Source: an uncultured Opitutaceae bacterium
GTDB taxonomy: Bacteria > Verrucomicrobiota > Verrucomicrobiia > Opitutales > Opitutaceae
Direction of reading: 5' to 3'
NCBI GenBank assembly: GCA_903890485.1
Contig: CAITBM010000014.1
Span: forward strand, 1-49,736
Length of the DNA: 49,736 nt
A model generated the notes under the pieces. The model had not been told where the DNA came from, ran no database searches, and was given only the letters and a program-made list of their open reading frames with translations. Position numbers and translations under genes: made by a program. Positions 1 through 49,736 of this stretch are shown here, piece after piece. Positions within the stretch are counted from its first letter, which is position 1, and the number at the start of each line of letters is the position of its first letter.

Positions 1-75
1 CGCCGACTCTCCGCCGTCAATCCGGCGCAGGATCGCTACGATCTGCTCCGGGGTATGCTTCTTTCCTTTTGGCAT
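1..75 (-). CDS. IS3-family transposase OrfA, N-terminal fragment (runs off window)
   Basis: Read on the minus strand from an ATG at 75, the 25 codons to the window edge begin MPKGKKHTPEQIVAILRR. This is the typical start of the helix-turn-helix OrfA of IS3-family elements. A good ribosome binding site (AAGGAA) lies just upstream on the minus strand. OrfA binds the element ends and is normally joined to OrfB, the integrase, by programmed frameshifting. Only the start is present, so whether the element is intact cannot be judged. The family call rests on the N-terminal motif only. Confidence 0.75.
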   Translation of the reverse strand, partial: MPKGKKHTPEQIVAILRRIDGGESA

Positions 76-137
76 CTGGGTTCCTTTCTTGGAGCCCAGA
101 CTCTCTTTCGCAATGGCTCAGTTCTGCTACGTCAGGT
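1..137 (-). mobile_element. Left end of an IS3-family insertion sequence
   Basis: The sequence between the OrfA start at 75 and about 134-140 is the likely untranslated left end of the IS3-type element. It is directly followed by recognisable IS4-type transposase coding sequence. Read on the minus strand, the junction has TGA trinucleotides near 134-140, consistent with an IS3-type terminus, but the exact inverted repeat cannot be set without the other end. The element seems to have inserted into, and separated, an older IS4-family copy. Confidence 0.55.
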
Positions 138-581
138 CAGCGGCTCAACTCTCGCAAGGGGCGGCGAGACTATCCCGACCCTCTGCGCCGGATCAGCTAT
201 GTCGATCCGGACACCGGCCAGGCGCTCGTCTTTCTGACGAATTGGTTCGCGCTCGAAGCCATCGTCATAGCCCAGATTTACCGCCAGCGATGGGGCATCG
301 AGACATTTTTTCGCTGGCTCAAGCAGCACCTGCGCTTGCGCGGATTTTTCAGCAACTCATCCAACGGCGTGCGGCTGCAAATCTGGTCGTCGCTGTGCGC
401 CCACCTGCTCGTGGCCATTGCCAAGCACCGAAAGAATCTGCCCGCCTCGCTCTACGAAATTCTGCAAATCGTCAGCGTCTCCTCGCTTGAGCAAATACCC
501 ATTGAACAGCTATTTGCGAAAGTTGATACAAGAGGCCGCCATTTCGATATTCCTAAACAGTTGGAGATCAAATGGTCATAA
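138..581 (+). pseudogene. IS4-family transposase, 3' remnant
   Basis: The reading frame that ends at the TAA at 579-581 carries the C-terminal part of an IS4-type DDE transposase. It includes YPDPLRRISYVD, FLTNWFALEA and the region around the catalytic glutamate, YRQRWGIETFFRWLKQHL. The N-terminal half with the first two catalytic aspartates is missing, because the frame upstream of about 138 is antisense IS3 sequence. The fragment cannot encode an active enzyme. Its likely right end lies between 582 and 617, just before the first glycan gene. It marks the left border of the locus as a place of past insertions. Confidence 0.85.
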
Positions 582-617
582 CTGGACAGCCGTGGCGGAA
601 CCTGTAGGATTAAAACC

Positions 618-1604
618 GTGAGAACGAAGATACAAGGAGTGAAGCAACCTATTCGACCGTGGATTGTTAGCGGTTTGAAGGTTCTGGTGTCTGGGTTCCT
701 TCTTTTATTTGTTCTTTCGAAGATAAACATACATGGAGCGACCGAACGAATCAGTCATGCAAAATTCGCATACCTGGGATTGGCGCTTGTTCTCGCTCTG
801 ATCCTCCCGTGGATCTTAGCAATCAGGTGGTGGATACTGGCAAGGAAAGCCGTATCGTGGTCCGATGCGCTGGCGTATACATGGATAGGTCTCTTTTTTG
901 GGTTGATTCTGCCCGGCAGCATCTCGGGCGATGTTGCGAAAGGAGGGCTCCTCGCATGGGCGAAGAGTAGCTCTAGGCGGGCCATTCTCCCTGCGTCAAT
1001 TTTCGCGGATCGTCTTGTCGGTCTTGCGGTTATGTTGGTTTTTTTCATCATAGGAAGTTTTGTCGTCGCGGACACAACACAAGACAAGGAATTGGCGCGA
1101 TTCTCCTCAATAGCATGGCGATTCGGCTCCATTGCGCTCGCTGTCCTTTTCTCGGCGTTGATCCCTTTCGTCCAGCGGATGGCGATATCGTTTTTCGAAA
1201 TCCTGCCGCAACGTATTGCTTCAAGCTCACTCAAAGATTTCATTGAAGCCACGTTCGCATATTCAGAAAAGCCTTCTCTGCTGCTTTCCGCAGGTCTCTT
1301 GAGTGCGATAAGTCAATCCTTGGGAATTGCTATGTACTCAGTGCTTATGCGGGCGCTTTCAGTAGAATTGGACACAACGCCTACAATAGCGTTATACTCT
1401 ATTTTCGCTGTACTTGGAATGCTCCCTATTTCGTTTGCTGGAGTAGGAGTACGCGACTGGTTCGCAGTTCTGTTTCTTGCTGCCTATCGGTTGCCGCCTG
1501 AAATCGCCGTCGCTTTCACCTGGCTTTGTCTATCAATGAATGTGTGTCAAGCGGTCGTTGGCGGTATATGGCAATTTTGCATTATTGAGGTAGGGCGTAC
1601 TTAG
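618..1604 (+). CDS. Flippase-like integral membrane protein (lysylphosphatidylglycerol synthase TM-domain family)
   Basis: A 328-residue polytopic protein with about eight hydrophobic segments. It has the hallmarks of the UPF0104/AglD-like transmembrane family: GLFFGLILPGSISGDVAKG near residues 90-110, followed by the FADRLVGLAVM segment. Members of this family are the membrane part of MprF or stand-alone proteins in glycan loci, where a role in lipid-linked sugar translocation is often proposed but seldom proven. The start is GTG at 618 with a weak upstream purine stretch, and no better in-frame start is seen. The gene begins 36 bases after the IS4 remnant and is followed after 14 bases by the double methyltransferase. 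Its base composition is less GC-rich than the rest of the locus, as for the next two genes. Confidence 0.8.
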   Translation: MRTKIQGVKQPIRPWIVSGLKVLVSGFLLLFVLSKINIHGATERISHAKFAYLGLALVLALILPWILAIRWWILARKAVSWSDALAYTWIGLFFGLILPGSISGDVAKGGLLAWAKSSSRRAILPASIFADRLVGLAVMLVFFIIGSFVVADTTQDKELARFSSIAWRFGSIALAVLFSALIPFVQRMAISFFEILPQRIASSSLKDFIEATFAYSEKPSLLLSAGLLSAISQSLGIAMYSVLMRALSVELDTTPTIALYSIFAVLGMLPISFAGVGVRDWFAVLFLAAYRLPPEIAVAFTWLCLSMNVCQAVVGGIWQFCIIEVGRT

Positions 1605-1618
1605 GCAACTTTGATCCA

Positions 1619-3250
1619 ATGATTTCTGTATCAAACCCACTGCAAAAACAGGTGATAGACACCTATGGGGAGATCTATGGAAAGATGGCTCGACTAACCC
1701 CCGAAAAATGCGGCCGCGACGCTCTGGATGAGCAGAAAGTCCACGATCAGGTAGATCTACTCTGCCGCACATTCGGAATCTCTAAAGGTGAACTGAAAGG
1801 CAAAAAGATCCTCGAAATCGGAAGTGGGTTCGGAGTATTCCTCGCCGTTCTTCGCCGTGATTATGGAGCCGAGACCTATGGGATAGAACCCGCTGCTCAA
1901 GGTTTTGACTCAAGTTTCCGCCTCGCGCATAAAATAATTGCTGAGTATGGCCTGGATCCATCTATCTTATATAATGCAAAGGGCGAAGACTTGCCGTTTC
2001 CAGGCAACAATTTTGATTTCGTTTTTTCCTCAACGGTCTTGGAGCATACAGAGGATCCTGCTCTAGTTCTACAGGAAGCTATTCGGGTTCTAAGGACGAA
2101 TGGCAGAATGCAGTTTGTGTATCCAAACTACGGGGCCTTTTTCGAAGGTCACTATGCCCTTCCCTGGGTTCCCTATCTTAACCATGCATTGGGTAGAATT
2201 TGGGTAAGTCTGTGGGGCCGCGACCCAGCGTTTATCGATACTCTCCAACTGACGAATTTCTGGAAAACACGCAGATGGCTAAAAGGCCGTACTGACATCT
2301 CGATTGTCAGCTATGGCGAAGAAATCTTTAAGCAGCGGATGGCAGGACGGAGTTTTAAGGCGTGGGCAGGTTTAGGAACAATCAAGCGTTGGCTAGATAT
2401 ATGCAACCGGCTGCACATCGTTCGACCGTTGACATGGATAATTTTGAAAGCGAAGAGCTTCGATCCTATAATCCTTTCGCTGATTAAGACAGAAAAACGA
2501 GAGCCATTACCTCCCCCTGACAATCGGGAGATTTACGAGGTTCGCTGGATCGATTGGACGGATATGAAACGATATGGCCCAACGAGCCGCTGGCTTCGAA
2601 GCCTAATTGGTGATCACCTGGCCCGAATTGGAGCGGAGCTCTTCAAGACAAAGATTCTAGATTTCGGGTGCGGTGAGGGTACCACAACAGATTTTATCGC
2701 GCAGCTGCTACCAGAGACGGCTGTTTCTGGGATAGACCGGTCCGCTGCGGGAATTCAGTGCGCAACGGCGCGATATTCGCAAAAGAATCTCCACTTTTCA
2801 TGCATCGAGACTACAAGTTGCTTTCCCGATAGTTCCTTCGCTTTGGTAACTTGCTTCGAGGTATTGGAGCACGTTGAGGATTGGAGGGCGATGACCAAAG
2901 AACTCGCACGTTTGAGTTCCAGATATTTGCTCGTCTCGTTTCCGACAGGAAGAATGAGGCGATTCGAGCGCAACGTTGGACATCTTCGCAACTTTAGAAA
3001 GGGTCAGTTTGAAAGGTATGCCGAAAGCCTAGGTTATTCTCCCGTTGCGGTGTTTTACGCGGGATTTCCTTTCTACTCACCAATTTTCCGCGAGATTTGC
3101 AATATCGCTAACAGCGGTGGGAATTCGCTCACTAGGGGAAGATATACTTGGTGGCAAAAATGCACCGCTGACCTTCTATTCTTTTTGTTTCGGCATTTTT
3201 CGATGACAAAGCGAGGCGATCAATTTTGCGGTCTGTTCGAGAGGAAGTGA
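1619..3250 (+). CDS. Two-domain SAM-dependent methyltransferase (tandem fusion)
   Basis: A 543-residue protein with two class I methyltransferase domains in one chain. The first has the SAM-binding motif ILEIGSGFGVF near residues 64-73, then the LPFPGNNFDFVFSSTVLEH region near 125-143. The second has ILDFGCGEGTTTDFIAQL near residue 345, then SFALVTCFEVLEHVEDW. The stretch between them (about 190-310) has no clear motif and may be a substrate domain or an insertion. Proteins of this kind in glycan loci methylate sugars, or link to lipid-carrier steps; the substrate is unknown here. The start is ATG at 1619, 14 bases after the flippase-like gene. GC content is lower than in genes after 5 kb. 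Confidence 0.8.
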   Translation: MISVSNPLQKQVIDTYGEIYGKMARLTPEKCGRDALDEQKVHDQVDLLCRTFGISKGELKGKKILEIGSGFGVFLAVLRRDYGAETYGIEPAAQGFDSSFRLAHKIIAEYGLDPSILYNAKGEDLPFPGNNFDFVFSSTVLEHTEDPALVLQEAIRVLRTNGRMQFVYPNYGAFFEGHYALPWVPYLNHALGRIWVSLWGRDPAFIDTLQLTNFWKTRRWLKGRTDISIVSYGEEIFKQRMAGRSFKAWAGLGTIKRWLDICNRLHIVRPLTWIILKAKSFDPIILSLIKTEKREPLPPPDNREIYEVRWIDWTDMKRYGPTSRWLRSLIGDHLARIGAELFKTKILDFGCGEGTTTDFIAQLLPETAVSGIDRSAAGIQCATARYSQKNLHFSCIETTSCFPDSSFALVTCFEVLEHVEDWRAMTKELARLSSRYLLVSFPTGRMRRFERNVGHLRNFRKGQFERYAESLGYSPVAVFYAGFPFYSPIFREICNIANSGGNSLTRGRYTWWQKCTADLLFFLFRHFSMTKRGDQFCGLFERK

Positions 3251-3296
3251 CAGAATTCTCGTGGATCATGACAATTTCAGCTTACGGGATATCTAA

Positions 3297-5003
3297 ATGA
3301 CTAGGAGAATCTTAATCATCGCGCTGTATGTTGCATTTGCACTGGTGGTGTACGTCGCGCATGGACCTCGACCGGATATTAATATCGATCATATCGCGTA
3401 TTTTAAACTGGCAAATGACATACGCGCTAGCCACCCGAACCATGATTATTGGCAAGGATTATCTGCAACCCGGACTTATGGGGTATTGATGGCTTATCTT
3501 TTTGATTCGACCGGCGACCATATCCGTTCGTTGAAGTTCATGCTGGCTGTGATGACGGTTGCATACTTGATGTGTGCAGAGTTCCTCTTCGTCCGTCTCG
3601 CCATAAATCGCAACACGGCGGTATTCTTCTCCCTTATAAGCGCCGTAAACGTCAGTTTTGGATCGGTCTTTTGGGGCGTGACGGATTTTTCCGCTTCGTT
3701 GAATAGAACTATAATTGTACCTCCAATGCTTCTCATGTTGGGGTACTATCTGACGAACTTTGCGCGAAACCGACGTCTGGTTGTCTATCCAGCATTGATT
3801 TATCTGTCTGTTTTGCACCTCGGAGCATATTACCTTTTAGGTTTATTGGCGGCAATGGATGGTTGCCGCCTTGTAAATGCGGCCTTTGGGCAAAAGAGAG
3901 TTTTCTTTGTTCAATTGAGTGCCTACGTGACTGCGTTCGTCTTCGTGGGCGCCGCATATATATCGATCCAAAGGCTTAATCTTAACAGTACGGTACTTAC
4001 TATGCTGATCCCAAGAATTGAGGCGACAAAAGCGCCACAGTTACCTGCGGTCGCGCGCCAAGAAGAAGAGAAAAATCCCGCTCACCGAGATTCAAAGGCC
4101 GAAGCCATGCTTAGTAGTGAGGAAGCTTGGAAGCTCGAACGGTTCGCGCAGCCCTGGAGGAATTTCCCGCCGCCGCTTGCCACCATTCTAGTAATAGGCG
4201 TTTCTCTTTTATTCATCGTTCCGTTATCTGTTACATTATACGTCCTTGCCACCCATAATGGTGGTTGGCGTCCGATGGACAAACCCATGTTGCTCATGGC
4301 GGGATGTGTTCTGATCTGCGCCTATGCACCGCAAATCGTGCTTTGCACGATTCATCATTGGGTGCCCATTTACCCAATCAATTGCGAGGAAGTGCGTACA
4401 ATTTCCTTCATCTACATCCCCTTAATATATTTCGTTCTAAGAGGTTTCGAGGTTTGTTGGCTAAACAGAGAGCGATCTAACCGGAGGATACTAGCAGTAG
4501 CTTGTGTGCTGCTGTTGTTTGTTCAGCCAATAACAGTTGTCCGTCTGTTGCCAGCCGAGGAGCGCGAAAGGATTGTGTTAGACGCAAAAAGAATGGGCAT
4601 CTTGGATGAGCGTGAATCTCAGCGAAATCTCTTCGCTCGACAGCTCTTGGGCCTAGATAAAAATGGTCTAGGTTTCTATTACTGTGTAATCCCCACGCTT
4701 GATTGGTTACGGGCTCACACGGACGCAACCTCACGAGTGCTAACCAACCGAAACGAATTGTACTTATTGGACGCAAAAGTAATCGGGACTTCGAATGGTT
4801 TCCTATATACGGACATTCGTTCTCCTCTTAGGGTCACATGGCACGATCAAGTTCTGGAGCTAGACGATGCGCTGGCGAAACATGACTTGAACCGTATTCT
4901 TGCTCTTGCTCACGCGGCTGGGGCGAAGTACGCAGTTGTTCCATGGCCGCTCGCTCACGCCGCGTTTACGGATGGAAACTTCTCGGTAATAGACGTTATG
5001 TGA
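3297..5003 (+). CDS. Polytopic membrane protein, possible GT-C-type glycosyltransferase
   Basis: A 568-residue protein with about ten hydrophobic segments. A first loop after TM1 contains acidic residues (RPDINIDHIAYFKLAND), as in many GT-C fold glycosyltransferases that use polyprenyl-phosphate sugars. A charged cytoplasmic or loop segment (near 250-285, RQEEEKNPAHRD) splits two membrane halves. The C-terminal 130 residues are soluble, with a segment near 465-480 on dealing with 'WLRAH' and a hydrophobic end. I do not recognise a named family, so the GT-C idea is inference from topology and context. It is preceded by the double methyltransferase (46-base gap). It belongs to the lower-GC group of genes at the left end. 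Confidence 0.6.
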   Translation: MTRRILIIALYVAFALVVYVAHGPRPDINIDHIAYFKLANDIRASHPNHDYWQGLSATRTYGVLMAYLFDSTGDHIRSLKFMLAVMTVAYLMCAEFLFVRLAINRNTAVFFSLISAVNVSFGSVFWGVTDFSASLNRTIIVPPMLLMLGYYLTNFARNRRLVVYPALIYLSVLHLGAYYLLGLLAAMDGCRLVNAAFGQKRVFFVQLSAYVTAFVFVGAAYISIQRLNLNSTVLTMLIPRIEATKAPQLPAVARQEEEKNPAHRDSKAEAMLSSEEAWKLERFAQPWRNFPPPLATILVIGVSLLFIVPLSVTLYVLATHNGGWRPMDKPMLLMAGCVLICAYAPQIVLCTIHHWVPIYPINCEEVRTISFIYIPLIYFVLRGFEVCWLNRERSNRRILAVACVLLLFVQPITVVRLLPAEERERIVLDAKRMGILDERESQRNLFARQLLGLDKNGLGFYYCVIPTLDWLRAHTDATSRVLTNRNELYLLDAKVIGTSNGFLYTDIRSPLRVTWHDQVLELDDALAKHDLNRILALAHAAGAKYAVVPWPLAHAAFTDGNFSVIDVM

Positions 5004-5045
5004 TCTTTGGTGTAGAGAATTCTCATTGAATTTAGATCGCTAGAC

Positions 5046-6830
5046 GTGCCGTCTGAGAATAGCGCATATGCCAATAGAATGCCCGCTTGGTTGGGAGTAC
5101 TCCTCGCCATTGGTGCAGGGCTGGTCGCGTTCGCGCAATTTAGGGGCTTCGATGTCATGGACGGCGCCCTTTATTTCACCCTCTACCAAGACCCGGTGGA
5201 CAACCCCGACACCCACACCCGGTTTCACCTCCTGGCCCGGCCGCTGTGGCTCCTATGCCAACAAGACATTGTCGCATTTCGTTTCGCAACATTGCTTGGC
5301 TTTGCCCTGGTGGCCTGGCTCTTCAGCCGCGTCCTAAGGAGAGAATTACTTCCAAGTTTCGCTCGATGGGTAATCGTTGTTCCAATTCTTGTCGCCACCT
5401 TCGCGGGCCTTTCCTGGGTTCCCCTCGCGCTCACCTACAACTCCTTGGCGGCCCTCTTCACATTGCTCGCGCTCTCGGTCCTCCTGACCAATGCCGGGTC
5501 CCGATCTGCCCAGTCAGGCTGGCGGCGGAGCTCTTTCGCTTGGACTTCAATGGCCGTGCTTTCAGTTGGGCTCTTTCTCGTTAAGCCGCCGTCCGCCCTA
5601 GCTGTGGCGGCCGCTGCCGCGGTCCTGGCTTCTGCGAACCCACGCTTTTCGTCCGGGACGCGCAAAGTAATTCTGGGATGCGGACTAGCTTGCGCCTTAG
5701 TTGTTAGCGCGGCCGTGCTGATTATACCCCGCCTGAGTGGGTACGACCCCAAGCGGCTCCACTATGTGGCCGGACTTGCGATCAGCCCGGCATGGATGGC
5801 TGCCAACTTGGCCCGGTATTGGACTGAGATCGGAGCAATGCTGCCTGCGTTGTGGGTGGACATTTTTTGGCCGATCGGTCCGGTGGCCCTAGCCCTCATC
5901 GCCCTGTCGCTCGGCGCAAAGAACCCTTCAGCACTTAAAGGCCGACTCGTCTCCTTTAGCCTAGCTCTCATCCTCATGTCCATTTTGGGTGCGACGGGTT
6001 TCCGGGGACTCTGGGACAGCAGCTTTTCCTCGGTTGTGGCCGGCAATGCCGCCCGGTTCTACCTTCTTGCGTGGAGCTCTCTGCTCCCGATTTGGCTCGT
6101 GAGCATCTGGACCTGCGCGGGGGCGGCCCGCCCCACCCTCCTTCGTTTGGCGTGGGTTGCCGTGCTCTTTCTCCTTCCCCTCATCAGTTCGCTCGGTAGC
6201 ACGAACGCGATGTACGTTTCCGCGCTGCATGAGACCGTGCTCTGGGTTGCGGGACTTCTTATTGTCGCGGACAACATAGGGGAACTGCTCTCAGTGCGCT
6301 GGTTTAGGACCGCCGTGGCGTGCCTTCTTGCGCTCGGTGCCGCAGGGCACCTTTTCTCGGGGCTCGTTCTTCGCCCTTACATGTACCAGCCGAGCCTCTG
6401 GAAGCAGACCGATGCCGTCGATATCGGATATCCGGCGACGAGGTTGAAGGTCGATCCCGCCCTCGCGGATTTCATCCGGTATGTCCGAAGCACCCTGGAG
6501 CGGGATGGGTTTAAGCCCGGGGACGACGTGTTCGGGTTCTTCAACCTTCCCGGGATCATTTTTGCGATTGGAGCCAAGGAACCCGGCGCACCCTGGTACT
6601 TCGGGACATGGTACAGCCACGACGATACCGACGGGGGGAAATTGAGGCGCGTGCCTCTTGAGCGACGCAGGCGGGCATGGATCCTCACCCAGGCGGACGT
6701 GACCGGGTTCCGGAAGCAGTTCCTCGAATCGGGCATCGATTTTCCGGACGGATACAGGAAGATAGGGTCGACGCGCAACCCGACCACTGGACTTGAAATC
6801 GGAATCTGGAAACCCATCGACCGGCACTAG
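5046..6830 (+). CDS. Polytopic membrane protein, possible GT-C-type glycosyltransferase
   Basis: A 594-residue protein with about 10-12 transmembrane segments and a soluble C-terminal part of roughly 150 residues. After TM1 comes FRGFDVMDGALYFTLYQDP, an acidic first-loop pattern seen in GT-C-type transferases. The start is taken as GTG at 5046; an ATG at 5079 (MPAWLGVL) directly before TM1 is a fair alternative, and neither has a clear ribosome binding site. Composition is clearly more GC-rich than the preceding gene, so the border of the lower-GC segment lies between them. The next gene follows closely. No catalytic assignment can be made from the sequence alone. Confidence 0.6.
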   Translation: MPSENSAYANRMPAWLGVLLAIGAGLVAFAQFRGFDVMDGALYFTLYQDPVDNPDTHTRFHLLARPLWLLCQQDIVAFRFATLLGFALVAWLFSRVLRRELLPSFARWVIVVPILVATFAGLSWVPLALTYNSLAALFTLLALSVLLTNAGSRSAQSGWRRSSFAWTSMAVLSVGLFLVKPPSALAVAAAAAVLASANPRFSSGTRKVILGCGLACALVVSAAVLIIPRLSGYDPKRLHYVAGLAISPAWMAANLARYWTEIGAMLPALWVDIFWPIGPVALALIALSLGAKNPSALKGRLVSFSLALILMSILGATGFRGLWDSSFSSVVAGNAARFYLLAWSSLLPIWLVSIWTCAGAARPTLLRLAWVAVLFLLPLISSLGSTNAMYVSALHETVLWVAGLLIVADNIGELLSVRWFRTAVACLLALGAAGHLFSGLVLRPYMYQPSLWKQTDAVDIGYPATRLKVDPALADFIRYVRSTLERDGFKPGDDVFGFFNLPGIIFAIGAKEPGAPWYFGTWYSHDDTDGGKLRRVPLERRRRAWILTQADVTGFRKQFLESGIDFPDGYRKIGSTRNPTTGLEIGIWKPIDRH

Positions 6831-6858
6831 CACCCTTCCCTCATGGAGGAGCGAGGCC

Positions 6859-8970
6859 TTGCGCTGGCTCCTCCTCTTGTGCGGCGCCCTATGCCTATCG
6901 GGCCCCTACTTTTCGCCCCGGCTGATCGGGACTGCCGATGCGCTCTGGTACCACCACCTCCTAGCCGATGCCGTGACCCAGTTTCGGGCGGGGGTGTTTC
7001 CGGTTTACGTGGGCCAGTCCGACTACTCCTTCAATGGCGCGGTCTATCCGCTTAGGGCCGCTCCTTACCACCAATACCTGGCTGGGTTCCTCGATCTCTT
7101 GAGCGGCAGGTCGCTCGGCTTCTTTGCCCTCCAGCATGCGACGATCGTGCTCAGCTTTGTTGCAGGGGCTTTCTCAGCGTATTTCTCCCTCCTCTGGATT
7201 TCTGGGGCGCGCCGTTGGACCGCTGCGTTCCTGGCGCTTCTCTACGTGACGAGCCCTGGGGTTGCCGGGCTTTTTTACGCCCAGGACCTCTACATGAGTG
7301 GGATGACCCTTCCCTGGGTACCGCTCGCTTTTGCCGCCTTGGTCCGGACCTTTGACGACCCTCGGGCACGTCCGGGCGTGATCCTTGCAGCGGCCCTTGC
7401 CACCCTCTGGTGGGCGCATTCGCCGATTGCCCTTTGGGTGACCCTCATCGCGGGGGTGAGCCAGGTTGTTCGTCTGGCTCGGGGCAAGGGGACAAAGGCC
7501 CGGGTCCCCGGCGCGGCCGCGGCGGCAGCCGTGTTCTGTGTCCTCGCAGCCTACCCTATCGTCTCGGTGTTCCTCCTCCGGAGCCCGGGCGAGACGATTG
7601 TGCCCTACGTGATGGACCGGGAACTCCTGCTAAAATGGGTGAGCGGCAGCTTCCCGTCCTCGATCGAGCCCCTCGATCCTGCGGGGCCCGGACTCAACCA
7701 TCTTCAGCTCGGCTACAGCCTCTGGCTCGTTTTTGCGGCGGCGATCGCGCTCGGGTTCACGCGGGTGCGGGTGCTCTCGGTCGCCCTCCTCCTTGCCGCG
7801 GCGGCCTTCCTCCTGATTCTCGTCTTCCCGGTGCCGTTCCTGACCCGCGTCCTCTGGATGCATTTCCCCGAGACCCTGGTCGGAATGACCCTCTATTGGC
7901 CCATGCAGCGCCTCTATATCGTTGTCGCGGCCGCCACCGTGGTGGGCTTTTACCGCCTCGTGTGCGACGACACCAGTTTTGGTCCCCGAATCCTGGCCTT
8001 CACGCAATCCGTCCTTGGAGTGGGTCTTCTCTGGAGTGGATACCAGGCCTTTATCCTGGCGGGGATCGCCGGCCAACAGGGGGGAACCGTGGCCGAATCC
8101 AGCCGTTACACCCTGACGGAGAACGTCGCCGTCCAACGCCACACCTACGGGCTCTTCGCGCGGCGGCCGGCGTACTTCTCCCACGGGGTCGTGGATCCGA
8201 GGATGGAGGCGCGCCTCCTTGACCTTGAGTCCGGTGGCGTCATCGCAACCGATTATGCGATCGCTCCGAACGGTGCCCCGATGGAGGAGCTCCGCGGCAC
8301 CGTGGATGTGAATCCCGGGATCCTGAACCTGGCCCCAGCCTTGGTGCTTGAACCCGGGCGGCGCTACCTCCTCACCTTTGCCTTCGCCCAGGAAGACACG
8401 ACAGGAGTTCTGCAGATGAACGGGGACCACTTCTTCCGGGAATACGGCCTGCCTGAATCAGGCGAGGAGAAGGCGTTCGGGTCAGGACCCAAGAACGAAA
8501 AATCGATCACCGTGTGGACGAGCCTCCCGTCCCCGGAAACCGTGAAGCTGCGCTTCATTCCGACCGGGGGAACGCGGACCCCGTCGGATTACCTCCGCTT
8601 TGCAAAGATCCGGCTTAGCCCGCTCGATCCGGCGACGCTCCCCATCCGGGTGACGTCCCTGATTCCGTTCCAGGCGGGGGTCAGGAGCCCCGGGCGGGCG
8701 CTTCTTGAGACGCCCCGGATGTTTGTCCCGGGCTACGAGGCCACCGTGAACGGGGCACGGGTACCGGTCCTCAAGTCGCCGGAGGGCTTGATCATGTTTT
8801 CCGTTCCGGCTGGAGAGAGTCGGGTTGAGCTTCGCTTCACGGGACCCGTGCTCCTTCGGGCAGCTTTTTGGGGCAGCGCGATCGGGTGGGTCGTCGCCCT
8901 TGTTCTCGGCTCGTTTGGAGCCTTCCGAGCCCTGCGAGGGGCATCCCCCAAAACCCCCGAGTTCGTTTGA
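6859..8970 (+). CDS. Large polytopic membrane protein with YfhO/PTPS-related architecture (short paralogue)
   Basis: About 703 residues. The membrane core has an acidic first loop (GTADALWYHHLLADAV, then GVFPVYVGQSDYSFNGAV), about ten more membrane segments, a periplasmic jelly-roll-like region (LEPGRRYLLTFAF), a short beta domain (PGYEATVNGARV, FSVPAGESRVELRF) and a final TM. It is paralogous to the proteins at 21511 and 34190 but lacks their C-terminal repeats. The closing beta domain resembles that of YfhO-type proteins, which are linked to glycosylation of surface polymers; the function here is inferred. I chose TTG 6859 because GGAGGA lies eight bases upstream and the overlap with the previous gene is removed. 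A TTG at 6793 is the other option. Confidence 0.65.
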   Translation: MRWLLLLCGALCLSGPYFSPRLIGTADALWYHHLLADAVTQFRAGVFPVYVGQSDYSFNGAVYPLRAAPYHQYLAGFLDLLSGRSLGFFALQHATIVLSFVAGAFSAYFSLLWISGARRWTAAFLALLYVTSPGVAGLFYAQDLYMSGMTLPWVPLAFAALVRTFDDPRARPGVILAAALATLWWAHSPIALWVTLIAGVSQVVRLARGKGTKARVPGAAAAAAVFCVLAAYPIVSVFLLRSPGETIVPYVMDRELLLKWVSGSFPSSIEPLDPAGPGLNHLQLGYSLWLVFAAAIALGFTRVRVLSVALLLAAAAFLLILVFPVPFLTRVLWMHFPETLVGMTLYWPMQRLYIVVAAATVVGFYRLVCDDTSFGPRILAFTQSVLGVGLLWSGYQAFILAGIAGQQGGTVAESSRYTLTENVAVQRHTYGLFARRPAYFSHGVVDPRMEARLLDLESGGVIATDYAIAPNGAPMEELRGTVDVNPGILNLAPALVLEPGRRYLLTFAFAQEDTTGVLQMNGDHFFREYGLPESGEEKAFGSGPKNEKSITVWTSLPSPETVKLRFIPTGGTRTPSDYLRFAKIRLSPLDPATLPIRVTSLIPFQAGVRSPGRALLETPRMFVPGYEATVNGARVPVLKSPEGLIMFSVPAGESRVELRFTGPVLLRAAFWGSAIGWVVALVLGSFGAFRALRGASPKTPEFV

Positions 8971-9010
8971 CTCCAACCCCTTATCCGTGTGCAAGTTGAA
9001 GGGCCAATAA

Positions 9011-9829
9011 ATGAGTGTCCCTGGACAACCCACCCCCGTGACAGGGCTCGCCCGCAAGCGGGACCTTTGGTGGCAGTTTACCGTCCGGGCGGTCGAGGCC
9101 CGGTACAAGGGAAGCTACCTGGGAATCCTCTGGGCGGTGTTGAACCCGATGCTCTTGCTCAGCATCTACTTTGTGGTCTTCGGGGTCATCTTCGGGGGCC
9201 ATTTCCGGGACCCGAGCGTCGAGACCCTGAAGGATTTCGCGATGGCGATGTTCCTCGGGCTAATCCTCTTCCAACTCCTGGCCGACACGCTGGGTGCCTC
9301 GCCGCTCCTCATAATCGGCAACTCGAACCTCGTGAAGAAGGTGGTGTTCCCCCTGGAGATCCTGCCGCTCTCCCAGGTCGGCGGCCTCTGGTTTAACCTG
9401 GCGATCGGACTCGTCCTCGCCCTGGGCAGTTCCGCGGTGCTAACCTCCGGTCCCACGCTTCTGGGCCTCGCGTGGCTGCCGGTCATCCTACTTCCGCTTC
9501 TCATGCTCTCCGCGGGCCTTTCCTGGCTCCTCTCGGCCCTCGGCGTCTTCTTCCGGGACCTCGCCCAGGCCATGCCCTTCATCGCCCAGGTGATCATGTA
9601 CTCGAGCGCCGTCTTCTATCCCGTTTCCCGGATCCCCGCCGGCGTGTGGGCCATCCTCAAGTGGAACCCCTTTCTCCAGACAGTGGTTCTCTCCCGGGAG
9701 GTGATCCTCTGGGACATGCCCGTCAACGCGAACCGGCTCCTCTACACCTACCTGGCCGGCCTGGCCTCCATGGCGATCGGCCGATGGGTGTTCATGAAGT
9801 TAAGGCCCGCCTTTGCGGACGTGCTCTAG
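9011..9829 (+). CDS. wzm: ABC-2 polysaccharide exporter, permease subunit
   Basis: A 272-residue inner-membrane protein with six hydrophobic segments and the family's signature N-terminus: DLWWQFTVRAVEARYKGSYL followed by GILWAVLNPMLLL. A second conserved part, PFIAQVIMYSSAVFYPVS, precedes the last TM pair. Wzm-type permeases form the membrane channel that moves undecaprenyl-linked O-polysaccharide, teichoic acid or S-layer glycan across the inner membrane. The start ATG 9011 has AAGGG eight bases upstream. The wzt gene follows after 15 bases, giving the standard pair. This argues that the main polymer is completed in the cytoplasm before export rather than by a Wzy polymerase. Confidence 0.93.
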   Translation: MSVPGQPTPVTGLARKRDLWWQFTVRAVEARYKGSYLGILWAVLNPMLLLSIYFVVFGVIFGGHFRDPSVETLKDFAMAMFLGLILFQLLADTLGASPLLIIGNSNLVKKVVFPLEILPLSQVGGLWFNLAIGLVLALGSSAVLTSGPTLLGLAWLPVILLPLLMLSAGLSWLLSALGVFFRDLAQAMPFIAQVIMYSSAVFYPVSRIPAGVWAILKWNPFLQTVVLSREVILWDMPVNANRLLYTYLAGLASMAIGRWVFMKLRPAFADVL

Positions 9830-9844
9830 GCGAACACTCCCCCA

Positions 9845-11188
9845 ATGTCCCAGGATCTCCTCATCGAGGCAAAGAACCTCACCAAGGCCTACCGGATCTG
9901 GAACCGGCCTTCCTCGCGCCTGACCGTGCCGTTCATCGAGGCGGCCTCCGGGATCTTCCCCAAGGGCTCGGCTCCCCGCGGACTCTTGGCCCGCAGCGCC
10001 GGCTCCAAGTACCGCGATTTCTACGCGCTTAAGGACCTGAGCTTCTCGATCAAGCGGGGCGAGGCCACCGGGATCATCGGCCGGAACGGCTCGGGGAAAA
10101 GCACCCTTCTCCAGTTGATTGCCGGGACGCTCACCCCGACCTCGGGCTCCGTCAGCGTGAGCGGCAGGGTCTCCGCCCTCCTGGAGCTCGGAAGCGGGTT
10201 CAACCCGGAGTTCACCGGGCGCGAGAACGTGTTCCTAAACGGGGCCATCTACGGCTTCACCCGGGGCGAGATGGCCGCCCGGATGGAGGAGATCACCGCC
10301 TTTGCCGACATCGGGGACTTCATCGACCAGCCGGTTAAGACGTATTCCTCGGGAATGATGATGCGGCTCGCATTCGCAGTAGCGGTTAACGTCCAGCCGG
10401 ATGTCCTCATCATCGACGAGGCCCTTGCCGTCGGAGATGTCTTCTTTTCCCAGAAATGCTTCCAGAGGATCCGCGAGATCGTCCACCGCGGGGCCACGCT
10501 CATTTTCGTGTCCCATGACATGGGCGCGGTCCAGTCGCTCTGCGACCGGGCGCTTCTCCTGAGCCAAGGCGCCATGATCTTCGACGGGGCCCCCGAGGAC
10601 TGCGTGAGCCGGTACTTCAACCTGCACAAGCCCGTCCGCGACACGGGTCAGGCGGTCGCCGGCGTCCATCCTGCGGTGAGTCCCGATTTGCGCCGCTCGC
10701 TTGAGGATTTGAATGTCATTGAAGCCGCGAAGTCGCGGCACGGGAGCCGGGACCTGGAGATCGCCGCCGCCGTGGTCGTTGACGGCCACGGGGCCGCGAC
10801 CTGGGATTTCGAGATGATGCACCGCGCCTCGGTACGCGTGCTTTTCCGGGCAAACGCGGACATCCAGAGGCCCTCCGCGGGGCTCCAGGTCCACGACCGC
10901 ACGGGTAACCTGGTCTTCGCGGCCGGGACGCCGCAGCTGCGATTCCCCCTGCCGAAGCTGTCCAAGGGCCAGGAGATCGTCCTCGAGTTCCGGATCGCCC
11001 TGAACCTCCAGCCCGGAGCCTACACGCTTTCCCTGGACGCAGCCGAATTCGACGAAGACAACCCGAATGTCGGTGTCTTCTACGACAGGGTCGGAGGACT
11101 CGGGCCGCTCTCGGTGGCCTTTAACGGTGGAGGCACCCTGCCCTTCTACGGCACGGCTCAGCTTCCGATGGAGATCAGCTACCTCTAG
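9845..11188 (+). CDS. wzt: ABC polysaccharide exporter ATPase with C-terminal substrate-recognition domain
   Basis: A 447-residue protein. The nucleotide-binding domain (about 1-265) has Walker A GRNGSGKST at 79-87, the signature-like YSSGMMMRL near 172 and Walker B VLIIDEALAVGD near 195, followed by the H-loop region FVSHDMG. Residues about 290-447 form a beta-rich Wzt C-terminal domain. In E. coli O8/O9a this domain binds the modified non-reducing end of the finished chain and thereby licenses export. The extended C-terminus here implies that the exported glycan carries a recognised end group. It is followed after four bases by a methyltransferase that could add such a group. No strong ribosome binding site is seen, so coupling to wzm is likely. 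Confidence 0.93.
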   Translation: MSQDLLIEAKNLTKAYRIWNRPSSRLTVPFIEAASGIFPKGSAPRGLLARSAGSKYRDFYALKDLSFSIKRGEATGIIGRNGSGKSTLLQLIAGTLTPTSGSVSVSGRVSALLELGSGFNPEFTGRENVFLNGAIYGFTRGEMAARMEEITAFADIGDFIDQPVKTYSSGMMMRLAFAVAVNVQPDVLIIDEALAVGDVFFSQKCFQRIREIVHRGATLIFVSHDMGAVQSLCDRALLLSQGAMIFDGAPEDCVSRYFNLHKPVRDTGQAVAGVHPAVSPDLRRSLEDLNVIEAAKSRHGSRDLEIAAAVVVDGHGAATWDFEMMHRASVRVLFRANADIQRPSAGLQVHDRTGNLVFAAGTPQLRFPLPKLSKGQEIVLEFRIALNLQPGAYTLSLDAAEFDEDNPNVGVFYDRVGGLGPLSVAFNGGGTLPFYGTAQLPMEISYL

Positions 11189-11192
11189 CACC

Positions 11193-12113
11193 ATGGGAGG
11201 AACCCCTGATCGAGCCTGCTGGTGCGGCCATCCCGGCCTCGAGCCTTACTCAGCCGAATACCGGGTGTGCCGGGCCTGTGGCACCCTGGTCAGCACCGCC
11301 CCCCAGCGGGCGGGGCTTTACGACCAAAGCTACTGGAAGGAGCGCCAGACAGTGCACCACGGGCTCCCCGACATCCGCGCCCGTGCCCGGCTCGACCTGC
11401 CGGAGCGCTGCACCCACTGGCTGGGCAGGCTCCTCGCGCTACGGCTTCCCCCTGCCCGGGTTCTTGATGTCGGATGCGCCCACGGAGGGTATGTGGCGCT
11501 CCTCAACTGGGCCGGCTTCCAGGCCGAGGGAACCGAGATGAGTCCGGAGGTGGCCGCATTTGCCGAGCAGGTGTTTGGCGTGAAGGTCCACGTGGGACCT
11601 GTGGAGGCGCTCCCTCTCGCCTCGGGGAGCTTCGACGTCATTGTCCTCAATGATGTGATCGAGCACCTGCCTGATCCCCTGGCGACCCTCGGCCACTGCG
11701 CCAGTCTGCTTTCACCGGAAGGCTTCTTCGTGATCCAAACCCCCGAGTACAAGGAGCACCTGTCGCACGCTGACCTCCAGGCCTCGGGGGACCTTTTCCT
11801 GAAGCACATGGACCACAACAACGAGGAGCACCTGTACCTGTTTAGCCGCCGGTCGGCCGGCCTCCTCTTTGACCGGATCGGCTTTGGGTGTCTCGACTTT
11901 TCAAACCCCGTGTATTCCTACGATATGGCCTTTACCGCAAGCCGCCGGCCAATCAGCCCACTGGCCCCTGAGGAAGTCGTTCGCGCCCTCTCGGGGACGC
12001 CCTCGGGACGTTTGGTCCAAGCTCTTCTAGACAAGGCATTTGAGTCCGCGGACAGGTGGTGGGCAATCCAGAGGCTTGAAGCCCAGGTCAAGGCCCCCGT
12101 GCCACGATCCTAA
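11193..12113 (+). CDS. SAM-dependent methyltransferase with N-terminal zinc-ribbon-like cysteines
   Basis: A 306-residue protein. The N-terminus has a Cys pair pattern (CWCGHPG, then VCRACGTL), a likely zinc site seen in many methyltransferases of O-antigen loci. The SAM motif I is VLDVGCAHGGYVALL near residues 88-103, followed by FDVIVLNDVIEHLPDP. I placed the start at ATG 11193, four bases after the wzt stop; the open frame extends further upstream but would overlap wzt by over 120 bases. A terminal methyl group is a known chain-end signal for Wzt-type exporters, so this enzyme is a candidate terminator. Its acceptor sugar cannot be read from the sequence. Confidence 0.85.
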   Translation: MGGTPDRACWCGHPGLEPYSAEYRVCRACGTLVSTAPQRAGLYDQSYWKERQTVHHGLPDIRARARLDLPERCTHWLGRLLALRLPPARVLDVGCAHGGYVALLNWAGFQAEGTEMSPEVAAFAEQVFGVKVHVGPVEALPLASGSFDVIVLNDVIEHLPDPLATLGHCASLLSPEGFFVIQTPEYKEHLSHADLQASGDLFLKHMDHNNEEHLYLFSRRSAGLLFDRIGFGCLDFSNPVYSYDMAFTASRRPISPLAPEEVVRALSGTPSGRLVQALLDKAFESADRWWAIQRLEAQVKAPVPRS

Positions 12114-12162
12114 ATCAGGCTCGCGTCACCCGGCGAACATGGTGTGAAGTGACCCTTTTTAC

Positions 12163-15141
12163 GTGCCCGAAAAGCCCAAGACCCTGGTATACCTGAGACC
12201 CGACACGATCGGAGACTTGATCCTGTTCACTCCGGCTCTGCGCCTGTTCCTAGCGGAATGGCCTGAGGCTCGGCATGTAATTGTGGTTAGGGAGGGTTAC
12301 GAAAGCCTGGCCCCCCTGTTTCCCAAGGGGGTGGAGTGGAAGGTCGCCCGGATCAATCCTTTCAAACAGCGCCCCTCCGAATGCCGGGAAGCCCTGTCGA
12401 CCCTTGTCAAGGACTTGGCCGCCCTCGCCCCCGACCTGATCCTGGCCCCCACACTCAACAGGACCTGGCTTGAAATCGGGGTGGCGTCCCAATTTGGGTC
12501 CGCAAAGAGCATCGTTCTCGGAAGCGCCGAGGTGGACCCAATCTTTGCGGCGTCGCTCAGGCTCGACCTGGGCATAGACCCGACGCGGGCATTCGCTGAG
12601 ACGGTTAAGGCCGTCAGGGACGAGACCGATGTCTCCAGCCAGCACCGATTCGCGGAACACGTGATCGGAAGGGTCCTGCCCAAAACCCTGCCTTTGGTCG
12701 AGACAACGCCCGAAGCAGTCCTGGCGGCAAAGGCCGTCTTGGCTGGGTACGGACTGTCCGGCGGCGCCTTTGCGGCGGTCTTCGCCGGTGGGCTCGCCAA
12801 CGTCCAAGTCAAGTCATGGCCCGCTGAGCGCTTTGCCGAACTCATCGCCCATATCGAGGGAAATCAGAAAATCCCGGTGTTGCTCATGGCGCACGAATCC
12901 GAGGCGCAGGCCCTGGAAGCGATCGCCAAGAGGGTCGCAGGCCATGGCGGTAGCCGTCCAAAGGTTTGGCTCGGCAAGGACGGCGGGCTGCCCCTGTTGG
13001 CCGCGCTCCTCGGGCAGGCTAAATTCTACGTGGGGCATGACACGGGAGCCATGCATCTGGCGGCCGCAATGGGCAGGCCCGTGGTCGGGATCTTTGGCGG
13101 CGGCCACTGGCCGCGTTTTCGACTCTCGGCCCGACAGGCCGTCTCCGTTGTCCAGCCCCTTCCCTGCTTCGGCTGCAATTGGGACTGCCACTTTGGGGAC
13201 GGACCCTGCGTGAAGACGATCCCGGCCGCGGACGTTGTCGCCGGGATCGACCGCCTGCTGAAGGCGGGAAGCGATCCGGTGAACCTGGTCCTCACGGTCA
13301 AGGCCCTGGGGCCCGAGGCGTTGGCCCTTGTCGAGTCTTCCACGCCCGGCCTTCTCGCCCTCAAGCGCGACCGGATCGACCGCCAGCACAAGATTGAGGA
13401 GCTCAAGTCGGAAACCGACACGAAGGATGTCGAGATCACGGACCTAAAGCGGGCGGCCGACGAGCGTAAGAAGGAGATGGAGTCCATCAAGGCCGAGCTC
13501 GAGGCCGAGTGCGCCCTAAAGGACACCGAGATTGAGGAGTTGAAGTCCGAAACGAATTCCAAGGACACGGAGATCGGGGAGCTGAAGCGGGCCGCCGACG
13601 AGCGCAAGAAGGAGATGGAGTCCATCAAGGCCGAGCTCGAGGCCGAGTGCGCCCTAAAGGACACCGAGATCGGGGAACTCAAGGGCGAGGCCAACACCAA
13701 GGATGCCGAGATCGCGGACCTCAAGAAGACCTGCAACGACCGCGAGGAGATCGTGGTAAGGCTCGACGCCGGACTTAAGGCCCACATCGAGGCAGCCGGC
13801 GCCCGGGAGCAGCAGATCGCGGCCCTCGGAGCCGAGATAAAGGAGCTCCGGGCCAAACTCGACCTCCTGAATTCGTTGCCGCCTGACGCCTCCACCTGGG
13901 CGGAGCTCATCAAGCACAAGGATGTCCACATCGCCAATATCGAGGCCATCGTGCGCAACCGTGATGAGCAGATCACCTCCCTGCGCCAGGAGATCACCAA
14001 TTATGCCACCGGCTACGGCAGCGTGGAGCAGGCCAAGCATTACGGCCGCCTCCTCGCCGAGAAGGAGGCCGTGATCCAGGAGCTCAACCGGGCGTGCATC
14101 GAGCGCGGCGCCGTGATCGCCGAGCTCGCCGCCTCCACGACTGGGGTCACCGCCGGCTTGAGGAAGCTCTGGATCGCGGCTGCCTCGTGGACCAGGGAAA
14201 AGGTCACGCGCCCGCTTGGGGCCTGGTCTTTCGAGCGCTTCGTCGAGGGCTATTGGATGCAGATCGGGGTCCTTAAGCAGTACGAGCCAAAAGCGATTGC
14301 CTGGGACCCCAAGCTCCGGAGCGCTCCCAAGGCGGACCCGGCGGCCCTTCCCCAGATCGGGATCGTGACGCCGAGCTTCGGCCAGGCTGCGTTCCTTGAA
14401 AGCACGATGCTGAGCATCCTAAACCAGGGGTACCCGAGGCTCCTCTACGCCGTCCAGGACGGGGGATCCAGGGACTCGAGCCCCGCGATCATAGCCCGCT
14501 ACGGAGCCCAATTGGTCCATGGGGAGTCCGAGCCCGACAACGGGCAGGCCGACGCCGTCCGGAAGGGATTCGCTCACATTGAGCCCAAGCTCGGGCCCGC
14601 CGACGTGATGGCCTACCTCAACTCGGACGATCTTCTGGCCCCCAGGTCGCTTGCCTTTGTGGCGGGATACTTTGCGACCCACCCGGACGTGGATGTCATC
14701 TACGGACACCGAATCATCATCGACGAGGAGGACCGCGAGGTCGGCCGCTGGATCATGCCGCCCCATGAGGAGGAATCGATCGAATGGATCGACTATGTCC
14801 CCCAGGAAACCCTGTTCTGGCGCAAACGCGCATGGGACATGGCCGGGGGCATCGACCCGAGCTTCCAGTTCGCACTCGACTGGGACCTCTTGGCGCGGTT
14901 CCAGAAGGCCGGTTGCGCGATCGTCCGCATCCCCTATTTCCTGGGATGCTTCCGGATCCATTCCCAGCAGAAGACGCACCACGCCATCCACACCACCGGG
15001 GCGGAAGAGATGGCGAGGATCCGCCTGCGTTTCCACGGCACCGACAAGGACAATGCCGCCATGATCGAGCGCCATGCCCGACGGATCCGAATCCGGGGTA
15101 CCGTGACCGCGCGCCTGCACGCCGTCGGGCTACGCTGGTAG
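12163..15141 (+). CDS. GT9 - coiled coil - GT2 bifunctional glycosyltransferase
   Basis: A 992-residue three-part protein. Residues 1 to about 350 are a GT9 (heptosyltransferase-like) GT-B domain, with YLRPDTIGDLILFTPALR at the N-terminus and YVGHDTGAMHLAAAMGRPVV near 290. Residues about 406-655 are a long charged coiled coil rich in Lys, Glu and Leu, including two near-identical 46-residue units. Residues about 730-992 are a GT2 domain, with GIVTPSFGQAAFLESTMLSI, the YLNSDD metal motif and a LDWDLLARFQKAG acceptor region. It starts with GTG at 12163. The GT9 domain fits use of the heptose made by the 39-43 kb genes. The coiled coil may set the distance between active sites or the chain length. 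No membrane segment is seen. Confidence 0.88.
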   Translation: MPEKPKTLVYLRPDTIGDLILFTPALRLFLAEWPEARHVIVVREGYESLAPLFPKGVEWKVARINPFKQRPSECREALSTLVKDLAALAPDLILAPTLNRTWLEIGVASQFGSAKSIVLGSAEVDPIFAASLRLDLGIDPTRAFAETVKAVRDETDVSSQHRFAEHVIGRVLPKTLPLVETTPEAVLAAKAVLAGYGLSGGAFAAVFAGGLANVQVKSWPAERFAELIAHIEGNQKIPVLLMAHESEAQALEAIAKRVAGHGGSRPKVWLGKDGGLPLLAALLGQAKFYVGHDTGAMHLAAAMGRPVVGIFGGGHWPRFRLSARQAVSVVQPLPCFGCNWDCHFGDGPCVKTIPAADVVAGIDRLLKAGSDPVNLVLTVKALGPEALALVESSTPGLLALKRDRIDRQHKIEELKSETDTKDVEITDLKRAADERKKEMESIKAELEAECALKDTEIEELKSETNSKDTEIGELKRAADERKKEMESIKAELEAECALKDTEIGELKGEANTKDAEIADLKKTCNDREEIVVRLDAGLKAHIEAAGAREQQIAALGAEIKELRAKLDLLNSLPPDASTWAELIKHKDVHIANIEAIVRNRDEQITSLRQEITNYATGYGSVEQAKHYGRLLAEKEAVIQELNRACIERGAVIAELAASTTGVTAGLRKLWIAAASWTREKVTRPLGAWSFERFVEGYWMQIGVLKQYEPKAIAWDPKLRSAPKADPAALPQIGIVTPSFGQAAFLESTMLSILNQGYPRLLYAVQDGGSRDSSPAIIARYGAQLVHGESEPDNGQADAVRKGFAHIEPKLGPADVMAYLNSDDLLAPRSLAFVAGYFATHPDVDVIYGHRIIIDEEDREVGRWIMPPHEEESIEWIDYVPQETLFWRKRAWDMAGGIDPSFQFALDWDLLARFQKAGCAIVRIPYFLGCFRIHSQQKTHHAIHTTGAEEMARIRLRFHGTDKDNAAMIERHARRIRIRGTVTARLHAVGLRW
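13444..13719 (+). repeat. Tandem 138-bp repeat (2 copies) in the coiled coil
   Basis: Unit 1 (13444-13581) and unit 2 (13582-13719) start with the same LKRAADERKKEMESIK coding text. A run of 65 bases is identical between 13468-13532 and 13606-13670, and divergence increases only toward the end of each unit. The unit is 46 codons, so gain or loss keeps the frame. Partial, older echoes of the KDxEIxxLK element occur before unit 1 and after unit 2. Such near-identity points to a recent duplication or to ongoing recombination. Confidence 0.9.
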
Positions 15142-15189
15142 GAGCTTGTTTTTTCCCGTGATATCCAAAGCCTTTTCCCTTCCGAAAGC

Positions 15190-18100
15190 ATGATACCGCT
15201 TCTCCTCGTAGCCGGGCTCTTTGTTTACCTTTCGATCCTGGGCCAGGCTGTCGTCAGCCTTTTCAAGCCCCGGATCGGGATACTCTGGAGCTGGTTTGTG
15301 GCGCCGGCGGTCGGCCTATCGGTGCTCCTGGTGGTGCTCACCCGCCTGAACGTGGCGGGGATTCCCGTCCGCGTCGCAGGGCCTTGGGCAACGCTAGGCC
15401 TGCTCGCGGCCTCCCTGGCCATCCTGGCCTGGCGCCGCCCGGTGCTGCCCCTCCGGAAAATGGCGCCCTTCCTCGCGATCGCCGCGGGAACTTTGGTCTA
15501 TGTCGGATGGCCGTCGCTCCGTTTTGGCTTCAACTGGATCTCCTACGGCAACGACGACATGGCGAACTACTGCCTGGCAGCGGAGCGCTTCCTGGAGCAC
15601 GGCTACTACGACGTCCCCCTCCAGACGGACCTGGAGGGCCGCGACTACGCGCAGCACTACTGGTTCATGCATGCGCTCCAGCAGATCCGGCCGGGCTCGG
15701 AGCTCACGATCTCCTGGATCTCGTCCCTCACGGGGAAGCGCGCCCACGAGGTCTTCATGCCGGCGATCCTGATGCTGAGCCTGATGCAGCTCTTCGCCCT
15801 CGGCTCGGTCGCTATCTGGCGCGGGAGGAACCGGAAGGTGGCGATCGTCGCCTTTTTCCTCCTGGCGACCTCTCCCCTCTTTAGCCTGGGGACGCTTTAC
15901 CAGTTGATCGCCCAGGTCGGAGGGCTTGCCCTCCTGGTCGTCATTGCCTCCATCCTCTTCATGGTGAGGAAGATGACGCTGCGCACGATGGCCGTGGCTG
16001 GCATCCTCACGGCCTGCCTCGCGATCTTCTACCCGGAGGTTTCGCCGTTTGTCGCCATGGGAATCATGCTCGTGGCCGCCCGCCTCCGGTACACCGACAG
16101 CAAGAAGTTTGGCCCCTACACGACCTTCATCCTCGGCGTCGCCGTCCTCACCTTCCTCCTCATCGCGAGCAGCACCTACCAGTTCATCAACACGCTGGTC
16201 ATGCAATCGGTGGGCTCGGCTGGTCTCGGCGCCATGGCCGAGATCAACGACCAGAGCGGGGGCCTGGTTCTCTTCCCTTGGACGCTCGTCCCCTCGTTCA
16301 TCCCGATGCTCTTCGGGCTCCATCCCTTCGGCAAGGTGGGCGTCGATCCCCTGATCTCCGTCCAGATCGTGGTGGGCGTGGGCTTCCTCGCGTTCTTTGC
16401 CTGGCGGACCTGGAAGAACCTGAAGGACGGCTCGCCCGCGGGCTACCTCGGCACGATCATGATCGTGCTCGGCGTCTACCTTTTCCAGAAGGGCCAGGAC
16501 TTCGGCCTCTTCAAGCTCGCGATGTGGGCGCAGCCCGTGATCACGCTTTGCCTCGCCCAGGGAATCACGCCCTTTCTCTTTTCCGCGAGCCCGGTGACCC
16601 GCAAACGCGCCAGGATCGGAGTGGGCCTCTTTTTTGCCTGCACCGCGGTCTCGCAGGTCTACTATGCCTACTCGTCGCTCGGGACCTACGGTGGCGGCCT
16701 CACGGAGGTCGTGAAGGGTTCGGAGCTCGGCGTCGGCTTCGTGCCCCCGAAGAACGTTAAATATGACGGTATCGAGAGCGACATCTCGAACGTTGTGAGC
16801 GCGAAGATGCTCTCCATGTACACGCAGGGGATCGACACGCGCTTCCTCTCCAGGAGCTACATGGACAACATCGCGAACATCGCGGTCCTCAAGTTCCTGA
16901 GGACCCCGGACCCGGACCTGGGTCCGCAGGCAAGGATCGTCGAGAAGCTCTCCCTCCTCCGATTCATGCTTCCGCCGGAGCTCATGAAGGACGACATCCC
17001 CGATTACAAGGTGGTGACGATCCACAAGGAGGCCGACAGCGTCGACTATGCCAACAACTGGACGGAGACGAGCTCCCGGCACCTGAACTACAAGGACCGG
17101 CTCTTCGTCTCGATCCGCTCCGACCTGGACCATTTCAACAAGCTGAACGACGGCACGGGCTGGACCGTGCAGAACATGTACCAGTACAAGCTGGAGAGCC
17201 AGGTGAAGGACCACCTGGTGTTCGTCCATTCTGAGCTGAGCCCCCACTACTATTCCTCGGCCCGCTTCAAGGCCGCCTTCTTCCAGCGCGAGTCCGAACC
17301 GATCTCGAACGGAAAGAGCTACTTCCACGGGACAGGTCGCTTCACGGTCTTCCACATTATCAACCCCTCGCCGAACCTCCGGGTGATCGTCGACTTCTCG
17401 CGGACATCGCTCGGCGCGGGCCGGACCAAGCTTCCGACCAAGGCGCTCGTCGTGGGCGACGACGACTACAGGCTGAACTTCGTGGGCTCGGGCTCCGCCA
17501 GGGTCGTGTCCTCGGTCATGAAGCCCGAGTACTACGAGGGCCAGGCCTACTTCATGGTCGACTTCGGCGACTACGCCCGGGTGATCGAGAAGATCAAGAC
17601 CGGGCTCATGCGCTGGTACGGCGTAAAGTTCGCCCTCGACGATAGGCGGCTCGTGGGTTTCACCCGCGACATCTCGGTTATCACGGACGACGAGTACAGG
17701 GCGCTCCCCCGCCCGACGAAGATTAGCGTCTTCCCTGACGACCTCCTCAACTACAAGGGGCTGGAGTACTCCGGGCTCTACGAGGATGGATGGATCGGCC
17801 GCGACGCCTACGTGAAGCTCGGAGCCTCCCACACGGGCCAGGTCCTGACCTTCAAGGGCTACATCCCCGACATCCCCCGCTTCAAGAAGGAGGGGATTGA
17901 TGCCACGATCTCGATCAACGACAGGCCGACTGAGGTCGTGAACTTGAAGGCGGGAAAGTTCATCCTCACGCGCCTTGTGAAGGACGCCGCCGATATCACG
18001 TCCATCGCCGTGCACTTCTCCGACGCCCAGGTCTACGACACGGACAAGGACAAGCGCGAGGTCTCCGCCTTCGTGGACGAGATCTCGATCAACGCGGTCC

Positions 18101-18840
18101 CCGACTTTGCGAGCTTCAGGAGCGTCGCCAACGACGCCGGCGAGAAGTTCACGGTCACGGGGATCGACAACGACGGCTGGATCCAGAAATCGGCCGAGTT
18201 CAGGGCGCCCGCCTTCGACGGCTTCAAGGTCCTAAAGCTCGACCTGGAGATGCCGGGCTGGGCCCCGATCGCCTCGAACGGGCTCAAGGTGTCCGTGGAC
18301 GGCCACGTCGTGAAGGACGAGGCAGTCCCGCGGCAGACCTTTGCCAGCGTCTACATACCGCTCCCAGCGGGCGCCCAGCGCTTGGTCCACCTGGACGCCT
18401 CCAATGTCTTCCCCCTACCGGGCGACGGCCGCCAGCGGTCCTTCGACGTGAAGAACATCTCCTTTGAGAACCTGACCCAGACCGACCTCTTCGCACGGGG
18501 ATGGCACAAATCGGGCTATCTGTTCGAGATCTCCGGAGCCGACACGGACGGGTGGGTCGACCGCACCCTTACGCTCCGCTTCCCCGCAACAAGCCGGTTC
18601 CGGGAGGCAATCGTCGAGGTGGTCCGATTCCCGTCCCGCAAGGACTATCCCCTAGCGGTTGCGGTCAATGGAGCAAAGACAAGCAAGGTGTTGGGGCTGG
18701 AGGCGACCGAGCGGCTCCGGGTGCCGCTTTCCGCGGTCTCCGACACCTCGGCAACCCTCTTCGCCGGGGAGAGCTTCCCGTTGGGATCCCCCGACACCCG
18801 CTCCCGCTCTTACCGTGTGGTGAACATCGACTTCGACTGA
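15190..18840 (+). CDS. 1216-residue polytopic membrane protein with three extracytoplasmic DGW repeats
   Basis: The N-terminal half (about 1-510) has 11-13 hydrophobic segments. Its acidic first-loop region (ISYGNDDMANYCLAAERFL, then DYAQHYWFMHAL) resembles GT-C membrane transferases. The C-terminal 700 residues are soluble and probably periplasmic. Their last 350 residues are three consecutive repeats of about 105 residues, each opening with an acidic DGW motif (YEDGWIGRD, DNDGWIQKS, DTDGWVDRT); the second and third end in a similar strand (RSFDVKNISFEN, RSYRVVNIDFD). These look like beta-sandwich domains. No family name can be given. The ATG at 15190 has GAAAG upstream. A GtrB-like transferase follows after 26 bases, which would fit a donor-acceptor enzyme pair. 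Confidence 0.7.
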   Translation: MIPLLLVAGLFVYLSILGQAVVSLFKPRIGILWSWFVAPAVGLSVLLVVLTRLNVAGIPVRVAGPWATLGLLAASLAILAWRRPVLPLRKMAPFLAIAAGTLVYVGWPSLRFGFNWISYGNDDMANYCLAAERFLEHGYYDVPLQTDLEGRDYAQHYWFMHALQQIRPGSELTISWISSLTGKRAHEVFMPAILMLSLMQLFALGSVAIWRGRNRKVAIVAFFLLATSPLFSLGTLYQLIAQVGGLALLVVIASILFMVRKMTLRTMAVAGILTACLAIFYPEVSPFVAMGIMLVAARLRYTDSKKFGPYTTFILGVAVLTFLLIASSTYQFINTLVMQSVGSAGLGAMAEINDQSGGLVLFPWTLVPSFIPMLFGLHPFGKVGVDPLISVQIVVGVGFLAFFAWRTWKNLKDGSPAGYLGTIMIVLGVYLFQKGQDFGLFKLAMWAQPVITLCLAQGITPFLFSASPVTRKRARIGVGLFFACTAVSQVYYAYSSLGTYGGGLTEVVKGSELGVGFVPPKNVKYDGIESDISNVVSAKMLSMYTQGIDTRFLSRSYMDNIANIAVLKFLRTPDPDLGPQARIVEKLSLLRFMLPPELMKDDIPDYKVVTIHKEADSVDYANNWTETSSRHLNYKDRLFVSIRSDLDHFNKLNDGTGWTVQNMYQYKLESQVKDHLVFVHSELSPHYYSSARFKAAFFQRESEPISNGKSYFHGTGRFTVFHIINPSPNLRVIVDFSRTSLGAGRTKLPTKALVVGDDDYRLNFVGSGSARVVSSVMKPEYYEGQAYFMVDFGDYARVIEKIKTGLMRWYGVKFALDDRRLVGFTRDISVITDDEYRALPRPTKISVFPDDLLNYKGLEYSGLYEDGWIGRDAYVKLGASHTGQVLTFKGYIPDIPRFKKEGIDATISINDRPTEVVNLKAGKFILTRLVKDAADITSIAVHFSDAQVYDTDKDKREVSAFVDEISINAVPDFASFRSVANDAGEKFTVTGIDNDGWIQKSAEFRAPAFDGFKVLKLDLEMPGWAPIASNGLKVSVDGHVVKDEAVPRQTFASVYIPLPAGAQRLVHLDASNVFPLPGDGRQRSFDVKNISFENLTQTDLFARGWHKSGYLFEISGADTDGWVDRTLTLRFPATSRFREAIVEVVRFPSRKDYPLAVAVNGAKTSKVLGLEATERLRVPLSAVSDTSATLFAGESFPLGSPDTRSRSYRVVNIDFD

Positions 18841-18866
18841 TTTCCCCTTAGACGTAACCTAATCCC

Positions 18867-19802
18867 ATGCTCCTAAGCCTCGTCGTCCCCGTTTACCGGG
18901 AGGAGAAAAACATTCCCGAGTTCATCCGAAGGATCCGGCCCATCCTCGCGTCGATCACCGAGGACTATGAGCTCATATTCTCGATGGATCCGTCGCCGGA
19001 CCGGACCGAGGACGTGATCCTGGAGGAGCGGGCAAAGGATGCGCGGATCAAGCTGCTCAAGTTTTCGCGCCGCTTTGGGCAGCCGATGGCGAGTCTGGCC
19101 GGCATGGAATACTCCCGGGGCGACGCCGTGATCGTCATGGATGTCGACATGCAGGACCCCCCCGAGCTGGTGCACCAGATGGTGGCAAAATGGCGCGAGG
19201 GATTCGATGTCGTCCTTCCCCAGAGGACCCAGCGGACGGGGGAGCCCTGGATCAAGAAGCTCGTGGCGGGAACCGGCTACAAGGTGATCAACAAGATTGC
19301 CGACGTGCGGATCCCCCCGAATACCGGAGATTTCCGCCTGATGTCACGCCGTGTGGTGAACGAGGTGGTCCGCCTTAAGGAAAGCCACGGATTCCTGCGG
19401 GGCATGGTGGCCGTTGTGGGCTTCAAGCAGTTCCTCCTGCCCTTTGAGAGGCCGGCCCGATTCTCGGGCGAGACCAACTACAACCGGTTCTTCGGATCGC
19501 TCAGAATCGGCTTCAACGGGATCTTCTGCTTTTCCACCTACGCCCTCACCCTCAGCACCATGTTTGGGTTCATCATCGCGGGATTCTCGTTCCTCTTGAT
19601 GGCTATCTATCTCTTCTACAAGCTGATGGGATGGCCGATCCTCTGGGGAAACCCGACGCTTGTTATCCTGATTTCATTCCTGGGCGGGATCCAATTGATC
19701 AGTGTCGGGATCCTGGGCGAGTACATCGGCAGGATTTACGAGGAGGTCCGCGCCCGCCCGCGGTTCATCGTCGACCGGGCCGAAGGATTTAAAGACAAAT
19801 AG
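18867..19802 (+). CDS. GtrB-like polyprenyl-phosphate glycosyltransferase (GT2, two C-terminal TMs)
   Basis: A 311-residue protein with a GT2 domain (LLSLVVPVYREEKNI at the N-terminus, the metal motif VMDVDMQDPPEL near residue 91, SRRFGQPMASLAG before it), then two hydrophobic helices after residue 225 and the end motif GILGEYIGRIYEEVRARP. This is the architecture of DPM1/GtrB-type enzymes that load a sugar onto undecaprenyl phosphate on the cytoplasmic face. An oddity is FSMDPSPDRT in place of the usual V-D/N-D-G-S-x-D-x-T nucleotide-binding stretch, so one of the usual acidic residues is Met. It lies between the 1216-residue membrane protein and a methyltransferase. Confidence 0.88.
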   Translation: MLLSLVVPVYREEKNIPEFIRRIRPILASITEDYELIFSMDPSPDRTEDVILEERAKDARIKLLKFSRRFGQPMASLAGMEYSRGDAVIVMDVDMQDPPELVHQMVAKWREGFDVVLPQRTQRTGEPWIKKLVAGTGYKVINKIADVRIPPNTGDFRLMSRRVVNEVVRLKESHGFLRGMVAVVGFKQFLLPFERPARFSGETNYNRFFGSLRIGFNGIFCFSTYALTLSTMFGFIIAGFSFLLMAIYLFYKLMGWPILWGNPTLVILISFLGGIQLISVGILGEYIGRIYEEVRARPRFIVDRAEGFKDK

Positions 19803-19807
19803 ACCTT

Positions 19808-20539
19808 ATGCAAACTGCCAAGTGGCCCAAAGTCCTCCCTCCGATGACCTCGGAGCAGAAGCGGATCAGCGACGAGTTCATGAAGCTCTGGCACGAGCAG
19901 CTTCCCAACCGCTATGGGGTCGTTGAGAAGTTCAACCATTCCTTTCCCGTCAAGCATTCGCACCCGGGGTTCAGGACAACGGTGGAAATCGGGGCCGGCT
20001 TGGGCGAGCACCTGCACTACGAGAAACTCACGCCTGAGCAAGAGGCCAACTACTACGCGGTCGAGCTTCGCGAGAACATGGCCGCCGAAATCCGGAAGAG
20101 CTTTCCCAGGGTGAAGGCCATCACCGGCGACTGCCAGGCCCGGCTCTCCTTCGAGGACGGGCAGGTTGACCGCTACATCGCCGTTCACGTGATGGAGCAC
20201 CTCCCCGACCTGCCCTCCTGCATCAGGGAGGCCTACCGGCTCCTCAACAGGCAGACCGGCCAGCTCCTGGTCGTGATCCCCTGCGAAGGCAGCCCGGCGT
20301 ATTCGTTGGCGAGGAAGATCTCGGCGGAGCGGGTCTACAACCGGCATTTCAAAGGGGGCTACACGTGGCTCATTTCCAGGGAGCACATCAACCGTCCCCA
20401 CGAGATCCTGGCGGAGCTTGACCCGTACTTCACGGTCGAGAAAAAGGTGCTCTTCCCCCTGCCCTTCCTCCCTTTCATCTTCAACAACCTCTGCATCGGG
20501 CTCTCGCTTAAGCCGCGTTCGACACCCCTCGCCCGTTAG
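19808..20539 (+). CDS. Class I SAM-dependent methyltransferase
   Basis: A 243-residue soluble protein. SAM-binding motif I is TVEIGAGLGEHLHYE near residues 58-72, and the later acidic and VHVMEHLPDLPSC parts match methyltransferase motif order. The C-terminus (VLFPLPFLPFIFNN) is hydrophobic and could touch the membrane. It starts with ATG five bases after the GtrB-like gene and ends 21 bases before the epimerase gene, so it shares their operon. The substrate could be a sugar nucleotide, a lipid-linked sugar or the chain end; nothing in the sequence decides this. Confidence 0.82.
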   Translation: MQTAKWPKVLPPMTSEQKRISDEFMKLWHEQLPNRYGVVEKFNHSFPVKHSHPGFRTTVEIGAGLGEHLHYEKLTPEQEANYYAVELRENMAAEIRKSFPRVKAITGDCQARLSFEDGQVDRYIAVHVMEHLPDLPSCIREAYRLLNRQTGQLLVVIPCEGSPAYSLARKISAERVYNRHFKGGYTWLISREHINRPHEILAELDPYFTVEKKVLFPLPFLPFIFNNLCIGLSLKPRSTPLAR

Positions 20540-20560
20540 CCCGGCCCCGGTCATTCCTTA

Positions 20561-21535
20561 ATGAAAAAAGCCTTCGTCACCGGCTGCGCCGGGTTCATCG
20601 GTTCAAATCTGGTCGACCGCCTGCTGGCGGACGGCGTCTCCGTCGTCGGATGGGACAACCTGTCGACGGGCCAAGAGCGCTTCATGGCGAACGCCCGGGC
20701 CTCGAAGGACTTCACCTTTGTCCAAGGGGACAATCTTGACCTCAGCTCACTTGCCAAGGCGATGGAAGGCTCGGACTTTGTGTTTCACCTGGCAGCCAAC
20801 GCAGACGTGCGCTTCGGGACGGAGCACACCCGACGCGACCTCGAGCAAAACACGATCGCGACCTACAATGTCCTCGAGGCCATGCGGCTCAATGGAATCA
20901 AGCGGATCGCCTTCTCATCGACGGGGTCGACCTACGGCGAGGCCGAGGTGATCCCGACTCCGGAAACAGCGCCCTTCCCGGTCCAGACCTCCCTCTACGG
21001 CGCCTCGAAGGTTGCCGGCGAGGGGCTGATCTCCTCCTTCTGCGAGGGCTTCGGGTTCGAGGGCTACATCTTCCGCTTCGTCTCGATCCTCGGGGAGCGC
21101 TACACCCACGGGCACGTGTTCGATTTTTACAAGCAGCTCCTCGAGCACCCAGGCTCGCTCCGGATACTGGGCGACGGCAAGCAGAGGAAGAGCTACCTCT
21201 ACGTGCAGGACTGCGTCGACGCGATCCTCCACGTGGTGAGGAACAAGACAGCCCTGGAAGCCAAGCACCGGACGCAAATCTACAACCTGGGCACCGCGGA
21301 GTATGTTCAGGTGAACGACAGCGTGGGGTTCATCTGCAGGGCCCTCGGGCTCTCCCCTAAGCTCGAGTACACGGGCGGCAACAAGGGATGGATCGGCGAC
21401 AACCCGTTCATATTCCTGGACACCGCTAAGATCCGCGCCACGGGCTGGGCCCCGAAGCTCACGATCGAGCAGGGCATCGTACGGACCCTGAGGTGGCTGG
21501 AGTCCAATTCATGGGTCTACGACGCTCGTCATTAG
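20561..21535 (+). CDS. NAD-dependent sugar epimerase/dehydratase (extended SDR, GalE-like)
   Basis: A 324-residue extended short-chain dehydrogenase. It shows the N-terminal Rossmann motif TGCAGFIGSNLVDRL, the DNLSTGQ strand end, the catalytic Ser/Tyr-xxx-Lys set (AFSSTGSTYGE, YGASKVAGE) and the later RFVSILGERYTHGH substrate region. Family members act on nucleotide sugars, mostly as UDP-hexose 4-epimerases or 4,6-dehydratases. The TGxxGFIGS pattern with a variant Cys and the short length favour an epimerase. The start has a run of A residues but no clear ribosome site. The gene overlaps the start of the next, very large membrane protein by 25 bases, indicating coupled translation. Confidence 0.88.
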   Translation: MKKAFVTGCAGFIGSNLVDRLLADGVSVVGWDNLSTGQERFMANARASKDFTFVQGDNLDLSSLAKAMEGSDFVFHLAANADVRFGTEHTRRDLEQNTIATYNVLEAMRLNGIKRIAFSSTGSTYGEAEVIPTPETAPFPVQTSLYGASKVAGEGLISSFCEGFGFEGYIFRFVSILGERYTHGHVFDFYKQLLEHPGSLRILGDGKQRKSYLYVQDCVDAILHVVRNKTALEAKHRTQIYNLGTAEYVQVNDSVGFICRALGLSPKLEYTGGNKGWIGDNPFIFLDTAKIRATGWAPKLTIEQGIVRTLRWLESNSWVYDARH

Positions 21536-24500
21536 TCGTTTTTGCAGGGCTCCTGGCGATCGGGCTCTTCGCAGCGTCGCCCTTCCTCTGCAATCGTCTA
21601 GTCGGCACCGGAGAAGCGTTCAACTACAGCCTCTCGTCGGCCGACGCCGTCGTGCAGATGCGGGAAGGGATCGTCCCGCCGCTGGCCGGACAGACCATTT
21701 ACGCCTTCAACGGCCGCATCCATCCGCTGAGGAATGCGCCCTACCTGCACTACCTGGCCGCAGGCATCGACCTAGTCACCCTTCGCAGGCTTAGCTTCTG
21801 GGAAATCCAGAACGTTTCGCTGGTTCTCTCCTTTGTCGCGGCTGTACTGGCCTGCTACGGCTCCCTCAGACGGGCCACCGACTGCCCGCGGATGCCAGCC
21901 CTGCTTCTTGCCGCGGCCTACGGCCTTTCGCCGGCGCTCCTCGGCGCCGCCTATTCCTACGACTTGTTCATGACCGTCCATGCCGCGGTCTTTGTCCCGC
22001 TGGCTTTAGCTGCCTGCGTCCGGGGGGCCCTGCACCCCTCGTTCTCGGCTGACGCGGGCCTCGCCGCCTGCCTCGCGGCGACCTGGCTCGCACATCCACC
22101 CGTGGCGATGTGGCTCACCTTCGCCGTCTTTCTCGGCCGGACGGCATTCTTCCTCTATCGGCCTTCCTGGATCGCCGTTGGCCGAGGAATCGGCGCGGTG
22201 CTACTTGGCGCTGTCCTTTCTGTATTTGTCTTCATCTCGGTCCGCGCGCTCGAGACCAGCACCGATATCCTGACCGGCGAGGCCGCATGGAAGGAGATAC
22301 CGGACGAGATCCTGCAAGGAATAAAAGGAGCGTTCCCCGCGGCCCTTCAGCCGGTAGGACGCCAGGCGAACGGCTTGGGGGATCTGCAGTTCGGATACGT
22401 GGCATGGGGCCTCCTCCTTTCCATTCCCGTGTTTCTGGTTCTCGGCAAACGCGCCGAGAATCCGCTCGACCGCCGCAAGGGGATCCTCGCGTGGATTCTG
22501 GCGGGCACCTCGGCGGTCCTCCTCGCCCTCACGTTGCCCGTGCCTCACTTCACAGCGTGGGTCTGGCACCATGTGCCAGTGGCGGTGCTTGAGCTCACGA
22601 ACATCTGGCCCATGCAGCGACTGTACCTGGTCGCCCTGCCCTTCACGCTCTTTGGCGCGGCCCTGGCCCTTCCGTGGCACCGGCTAACCGGCGACGTCAA
22701 GAATGGCTACACCGAGACCGCGCTCGTTGCTTTCGCCCTCTGGACCCTCTTTGAGGCGCAACCCTTCATCAGCCGGGGCTATGGAGACCGCCGGGGCATC
22801 GACGAGACCCGTGCCCTATACCAGCCGTCCAATCTCGATCTCACGATCACCTCGTACTCGTTCATCGGAGCTCCCTCGACCTTTGTGAACGGCGTGATCG
22901 ACCCGCAGTTCGAGTTCAGGCTTCTGAGAGGGGGAGCGGTCGAGGCGGCCTCCAATATGGCCTCTGCAGCCGAGCTCTCCCCAGTGGTGGCACGCGGCGC
23001 GCTAAATCCTGCGGAACACCCGACCGTCGTATTGAAGCCCGGCAAGCGGTATCTTCTCTCGGTTGATTTTAAGGCGAAGCCCATGAAAGGCGACTTGGAG
23101 CTTGTAGGCCCCGGGGTCCACAGGGTCTACGCGCTTCCTTCGGCCGGCAACCCGAAGGGGTTCGGCATGCTTGAGGGCCAGCGCCGGTCTATCCCTCTCT
23201 GGACTGACGGGAAGGATCCGGAAACCGTCGAGCTGCGGACGATTGCGCCTGAATTTGACGCGCAGCCCGAAGAATCGGCCGATTTTGCAGGGTACACGCT
23301 ACGGCAGGTCGACCTGGCGAGCCTTCCGATCCGCCTGGAAAGCCTCGTCCCCATGCGCTTCACGGTCGAGGCCCCGGACCTCGGCATGACGGTGGAGACC
23401 CCGCGGCGTTTCGTTGCGGGGTATAGCGCTTCCGTGAACGGGCTCCGCGTGACGCCCCTTAGATCGCCCGATGGCCAGGTGATGATACCCATCCCGAGGG
23501 GCAGGAGCACGGTCGTGCTGACATACGAGGGTCCTGTGGCCGTCCGCCTTGCCTTCTGGGTCACGGTCTTTGGATGGGCCGCGTTCGCGGTTTGGCGCCT
23601 ATTCGGATCGCCTAGCCCCCGGGTGCTGGGGGCGCCCATTGGCTCCGTGTTGTGGCGCCACCGAACCTTTTTTCTTGCAGGCCTGGCCGTCGCGGCCGGG
23701 GCGGGAGGTTACGCCTACCTTCACCGACACGCGCTCCCTCCCAAGCTCACCAAGGCGGGACCTCTTCGCATCCAGTTTACCCTGCCCTACGGGCAGACAG
23801 GGGTCGCCCAGCCGCTCCTAACCACAGGCCACATCAGCGCGGGATCCATCATCTTCGTCACCTGCATTGACGACCGGCATGTCCGCGTCTCGGCCGATGT
23901 ATGGGGAAGTCTCTATGAAAGTGTCCCGATTGAGGTCGATTTCTCGCAGCCCCACTGGCTCACCGTCTCCGACAGCGCCCTAATGCCGGCAAAAGACCCG
24001 GCCCTCTTGTTGGTGAGCCACGAGGAGGCCAGCCACCTGCGCGGCGAACTCCGGATCGAGCTGGACGGGCATACCGTCATCCGAAGGACGTGCTCCGCAT
24101 ACGAGGCGGGCCCCGGGGAGCTCTTCATCGGGTCGGCCCCCTTTGGCTCCAACACCGTTGCGGCTTTCTTGGGCGAGATCCAGGATGCCCGCCGCCTCGC
24201 GATTCCACGAACGCTCACCCTTCCCGCCGGCCAGCACGCCCGCATGCGGTTGCGCTTCCCAAAAGGACGCGCCGGCACCAGCGAAGCGCTGCTCTCGGTC
24301 GCCTCGGGGAGCAAGGCGCGGACGGTGTTTGCAACCTACCTCCCCAGCGGTGCGATACGGATATCAAGCTGCGGTGCCGGCGGCTCTGAATTGCAAACCG
24401 CCGAGGTCTCTTGCGACGCGGAGAGCGAGCACGAGCTTGATTTCGAGGTGGGTGAAACCAACGACCGGACGCTGCGCCTTGAGGTGGGCTGTCTCCTCGA

Positions 24501-25107
24501 AGGCCAGCGCCTGTTCGGCGGATCCGGCATCCATCCCGCGGGAATACCGCCTGTGCTCAATTCAGGTATAGGTCTTTACGGCGCTCCCGGCGTCGAGGAG
24601 CGGTTTACGGGCCCCCTGATGGACTTTTTCCCTGTGGCCGATGTGCCAAAGCTGATCACGCAGGAAGGCGGGACCGAGCACATCGTCGTGTCATTGCCGG
24701 CCGACAGGCTGGGGCGAAGGGAGCCGCTCCTCACGACGGGGCATGCGGGCGCAGGCGACCTGGTCTATCTCGTGTACGAGGACACGAATCATGTGCGGGT
24801 TGGATACGACCACTGGGGCGTAGTAGGCACCCTCAGCGAGTCCCTGCCGATCGATTATTCGGAGGCTCACGAGTTCTGGATAACCTCACGGGCCCTGGGA
24901 CCGATATTCCCGGGAAGGACCTCCGACCCCTTGATCGTGAGCGTGGACGGGCAGACTGTGCTCAGGTCGACGCAGACTCCCTTTCCGTCCCTTTTCAGCG
25001 AGGTCACCGTGGCGGCAAACCGAATAGGCGCCTCCACAGCCGACCCCGCTTTCAGCGGAAGATTGGAATTTGCTGAACGGGTGCAAAAGCCGCCAGCTCC
25101 ACGCTAG
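21511..25107 (+). CDS. 1198-residue membrane protein, YfhO/PTPS-related core plus three LamG-like repeats
   Basis: A membrane core with an acidic first loop (GTGEAFNYSLSSADAVV, then GQTIYAFNGRIHPLRNAPY), about ten TMs, a jelly-roll-like part (LKPGKRYLLSVDFKA), a small beta domain (AGYSASVNGLRV) and one or two more TMs (to about residue 745). Then come three tandem beta repeats, starting near 23764, 24238 and 24677. Repeats 1 and 3 share EPLLTTG-like/QPLLTTG starts, an HVRV..D.WG centre and an IG...F.G.. end. This is the look of LamG/concanavalin-like sandwiches that bind glycans. Start ATG 21511 is preferred over GTG 21493, since GGAG lies nearby and TM1 follows directly. It is clearly paralogous to the 6859 and 34190 proteins. 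Confidence 0.75.
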   Translation: MGLRRSSLVVFAGLLAIGLFAASPFLCNRLVGTGEAFNYSLSSADAVVQMREGIVPPLAGQTIYAFNGRIHPLRNAPYLHYLAAGIDLVTLRRLSFWEIQNVSLVLSFVAAVLACYGSLRRATDCPRMPALLLAAAYGLSPALLGAAYSYDLFMTVHAAVFVPLALAACVRGALHPSFSADAGLAACLAATWLAHPPVAMWLTFAVFLGRTAFFLYRPSWIAVGRGIGAVLLGAVLSVFVFISVRALETSTDILTGEAAWKEIPDEILQGIKGAFPAALQPVGRQANGLGDLQFGYVAWGLLLSIPVFLVLGKRAENPLDRRKGILAWILAGTSAVLLALTLPVPHFTAWVWHHVPVAVLELTNIWPMQRLYLVALPFTLFGAALALPWHRLTGDVKNGYTETALVAFALWTLFEAQPFISRGYGDRRGIDETRALYQPSNLDLTITSYSFIGAPSTFVNGVIDPQFEFRLLRGGAVEAASNMASAAELSPVVARGALNPAEHPTVVLKPGKRYLLSVDFKAKPMKGDLELVGPGVHRVYALPSAGNPKGFGMLEGQRRSIPLWTDGKDPETVELRTIAPEFDAQPEESADFAGYTLRQVDLASLPIRLESLVPMRFTVEAPDLGMTVETPRRFVAGYSASVNGLRVTPLRSPDGQVMIPIPRGRSTVVLTYEGPVAVRLAFWVTVFGWAAFAVWRLFGSPSPRVLGAPIGSVLWRHRTFFLAGLAVAAGAGGYAYLHRHALPPKLTKAGPLRIQFTLPYGQTGVAQPLLTTGHISAGSIIFVTCIDDRHVRVSADVWGSLYESVPIEVDFSQPHWLTVSDSALMPAKDPALLLVSHEEASHLRGELRIELDGHTVIRRTCSAYEAGPGELFIGSAPFGSNTVAAFLGEIQDARRLAIPRTLTLPAGQHARMRLRFPKGRAGTSEALLSVASGSKARTVFATYLPSGAIRISSCGAGGSELQTAEVSCDAESEHELDFEVGETNDRTLRLEVGCLLEGQRLFGGSGIHPAGIPPVLNSGIGLYGAPGVEERFTGPLMDFFPVADVPKLITQEGGTEHIVVSLPADRLGRREPLLTTGHAGAGDLVYLVYEDTNHVRVGYDHWGVVGTLSESLPIDYSEAHEFWITSRALGPIFPGRTSDPLIVSVDGQTVLRSTQTPFPSLFSEVTVAANRIGASTADPAFSGRLEFAERVQKPPAPR

Positions 25108-26600
25108 GGTCCTGTCGGCACGCGTTCTGGCATGCGCCTGCCCGAAGTATCCTCACCACCCGAGCCCTCGTGGTACTCGGCGTCGGAGTTGACGTTCCAA
25201 ATGTCAAAGTGACCGCCCTCCAAGTTCCTCACCGCGAGGATCGCCGTCATCATCGAGTGATCCTGGTTGTTGTACTTGTGCATCCCGTTTCGACCGACGA
25301 CGTGCAGGTTTCCAACGCCGGCCAGTTCCGACCGGATTACGGAAAGACAGTCCTGGTAGCCGGGATCATAAACCGGGTAGGCCTTCTCGACCCGCACGAC
25401 GGTTCCAGCCTTCACCCGCGAGGCGTCGACAAGGCCGAGCACCTCCAATTCGCGCTTCCCGAGTTCGATCAGCTGACTGTCGGGCGAGGTCCAGAGGCCA
25501 TCCCCTTCAAAGCAGAAGTATTCGAGACCCAGACAGGTCGTGCCCGGCTCGCCAATCATAGCCGCGCTCCAGTTTTTGAAATTCTGAATCCGCCCAAGCT
25601 TCACCCCTGGCTCGTGGATGTAGATCCAGTTGTCCGGAAATGGATTCTCGCCCTCCACGACGAGGGCCACGGTGAGGAAGTCGCGGTACCGGAGCTTTTT
25701 TGCGGCGGCGAGGCACGCCGGACTGACGGGAGGGTCGAACGCCGCCACGGTCTCCTGAAGCGGCATGGAGAGGATGTACTCCTCGGCTTCGTGGGAGGTG
25801 GGCCGACCGTCTCCGCACACCGCTTCAACCGATACGACCCTGCCCTTCGCGTGGCGTATCTTGGTCACGCGTTGGCCCATCGCTATCGCGCCTCCCAACG
25901 AAGCGATGTCCGCGGCGGTCTTTTCCCACATCTGCCCGGGCCCAAGCCTCGGGTAGGAGAATGTGTCGATCAGCGTCTTGATCACGGCCCCATTCTCCGA
26001 CTTCCCCTTGAAGGCGTTCAACACAGCCTTCGAAAGCGACAGTCCCTTGATACGCTGCGCAGCCCAGTCGGCACTGAGCTCACCAGTCGGGATGCCCCAC
26101 ACTTTTTCCGTGTAGGTCCTGAAGAAGATGTCGAAGAGCCTCCTGCCGAATCGGTTGGAGACCCAGTCCTCGAACGACGTCTCGGGCTTACGCGGGAAGA
26201 GTCTAGCCCAACCGTAGCTGGCGACGCAGGCGATGCTAGTGATAAGCCCGAGATTGCTTAGCGCATTCCAGGGCTTGAGCGGATAATCAAAGAATTTGCG
26301 CCGATAAAATATGCGCGACATACGTCGCACCTGGATAAAATCATCGGGCAGGCGCTCCTTCCACCATTGGGTTACCTCCGCGCTCTTGCTGAAGAACCGA
26401 TGTCCGCCGATGTCGAATCGGTAGCCGCCGTGGCAAACCGTCCTCGAGATGCCCCCTACGTACTCGGGATCCTTCTCTAGGATCGTCACCATCCAGCCGG
26501 CCCTCGTCGCGTTATACCCGGCCGTGAGTCCGGCCGGGCCTGCTCCCACCACTAGCAATCGTCGACCGGTCTTTGACACGGATGGATCAGGGGTCGACAC
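25104..26600 (-). CDS. NAD(P)/FAD-dependent oxidoreductase (protoporphyrinogen-oxidase-like/amine-oxidase superfamily)
   Basis: A 498-residue flavoprotein. The N-terminal dinucleotide motif LLVVGAGPAGLTAGYNA has GAGPAG at 19-24, the second-strand acidic residue is in TILEKD, and GGHRFFSK follows near residue 65. The later HVVGRNGMHKYNNQDHSM is the conserved C-terminal FAD contact. Proteins of this type are frequent in polysaccharide loci and resemble UDP-galactopyranose mutase in fold, but their reaction is rarely known. The start is GTG at 26600. It is the only long minus-strand gene before 38 kb, and its TAG stop shares the palindrome CTAG (25104-25107) with the stop of the 21511 gene. Confidence 0.85.
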   Translation of the reverse strand: MSTPDPSVSKTGRRLLVVGAGPAGLTAGYNATRAGWMVTILEKDPEYVGGISRTVCHGGYRFDIGGHRFFSKSAEVTQWWKERLPDDFIQVRRMSRIFYRRKFFDYPLKPWNALSNLGLITSIACVASYGWARLFPRKPETSFEDWVSNRFGRRLFDIFFRTYTEKVWGIPTGELSADWAAQRIKGLSLSKAVLNAFKGKSENGAVIKTLIDTFSYPRLGPGQMWEKTAADIASLGGAIAMGQRVTKIRHAKGRVVSVEAVCGDGRPTSHEAEEYILSMPLQETVAAFDPPVSPACLAAAKKLRYRDFLTVALVVEGENPFPDNWIYIHEPGVKLGRIQNFKNWSAAMIGEPGTTCLGLEYFCFEGDGLWTSPDSQLIELGKRELEVLGLVDASRVKAGTVVRVEKAYPVYDPGYQDCLSVIRSELAGVGNLHVVGRNGMHKYNNQDHSMMTAILAVRNLEGGHFDIWNVNSDAEYHEGSGGEDTSGRRMPERVPTGP

Positions 26601-26707
26601 GTTGAGCTAGGTTTGCGGTTTGTCGGCCGCCCTCAACCTGAATCTTCGCAACACCCGGGAGCGGAAAACCTTCGCCAAAGGCGGACGTTTGCCGCAATTG
26701 TGTACAA
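26601..26707. promoter_or_regulatory. Divergent intergenic region
   Basis: This 107-base gap lies between the divergent starts of the FAD oxidoreductase (minus) and the small membrane-anchored protein (plus). It must carry promoters for both directions if the genes are transcribed from here, including the long operon from 26708. I see no convincing -35/-10 pair, operator or riboswitch in it, so it is listed by position only. Confidence 0.35.
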
Positions 26708-27202
26708 ATGAAGTGGGTAATAGTCGCCATTGTCGCCGGTCTCCTGTGCGCGTTTGTCATTTTCCAGCTAGAGTCCGTCAAGACCACGTATGTCAACGGA
26801 TTACCTCCCTACACGAACCTGCCGGGCAGGGAGTTTATTCTGCAAAGGGACTGTTACGTGTTCAAGTTCAAGGACCATGACACCAGCTGGCCCCTGATTG
26901 CCTCAAGTGATTCTGTTCCTGCCCTCCCGGCGGAGGTCAAACCCTCCAATGTCGGTGCCGAACTACCGACCGTCCGTATCCTTGATGTCCTCAAGGTCGG
27001 CGACCGCTTCCGGATCGTCTCAGTCAGAAAGGACGTGAGCCGTAAGGAGACGCGAGTCACCTTTGAGATCCTCCTCCATGATGAGTCCTCCAGAAAATAT
27101 CCCCGGCTGGACGCCTTCTGGATCCTCGACCATTCGCCTGAGAACGTGGGTGCGGCTCCTAAAATTATCACGGCCTACGCGGTGCCTCAGGCAAAAGAGT
27201 AA
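26708..27202 (+). CDS. Small membrane-anchored protein of unknown function
   Basis: A 164-residue protein with one N-terminal hydrophobic helix (WVIVAIVAGLLCAFVIFQL) and no clear lipobox in the standard position, so it is probably an inner-membrane anchored periplasmic protein. The remainder looks like a small beta-rich domain: LPGREFILQRDCYVFKFKD, then VGDRFRIVSVRKDV and VTFEILLHDES. I do not recognise a family. It is the first gene of the plus-strand operon that makes amino sugars; its TAA stop directly abuts the ATG of the SDR gene. A role as an accessory or scaffold protein is possible but has no support in the sequence. Confidence 0.7.
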   Translation: MKWVIVAIVAGLLCAFVIFQLESVKTTYVNGLPPYTNLPGREFILQRDCYVFKFKDHDTSWPLIASSDSVPALPAEVKPSNVGAELPTVRILDVLKVGDRFRIVSVRKDVSRKETRVTFEILLHDESSRKYPRLDAFWILDHSPENVGAAPKIITAYAVPQAKE

Positions 27203-28027
27203 ATGAAAATCGTCGTCACCGGATCTAGCACTGGAATTGGCAGGGCACTCACCTTGCGCCTCATCAGCGAGGGACATAGCGTCTGGGGCCTCGCCCGCTC
27301 GGACCAGTCCGATTTCGTAGCGGCCCAGAAGGGTGCGTTTTTTGCCACGCGCTGCGACGTCGGCAGCTGGGAGCAGGTGGAGCGCGCGGCTGCCGAGGTG
27401 GCCGCGGTGTGGGCAGAGGTAGATGGGCTTGTGTGCTGTGCCGGCTCGCAGGGCGAGGTCGGTCCCGCGGTAAGGGCCAATCCCAAGCGCTGGAGCGACA
27501 CCGTCCGGGTCAATCTGGACGGGACCTTCAATGCCGTGCGGGCCTTTCATTCCTTTCTCTTTCGGGCCAAGCGCCGGGCAAAGATCGTGTGCTTCTCCGG
27601 CGGCGGGGCGACCAAGAGCCGCGCCAATTTTTCAGCGTACGGCGTCGCAAAGACGGCGATCGTGCGTCTGGTCGAGACCATCGCCGAGGAGGAGCGCGAG
27701 GCTCCCCTCGATATCAACGCCGTCGCACCCGGCGCTATCGCGACCCGCCTGACGGACGAGGTGATCGCCCTAGGGCCCGACATTGCCGGCGCGGCCGAGT
27801 TTGAGGCCGCCCTCAAGCAAAAGGCGGGGGGCGGTGCCTCGCTCGAGACCGCCCTGGACCTGGTCGAATGGCTCCTATCGCCCAAGAGTGACGGAATCAG
27901 CGGCAAACTCCTGAGCGCACCCTGGGATCCGTGGCAGGGACTGGGCCAGCATACCGCAAACCTTGCTCGGAGCGATATCTACACGCTCCGCCGCATCGTG
28001 CCCGAGGACCGCGGATTCAAATTCTGA
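27203..28027 (+). CDS. Short-chain dehydrogenase/reductase (classical SDR)
   Basis: A 274-residue oxidoreductase with the classical TGSSTGIGRAL cofactor motif at residues 6-16, the CCAGSQG strand corresponding to the NNAG-type motif, and a catalytic triad of Ser (about 132, FSGGGATK), Tyr (about 146) and Lys (about 150) in AYGVAK. It probably reduces or oxidises a keto-sugar intermediate, because it heads a chain of nucleotide-sugar genes. The start codon follows the previous stop with no gap, and the next gene begins two bases after its stop. NAD versus NADP preference cannot be decided safely. Confidence 0.85.
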   Translation: MKIVVTGSSTGIGRALTLRLISEGHSVWGLARSDQSDFVAAQKGAFFATRCDVGSWEQVERAAAEVAAVWAEVDGLVCCAGSQGEVGPAVRANPKRWSDTVRVNLDGTFNAVRAFHSFLFRAKRRAKIVCFSGGGATKSRANFSAYGVAKTAIVRLVETIAEEEREAPLDINAVAPGAIATRLTDEVIALGPDIAGAAEFEAALKQKAGGGASLETALDLVEWLLSPKSDGISGKLLSAPWDPWQGLGQHTANLARSDIYTLRRIVPEDRGFKF

Positions 28028-28029
28028 CC

Positions 28030-29046
28030 ATGAAAGGAATCGCCATCGTCGGGTACGGGTACTGGGGACCCAAGCTCGCTCGGAATTTCCTGCAGCACGG
28101 CGGCTTTGGCCGCGTCGTGGTCTGTGAGGAGGATCCGTCTCGTCTGGCAAGGGCGAAGGGTGAATGCCCCGGCGTCGAGACGTCCGGTAGCTTCCTCGAT
28201 ATGCTGGCAGACACCTCGATTGAGGCCGTCGCCCTCGCAACCCCGGTGGCCACACACTATCCTTTGGCCCTCGCGGCGCTTCGCGCCGGCAAACACGTCC
28301 TCGTCGAGAAGCCCCTCGCAACGCAGTCGGCCGAAGCCGAGGAGCTAATCCGGGTCGCCGCCGCGGCGAAACGGATCCTTATGGTCGACCACACGTTCGT
28401 CTACCACCCGGCGGTCCAGAGGATTCGGGCACTGATACAGTCCGGCGAGGTCGGAACGTTGAACTACATCGACTCCACCCGCATCAACTTGGGCCTCTTC
28501 CAACATGATGTGAACGTGATCTGGGACCTGGCCGTCCATGACGTCGCGATCATCAATTTCCTGACTTCCGAAAGGCCCGAGGTCGTCCAGGCAATCGGAT
28601 CGGCTCATCCTCCCGGTCCGCTCGCGAGCATCGGCATCCTCGCGCTCCGCTACCCTTCCGGGCTCTTCGTGCACATCAATTGCTCCTGGGTGTCCCCGGT
28701 AAAGATCCGGCACATCCTGATAGGGGGAGACAGGAAAATGATTGTCTATGATGACCTGAATGCGAACGAACCGGTCAAGATCTACGACTCCGGTGTCGTT
28801 GCCCGAAGCGATGAGGAGCGAAACCGGCTGATGTACGAGTATCGCACAGGGGATGTTTACTCGCCTAAGATAGCGGCGAAGGAGGCCCTCTCAAACTTGG
28901 TCTCCGAGTTCGTGTCGGCGATACGGGAAGGCAAGCCGCCGGTTTCCGACGGGCGCTTTGGCGCCGACACGGTTAAAATCCTTGAGGCCGCTCAGCGCTC
29001 AGCTAGCAGTGGGGGTTCCGAAATCCGACTCGAATGGAAATTCTAA
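28030..29046 (+). CDS. Gfo/Idh/MocA-family sugar oxidoreductase (WbpB/WlbA-like)
   Basis: A 338-residue protein. The NAD-binding GYGYWGPKLARNF is at residues 8-20, the conserved EKPLA at 93-97, the HTFVYHPAV strand near 120 and the WDLAVHDVAI active-site region near 165. WbpB/WlbA members oxidise the C3 hydroxyl of UDP-GlcNAc-uronate before transamination, and an acetyltransferase and an aminotransferase are next to it here, exactly as in that pathway. I placed the start at ATG 28030, two bases after the SDR stop; the open frame extends upstream inside that gene. The exact substrate is inferred from neighbours only. Confidence 0.85.
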   Translation: MKGIAIVGYGYWGPKLARNFLQHGGFGRVVVCEEDPSRLARAKGECPGVETSGSFLDMLADTSIEAVALATPVATHYPLALAALRAGKHVLVEKPLATQSAEAEELIRVAAAAKRILMVDHTFVYHPAVQRIRALIQSGEVGTLNYIDSTRINLGLFQHDVNVIWDLAVHDVAIINFLTSERPEVVQAIGSAHPPGPLASIGILALRYPSGLFVHINCSWVSPVKIRHILIGGDRKMIVYDDLNANEPVKIYDSGVVARSDEERNRLMYEYRTGDVYSPKIAAKEALSNLVSEFVSAIREGKPPVSDGRFGADTVKILEAAQRSASSGGSEIRLEWKF

Positions 29047-29531
29047 ACGAGGACAGTCCACGTCGCTCCCTGGTGAATGTCCGGGTGGGAAAAGGCGTGC
29101 GCTTCTTTAATTTCGTAAACGCCTATGGCTGCGAGGTCGGTGACAACTCTAAAATCGGCAGCTTTGTCGAGATCCAGAAGAACGCGCGCATCGGGCGCAA
29201 CTGCAAGATTTCGAGCCACAGCTTCGTCTGCGAGGGCGTCGTGATCGAGGACGAGGTCTTCGTGGGCCACCATGTCTCCTTCATCAACGACAAGTTTCCC
29301 AGGGCCGCCAACCCTGACGGCTCGCTCCAGACCGAGAGTGACTGGAGGGTGGAAGCGACCCTCGTAAGGAAGGGCGCCTCGATCGGCACGGGCTCGACGA
29401 TCCTTTGCGGCGTCACGATCGGCGAGAATGCGATTGTCGGTGCAGGCAGCGTCGTCACCCGGGATGTCCCCAGTTCAGCTATCGTTGCGGGCAACCCCGC
29501 CAGGCTACTTGAGAAGGGAGCTTCCCGTTGA
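29034..29531 (+). CDS. Left-handed beta-helix N-acetyltransferase (WbpD/WlbB-like)
   Basis: A 165-residue hexapeptide-repeat acyltransferase. Repeats run through VRVGKGVRFFNFVNAYGC, IGSFVEIQKNARIGRNC and IGTGSTILCGVTIGENAIVG, followed by the usual VTRDVPSSAIVAGNPARLL end. A loop near residues 85-105 (NDKFPRAANPDG) matches the WbpD/WlbB type. Those enzymes acetylate the 3-amino group of a UDP-diaminouronate; QdtC-type dTDP-amino sugar acetylases are also similar. The gene overlaps the preceding oxidoreductase by 13 bases and the next by four, so the three are translationally coupled. Confidence 0.87.
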   Translation: MEILNEDSPRRSLVNVRVGKGVRFFNFVNAYGCEVGDNSKIGSFVEIQKNARIGRNCKISSHSFVCEGVVIEDEVFVGHHVSFINDKFPRAANPDGSLQTESDWRVEATLVRKGASIGTGSTILCGVTIGENAIVGAGSVVTRDVPSSAIVAGNPARLLEKGASR

Positions 29532-30631
29532 ACGTACCCTACCTGGACCTACCCGCACAGATTCGCTCGATTCGCCCTGCGCTCGACGCCGCGATCGCCC
29601 GGACACTCGACACCTGCTCCTTCTGCCTCGGGCCGGACGTAGTCCAATTCGAAAAGGCCTTCGCCGCCTACGTGGGATCGAAGCACTGCATCGGATTCAA
29701 CAGCGGCACGTCGGCGTTGCATGTCGCGATGCGCATCCTCGACATAGGGCCGGGGGACGAGGTGATCACAACCCCCTTCACCTTCATCGCGACAAGCTGG
29801 GCCATCGACTACGTCGGGGCCAAGCCCGTGTACGTCGACATCGACGAGCAGACGATGAACCTCGACGTCCGACTTCTGGAAAAGGCGATCACCATAAGGA
29901 CTAAGGCCGTGATGCCTGTGCACCTGTTCGGGCATCCTTTCGATGTCGATCCCGTCCTTGAGATTTGCCGCAGGCACGGACTCCCACTGGTTGAGGACGC
30001 AGCTCAAGCCCACGGCGCTACCTACAAGGGTAAAACGGTTGGGGCTTTCGGCGTAATGTCCGGCTTCAGCTTCTATCCAGGCAAGAACTTGGGCGCCTGC
30101 GGCGAGGGTGGCGCCCTCCTCACGGACCGTTCCGACTTTGCGAAGCGCGCCGCGAGCCTCAGAGAGCACGGCAGCTCAGTGCGCTACTTCCACGACGAGG
30201 TGGGCTACAACTACAGGATGGAAGGGATCCAGGGGGCGGTCCTGAACGTAAAGCTCCCTCACATGGGCGAATGGACGGCAAGGCGCCGAGCGATCGCCCA
30301 CCGTTACCACGCGCTCCTTGCAGGGACGCCGCTCGTCCTGCCTCGCGAGGCCCCTAATTGCGAGAGCGTGTTCCACTTGTACGTGGCGAGGCACCCGAAG
30401 CGGGACCAACTGAAGGAATTCCTGCAGGCAAAGGGAATCGGAACCGCCCTCCACTATCCTAAGACCCTGCACCTCCAGAAGTGCTTCGAAAAGCTGGGCT
30501 ACAAGGCGGGCGACTTCCCTGTTTCGGAGCGCGCGGCCGATGGCTGCATCAGCCTGCCTGTCTTCCCCCAGATGACCGACGAGCAGGTCGACTACGTTGC
30601 GGCAATGATCTGCGAATTCAAAGGCTGGTAG
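29528..30631 (+). CDS. DegT/DnrJ/EryC1/StrS aminotransferase (WbpE-like)
   Basis: A 367-residue PLP-dependent sugar aminotransferase. It starts with PYLDLPAQIRSIRPALD, then has GFNSGTSALHVAM, DEVITTPFTFIATSWA, VEDAAQAHGATY and the PLP lysine in SFYPGKNLGACGEGG. In the WbpB-E-D route this enzyme aminates the 3-keto sugar, matching the neighbouring oxidoreductase and acetyltransferase. The start is TTG 29528, overlapping the previous stop as TTGA; this rare start fits the coupled arrangement. The next gene follows after two bases. Which nucleotide sugar is used is inferred from the context. Confidence 0.9.
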   Translation: MNVPYLDLPAQIRSIRPALDAAIARTLDTCSFCLGPDVVQFEKAFAAYVGSKHCIGFNSGTSALHVAMRILDIGPGDEVITTPFTFIATSWAIDYVGAKPVYVDIDEQTMNLDVRLLEKAITIRTKAVMPVHLFGHPFDVDPVLEICRRHGLPLVEDAAQAHGATYKGKTVGAFGVMSGFSFYPGKNLGACGEGGALLTDRSDFAKRAASLREHGSSVRYFHDEVGYNYRMEGIQGAVLNVKLPHMGEWTARRRAIAHRYHALLAGTPLVLPREAPNCESVFHLYVARHPKRDQLKEFLQAKGIGTALHYPKTLHLQKCFEKLGYKAGDFPVSERAADGCISLPVFPQMTDEQVDYVAAMICEFKGW

Positions 30632-30633
30632 TT

Positions 30634-31650
30634 TTGAAGATCGCGCAAGCCAACACACGGGTTCTCGTAACCGGCGGCGCCGGTTTCATCGGGTCCCACC
30701 TGGTCGACCACCTAGCCTCGCTCGGATGCAGAGTCACGGTCCTCGACAATTTTAGGAACGGGAAGCGCGAGAACCTCGCCCTTGCCCTGAGCACGGGCCT
30801 CGTAACGGTCATCGAGGGCGACATCACAGACTCCGCCACCTGCGACCGGGTTCTCGGCTCGGGATTCGACGTCACCTACCACCTCGCCTGCCTAGGCGTG
30901 AGGCACTCCCTGCATGACCCCGTCGAAAACCACGAGGTGAACGCGGCGGGGAGCCTTCAGGTCCTGCGGGCCGCCAGGAAGTTCGGCACGGGCCGCTTCG
31001 TCTACATGTCGACCAGCGAAGTCTACGGTGCGGCACTCACCTTTCCCCTGACCGAGCAGGCGACCACTTGGCCCACCACAGTCTACGGGGCTTCGAAGCT
31101 CGCTGGGGAGCACTACGCAGCCGCCTACCACACCTGCTTTGGCCTGCCCGCAATCCGGGTGCGGACGTTCAACAACTACGGGCCGCGCGCCCATTTCGAG
31201 GGGGATTCGGGCGAGGTGATCCCCCGGTTCATCCTCCGCGCGCTTGCCGGCGAGCCTCCGGTTATCTTCGGCGACGGTGGCCACACCCGGGACTTTCTCC
31301 ATGTGAGGGACTGCGCACGGGGTCTCGTCGCTATCGCGGAGTGCGATCAGCTAGTCGGGGACATCGTGAACCTCGGATACGGAGAGGAAACCTCGGTCGC
31401 AACGCTTTCGCGCCTCGTCCTTCGCGCTGTTGGCCGACCCGACCTTGCTCCAGTGCACGGCGCGGAGAGGCCCGGGGACGTCCCCAGGCTTAAGGTTGAT
31501 TCCGGCAAGCTAAAGCAGGCGACCGGTTTCGAGCCCCAAATCACTCTTGATCAGGGCCTAGGTTCTACAGTCGACTACTATCGGAAGCTCTACGAGACCC
31601 AACCCGACTGCCTCGCTCGGATGCAGGTCAAAAACTGGGAAATCGTATGA
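30634..31650 (+). CDS. NAD-dependent sugar epimerase/dehydratase (extended SDR)
   Basis: A 338-residue extended SDR with TGGAGFIGSHLVDHLAS, DNFRNGKRENL, the catalytic STSEVYG/YGASKLAGE set and RTFNNYGPRAHFEGDSG. The NNYGPR pattern and the RDFLHVRDCARG region are typical of 4,6-dehydratase and 4-epimerase members. It probably makes or epimerises a nucleotide 4-keto sugar that feeds the second aminotransferase just downstream. I placed the start at TTG 30634, two bases after the previous stop. The long upstream extension of the frame lies inside the aminotransferase gene and is not used. The stop overlaps the next ATG by four bases. Confidence 0.87.
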   Translation: MKIAQANTRVLVTGGAGFIGSHLVDHLASLGCRVTVLDNFRNGKRENLALALSTGLVTVIEGDITDSATCDRVLGSGFDVTYHLACLGVRHSLHDPVENHEVNAAGSLQVLRAARKFGTGRFVYMSTSEVYGAALTFPLTEQATTWPTTVYGASKLAGEHYAAAYHTCFGLPAIRVRTFNNYGPRAHFEGDSGEVIPRFILRALAGEPPVIFGDGGHTRDFLHVRDCARGLVAIAECDQLVGDIVNLGYGEETSVATLSRLVLRAVGRPDLAPVHGAERPGDVPRLKVDSGKLKQATGFEPQITLDQGLGSTVDYYRKLYETQPDCLARMQVKNWEIV

Positions 31651-32780
31651 TCCCCGTCGCCAAACCAGAGCTTGGCGAGGAGGAGATCGCCCTCGTGGCG
31701 GAAACAATCCGAAGTGGCTGGATCACCCAGGGGCCGAGGGTCGCCGAGTTTGAACAGGCATTTGCGGCAAGGGTCGGCGCCCGTCATGCGGTCGCCGTTT
31801 CCAACTGCACGACCGCCTTGCATTGCAGCCTTATCGCGGCTGGCGTTGGAGCGGGCGACGAGGTCATCGTGACACCGCACAGCTACATCGCGACCTCGAA
31901 TGCTATCCTCTACTGCGGCGCCAGGCCCGTGTTTGTCGACATCGATCCTGCGACGCTTAACATGGATCCGCTCCGGGTTGCTAAAGCGCTGACCCACCGC
32001 ACGAAGGCGATCATGGTCGTCCACCAGGTGGGCCGGCCCTCAGACTTGGAAGCCCTTGCCGGCATCGCCGCCGCGCGTGGCCTCAAGCTAATTGAGGACG
32101 CCGCTTGCGCGATCGGCAGCACCTATCATGGCAGGCCGATCGGCGACAACTGCTACGCGCCTCTCGTCTGCTTCAGTTTCCATCCGCGGAAGGTGATTAG
32201 CACCGGGGACGGGGGAATGATCACGACCGGCGACCCGGTGTTGGCCAGCCACCTGAGGCTCTTGCGGCAACATGGGATGTCGGTGAACGACCTCGAGCGC
32301 CACAAATCGAAGACCGTGGTGACCGAGACCTACCCTATTCTTGGCTACAATTACCGCTTAACTGATGTCCAGGCGGCGATCGGTCTGGCGCAACTTGCCC
32401 GCCTCGACGGGATCATCATGCGGAGGCGGTCGATCGCCGCCAACTATGACGCCGCCTTTGCGGGGTTGCCCGGCATAGGGCTTTTTGCCGAGCCACCTGG
32501 CGCCCGGTGGAACCACCAGACTTATTTGATTCGGATGCTTGGCGCGTCGGTCAAGAAACGGGACGACTTTATGCAAGCTCTTCTTGAGGAAGGTATTGCG
32601 ACCCGGAGAGGAATCATGTCGATCCACCGCGAGGCGTCCTACATCTCCCGCTTCGGGCAGCAGTCGTTCCCCGAGAGCGAACAGGCAAGCGACCAATGCG
32701 TATGCTTGCCACTCTACGCACAGATGGGCGACGCTGACATCGCCAAAGTCTGCTCGGCTGTGCGCAAGCATGCCCCCTAA
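31647..32780 (+). CDS. DegT/DnrJ/EryC1/StrS aminotransferase (second copy)
   Basis: A 377-residue PLP aminotransferase: IPVAKPELGEEEIALVAET at the start, SNCTTALHCSL, GDEVIVTPHSYIATSNA, LIEDAACAIGSTYHG and the PLP lysine in CFSFHPRKVISTGDGGM. The HPRK-type lysine motif differs from the PGKN form of the first copy, so the two enzymes belong to different subfamilies and probably aminate different positions or sugars (for example a 4-keto sugar here). The ATG overlaps the epimerase stop as ATGA. It is followed after nine bases by another acyltransferase, again as an aminotransferase-acetyltransferase pair. Confidence 0.9.
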   Translation: MIPVAKPELGEEEIALVAETIRSGWITQGPRVAEFEQAFAARVGARHAVAVSNCTTALHCSLIAAGVGAGDEVIVTPHSYIATSNAILYCGARPVFVDIDPATLNMDPLRVAKALTHRTKAIMVVHQVGRPSDLEALAGIAAARGLKLIEDAACAIGSTYHGRPIGDNCYAPLVCFSFHPRKVISTGDGGMITTGDPVLASHLRLLRQHGMSVNDLERHKSKTVVTETYPILGYNYRLTDVQAAIGLAQLARLDGIIMRRRSIAANYDAAFAGLPGIGLFAEPPGARWNHQTYLIRMLGASVKKRDDFMQALLEEGIATRRGIMSIHREASYISRFGQQSFPESEQASDQCVCLPLYAQMGDADIAKVCSAVRKHAP

Positions 32781-32800
32781 CCCCTGAAAATGCCCCCTAA
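32770..32800 (+). repeat. 11-bp direct repeat across a stop/start junction
   Basis: ATGCCCCCTAA occurs at 32770-32780, where it ends the aminotransferase (the last TAA is its stop), and again at 32790-32800, where the ATG starts the acyltransferase. The copies are 20 bases apart and read in different frames. A further AACCCCT element recurs nearby. The repeat suggests that the junction arose by a small duplication. Confidence 0.8.
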
Positions 32801-33236
32801 AGCCGCCGAACCCCTACCGGCAAACCCCTACAACCCCCTCTGCTGGATCACCGGAACGCCATCGATCGGCGAGGGTACTTGGATAGGCGCCTTCACCCTG
32901 ATCGACGGCCTGGGCGGCCTCGCGATCGGGCGAGGCTGCAACATCAGCTCCGGCGCACAGATCCTGTCCCATTCTACCGTGCTTCGCTGCGTGAGCGAGC
33001 GGAAGCACGACAAGGTCGATACCAAGCCGACCGAAATCGGGAATTTCGTGTTCATAGGCGCGAACGCTGTCGTGCAGATGGGCGCTCGGATCGGCGACCA
33101 TTCGGTGGTGGGCTCCGGAGCCGTCGTTCTCGAGGATTTTGAAGCCCCACCCTATTCACTGATAGCCGGCGTTCCCGCCCGGGTTGTCCGCAACATCAAG
33201 GGCGAAGTCGATGCGTGCGGCACCCCACTGGCATGA
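32790..33236 (+). CDS. Left-handed beta-helix acyltransferase
   Basis: A 148-residue hexapeptide-repeat transferase with ITGTPSIGEGTWIGAFTLI, LAIGRGCNISSGAQI, a central loop with the likely catalytic His (SHST) and IGANAVVQMGARIGDHSV, ending in LIAGVPARVVRNI. It probably acetylates the amino sugar made by the neighbouring second aminotransferase. It is shorter than the WbpD-like copy upstream and lacks its loop. The start ATG 32790 follows GAAA; its TGA stop overlaps the start of the next glycosyltransferase (ATGA at 33233). Substrate identity is inferred from gene order. Confidence 0.85.
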   Translation: MPPKAAEPLPANPYNPLCWITGTPSIGEGTWIGAFTLIDGLGGLAIGRGCNISSGAQILSHSTVLRCVSERKHDKVDTKPTEIGNFVFIGANAVVQMGARIGDHSVVGSGAVVLEDFEAPPYSLIAGVPARVVRNIKGEVDACGTPLA

Positions 33237-34174
33237 GTGCGACGCTGCCCAAACTCTCCATCGTCGTTGCGGCCTACAACGAGGAGGGAAACCTCCCCCT
33301 TCTGTTCGCCCGCATCCGAGCGCTCGACTGGTCCGGCCTTGGCCTCGCCCCCGAGATTGTCTTTGTCGACGACCATTCAAGCGACTCGACCGCCACGATC
33401 CTAGCAGATTTTGCGGCCACGGATCCGCGGATCAAGGTGCTGCGCTTCTCGAAGAATTTCGGCAGCCACAAGGCTTTCACCGCGGGCTTGGAACATTGCA
33501 CCGGCGACGCCGCGGTGATCCTCGCCGCCGACCTGCAGGATCCTCCAGAGACCGTCCCTCTCCTCGTTGAGAAATGGCGCTCAGGCGCTCGCGTCGTGTG
33601 GGCAGTGCGCGCGGACAGGCCGGGTGAATCCACAGTGACCCAGCTCCTGTCGAGACTCTACTACCTTCTCATGAGGCGTTTTGCCGAGGTCCAGCCTCCC
33701 CAGAAGGGAGCGGATTTTCTACTTGTAGACCGATGCGTGCTCGACGAGCTGCGCCGCGCCCCGGAGAAGCACACTTCGATCCTCTCGCTAATCCAGTGGA
33801 TGGGCTTCGACCAGGAACAAATTACCTACACCAAGGCCGAGCGCCACAGCGGCAGATCGAAATGGACCCTGCGGAAGAAGCTCAAGCTGGCAGTGGATTC
33901 ATTTGTAAGTTTTTCCTACGCGCCGGTTCGCTTAGCATCCGCTAGCGGGCTCCTGTTTGCGGTGAGCGGTTTCATCTACGCCGCGGTGATCGCGGTCCGG
34001 GCAATCGCCCTCGGCAGCCCGGTGCAAGGCTGGTCCTCGATGATGTGCGTGCTCCTCATCGTTTCGGGCGTTCAACTAGTGATGCTTGGGATTCTGGGGG
34101 AATACCTGTGGCGAACGTTTGACGAGACGCGGGGACGGCCCCGTTACATCGTAGAGAAACGAATCAACCTCTAG
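33233..34174 (+). CDS. GtrB-like polyprenyl-phosphate glycosyltransferase (GT2, two C-terminal TMs)
   Basis: A 313-residue enzyme: a GT2 domain with LSIVVAAYNEEGNLPLLFA, the canonical FVDDHSSDST nucleotide motif, FSKNFGSHKAFTAGLEH and the metal motif AADLQDPPE. Two hydrophobic helices (about 225-290) and the typical LGILGEYLWRTFDETRGRPRY end follow. It likely transfers a sugar from UDP or a similar donor to undecaprenyl phosphate. Unlike the copy at 18867, its nucleotide motif is standard. I chose ATG 33233, which overlaps the previous stop. It is followed after 15 bases by the 1377-residue membrane protein, which may use its product in the periplasm. Confidence 0.9.
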   Translation: MSATLPKLSIVVAAYNEEGNLPLLFARIRALDWSGLGLAPEIVFVDDHSSDSTATILADFAATDPRIKVLRFSKNFGSHKAFTAGLEHCTGDAAVILAADLQDPPETVPLLVEKWRSGARVVWAVRADRPGESTVTQLLSRLYYLLMRRFAEVQPPQKGADFLLVDRCVLDELRRAPEKHTSILSLIQWMGFDQEQITYTKAERHSGRSKWTLRKKLKLAVDSFVSFSYAPVRLASASGLLFAVSGFIYAAVIAVRAIALGSPVQGWSSMMCVLLIVSGVQLVMLGILGEYLWRTFDETRGRPRYIVEKRINL

Positions 34175-34189
34175 GTAGCCACCCCGCCG

Positions 34190-37100
34190 ATGAACCTTTC
34201 CTCAATCAACGATTGGGAGGGAAGAGGGCGTGGCAAGGCTACCCCCGCTTCAACCTTCCTGCTCCTGGACGCGGCCCTGTCCTTATGGGTTTGGTTCGCA
34301 TTCTGGAGCTTTGAGGGACAGGCCCAAAGCGGCTGGATCGCGAAATCGTTTCTTGTGGCGTGCGTTCCAGTCGTTGCGCGACTGGTCGGACTGGACCGAA
34401 CCCGGAAGGATTGCCAAGTCGAGACGCTGCTGCGCGCGGGGCTTCACGTAACGGGTCTCTGGGCCCTCTACTCGCTCTCGGCAGGTTTGTTTCAGAGCCA
34501 CCTTGAACCTATGGAAGCCCTCTGGGTTTCCTGCGCCACCGGACTGCTCTGCTTTGCGGGCAGGGCCGTCCTCGAGGGATCAAGGGACACCTCCTCTGAC
34601 ACAACGCACGAGGTCATGCGGTGGGTCTTGCTAGGGACCGCGGCAACGCTAATGCCGCTCTGCTTCTACTCGAAGCTATCCCTTGGATCGGGCGACGCAC
34701 ACTGGTATGCGATCATGCTCGCCGATTTCGTGACCCAAATGCGCCACGGGGTGTTTCCGGTCTGGGTTGGCCAGAGCATCTACGCCTTCAACGGCGCCGT
34801 TTCGCCCCTGCGCTTCGCCCCTGGATTCCAATACTTGGGCGGTTTCCTCGATCTCCTTACCGGTCAGTCCCTCGACCTGATTGCCCTCCGCAATGCTGAA
34901 ATCGCCATCATTTCCCTTGTCGCTGCCTTCTCGGCCTACGCGTGTCTTAGGCCTATCCTAGCCGGACGCAGCTGGCTCGCCTTCTTCCTGTCGATATTCT
35001 GGATAACGGGACCGGCGGTCGTCGCACCACTGATGACGGGAGACCAGTACATGACCTTTGCGGCGGTGCCCTTCATCCCCGTGGTGCTTCACGGCTGTTG
35101 GCGGGTATGGGAATTTGACGACCGATGGGGCCGCCTATGGATTGCCGTGGGCCTTGCTGGAACGTGGATCTGCCACTCGCCCGTAGGTATGTGGATGACG
35201 TGTATCTCCGGGATCCTCTACTTTGCCAGCATTCTAAGGGGACGTAGATGGAAATGGGAGGCCGATTCGATCGGCTTTATGGCCGCGGTGTTTCTGGTTC
35301 TTGGCGCATGGCCATTCGTGTCGGTCCTTACGCTTGAGAACCAGTATGCATTCGTCGCTTCGGCTGGATACGCCGTCCAGATGATCTGGCACTATTTTCC
35401 GGAGAATTTCCTCCCCATCGACCTCCACCGCGAAGGGCTGACCACGTACCAAGTTGGCTATTCCCTGCTCGCCGTGCTCCTGGCGGCTCTATGGCTTGCA
35501 CCACGGTCCCGCGCCAAGGCCGCCTGGCCATTTGTGGTTGCCGCGTTCGTTGTGCCGGTCTTCACGATTCCCGTTCCCTGGATTACGAAGGGGATTTGGA
35601 TGCATGCGCCGCAATGGTTCGTCACGATAAACAATGTGTGGCCCATGCAACGGGTTTTCCTCGTGTGGTCGGCCCTGATCGTCTTTGCGGCGGCCATTAT
35701 TCTTTCCCCTGTGCTTAAGAATGCACGGGCAACATCCTACCGCCTGACACTGGCGTTCCTAGCGCTCGGCGCGCTCTGGTCGGCTCGCGAGGCCAGAAAG
35801 CTAGAGCACGGCCTTTCCCTCTCCTCCACGCCCGGCGAGACCGCACTCCATTTCAGCCCCGACAACCTTCAGCTCAGCCGCTACGCCTATTCCTCGTTCG
35901 AGCTGACGCCGGCCTATTTCAGCCACGCCTACGCTGAGCCTTGGCTTGAAAATCGCCTCCTCGACCTTCAGTCGCTGGAGCCCTTCTTGTCGAATTCGGA
36001 TGCGGCCGCACCGCCGCCTGATTCCGCTCCTTCCCCCAGCCAGGGTGGCCGCCTGGTGCAGGCGGGGTTTCTAGACGGGGAGAGCGTCGGCAAGGGCAAC
36101 TTCTACCGTCTGGCTCCCACACTGAAACTTGCACCGCGCCAGCACTACGCCTTGCGCCTTGAGTTCCTCCAGCCGGAACAGCACGGGACCCTTCAATTCT
36201 TTGGCCACGGGCTTTTCCGAGAATACAGCCTCCCAGACTCTGGCGCGGGCGTCGCCCGCCTCGGACCCACCCTAGCCTTTGGCTCGGAGACGACAAGCAG
36301 CCACGTCGTTCCTCTCATTCTTGAGGGCGCCGGAGGGCCTCCGCCCGAGGCCTTCTTCATCGCGGAACGTTTCACCACCGAGAAGATCCCTTTCGCAAGA
36401 TTTTGGCTCTATGCCTACGACCGTACAAATCTCCCGATCGTCGTCAGCTCGTGGATACCCTACCAGGCGCATGTCGTGTCGCCCAGGCCCGCATTTCTAG
36501 AGACGCCACGGATGTGGCTGAAGGGATGGAGCGTTATGGTGAATGGACAGCCCGTCAGGCCGGAGCGCTCTTTGCAGAACCTCCTCATGGTCCCGATCGA
36601 CTCGGGCCGGAGTGAAGTGACGATCGAATACCACCCTTCCCTTGCCGTCGCCTCCGCGTTCTGGGCGTCGGCGCTCGGGTGGCTCGTTCTTCTCCTTGCC
36701 TCAGTTTGTCAACTCGTCCTTGGAGGCCGGGGCCAACGTATTTGGCAAGGTGTGCTGAGTGCCGTCTACCCAATCCCGTACCGAACGGTCTTCGGGGGCC
36801 GTGGCCCAGCGGCATTGAGGTCCTTCGTTTGGAAACGAAGAGCCTGGGGGCTTGCTGCCCTGGCCATTGTCGCCGGTGCGACCCTTTTCTTTAGGCTGCG
36901 CGCAAAGGCTGACGAACCCCGCCGTTCTTCGGGGCCGATCATGATCCAATTTACCCGCCCCGCCGACCAGAGGAACTATTCCGAGCCCCTGTTCGCGACA
37001 GGAAAGCCGGGTAAAGGCGTCGTCGTGTTTCTGCAAAACCTGGAACGCGGTCAGGTTCGTGTGGGTGCCGACATTTGGGGCAGGGTGTTCTACAGCGCCG

Positions 37101-38323
37101 CGATATCGATGCCTTACAATCGGACCCAATCGCTCGTTGTTTCGGACAGCGCGCTTTACCCACTAGAGGATCCTGACGTCAAAGCCCTGAAACCAGCCGA
37201 ACGCGACGCCTTGAGGGAAAACTTCCGGTTGGAACTCAACGGCAAGGTTCTGATCGATGAGAAGGCCTACGCCTTCGAATCGGATGTCTCACAGATCCTG
37301 ATAGGGGCAAGCCATTTCGGCTCGTTGGCGTCAGGGGCCTTCACAGGACGAATCATCAACGTTGAGCGCCTGTCGATTCCCCGAATCTTGATACTGCCCT
37401 GGGGATGGCACGCCGAGATAAGGCTTAGGTTCCCCGTCGAAAAAATTGGCGCAACCGAGCCTTTGGCGTCGCTCAGATCCGGAAGCGCCGTGCGCGTCTG
37501 CTCGGTCACCTACCTCTCGCAGGAGAAAGCAATGATTTCCATCGGCGGGGTAGCTGGAGCACCCGCCCAGTCCGCGGAAGTCCACTTTGATCCCTCCTCG
37601 GAGCACGTGATCGAGTTGGCCCCAGGGCAGGTACCGGGCGACCCGTCAGGCATGGAAGTAGGCTGCTTTTTCGACGGCACCAGGGTCATCGGCAGGAGCC
37701 TGCGCCCGACTGCGGCGCCAACAGAGATCTGGTCGGGAATCAATTGCGCCGAGATCCCGGGTGCCGGCACACGGTTTACGGGCCCTTTGATTGACCTTAA
37801 GGCGATCGCGATCGCCACTCAACCCGCTGCACCCGAGAACTTCGGCGCAGAGCACATCCTGCTCAAATTCCCCGATAAAAAAACGGGTCGTCGCGAGCCC
37901 GTCCTTACGACAGGCACAACCGGATCGGGCGATTTTATCTACGTCATTTACCAGGATGAGCATCACATCCGGTTCGGCCACGACCACTGGGGCGGGGCAG
38001 GTGTCCTGAGCGAGCCGATAACCATCGACTACTCGCGCCCTCACGAAGTTTGGATCCGCAGCGGAGCCTTGTATCCCCCTGCGCGCGACGACAGCTTCTG
38101 GAAGACCCTGAGCCCGATAGAAAGGCTGAAGCGCCTAACCGGTGTTGACGTTATTTTCGACGGCGAAACCGTGCTTTCCTCGCCGATCGCACCGTATCCA
38201 ACGTCACCCTCGGAAACCCAAGTTGGAAAGAACGCAATCGGAGGTTCGACATGCGATCCGGAATTCAGCGGCGCCGTGGAATTCGCGGAGCGTGCGGGCA
38301 CCCTACTACCGACCGATCGCTAG
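34190..38323 (+). CDS. 1377-residue membrane protein: extra 4-TM N-terminus, YfhO/PTPS-related core, three LamG-like repeats
   Basis: The first 145 residues hold about four TMs (FLLLDAALSLWVWFAFW) that the paralogues lack. From about 160 on the core aligns with the 6859 and 21511 proteins: GSGDAHWYAIMLADFVTQM, GVFPVWVGQSIYAFNGAV, ten more TMs, a jelly-roll-like region, GWSVMVNGQPV and a last TM. After about residue 905 come three beta repeats near 36940, 37408 and 37850, the third with EPVLTTG, HHIRFGHDHWG and IGG...EFSGA. The repeats look like LamG/ConA-like sugar-binding domains facing the periplasm. The function is unknown: a glycosyltransferase or a glycan-recognising transfer enzyme is possible. 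The flanking GtrB-like and GtrA-like genes support a lipid-linked sugar donor. Confidence 0.75.
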   Translation: MNLSSINDWEGRGRGKATPASTFLLLDAALSLWVWFAFWSFEGQAQSGWIAKSFLVACVPVVARLVGLDRTRKDCQVETLLRAGLHVTGLWALYSLSAGLFQSHLEPMEALWVSCATGLLCFAGRAVLEGSRDTSSDTTHEVMRWVLLGTAATLMPLCFYSKLSLGSGDAHWYAIMLADFVTQMRHGVFPVWVGQSIYAFNGAVSPLRFAPGFQYLGGFLDLLTGQSLDLIALRNAEIAIISLVAAFSAYACLRPILAGRSWLAFFLSIFWITGPAVVAPLMTGDQYMTFAAVPFIPVVLHGCWRVWEFDDRWGRLWIAVGLAGTWICHSPVGMWMTCISGILYFASILRGRRWKWEADSIGFMAAVFLVLGAWPFVSVLTLENQYAFVASAGYAVQMIWHYFPENFLPIDLHREGLTTYQVGYSLLAVLLAALWLAPRSRAKAAWPFVVAAFVVPVFTIPVPWITKGIWMHAPQWFVTINNVWPMQRVFLVWSALIVFAAAIILSPVLKNARATSYRLTLAFLALGALWSAREARKLEHGLSLSSTPGETALHFSPDNLQLSRYAYSSFELTPAYFSHAYAEPWLENRLLDLQSLEPFLSNSDAAAPPPDSAPSPSQGGRLVQAGFLDGESVGKGNFYRLAPTLKLAPRQHYALRLEFLQPEQHGTLQFFGHGLFREYSLPDSGAGVARLGPTLAFGSETTSSHVVPLILEGAGGPPPEAFFIAERFTTEKIPFARFWLYAYDRTNLPIVVSSWIPYQAHVVSPRPAFLETPRMWLKGWSVMVNGQPVRPERSLQNLLMVPIDSGRSEVTIEYHPSLAVASAFWASALGWLVLLLASVCQLVLGGRGQRIWQGVLSAVYPIPYRTVFGGRGPAALRSFVWKRRAWGLAALAIVAGATLFFRLRAKADEPRRSSGPIMIQFTRPADQRNYSEPLFATGKPGKGVVVFLQNLERGQVRVGADIWGRVFYSAAISMPYNRTQSLVVSDSALYPLEDPDVKALKPAERDALRENFRLELNGKVLIDEKAYAFESDVSQILIGASHFGSLASGAFTGRIINVERLSIPRILILPWGWHAEIRLRFPVEKIGATEPLASLRSGSAVRVCSVTYLSQEKAMISIGGVAGAPAQSAEVHFDPSSEHVIELAPGQVPGDPSGMEVGCFFDGTRVIGRSLRPTAAPTEIWSGINCAEIPGAGTRFTGPLIDLKAIAIATQPAAPENFGAEHILLKFPDKKTGRREPVLTTGTTGSGDFIYVIYQDEHHIRFGHDHWGGAGVLSEPITIDYSRPHEVWIRSGALYPPARDDSFWKTLSPIERLKRLTGVDVIFDGETVLSSPIAPYPTSPSETQVGKNAIGGSTCDPEFSGAVEFAERAGTLLPTDR

Positions 38324-38330
38324 GTGTGCC

Positions 38331-38729
38331 TTACTCTTGCGCAACCGTGTGCCGGAAGATTCGATATTGCATTGCGACAAACGTGATCGCCATTTGTGCC
38401 GCATTTGCGGCACCCGCGGCCATCCATCCTGGCATGGAGGTGAACTCTGTTAGGCATTTAAACACAGCCGCCTGGACGAGGAAGGTAATGAGGACCATCA
38501 GCAGGTATTCGGATACCTGCCTTGCGGCATCCGTGCGTGCACAACCAAACGTCCAGACCTTGTTGAGCCAAAAGTGCAGGGCCACCGCTGGAGGGTACGC
38601 CAGCACGAAGGAGAAATCCTTGCCGAATCGGTGTCCAAGCAGCCAGTTGAGCCCTGTGAAGACCCCCATAACGACGATGCCGACCACGGCGTAACGGATC
38701 AGCCTGGGTACGATCGAGGGTGCAGACAT
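38331..38729 (-). CDS. GtrA-family membrane protein (putative lipid-linked sugar flippase)
   Basis: A 132-residue protein with four hydrophobic helices. The starting MSAPSIVPRLIRYAVVGIV and the HFWLNKVWTFG stretch after TM2 are typical of the GtrA family. GtrA proteins are thought to flip undecaprenyl-phosphate-linked sugars made by GtrB across the inner membrane. I placed the start at 38729 because GAGCT is upstream and the family N-terminus fits; the open frame can extend to 38813, but the extra residues look unrelated. The gene is convergent with the 1377-residue protein (seven bases between stops), so it may have its own promoter. Confidence 0.88.
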   Translation of the reverse strand: MSAPSIVPRLIRYAVVGIVVMGVFTGLNWLLGHRFGKDFSFVLAYPPAVALHFWLNKVWTFGCARTDAARQVSEYLLMVLITFLVQAAVFKCLTEFTSMPGWMAAGAANAAQMAITFVAMQYRIFRHTVAQE

Positions 38730-39021
38730 CAGCTCGATTCCCAAATCATGTCTGTGGGCAAGCAAAGTACCATTCGGTGAGAAGAAGGGAGACACCGCAC
38801 GCGTGACAAGCACACGTTCGGGAAAAAATAGGCACCCGAAGCCCGAGACGCTGGCAATGTGCCCTTTCCAATGTCCAATGCGGCTTAAAATCAGGCTGGC
38901 ACGGTCGAAGCCGCTGCGACGAGGGTGACCCGACGCGAGTGGTGGCGCTCTTCAGCAAGGAGTCGCGGCCCTCGTACCGGCATCCGCAAGCAGATTCTTC
39001 ACTTGCGCGAACGGCCCCGGC
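38730..39021. other. Divergent intergenic region between gtrA-like and oxidoreductase genes
   Basis: About 290 bases without a convincing gene. It must include the 5' regions of the minus-strand gtrA-like gene and the plus-strand heptose operon. The short open frames inside it have no recognisable content. I see an A-rich patch near 38820-38830 but no clear sigma-70 -35/-10 pair, terminator hairpin or RNA gene. Confidence 0.4.
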
Positions 39022-40080
39022 GTGAGAAGAAACTCACCTCCGCAATCAGTGCCTAACGACCCCTCCCAACGCAACATACAGCTGCTCTCCTATGCTGTCA
39101 TAGGTTGCGGCCTGATCGGGAAGAAGCGAGCGGCCGCCCTGGCCCAAATTAAGGGAGCAAGGCTCATCTATGCCTGCGACTTGGACGGCGCGCGCGCTGC
39201 GGAGGTGGCAAATGCCTATCCGGGATGCAAAGCCTCAAAAGATTTTAACGAAGCGATAGAGGATTCGACGGTCCACGCGGTCATAGTCTCAACCTTGAAC
39301 TCGTCCCTGGCACCCATCGCACTGGCCGCCGCTAAGGCGGGAAAGCACGTGCTCATCGAAAAACCCGGTGCTTTGGGTTCCTCCGAGCTGAAGGAGATCG
39401 AGAAGGTGGCCTCTGCTAAGGGCGTCCAAATCCGGATCGGCTACAACCACCGATTCCATCCCTCTCTGCTCAAGGCCCGGGAGATCGTCGAATCGGGTGC
39501 CCTCGGGGACCTCATGTTTATCCGCGGACGCTACGGCCACGGGGGTCGCAAGGGCTACGACCGAGAATGGCGCTCTGACCCGAAGCTTTCGGGCGGCGGC
39601 GAATTGATCGACCAGGGTGTGCACCTGATCGACCTTTCGCTCTCGTACTTAGGTGATATTGTCACCGTTGAGGGGCACGCCTCCACCCTCTTCTGGGACA
39701 TGAAGGTCGACGACAATGCCTTCCTTAGCCTTAGGACGGCCAAGGGCCAGACGGCCTGGCTCCAGGTGAGCTGCTCCGAGTGGAAGAACCTCTTCTCGTT
39801 TGAGATCTACGGCCGCGACGGGAAGCTCGCGATAGACGGCTTGGGCGGCAGCTACGGCACGGAGAAACTGACCTACTACCGTATGCTCCCCGAAATGGGC
39901 CCTCCGGAAACCACATCCTGGGAGTTTCCCCGGGCCGACCAGTCCTGGGCCCTTGAGACCACCGCGTTCTGCGAGGACATACGGCTGGGCAGGACGCCAT
40001 CCCCTGGCCTCAAAGAAGGCATCCGAACTCTCGAGATTGTCGAGACCGTGTACAAGAGAAGCGGCTATCCCACTCTATGA
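39022..40080 (+). CDS. Gfo/Idh/MocA-family oxidoreductase (heptose operon)
   Basis: A 352-residue oxidoreductase with YAVIGCGLIGKKRAAAL near residues 24-40, a conserved LIEKPGALG in the EKP position, RIGYNHRFHPSL and GGGELIDQGVHLIDLSL as the active-site region. It differs clearly from the 28030 protein (shorter glycine motif context, different C-terminus). Its ATGA overlap with the heptose kinase gene implies a role in the same pathway, perhaps modifying a GDP-heptose. The start is GTG 39022; a GTG at 39049 just before the conserved part is an alternative. The reaction is unknown. Confidence 0.85.
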   Translation: MRRNSPPQSVPNDPSQRNIQLLSYAVIGCGLIGKKRAAALAQIKGARLIYACDLDGARAAEVANAYPGCKASKDFNEAIEDSTVHAVIVSTLNSSLAPIALAAAKAGKHVLIEKPGALGSSELKEIEKVASAKGVQIRIGYNHRFHPSLLKAREIVESGALGDLMFIRGRYGHGGRKGYDREWRSDPKLSGGGELIDQGVHLIDLSLSYLGDIVTVEGHASTLFWDMKVDDNAFLSLRTAKGQTAWLQVSCSEWKNLFSFEIYGRDGKLAIDGLGGSYGTEKLTYYRMLPEMGPPETTSWEFPRADQSWALETTAFCEDIRLGRTPSPGLKEGIRTLEIVETVYKRSGYPTL

Positions 40081-41060
40081 TCATTACACGCTCACCTCTG
40101 CGCGTTTCCCTTGGCGGAGGCGGTACGGACCTGCCGAGCTACTACACGGAGCACGGGGGCTTCCTGGTCGCGGCGGCTATAGACAAATACGTGTACATTA
40201 CCAAGCACACGACCTTCCAGGAGGAGATTATTGTAAAATACTCGAAACTGGAGCGGGTCGCGTCAGTCGAACAGATCGAACATCCGATCTTCCGCGAGGC
40301 GCTCAAACTCGTGGGAGTTACCGATCCCCACATCGAGCTCACTTCCATGGCGGACATCCCCGGAGGGACCGGCCTCGGCTCCTCGGGCAGCTTCACCACG
40401 GCTCTCCTCCGAGCTCTCCACGCCTTCAAGAAGAACCTGGTCTCTCCGGCCGAGCTCGCCGAGCAGGCCTGTAATATAGAGATAAACAAGCTTGGTGAGC
40501 CCATCGGAAAGCAGGACCAGTACATTGCCGCGGTAGGCGGGATCACGGCCTTCACGTTCCACAAGGATGGCCGAGTGGAGTACCGCCCCTGCCAGATATC
40601 CCAGGAGACGTTGTACAACCTTGAGGACAATCTCCTGCTCTTCTTCACCGGATACTCCAGGAGCGCCTCCTCGATCCTCAAGGACCAGAACGACCGCTCG
40701 AAGAAGAACGACTCGGCGATGCTGGATAACCTGCACTTCACAAAGGAGCTCGGCTACAAGTCACTGGCCTGTCTTGAAGGGGGTAACCTTGAGGAGTTCG
40801 CGATGCTGATGGACGTGCATTGGCAGCGGAAAAAAGCTCGGAGTTCCGGCATGAGCAACGCCCACATCAATCAATGGTACGATCTGGCCATGGCAAACGG
40901 AGCCCTGGGAGGGAAGTTGATCGGCGCCGGCGGCGGCGGGTTCCTGATGTTTTACGCCGACGACAAGAAGAAGCTCCGTCACGCGATGCGCGGGATAGGC
41001 CTCCAGGAAGTGCGCTTTCGGTTCGACTTTGAGGGAACGAAGGTCGTGGCGCAGAACTGA
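40077..41060 (+). CDS. hddA: D-glycero-alpha-D-manno-heptose 7-phosphate kinase
   Basis: A 327-residue GHMP-superfamily kinase. It begins RSPLRVSLGGGGTDLPSYY, has the ATP-binding GGTGLGSSGSFTTALL near residue 100, INKLGEPIGKQDQYIAAVGG, and the C-terminal GAGGGGFLMFY. HddA phosphorylates D-glycero-D-manno-heptose 7-phosphate at C1 on the way to GDP-heptose. HddC-like, GmhA-like and GmhB-like genes follow, completing the set. It starts inside the stop of the Gfo/Idh gene (ATGA). Closely related GHMP kinases act on fucose or other sugars, but the neighbouring GmhA and GmhB make the heptose role very likely. Confidence 0.92.
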   Translation: MIITRSPLRVSLGGGGTDLPSYYTEHGGFLVAAAIDKYVYITKHTTFQEEIIVKYSKLERVASVEQIEHPIFREALKLVGVTDPHIELTSMADIPGGTGLGSSGSFTTALLRALHAFKKNLVSPAELAEQACNIEINKLGEPIGKQDQYIAAVGGITAFTFHKDGRVEYRPCQISQETLYNLEDNLLLFFTGYSRSASSILKDQNDRSKKNDSAMLDNLHFTKELGYKSLACLEGGNLEEFAMLMDVHWQRKKARSSGMSNAHINQWYDLAMANGALGGKLIGAGGGGFLMFYADDKKKLRHAMRGIGLQEVRFRFDFEGTKVVAQN

Positions 41061-41097
41061 CTCCCGCCCGTATCAGTTCCCCATAACGCTCGCGACG

Positions 41098-41808
41098 ATG
41101 GCATTAAGCACCCTCCCGGTAGCTATCCTGGCCGGCGGACTTGCGACGCGCCTTAAGCCAATCACGGAGAAGGTGCCGAAGCTCCTGGTTGAGGTCGCCG
41201 GCGAGCCGTTCTTCTCGCACCAACTGAGGCTCCTGAAGAAGGCCGGGCTCACGAAGGTCGTCCTTTGCGTGGGCTACCTGGGCGAGAAGATTGTCGAAAG
41301 CTATGGCAACGGCTCGGATTGGGGGATCGAGATCAAGTACTCGTTCGACGGCCCTAAGCTCCTGGGGACCGGCGGAGCCTTGATGCAGGCTCTTCCCCTC
41401 CTTGGCCCCGCTTTCTACGTCCTGTACGGGGACAGCTACCTGCCCATCGACTATCGCGCTGTGGGGGATGCGTTCCTCAAGTCTGGGAAATTGGGACTCA
41501 TGACGGTCTACGAAAACCGCGAGCTCTACGACTCGAGCAATGTATGGTTTGAGGGCGGAGCCATCCGCGCCTACGACAAGATGAACAAGCTCCCTTCAAT
41601 GCGCCACATCGACTACGGGCTCGGGGTCTTCAAACCCGGCGCGTTTGAAGGCTACCCGCGAGGAGAGGTGGTCGACCTGGCCGTTGTCCAGAAGGCGCTC
41701 CTTTCCGCTGGCCAACTGGCCGGCTATGAAATGACCCAACGCTTTTACGAGATAGGCTCCCATGCGGGCCTCGCCGAACTCAACCAACTGCTCAAAAATA
41801 CCGTCTAA
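41098..41808 (+). CDS. hddC: D-glycero-alpha-D-manno-heptose 1-phosphate guanylyltransferase (sugar nucleotidyltransferase)
   Basis: A 236-residue nucleotidyltransferase: AILAGGLATRLKPITEKVPK with the GGxxxRL..T signature, a VGYLGEKIVESYG region, LLGTGGALMQALPLL and the metal-binding YGDSYLPIDY. It transfers a nucleotide to a sugar 1-phosphate; within a set containing hddA, gmhA and gmhB the product is most likely GDP-D-glycero-alpha-D-manno-heptose. I placed the start at ATG 41098, because the upstream frame has no conserved sequence. A seven-pair hairpin lies between its stop and gmhA. Confidence 0.88.
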   Translation: MALSTLPVAILAGGLATRLKPITEKVPKLLVEVAGEPFFSHQLRLLKKAGLTKVVLCVGYLGEKIVESYGNGSDWGIEIKYSFDGPKLLGTGGALMQALPLLGPAFYVLYGDSYLPIDYRAVGDAFLKSGKLGLMTVYENRELYDSSNVWFEGGAIRAYDKMNKLPSMRHIDYGLGVFKPGAFEGYPRGEVVDLAVVQKALLSAGQLAGYEMTQRFYEIGSHAGLAELNQLLKNTV

Positions 41809-41820
41809 ACCTCCACTGGC

Positions 41821-41840
41821 GCCTCGCAATTGAGCGGGGC
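41821..41840 (+). other. Intergenic hairpin between hddC and gmhA
   Basis: GCCTCGC (41821-41827) can pair with GCGGGGC (41834-41840), with one G-U pair and a six-base loop. Only a short ATTTG follows, so it is not a convincing intrinsic terminator. It could slow transcription or stabilise an mRNA end within the heptose operon. Confidence 0.3.
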
Positions 41841-41858
41841 ATTTGCATAACCATCTCC

Positions 41859-42464
41859 ATGTCATACTCCGCCCAGCACCTGAAGGAAACGGCCGAAATC
41901 GTGGCCAAGATCAACCCGGCCGACTGCGATAAATGCGTCGCCGAATTACGCGCCGTACGGGAGCACGGAGGGCGTCTGTTCATGCTCGGGGTTGGCGGGA
42001 GCGCCGCCAACGCCTCCCATGCGGTGAACGACTTCCGGAAAATCGCCGGTATCGAGACCTACGCTCCCACCGACAACGTGTCGGAGCTCACGGCCCGCAC
42101 GAACGACGAGGGATGGGCCAGCGTGTTCGTCGAGTGGCTAAGGGTCAGCAAGCTCAACAGCAAAGACTGCCTATTCATCCTCTCGGTCGGCGGCGGGAAC
42201 GTGGAAAAGAACGTGTCGCCCAATCTGGTCGCGGCCCTCCAGCTCGCCAAGCAGGTCGGAGCGCGGATCATAGGCATCGTCGGCAAGGACGGCGGCTACA
42301 CGGCCAAGGTCGCTGACGCCTGCGTTATCGTTCCGACTGTGAACCCGAACAACGTGACGCCCCACAGCGAGGCTTTTCAGGCTGTCGTTTGGCACCTCTT
42401 CGTCTCCCACCCCGACCTAAAGGTTAACCAGACAAAATGGGAGTCCGTCACTGCCAAACCCTAG
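41859..42464 (+). CDS. gmhA: Sedoheptulose 7-phosphate isomerase (phosphoheptose isomerase)
   Basis: A 201-residue SIS-domain protein. It has FMLGVGGSAANASHAVNDF near residues 44-62, the phosphate-binding LFILSVGGGNVEKNVSPN near 105-121, and the IGIVGKDGGYTAKVADACV strand. GmhA converts sedoheptulose 7-phosphate into D-glycero-D-manno-heptose 7-phosphate, the first committed heptose step. This gives the substrate of the neighbouring hddA product. The usual GGS and SGNS/SGGGN sugar-phosphate loops are present in slightly changed form. Its stop is followed after four bases by gmhB. Confidence 0.9.
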   Translation: MSYSAQHLKETAEIVAKINPADCDKCVAELRAVREHGGRLFMLGVGGSAANASHAVNDFRKIAGIETYAPTDNVSELTARTNDEGWASVFVEWLRVSKLNSKDCLFILSVGGGNVEKNVSPNLVAALQLAKQVGARIIGIVGKDGGYTAKVADACVIVPTVNPNNVTPHSEAFQAVVWHLFVSHPDLKVNQTKWESVTAKP

Positions 42465-42468
42465 GCGG

Positions 42469-43029
42469 ATGGCACTGAAGCCAGCAGTCTTTCTCGACAG
42501 GGACGGTACCCTCAACGTTCAAATTGTTCGGGACGGAAAGCCCTACGCTCCGGACAATCTGGCCGATTTCCGCCTCTACGACGGCGTTCAGGAGGCCTGC
42601 AAAGCGCTCAAAGCCGCTGGATTCGCCCTGGTCGTGGCAACCAACCAGCCCGACGTGGGGCGAGGCCTTGTGCCCAAAGAAACCATCGAATCGATGCATG
42701 CCCGGCTGCGGGAATGGGTGCCTGAGATCGACCGGATAGAGGTCTCCTACGACCCCGGTCGCGGCGTGCCCTCGTCACGCCGCAAACCCGAGCCTGGGAT
42801 GCTCTTAGACGCGGCCAAGGCCCTTGACCTTGACCTGGGTCGGTCGTGGATTGTCGGGGATCGGTGGCGCGACATCGACTGCGGAAAGCGCGCCGGGGTG
42901 AGGACCATCTTCATCGATTTTGGTTACGACGAAGAGACCCCTTCCGCGCCCGATTTTACGGTCAGGACCTTCCCAGATGCCGCAGGGGTGATCCTCGCTG
43001 CCGTAAGGGGAACCACCCTAGCCTCCTAA
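42469..43029 (+). CDS. gmhB: D-glycero-D-manno-heptose 1,7-bisphosphate phosphatase (HAD-IIIA), zinc loop absent
   Basis: A 186-residue HAD phosphatase: catalytic FLDRDGTLN at 8-16, motif II VVATNQPDVGRG near 57, the RRKPEPGML lysine region near 105 and WIVGDRWRDIDCGKRAG near 125. GmhB removes the C7 phosphate of heptose bisphosphate before nucleotide transfer. Typical GmhB proteins bind zinc through a Cys-x-His...Cys-x-Cys loop just before the RKP motif. Here that loop reads SYDPGRGVPSSRRKPEPG and has no Cys or His, so zinc binding is lost. The short form may still work, since the zinc is structural. It is four bases from gmhA. Confidence 0.9.
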   Translation: MALKPAVFLDRDGTLNVQIVRDGKPYAPDNLADFRLYDGVQEACKALKAAGFALVVATNQPDVGRGLVPKETIESMHARLREWVPEIDRIEVSYDPGRGVPSSRRKPEPGMLLDAAKALDLDLGRSWIVGDRWRDIDCGKRAGVRTIFIDFGYDEETPSAPDFTVRTFPDAAGVILAAVRGTTLAS

Positions 43030-43079
43030 TCTCCTTGCGGGATCAATATCCCTGACCTCAATCATACGCCATAAACCCA

Positions 43080-43799
43080 ATGAAATCCCTCAACGACCTT
43101 AAGATCCAACTGTATGCCGATGGTGCCGACAAGGCGGGCATGCTCGACCTTTACTCAAAGCCCTACATCAAGGGCTTAACCACCAACCCGAGCCTCATGA
43201 AGAAGGCCGGCATCAAGGACTACGAGGCCTTCGCCAAGGACATCCTGCAGACCATCACCGACAAGCCAATCTCCCTGGAAATCTTCACGGATGATTTCAC
43301 CGACATGAAGCGCCAGGCGCTCAAGATCTCGTCCTTCGCGAAGAACGTCTACACCAAGATACCGATCACCAACTCGAAGGGGGAGTCCTCACTGCCCCTC
43401 ATCAAGGAGCTGGCCGCCCAGGGCGTTAAGCTGAACGTGACGGCGCTCCTCACGCTGAAGCAGGTCGCGGGGGTCGCCGAGGCCCTAAATCCCGCGGTGC
43501 CGTCCGTGGTTTCGGTCTTTGCCGGACGCATCGCCGACACCGGAGTCGACCCGGTTCCGCTCATGCGCGCCTGCGGCGCCCTGCTCGAGGGCCACAATAA
43601 GGCGGAGCTCCTTTGGGCCAGCACCCGCGAGGTGATCAACATCTTCCAGGCCGAGGAATGCGGTTGCGCCATCATCACGGTCCCCCACGACATCCTGGGC
43701 AAGGCCGCCAAGATGTACGGCATGGATCTCACGGAGCTCTCGCTCGACACGGTCAAGATGTTCACGAAGGACGCCGCCGACTGCGGCTTCAAGCTCTGA
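43080..43799 (+). CDS. Transaldolase (short, TalC-like class)
   Basis: A 239-residue TIM-barrel aldolase. It shows KGLTTNPSLMKKAG with the TTNPS motif at 34-38, the Schiff-base lysine K93 in VYTKIPITN and LNVTALLTLKQV. Two diagnostic positions favour transaldolase over fructose-6-phosphate aldolase: Glu67 in SLEIF, where the aldolases have Gln, and Phe147 in VSVFAGRIAD, where they have Tyr. Transaldolase links fructose 6-phosphate and erythrose 4-phosphate with sedoheptulose 7-phosphate, the GmhA substrate. Its place at the end of the heptose genes suggests that it helps feed precursor into this pathway. Confidence 0.9.
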   Translation: MKSLNDLKIQLYADGADKAGMLDLYSKPYIKGLTTNPSLMKKAGIKDYEAFAKDILQTITDKPISLEIFTDDFTDMKRQALKISSFAKNVYTKIPITNSKGESSLPLIKELAAQGVKLNVTALLTLKQVAGVAEALNPAVPSVVSVFAGRIADTGVDPVPLMRACGALLEGHNKAELLWASTREVINIFQAEECGCAIITVPHDILGKAAKMYGMDLTELSLDTVKMFTKDAADCGFKL

Positions 43800-43826
43800 C
43801 CGGGCCACTTCGTCATTTACCACCCG

Positions 43827-43864
43827 GGCGGACTCCTGCAATAGTAAGGGTCCGCCTGTTTTTT
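43827..43864 (+). terminator. Likely rho-independent terminator after the heptose operon
   Basis: GGCGGAC (43827-43833) pairs perfectly with GTCCGCC (43850-43856); an inner CCT/AGG can extend the stem past one bulged base. A TG and six T residues (43859-43864) follow. This is the classic intrinsic terminator form, 27 bases after the transaldolase stop. Its T-run touches the ATG of the next gene (43865), and the AAGGG that could act as ribosome binding site lies in the loop or stem. Confidence 0.7.
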
Positions 43865-45298
43865 ATGCCTAACCGGATACGCCTGTTGAGTTTAATTGCC
43901 GCCGCGCTGGCCCTTGCCGGTACGGTCCGGGCCGCAAATCTCGACGGCTCCGCGCCCGGGATTGGCAATGACGAGGCTGCCCGCCTCTACCGGGAGTCGA
44001 ACGACTTCGTATCGAACATGGCAGAGGGAGACTACTCCTACTCCTACCTCCAGTTCTACTGGAAGCGGGCCCAGTCGAACATCGACCGGATCCGCCGGGT
44101 CTATCCGGAGTCACCGACGGCCCAGGCCCTAGCAAGGGGCGAGCTCAAGCTCGGGCCCTATTCCGACGACTACTTTAAGAACCGCGTGCTCTACAATCTG
44201 GAGCTGAAACGCCTGGGCTCGTTCGACGACGTTAATTGTGCCATCTTCCTCTACGGGCGCGCCGATGGACGGAGCGACGAGCGACGGAACGAGGCCCTCT
44301 CGACAATCCTTGAGGTGATGGCGAGGCGCCAACGATGGGGCGAAGCTCTCCGGTTCCCGGTTCTCACAGTCCACCGGCCCATTCTTCTCAGGAGCATTTT
44401 CAAGGTGGCTGCATTTTACGGAGCCTCCGACCTCGTGAAGCAGCTGCTGGCCTCCAGTTCCCCCGCGGAACGCAAGGCCGCTGGATTTGACGCGCTTCTG
44501 GCCGAGGGCCTTGCGCTCCAGGGAAAGCCGCGCTCAGACCTTTATGCCTTTGTAGACGGCCATCCAGAGCTCGATGTCCGCGAGGCTGCTCTCCGGGGCG
44601 TGGTGGAGCGCGACATTTTGTTCCGAAGGTATGAACGCCTCCGGATCCCGTTTCGCGATGCCATTCAGACGGTGCACCTAGTCGTCCAGAACGCCTCCCT
44701 TCGGGACGACGTGAACGCCGTGGCCAAACAGCTCTTCAAGCGTGATCTCGCCAAGGCCGAATCCCTGCTTGAGCTCCACAAGGGAGCCATGGGAGTTGAG
44801 CCGCAGTCCGGGGCTTCGGTCGAGTCCCGTGAGGCTTACCTCCAGTACCTGGCCGATGTTGGGCGCTGGGACGCATTCAAGTCCTATAGCGCCGGAACAG
44901 GCCTTTCCAGCTCGACCCGACGTGCCTTGGCCCTGAAGGCCATCGAGCTCTATGCGGAGGGTGGCCAAACGCAAAATGCTGACCAGGCTAGGAAGGCCTT
45001 TGCGGCGGCAGGCACCGCTGATGCCGACGACGCAGCGCTTGCGGAGTTTCGCGGACGCATGGTTTCGCAAGAGACCCCACTGGTCGTCAGGAAGCGGTCG
45101 TTTGCCGACCTTCCAATTTCCGACCCCTGCATTATGGCTGTCGCCATCATGGAGTGGAGTCTCACCCCGAACCGTTCGCAGCGCGGTGAGACCCCGTGGG
45201 ACCCAATCATTACCCGTTTCGCGGGCGGCTTTGAGAACCTGCCCCTTCCGAAATCGGCTGTCGTGGGCGACGCGGCAAGCACGTTGAAGCCCTACTGA
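43865..45298 (+). CDS. Secreted helical-repeat protein of unknown function
   Basis: A 477-residue protein with a signal peptide (MPNRIRLLSLIAAALALAG, likely cleavage after TVRA). The mature part is almost all predicted helix, with Ala/Leu/Glu/Arg-rich segments such as RRQRWGEALRFPVL and RKAFAAAGTADADDAAL, recalling TPR-like or alpha-solenoid repeats. I do not recognise a family. I chose ATG 43865 because the signal peptide starts there; the open frame extends far upstream but covers the transaldolase gene and the hairpin. A periplasmic scaffold or assembly role is possible given the locus, but nothing in the sequence proves it. Confidence 0.7.
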   Translation: MPNRIRLLSLIAAALALAGTVRAANLDGSAPGIGNDEAARLYRESNDFVSNMAEGDYSYSYLQFYWKRAQSNIDRIRRVYPESPTAQALARGELKLGPYSDDYFKNRVLYNLELKRLGSFDDVNCAIFLYGRADGRSDERRNEALSTILEVMARRQRWGEALRFPVLTVHRPILLRSIFKVAAFYGASDLVKQLLASSSPAERKAAGFDALLAEGLALQGKPRSDLYAFVDGHPELDVREAALRGVVERDILFRRYERLRIPFRDAIQTVHLVVQNASLRDDVNAVAKQLFKRDLAKAESLLELHKGAMGVEPQSGASVESREAYLQYLADVGRWDAFKSYSAGTGLSSSTRRALALKAIELYAEGGQTQNADQARKAFAAAGTADADDAALAEFRGRMVSQETPLVVRKRSFADLPISDPCIMAVAIMEWSLTPNRSQRGETPWDPIITRFAGGFENLPLPKSAVVGDAASTLKPY

Positions 45299-45324
45299 GC
45301 GACCGGGACCTCCCTCCCAAACCG

Positions 45325-48300
45325 GTGAACATCCTTTTCGTCAACTACGGCGACTTCACGACCAACAGCCTCAACCATATAGGCGGCTTTGCGAACACCC
45401 TGACGGGAAAAGGGCACGCCTGCGTGGTTGCCGTGCCCTCGGGCAAGGACTCGATCGCTTCGGTGGGCTCGCCCGCGTTCATCCCCGCGCTCTATAACGA
45501 GCTTCTACAGAAGCCGGCGTTCTTTCCCGACGGCCGGTCCGCGGACGTGATCCATGCCTGGACGCCCCGGGAGTGCGTCCGCAAGTTCGTGCTATCGTAC
45601 CAAGGTGCGCTTGAGCACAGCGCCCGGCTGATTGTCCACCTTGAGGACAACGAGGAGCACCTGATCACTGGATTCTCGGGATACTCGATTCCGGACCTGC
45701 GCAACATGGGGCCGGAGGAGTGGGACGCCAAGGCGTCGGACCGTCTCCCCCACCCGGTGCGGTACCGCACATTCCTACGAACGGCGGACCACATCACGGT
45801 CATTGTGGACCGCCTCAGGGAGTTTGTGCCGGAAGGGATTGCCTCGTCACTGCTGGAGCCGGGTGTCGACCCTGCCTATTTCGAATCGAGGGCGGGCGCT
45901 GCAAAGGTTCGCGCAGAGTTGGGCATATCCGCTGGCGAGAAGGTTATTTCCTTCACCGGGAGCACCACCTTCGCGAACGAGCCCGAAATGCTCGACCTCT
46001 ACAGGGCTGTGGCGCTCCTCAACCGGGGAGGCACCCCGACCAAGCTTGTGCGCACCGGCTTCAGTCGCCCGCAGTTTCAGGCGAGTCTCACCGCAGAGCT
46101 TACCAGCCATGTGATCGACCTGGGATTCGTCGAAAAGGGGCGCCTTCCCGGCCTCCTTTCCGCAGCGGACGTCCTTGTCCAGCCGGGCAGGCCCGGTCCC
46201 TTTAACGATTATCGCCTACCCTCCAAGCTCCCTGAATTCCTTGCATCGGGGCGCCCCGTGATCCTTCCCCCGACCAATGTCGCGCTTGCGATGAAGGACG
46301 GAGACGAGGCCCTCTTCCTTTCGGACGGCTCGCCTGAGAACATAGCGGAATGTTGCGCGCGGGTCTTCAAGGATCCGAAGCTTGCCGCCGCGCTGGGCCA
46401 GCGGGGAGCCGCCTTCGCTCGATCGCACTTCGATCAGGAAAAGGCTACCGCTGGGCTCCTCGAAACCTACCTGAAGGTGTTCTCCCAACCGAGTCGGGCC
46501 AAGTGGGCCATGCTTCGCTCCTCTGGCGGGTCCGAATTGACCCTGGCTGCCCGGGACCTCGCCGATGCGGTCGGGACCGCCGACGGATCAACAGAGGATA
46601 CCGCCGGACTGGCTCGCGACGTCGCCGACCTGGTGCGCCTGGAGGATGCGCGGACGGCTGGGCTGACGTCTGCCGCCGACACGCTTCGCCGGGAGCTCGA
46701 GGAGAAAGTTCACCACCTGGAGATGCAGCGCGACCTGACCAAGCAGCACGTGCAAAACCTGCAGGAGAAAGTCGAGCTCCAGGACAAGCACTTCAAACTC
46801 CACAAGAAGCTTTCCGACAGGCACATCCAGAATCTTGAAACCCGGATCACCGGGATCGAGAAACGGGCTCGGGACCAGAAGGAGGAGGCCGCAGCGGCAG
46901 CCGCTGCAGCCGCCCGCCAGGCCGAGCAGAGCGCGGCCGAGCACGCACGCCTTTCAGCGCGGATCGTCGAGATGGAGAGCGAACTGAAGGCGAGGGAGGC
47001 CCGCCTTAGGGCGATCATTCACTCGAGGGCCTACAAGCTCTCGGCCCCGTTGCGGGACATCGAGCGACTCTTCCGCGGCAAGCCGGCGCCAGCGGCCCCC
47101 GTGGCGCGTGCCCCGAGCGTCGCGGCCACGCCCGTGCCGGCCGCGCCCGCACCAGCCTCCGCCGCACCGCCCCAGCCCGTCCCTGCACCGGCTCCGCCCA
47201 TCCATCACTACACCTTCAATTTCGATCACCCTAGGACCTGGAGCACCGCATCCAACAAGCTCCTGATTCTGGGGTGGTGCTACGAGAACGCAGCAGCCCC
47301 CATACGCGGCATCCGCGCCCACTTCGGGGACGACACGATACCTGGAATCTACGGATCGAAGCGCCTCGACGTTCTCGCCTCCACAGGCATGAGGCAGGCC
47401 GAGTACTGCGGGATCAAGATCGAGATTCCCACCGTGATAGGCGACCATCTCCTCATCGTCGAGGTGCAGCATGACGACGGCTGGACTCCCTATTTCCAGA
47501 CGCTCGTCCACGTGGGAAAAGCCGGCGATCCGGCGGCGCTCAGCGAATACGAGACCTGGTGCCAGCAGCACGAAAAATTGGAGGAGACGGACCTGGCCTC
47601 GATCCGCCAGCACATTGCCAGCTTCTCCTCGCGCCCGGTGATCTCGGTGGTGATGCCTGTCTACAACACCCCGGAGGCGCTCCTGAGGAAGGCGGTCCAG
47701 TCGGTCCAGGACCAGGTGTACCCGCACTGGCAGCTGTGCATAGCCGACGACGCCTCGACCCTTCCCCACGTGAAGGCGGCCCTCGAGAGCCTCGAGGCGG
47801 CCGACCCCAGGATCTCGGTGGCCTACCGATCTGAGAACGGACACATCTGCGAGGCCACCAACACGGCCCTCGCCCTTGCCAAGGGGCCGTATGTCGCCCT
47901 CTTTGACCACGACGATGTCCTCGCGCCGACGGCGCTCTATGAGGTGGCCGCGGAGTTGGACGCACATCCGGACGCCCAGTTCATCTATTCCGATGAGGAC
48001 AAGATCGACATGGAAGACCGGCGGTTCGATCCCTACTTCAAGCCCGACTGGAACCCGGACCTCTTTCACGGACAGAACTACACCTCACACCTCTCGGTCT
48101 ACCGCACCGACTTGATCCGGTCCCTTGGCGGCTTCAGGAAGGGATTCGAGGGAAGCCAGGACTGGGACCTGAACCTGAGGGCGATCGAGAAGATCCCCGA
48201 GAGCGCGATCCGCCATATTCCGAAGCTCCTGTACCACTGGCGAGCCGCCCCCGGTTCAACGGCGCTCCAGCTCGCCGAGAAGAGCTACCCCGTCGACGCC

Positions 48301-49278
48301 GCGCGCAGGGCCCGGGAGGACCATTTCAGGCGCCTCGGGGCAACCGTCGAGATTGCGCCCGTTCCCGGGGACCACTGGCGGATCAGGTACCCGGTGCCCT
48401 CCCCTGCCCCGTTGGTCTCGCTGATTATCCCCACGCGCAACTCGCTCAACTTGGTGAGGAAGGCGGTCGAGAGCACCCTCTCGGTGACCTCCTATCCCAA
48501 CTACGAGATCATCGTGGTGGACAACGACTCCGACGACCCGGAGACGCTCGCCTGGCTCGACTCGTTTTCCGGCGGGTCCAATCCGAGGGTCCGTGTCCTG
48601 CGGTACCACAAGCCGTTCAACTACTCCGCGATCAACAATTTCGCGGTGAAGGAAGCCGTGGGCGAGGTCGTTGGCCTGTTGAATAGCGACATCGAGGCCA
48701 TCGCTCCGGACTGGCTTTCCGAAATGGTGAGCCATGCGGTGCGCCCGGGTATCGGAGCCGTGGGCGCCATGCTCTACTATCCCCAGAACACCGTGCAGCA
48801 CGCCGGCGTGGTCCTAGGCCTTGGCGGCGTGGCCGGACACCCGTTCAAGGACTTCCCCAGGGGGGACAGCGGCCAGAAGAACCGCCTCAGGCTCGTGCAG
48901 AACTACAGCGCCGTGACCGCCGCCTGCCTGGTCATCAAGAAAGATCGGTTCCTTGCGGTCGGCGGCCTGAACGAGAAGGACCTTGCGATCGCCTTCAACG
49001 ACGTCGACCTCTGCTGCAAGCTCGTGGCCTCGGGGCTCAGGAACGTGTGGACTCCCTTCGCCGAGTTCTACCACCATGAGTCCGCCACCCGCGGCGTCGA
49101 GGACACCCCCTCCAAGAAAGCCCGATTCCAGTCCGAGGTGGACTACATGATGAACACGTGGGGTTCTTTCCTGATGGCCGACCCCTCGTACAACCCCAAC
49201 CTGACCCTGGTCGGCGAGGATTTCTCGCCCGCGTACCTGTCCCGCGCGCAGAAGACCTGGCTGCACCACCTTCCATGA
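45325..49278 (+). CDS. GT4 - coiled coil - beta domain - GT2 - GT2 multidomain glycosyltransferase
   Basis: A 1317-residue protein. Residues about 1-390 form a GT4 GT-B domain (VISFTGSTTFANEPEMLDLY, then RLPSKLPEFLASGRPVILP). About 440-580 is a coiled coil, followed by a Pro/Ala linker (about 590-630). A beta domain starts near 630 (HYTFNFDHPRTW, then LLILGWCYENA and IRGIRAHFGD). The first GT2 domain starts near 769 (ISVVMPVYNTPEALLRKAV, ALFDHDDVLAP) and the second near 1027 (VSLIIPTRNSLNLVRKAV, GLLNSDIEAI). Three active sites could add several linkages of the repeat unit. It starts with GTG 45325. It may stand near the cytoplasmic membrane face with Wzm/Wzt. Confidence 0.88.
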   Translation: MNILFVNYGDFTTNSLNHIGGFANTLTGKGHACVVAVPSGKDSIASVGSPAFIPALYNELLQKPAFFPDGRSADVIHAWTPRECVRKFVLSYQGALEHSARLIVHLEDNEEHLITGFSGYSIPDLRNMGPEEWDAKASDRLPHPVRYRTFLRTADHITVIVDRLREFVPEGIASSLLEPGVDPAYFESRAGAAKVRAELGISAGEKVISFTGSTTFANEPEMLDLYRAVALLNRGGTPTKLVRTGFSRPQFQASLTAELTSHVIDLGFVEKGRLPGLLSAADVLVQPGRPGPFNDYRLPSKLPEFLASGRPVILPPTNVALAMKDGDEALFLSDGSPENIAECCARVFKDPKLAAALGQRGAAFARSHFDQEKATAGLLETYLKVFSQPSRAKWAMLRSSGGSELTLAARDLADAVGTADGSTEDTAGLARDVADLVRLEDARTAGLTSAADTLRRELEEKVHHLEMQRDLTKQHVQNLQEKVELQDKHFKLHKKLSDRHIQNLETRITGIEKRARDQKEEAAAAAAAAARQAEQSAAEHARLSARIVEMESELKAREARLRAIIHSRAYKLSAPLRDIERLFRGKPAPAAPVARAPSVAATPVPAAPAPASAAPPQPVPAPAPPIHHYTFNFDHPRTWSTASNKLLILGWCYENAAAPIRGIRAHFGDDTIPGIYGSKRLDVLASTGMRQAEYCGIKIEIPTVIGDHLLIVEVQHDDGWTPYFQTLVHVGKAGDPAALSEYETWCQQHEKLEETDLASIRQHIASFSSRPVISVVMPVYNTPEALLRKAVQSVQDQVYPHWQLCIADDASTLPHVKAALESLEAADPRISVAYRSENGHICEATNTALALAKGPYVALFDHDDVLAPTALYEVAAELDAHPDAQFIYSDEDKIDMEDRRFDPYFKPDWNPDLFHGQNYTSHLSVYRTDLIRSLGGFRKGFEGSQDWDLNLRAIEKIPESAIRHIPKLLYHWRAAPGSTALQLAEKSYPVDAARRAREDHFRRLGATVEIAPVPGDHWRIRYPVPSPAPLVSLIIPTRNSLNLVRKAVESTLSVTSYPNYEIIVVDNDSDDPETLAWLDSFSGGSNPRVRVLRYHKPFNYSAINNFAVKEAVGEVVGLLNSDIEAIAPDWLSEMVSHAVRPGIGAVGAMLYYPQNTVQHAGVVLGLGGVAGHPFKDFPRGDSGQKNRLRLVQNYSAVTAACLVIKKDRFLAVGGLNEKDLAIAFNDVDLCCKLVASGLRNVWTPFAEFYHHESATRGVEDTPSKKARFQSEVDYMMNTWGSFLMADPSYNPNLTLVGEDFSPAYLSRAQKTWLHHLP

Positions 49279-49736
49279 GCACTCCCGGCGAAACCGACCC
49301 GCGGATTTCCGCGCTTCAAGCTGAACTTGAGTCCGTGAAACGCCGCGAGGCCGAGTACCGGGTTAAGATGGTCCAGGAATTCCTGGACCGCGGGGAGCGC
49401 AACACCTACCTGCATATCCTCAGGGAGGAACGTGCAGCCCTGATAAAGCGCGACCAGGAGGCTTCGGGGGACCTGGAAATCCTCACCCGGAAGCTGGAGG
49501 ACGCCGAGGCCCGGATCGCCTCCCTCAAGGCCGAGCTCGAGCAGGCGCTCATTCCGAAGGCCAAGTGGGGCGAGAAGCGGCCTGTGCCGACCCCGGCGCC
49601 CGCCCCGGTCCCCGGGGCCCCGTTCACCTACTACCTGCACACCTCCCCCTTTCGGATATACCGGGACGCGGCCTTCACCCTCAGGGGCTGGGCGTGGCCG
49701 GTCGACGGCCGAGCCATCACGGCCGTTCGGGTCGAC
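49275..49736 (+). CDS. Coiled-coil/beta-domain protein, probably another glycosyltransferase (partial)
   Basis: An ATG at 49275 overlaps the previous stop (ATGA) and the frame stays open for 154 codons to the window end. The product starts with a coiled coil (ISALQAELESVKRREAEYR, later LEDAEARIASLKAELEQAL), then a Pro/Ala linker, then a beta-type segment (FRIYRDAAFTLRGWAWPVDG, AITAVRVD). The G-W and I..R pattern matches the beta domain before the GT2 part of the 45325 protein. By analogy a glycosyltransferase domain would follow outside the window; this is inference. Confidence 0.8.
   Translation, partial: MSTPGETDPRISALQAELESVKRREAEYRVKMVQEFLDRGERNTYLHILREERAALIKRDQEASGDLEILTRKLEDAEARIASLKAELEQALIPKAKWGEKRPVPTPAPAPVPGAPFTYYLHTSPFRIYRDAAFTLRGWAWPVDGRAITAVRVD

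Follow-up and report, generated by a model that had tools for sequence, protein, structure and literature searches.

Known coiled-coil rulers and the window locus

O-antigen length is set by coiled-coil rulers in a few enteric systems, and the evolutionary change of ruler length has, to our knowledge, been little studied. The known rulers of ABC-exported O antigens, as given in the available parts of PMC11231755 and PMC5082667, are WbdD (E. coli O9a and K. pneumoniae O3), WbbB (O12) and ORF6 (O7). The window, a 49,736-nucleotide stretch of DNA from an uncultured Opitutaceae bacterium, encodes a 992-residue protein that shares with WbbB and ORF6-O7 an N-terminal enzyme, a long coil and C-terminal glycosyltransferase (GT) module(s), and its locus shares with the WbdD, WbbB and ORF6-O7 systems an ABC exporter with a carbohydrate-binding domain on Wzt (both according to the accessible portion of PMC11231755). 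The N-terminal domains differ. In the known rulers, as far as the available text of PMC11231755 and PMC5082667 describes them, this domain is a Kdo transferase or a methyltransferase-kinase, whereas in the window protein it is a GT9 domain. Literature searches on Opitutaceae coiled-coil glycosyltransferases and on intragenic tandem repeats in coiled-coil glycosyltransferases listed no paper on this GT9–coil–GT2 protein or on such a repeat, respectively, and a search on WbdD with tandem-repeat length polymorphism also found nothing.

The coil gene (12163–15141) and all other window features described here lie on the + strand. Both terminal domains of the 992-residue protein exceed the curated Pfam thresholds (PF01075, 68.3 bits with a cut-off of 22; PF00535, 44.6 bits with a cut-off of 23.3). 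The GT9 domain, which has the heptosyltransferase fold, spans residues 1–369 (12163–13269; Pfam match at residues 212–335) and superposes on 3tov_B in structure comparison (Z 31.8, 330 residues, rmsd 3.5). The GT2 domain spans residues 729–978 (14347–15096; Pfam match at residues 734–870) and gives structure matches up to Z 23. Between these two enzymes, in the position that the coil occupies in rulers, an AlphaFold2 monomer model predicts long helices at residues 384–695 (13312–14247), divided into residues 384–464, 472–569, 575–657 and 664–695; much of this coil is of low confidence, with ten-residue pLDDT means of 42–84. The heptad score of the repeat region on our own rough scoring table is 65.8, compared with 44.1 (sd 4.4) in 200 shuffles. 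A PDB sequence search with the 992-residue protein matched six sequences, namely the GT9 protein 3tov, three of a glycosyltransferase (WrtF) and two of chondroitin synthase, with no chain named WbdD or WbbB among the matches; a literature search on WrtF found nothing. A conserved LRKLW helix is the candidate for the membrane-adjacent amphipathic helix expected at the C-terminal end of the coil. Its signal is weak: the hydrophobic moment is high and not outstanding, the best segment with this helix ranking 44th of 979 in the protein.

The coil gene is preceded by genes for a Wzm-like ABC-2 permease (9011–9829; PF01061) and a Wzt-like ATPase (9845–11188; PF00005), the latter with a Wzt_C carbohydrate-binding domain (PF14524). 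A methyltransferase gene (11067–12113; PF13489) lies between wzt and the coil gene, and its true start is probably later than listed because the listed open reading frame (ORF) overlaps wzt. A wzt match was found in the flank examined in 13 of 17 relatives (L026–L042). It lies 4.5–5.4 kb from the coil gene in L036 and L037 and is absent from the 6-kb upstream flank of L042. L042 is the orthologue, with a single B module, in Opitutaceae bacterium EW11, presumably an isolate because its record carries no MAG label.

A mosaic tandem repeat inside the coil

The repeat includes an exact run of 65 bases at 13468–13532 that recurs at an offset of 138 at 13606–13670, as the earlier note had recognized, and its units lie in frame inside the coiled coil of ORF 12163–15141, again in agreement with that note. 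Tandem Repeats Finder (TRF) reports a single array at 13391–13725 (period 138, 2.4 copies, 0% indels, 81% matches, score 453), and a second repeat search delimits copies at 13391–13528, 13529–13666 (87% to the first) and 13667–13804 (61%). In the reading frame of the gene, the array resolves into two units of 46 residues (13387–13524 and 13525–13662) and a third, partial copy that consists of the A module only (13663–13722). Each unit is a mosaic of a 20-codon A module (A1, 13387–13446; A2, 13525–13584), which tracks its position across species, and a 26-codon B module (B1, 13447–13524; B2, 13585–13662), which tracks its sibling copy in the same genome and carries a four-residue stutter, either internally or at the end of the module. 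The repeat is almost certainly no assembly artefact. The source is a 144-contig draft, but its copies diverge at numerous positions, and other species, assembled separately, give the same two-unit layout with letters of their own.

The B1 and B2 modules are identical at 26 of 26 amino acids and at 24 of 26 codons. When synonymous codons were redrawn from the usage of the gene, 14.6 identical codons were expected and none of 20,000 draws reached 24. This excess implies that sharing of protein sequence alone is insufficient for the 65-base identity. The A1 and A2 modules exhibit no such excess, with 8 identical codons among 13 that encode the same residue (7.3 expected).

The same division is observed across genomes. 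Eight of the 11 ORFs with two B modules were used for module comparison and permutation; the three excluded, L030, L033 and L034, each have a seven-residue deletion in one unit that breaks the 46-residue frame. In 14 of 16 cases the copy nearest, or tied nearest, to a B module is its sibling, and for A modules a copy from the matching position of another genome is among the nearest in 14 of 16 cases. B identity is 0.942 within and 0.832 across the eight genomes, a difference that was attained by 1 of 40,320 arrangements in an exact permutation of copy pairing, and B synonymous codons behave likewise (0.898 and 0.773; 2/40,320). In the same permutation, the A module lacks a significant within-genome excess (0.723 and 0.704; 3631/40,320). 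Copies are closer within a genome than across genomes, at synonymous sites too, in B and not in A, which is the pattern of concerted evolution. Because B synonymous codons are fairly conserved between species (0.773–0.779 across the eight genomes and 0.849 within the genus), it is the permutation, rather than the codon-usage null, that carries the claim of homogenisation. Protein constraint alone was also considered as the source of B likeness and was ruled out by the synonymous sites together with the pairing permutation. Homogenisation is weak in L035, with 17 of 26 codons identical (P 0.11), and the nearest B copies of G001 belong to G012. Exchange between the copies is evident in the DNA as B modules homogenised within genomes, and it has occurred repeatedly.

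Likeness of B copies within a genome would also be expected if the same 46 codons had been duplicated independently in each lineage, rather than once with later homogenisation. A one-unit relative exists that a tree (support 54/75) does not settle as ancestral or otherwise, and the two-unit genes of other genera (L033–L035, L038), which lack the ETN mark in A2, may have been duplicated separately. Within the genus, however, A2, the junction module, groups with the A2 modules of other genomes, and all seven two-unit species carry ETN in A2 and ETD in A1, which makes independent duplications improbable. The combination of a positional A module and a sibling-like B module instead indicates, in the genus, one old duplication followed by repeated homogenisation of B. 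The A modules of the seven two-unit species, shared and position-specific, show that the tandem duplication predates the divergence of these species.

Age, copy number and register among relatives

The fused GT9–coil–GT2 gene is present in 9 of 13 genomes of the genus, including that of the window, in a sample of one genome per species. B modules, counted with our own motif pattern, number two in seven of the nine fused genes, one in one gene and zero in one gene. Copy number is not fixed among relatives, consistent with the variable coil length that had been proposed from the window alone, and coils differ by 7 and 46 residues. The separate proposal that the duplication is recent does not hold: the two-unit layout is common to seven species of the genus and extends to proteins 67–80% identical to that of the window, and the duplication is for this reason old. 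A recent duplication that serves as a strain-level length switch is highly improbable on the same grounds. The 65 identical in-frame bases and the variation of unit number between species would suit such a switch, but the layout common to seven species does not, nor does the finding that A1 and A2 are no more alike inside one genome than between genomes.

Linker lengths are near-equal in the seven two-unit genes (335–349 residues), an observation that also fits a conserved spacer. In G006, G007 and G009, a GT9-coil homologue (31–38% identical) occurs as a separate protein, so the GT2 fusion is not required everywhere. A first tree, built from untidy input with 685 of 1493 columns kept, places the one-unit G003 beside G012 (support 59/68), and a second tree groups the seven two-unit species (support 54/75). 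The two trees do not settle between gain and loss of a unit in G003.

The 46-residue unit consists of heptads plus one four-residue stutter (46 = 6 × 7 + 4). At about 1 nm per heptad (PMC5082667), a unit would add about 6.6 nm to the rod. The earlier note had argued that the heptad phase moves with every unit added; the arithmetic stands, but the coil pattern resumes after the unit because each unit carries its own four-residue stutter. In the window protein, L027, L028, L031 and L035, a register analysis detects one net three-position skip, equivalent to this stutter, for every 46-residue unit; it detects no skip in the L037 and L016 coils, which have 14-residue units. Coiled coils are known to tolerate a discontinuity of this kind, in which four residues are inserted into the heptad pattern (available parts of PMC9369452 and PMC5082667). 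Compared with the stutters and hendecads described there, the stutter of the window protein is distinguished by being copied along with each unit.

Coil indels inside the genus measure 7, 7, 7 and 46 residues, with one further indel of 4 residues that accompanies a 1-residue gain, and those in or near the GT domains are mostly of 1–2 residues. TRF arrays with a score of at least 100 are present in 26 of 39 related ORFs, with periods of 42, 63, 84, 105, 126, 138 or 147 bp; the count leaves out lower-scoring arrays, which have periods of 7–24 bp and in some cases of 42 bp or less. All array units in the 26 ORFs are multiples of seven residues except the 46-residue unit. Sister coils are built of 14-, 21-, 35- or 49-residue units. 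Among 30 ORFs compared with themselves at the protein level, other best self-match offsets are 39 residues in L030 and L071, 74 residues in L042 and, on no more than 10 of 28 matches, 44 residues in L012. The streptococcal M protein is a coiled-coil surface protein that varies in size by recombination between intragenic repeats, and the window protein resembles it in that in-frame repeat exchange alters coiled-coil length. The M protein is, however, a surface antigen, while the window repeat is a linker inside an enzyme and its variation is seen between species.

Coil length and the exported glycan

The reading that we favour, with a probability of roughly 0.6, is that this GT9–coil–GT2 protein of a putatively ABC-exported glycan combines an old 46-residue duplication, repeated homogenisation of B and length steps that keep register, and that its coil is a chain-length ruler. 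The repeat consists of two and a half 46-residue coiled-coil modules in a bifunctional glycosyltransferase of the probable export pathway. The pattern of B modules, stutter included, homogenised repeatedly in separate lineages while A modules keep their positional identity is most simply attributed to gene conversion or unequal exchange. Exchange of the same type would also gain and lose units, and coil length would consequently change stepwise with helix register preserved. The coil is proposed to act as a set-length spacer between two enzymes. One is a membrane-near GT2 that would contribute to chain synthesis; the other, distal and at the N-terminus (GT9, or in a few relatives a domain of methyltransferase fold), may modify or cap the chain end recognized by the Wzt bearing the carbohydrate-binding module. 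Coil length would then set chain length. Such control of glycan length is a reasonable proposal, since the architecture agrees with that of known coiled-coil rulers (PMC11231755, available parts).

Alternatively, the coil may be a plain spacer that oligomerises the enzyme and separates its GTs, with repeat number drifting, register under selection and chain length independent of both. The indel and unit sizes indicate register selection and call for nothing more, two units are kept in seven of the nine fused genes of the genus, and unfused GT9-coil proteins occur. The adjoining Wzt of the carbohydrate-binding type and the exchange of GT9 for a methyltransferase-fold domain nevertheless point to a ruler and terminator layout, and a plain spacer is possible but rather unlikely. 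Under the ruler reading, a broader and tentative proposal, which we hold less likely than not, is that the capped-coil GT family forms a natural ruler series that lengthens and shortens by intragenic recombination in whole register-keeping units (14, 21, 35, 46 or 49 residues), part of the unit staying uniform through gene conversion, so that glycan length could evolve in quanta while enzyme function is retained.

Judged from its sequence, the window system appears to add a tandem-unit coil with concerted evolution to the known architecture of coiled-coil rulers, a feature unmentioned for those rulers in the accessible text of PMC11231755 and PMC5082667. Across related species, the same enzyme is available with one module present in 0, 1 or 2 copies. 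If the coil is a ruler, these genes are a ready-made test set for the effect of coil length on glycan length, with two types of N-terminal domain in addition, and bacteria may reset a sugar-chain ruler by whole-block changes of length if the coil limits the chain. Even if the coil is not a ruler, the repeat is a clean mosaic case, one half evolving in concert and the other by position.

A methyltransferase-fold domain joined to a coil and GT2 was found in 2 of 150 family genomes, and a third version is cut by a contig end. The swapped domain gave nothing above cut-off in Pfam and NCBIfam and no PDB sequence match, and its predicted fold matches SAM-dependent methyltransferase folds with TM-scores of about 0.4–0.6. 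Such a predicted cap is as expected of coiled-coil rulers with an N-terminal terminator. In the window, the methyltransferase encoded at 11067–12113 could act as the terminator instead of GT9. The coil and GT2 portions of the methyltransferase-fold versions are 45–48% identical to the window protein.

Repeat array and protein architecture

In the window DNA, 65 bases at 13468–13532 recur identically at 13606–13670, at an offset of 138. The exact repeat is enclosed by a TRF array at 13391–13725 (period 138, 2.4 copies), which lies in frame within the forward-strand ORF 12163–15141 (992 residues). The exact run and the array bear out the in-frame 138-bp repeat of the earlier note. In Pfam, the encoded protein scores 68.3 bits for GT9 (cut-off 22) and 44.6 bits for GT2 (cut-off 23.3), and long helices are predicted by AlphaFold2 for residues 384–695 between the two domains. 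The AlphaFold2 model was built from a 26-sequence alignment as a monomer and shows helix, not assembly; ten-residue mean pLDDT values in the helical part range from 42 to 84, with the minimum at residues 461–480. In structure comparisons of the predicted model, the GT9 part aligns with 3tov (Z 31.8) and the GT2 part with several GT-A enzymes (Z up to 23).

Copy number, age and concerted evolution

The fused GT9-coil-GT2 gene is present in 9 of the 13 genomes of the genus, the window's counted. The B motif, from the last 26 codons of the 46-codon unit, occurs twice in seven of these fused genes, once in that of G003 and not at all in that of G010; the fused gene of G008 runs off its contig, and the G001 gene contains unread bases. 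Copy number is thus not fixed among relatives: of 30 family members with near-complete fused ORFs, 11 hold two copies of the motif, 7 hold one and 12 lack it. G006, G007 and G009, from other species of the genus, carry a GT9-coil homologue (31–38% identical) with GT2 absent from the same ORF, and G011 yields a weak GT2 match only. The GT9-coil region is a separate protein in G006 (L012), G007 (L016) and G009 (L013), with homologues of the GT2 domain encoded at other loci of the same genomes.

The earlier note considered the duplication recent, but two units are common to seven species of the genus. The proteins of the two-unit species are only 67–80% identical to the window protein, and the two-unit state therefore reflects no recent event in the window's lineage. 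In all seven species, A2 (the first 20 codons of unit 2, 13525–13662) reads ETN and A1 (those of unit 1, 13387–13524) reads ETD, which argues for one duplication within the genus, not seven, as judged from these sequence marks. Outside the genus, two-unit genes do not have the ETN mark in A2.

The two modules of the unit, A (codons 1–20) and B (codons 21–46), were compared in 8 genomes with two full units; of the 11 ORFs with two B modules, three were omitted for a 7-residue deletion. Of the 16 A modules, 14 have a copy from the same position of another genome among their nearest, and one has its sibling there. Of the 16 B modules, 14 have the same-genome sibling as their nearest copy, alone or in a tie. 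All 40,320 pairings of copy 1 with copy 2 across the eight genomes were enumerated. The true pairing of B nucleotides ranks best (identity 0.942 within genomes versus 0.832 across), and that of B synonymous codons (0.898 versus 0.773) is reached by 2 permutations, whereas the true A pairing is ordinary (0.723 versus 0.704; 3631 permutations). Moreover, B modules from different genomes are no more alike at the same position (0.833) than at different positions (0.832). The repeat therefore undergoes concerted evolution that is limited to the B module. Two exceptions are the ORF L035, with a small synonymous excess in B (17 of 26, P 0.11), and G001, whose nearest B copies belong to G012. Each B module of the window (13447–13524 and 13585–13662) contains one cysteine (ECA), also found in the B modules compared from other genera; the pattern used to count B motifs itself requires EC.

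Coiled-coil register and quantized length changes

The 46-residue unit equals six heptads plus four residues, as required by the heptad phase shift that the earlier note ascribed to each added unit. Register was assigned by simple dynamic programming with our own scoring table. One net three-position skip per unit, equivalent to a 4-residue insertion, is located inside B or at its end in the window protein and the related ORFs L027, L028, L031 and L035, with additional breaks elsewhere in L027 and L035; L030 shows one skip per unit and one self-cancelling pair. The register score of the repeat region is 65.8, compared with 44.1 for 200 shuffles (sd 4.4, maximum 54.0). The coils of G010 and G007, made of 14-residue units, need no register breaks. 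Since each unit brings its own skip and four-residue stutters are described as known and tolerated in coiled coils (PMC5082667, PMC9369452), the phase shift is a built-in stutter.

Relative to the window protein, coil gaps within the genus measure 7 residues (G002), 7 and 7 (G005), 46 (G003) and 4 with a 1-residue gain (G001), and G004, G008 and G012 have none. Gaps in or near the GT domains are of 1 or 2 residues, except for a 43-residue gap in G001 that coincides with unread bases. Among related ORFs, gaps of 7 and 7 (L034–L033), 7 (L034–L035) and 7, 2, 5 and 7 (L033–L035) all fall within the coil; L039 differs from L038 by coil gaps of 4 and 7 and a GT9 gap of 5, and from L040 by none. The stepwise coil length, formerly proposed as a device setting glycan length between strains, is thus observed as differences between species (gaps of 7 and 46; unit counts of 2, 1 and 0). 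TRF arrays scoring at least 100 occur in 26 of 39 coil-bearing ORFs with periods of 42, 63, 84, 105, 126, 138 and 147 bp, all divisible by 21 apart from 138 bp (10 ORFs). Tandem units of 49 residues are found in two Acidobacteria GT9-coil proteins (L046 and L045; 95% and 82% matches, respectively) and one of 35 residues in L013 of G009 (93%). A recent expansion would be easier to seek in these arrays than in that of the window, and some of them are likely younger.

Ruler-like layout and gene neighbourhood

Rulers are described from K. pneumoniae and E. coli as coiled-coil proteins that carry a terminator enzyme at the distal end and may bear the polymerising GT modules at the C-terminus, in systems whose exporter has a Wzt with a domain recognising the chain terminus (PMC11231755). 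Coil insertions and truncations in WbdD are reported to alter chain length (PMC5082667). The window protein is alike in layout, with GT9 at the would-be distal end. A plain spacer accounts for the register data equally well as a ruler. In G080 and G102, 2 of 150 family genomes drawn evenly from a larger group, the coil and GT2 (45–48% identity with the corresponding part of the window protein) are fused to a 203-residue domain instead of GT9. A third case, G118, retains the last 47 residues of this domain before the contig end. The swapped homologues are L071, L069 and L066, the last cut by a contig end. The predicted fold of the 203-residue domain (mean pLDDT 80.9) gives moderate TM-scores of about 0.4–0.6 to SAM-dependent methyltransferase folds (Foldseek). 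A terminator/ruler design would lead one to expect such an exchange of the N-terminal enzyme on a common coil and GT2.

The coil gene is preceded by genes for an ABC-2 permease, a Wzt-like ATPase with a Wzt_C carbohydrate-binding domain and a methyltransferase, and followed by those for a large protein that falls in no Pfam family, a GT2, a second methyltransferase and an epimerase (Pfam). Of the 17 relatives L026–L042, 13 have a wzt match in their flanks. Among the negative flanks, L026 begins at a contig end, the upstream sequence spans only 3.4 kb in L030 and 2.0 kb in L032, and L042 has no wzt match across the full 6 kb upstream. The 15190–18840 protein has a counterpart next to the coil gene in 16 of these 17. 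Among named relatives, the closest matches come from Verrucomicrobiota records labelled Opitutaceae or Opitutia/Opitutae, almost all of them metagenome drafts; contigs from the window's genus are identical with these named contigs, which places the window's genome in Opitutaceae. Neither Pfam nor NCBIfam assigns a family at E 0.001 to the large proteins at 6793–8970, 15190–18840 and 21493–25107; those at 6793–8970 and 21493–25107 have tblastn matches of 26–38% in the flanks of several relatives.

Window 15597–22043 is nearly 100% identical in DNA to contig C239 of G008, another species of the genus (4 mismatches in ∼6.4 kb), and 22044–23249 is about 97% identical. The left edge of the near-identical stretch falls within gene 15190–18840, and the coil gene 5′ of it is only about 77% identical to G008. 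Either the glycan genes downstream moved between the species recently, or the contig is chimeric or mis-binned. For comparison, two further stretches from the window's genome are 74–82% identical to G008 in their main pieces.
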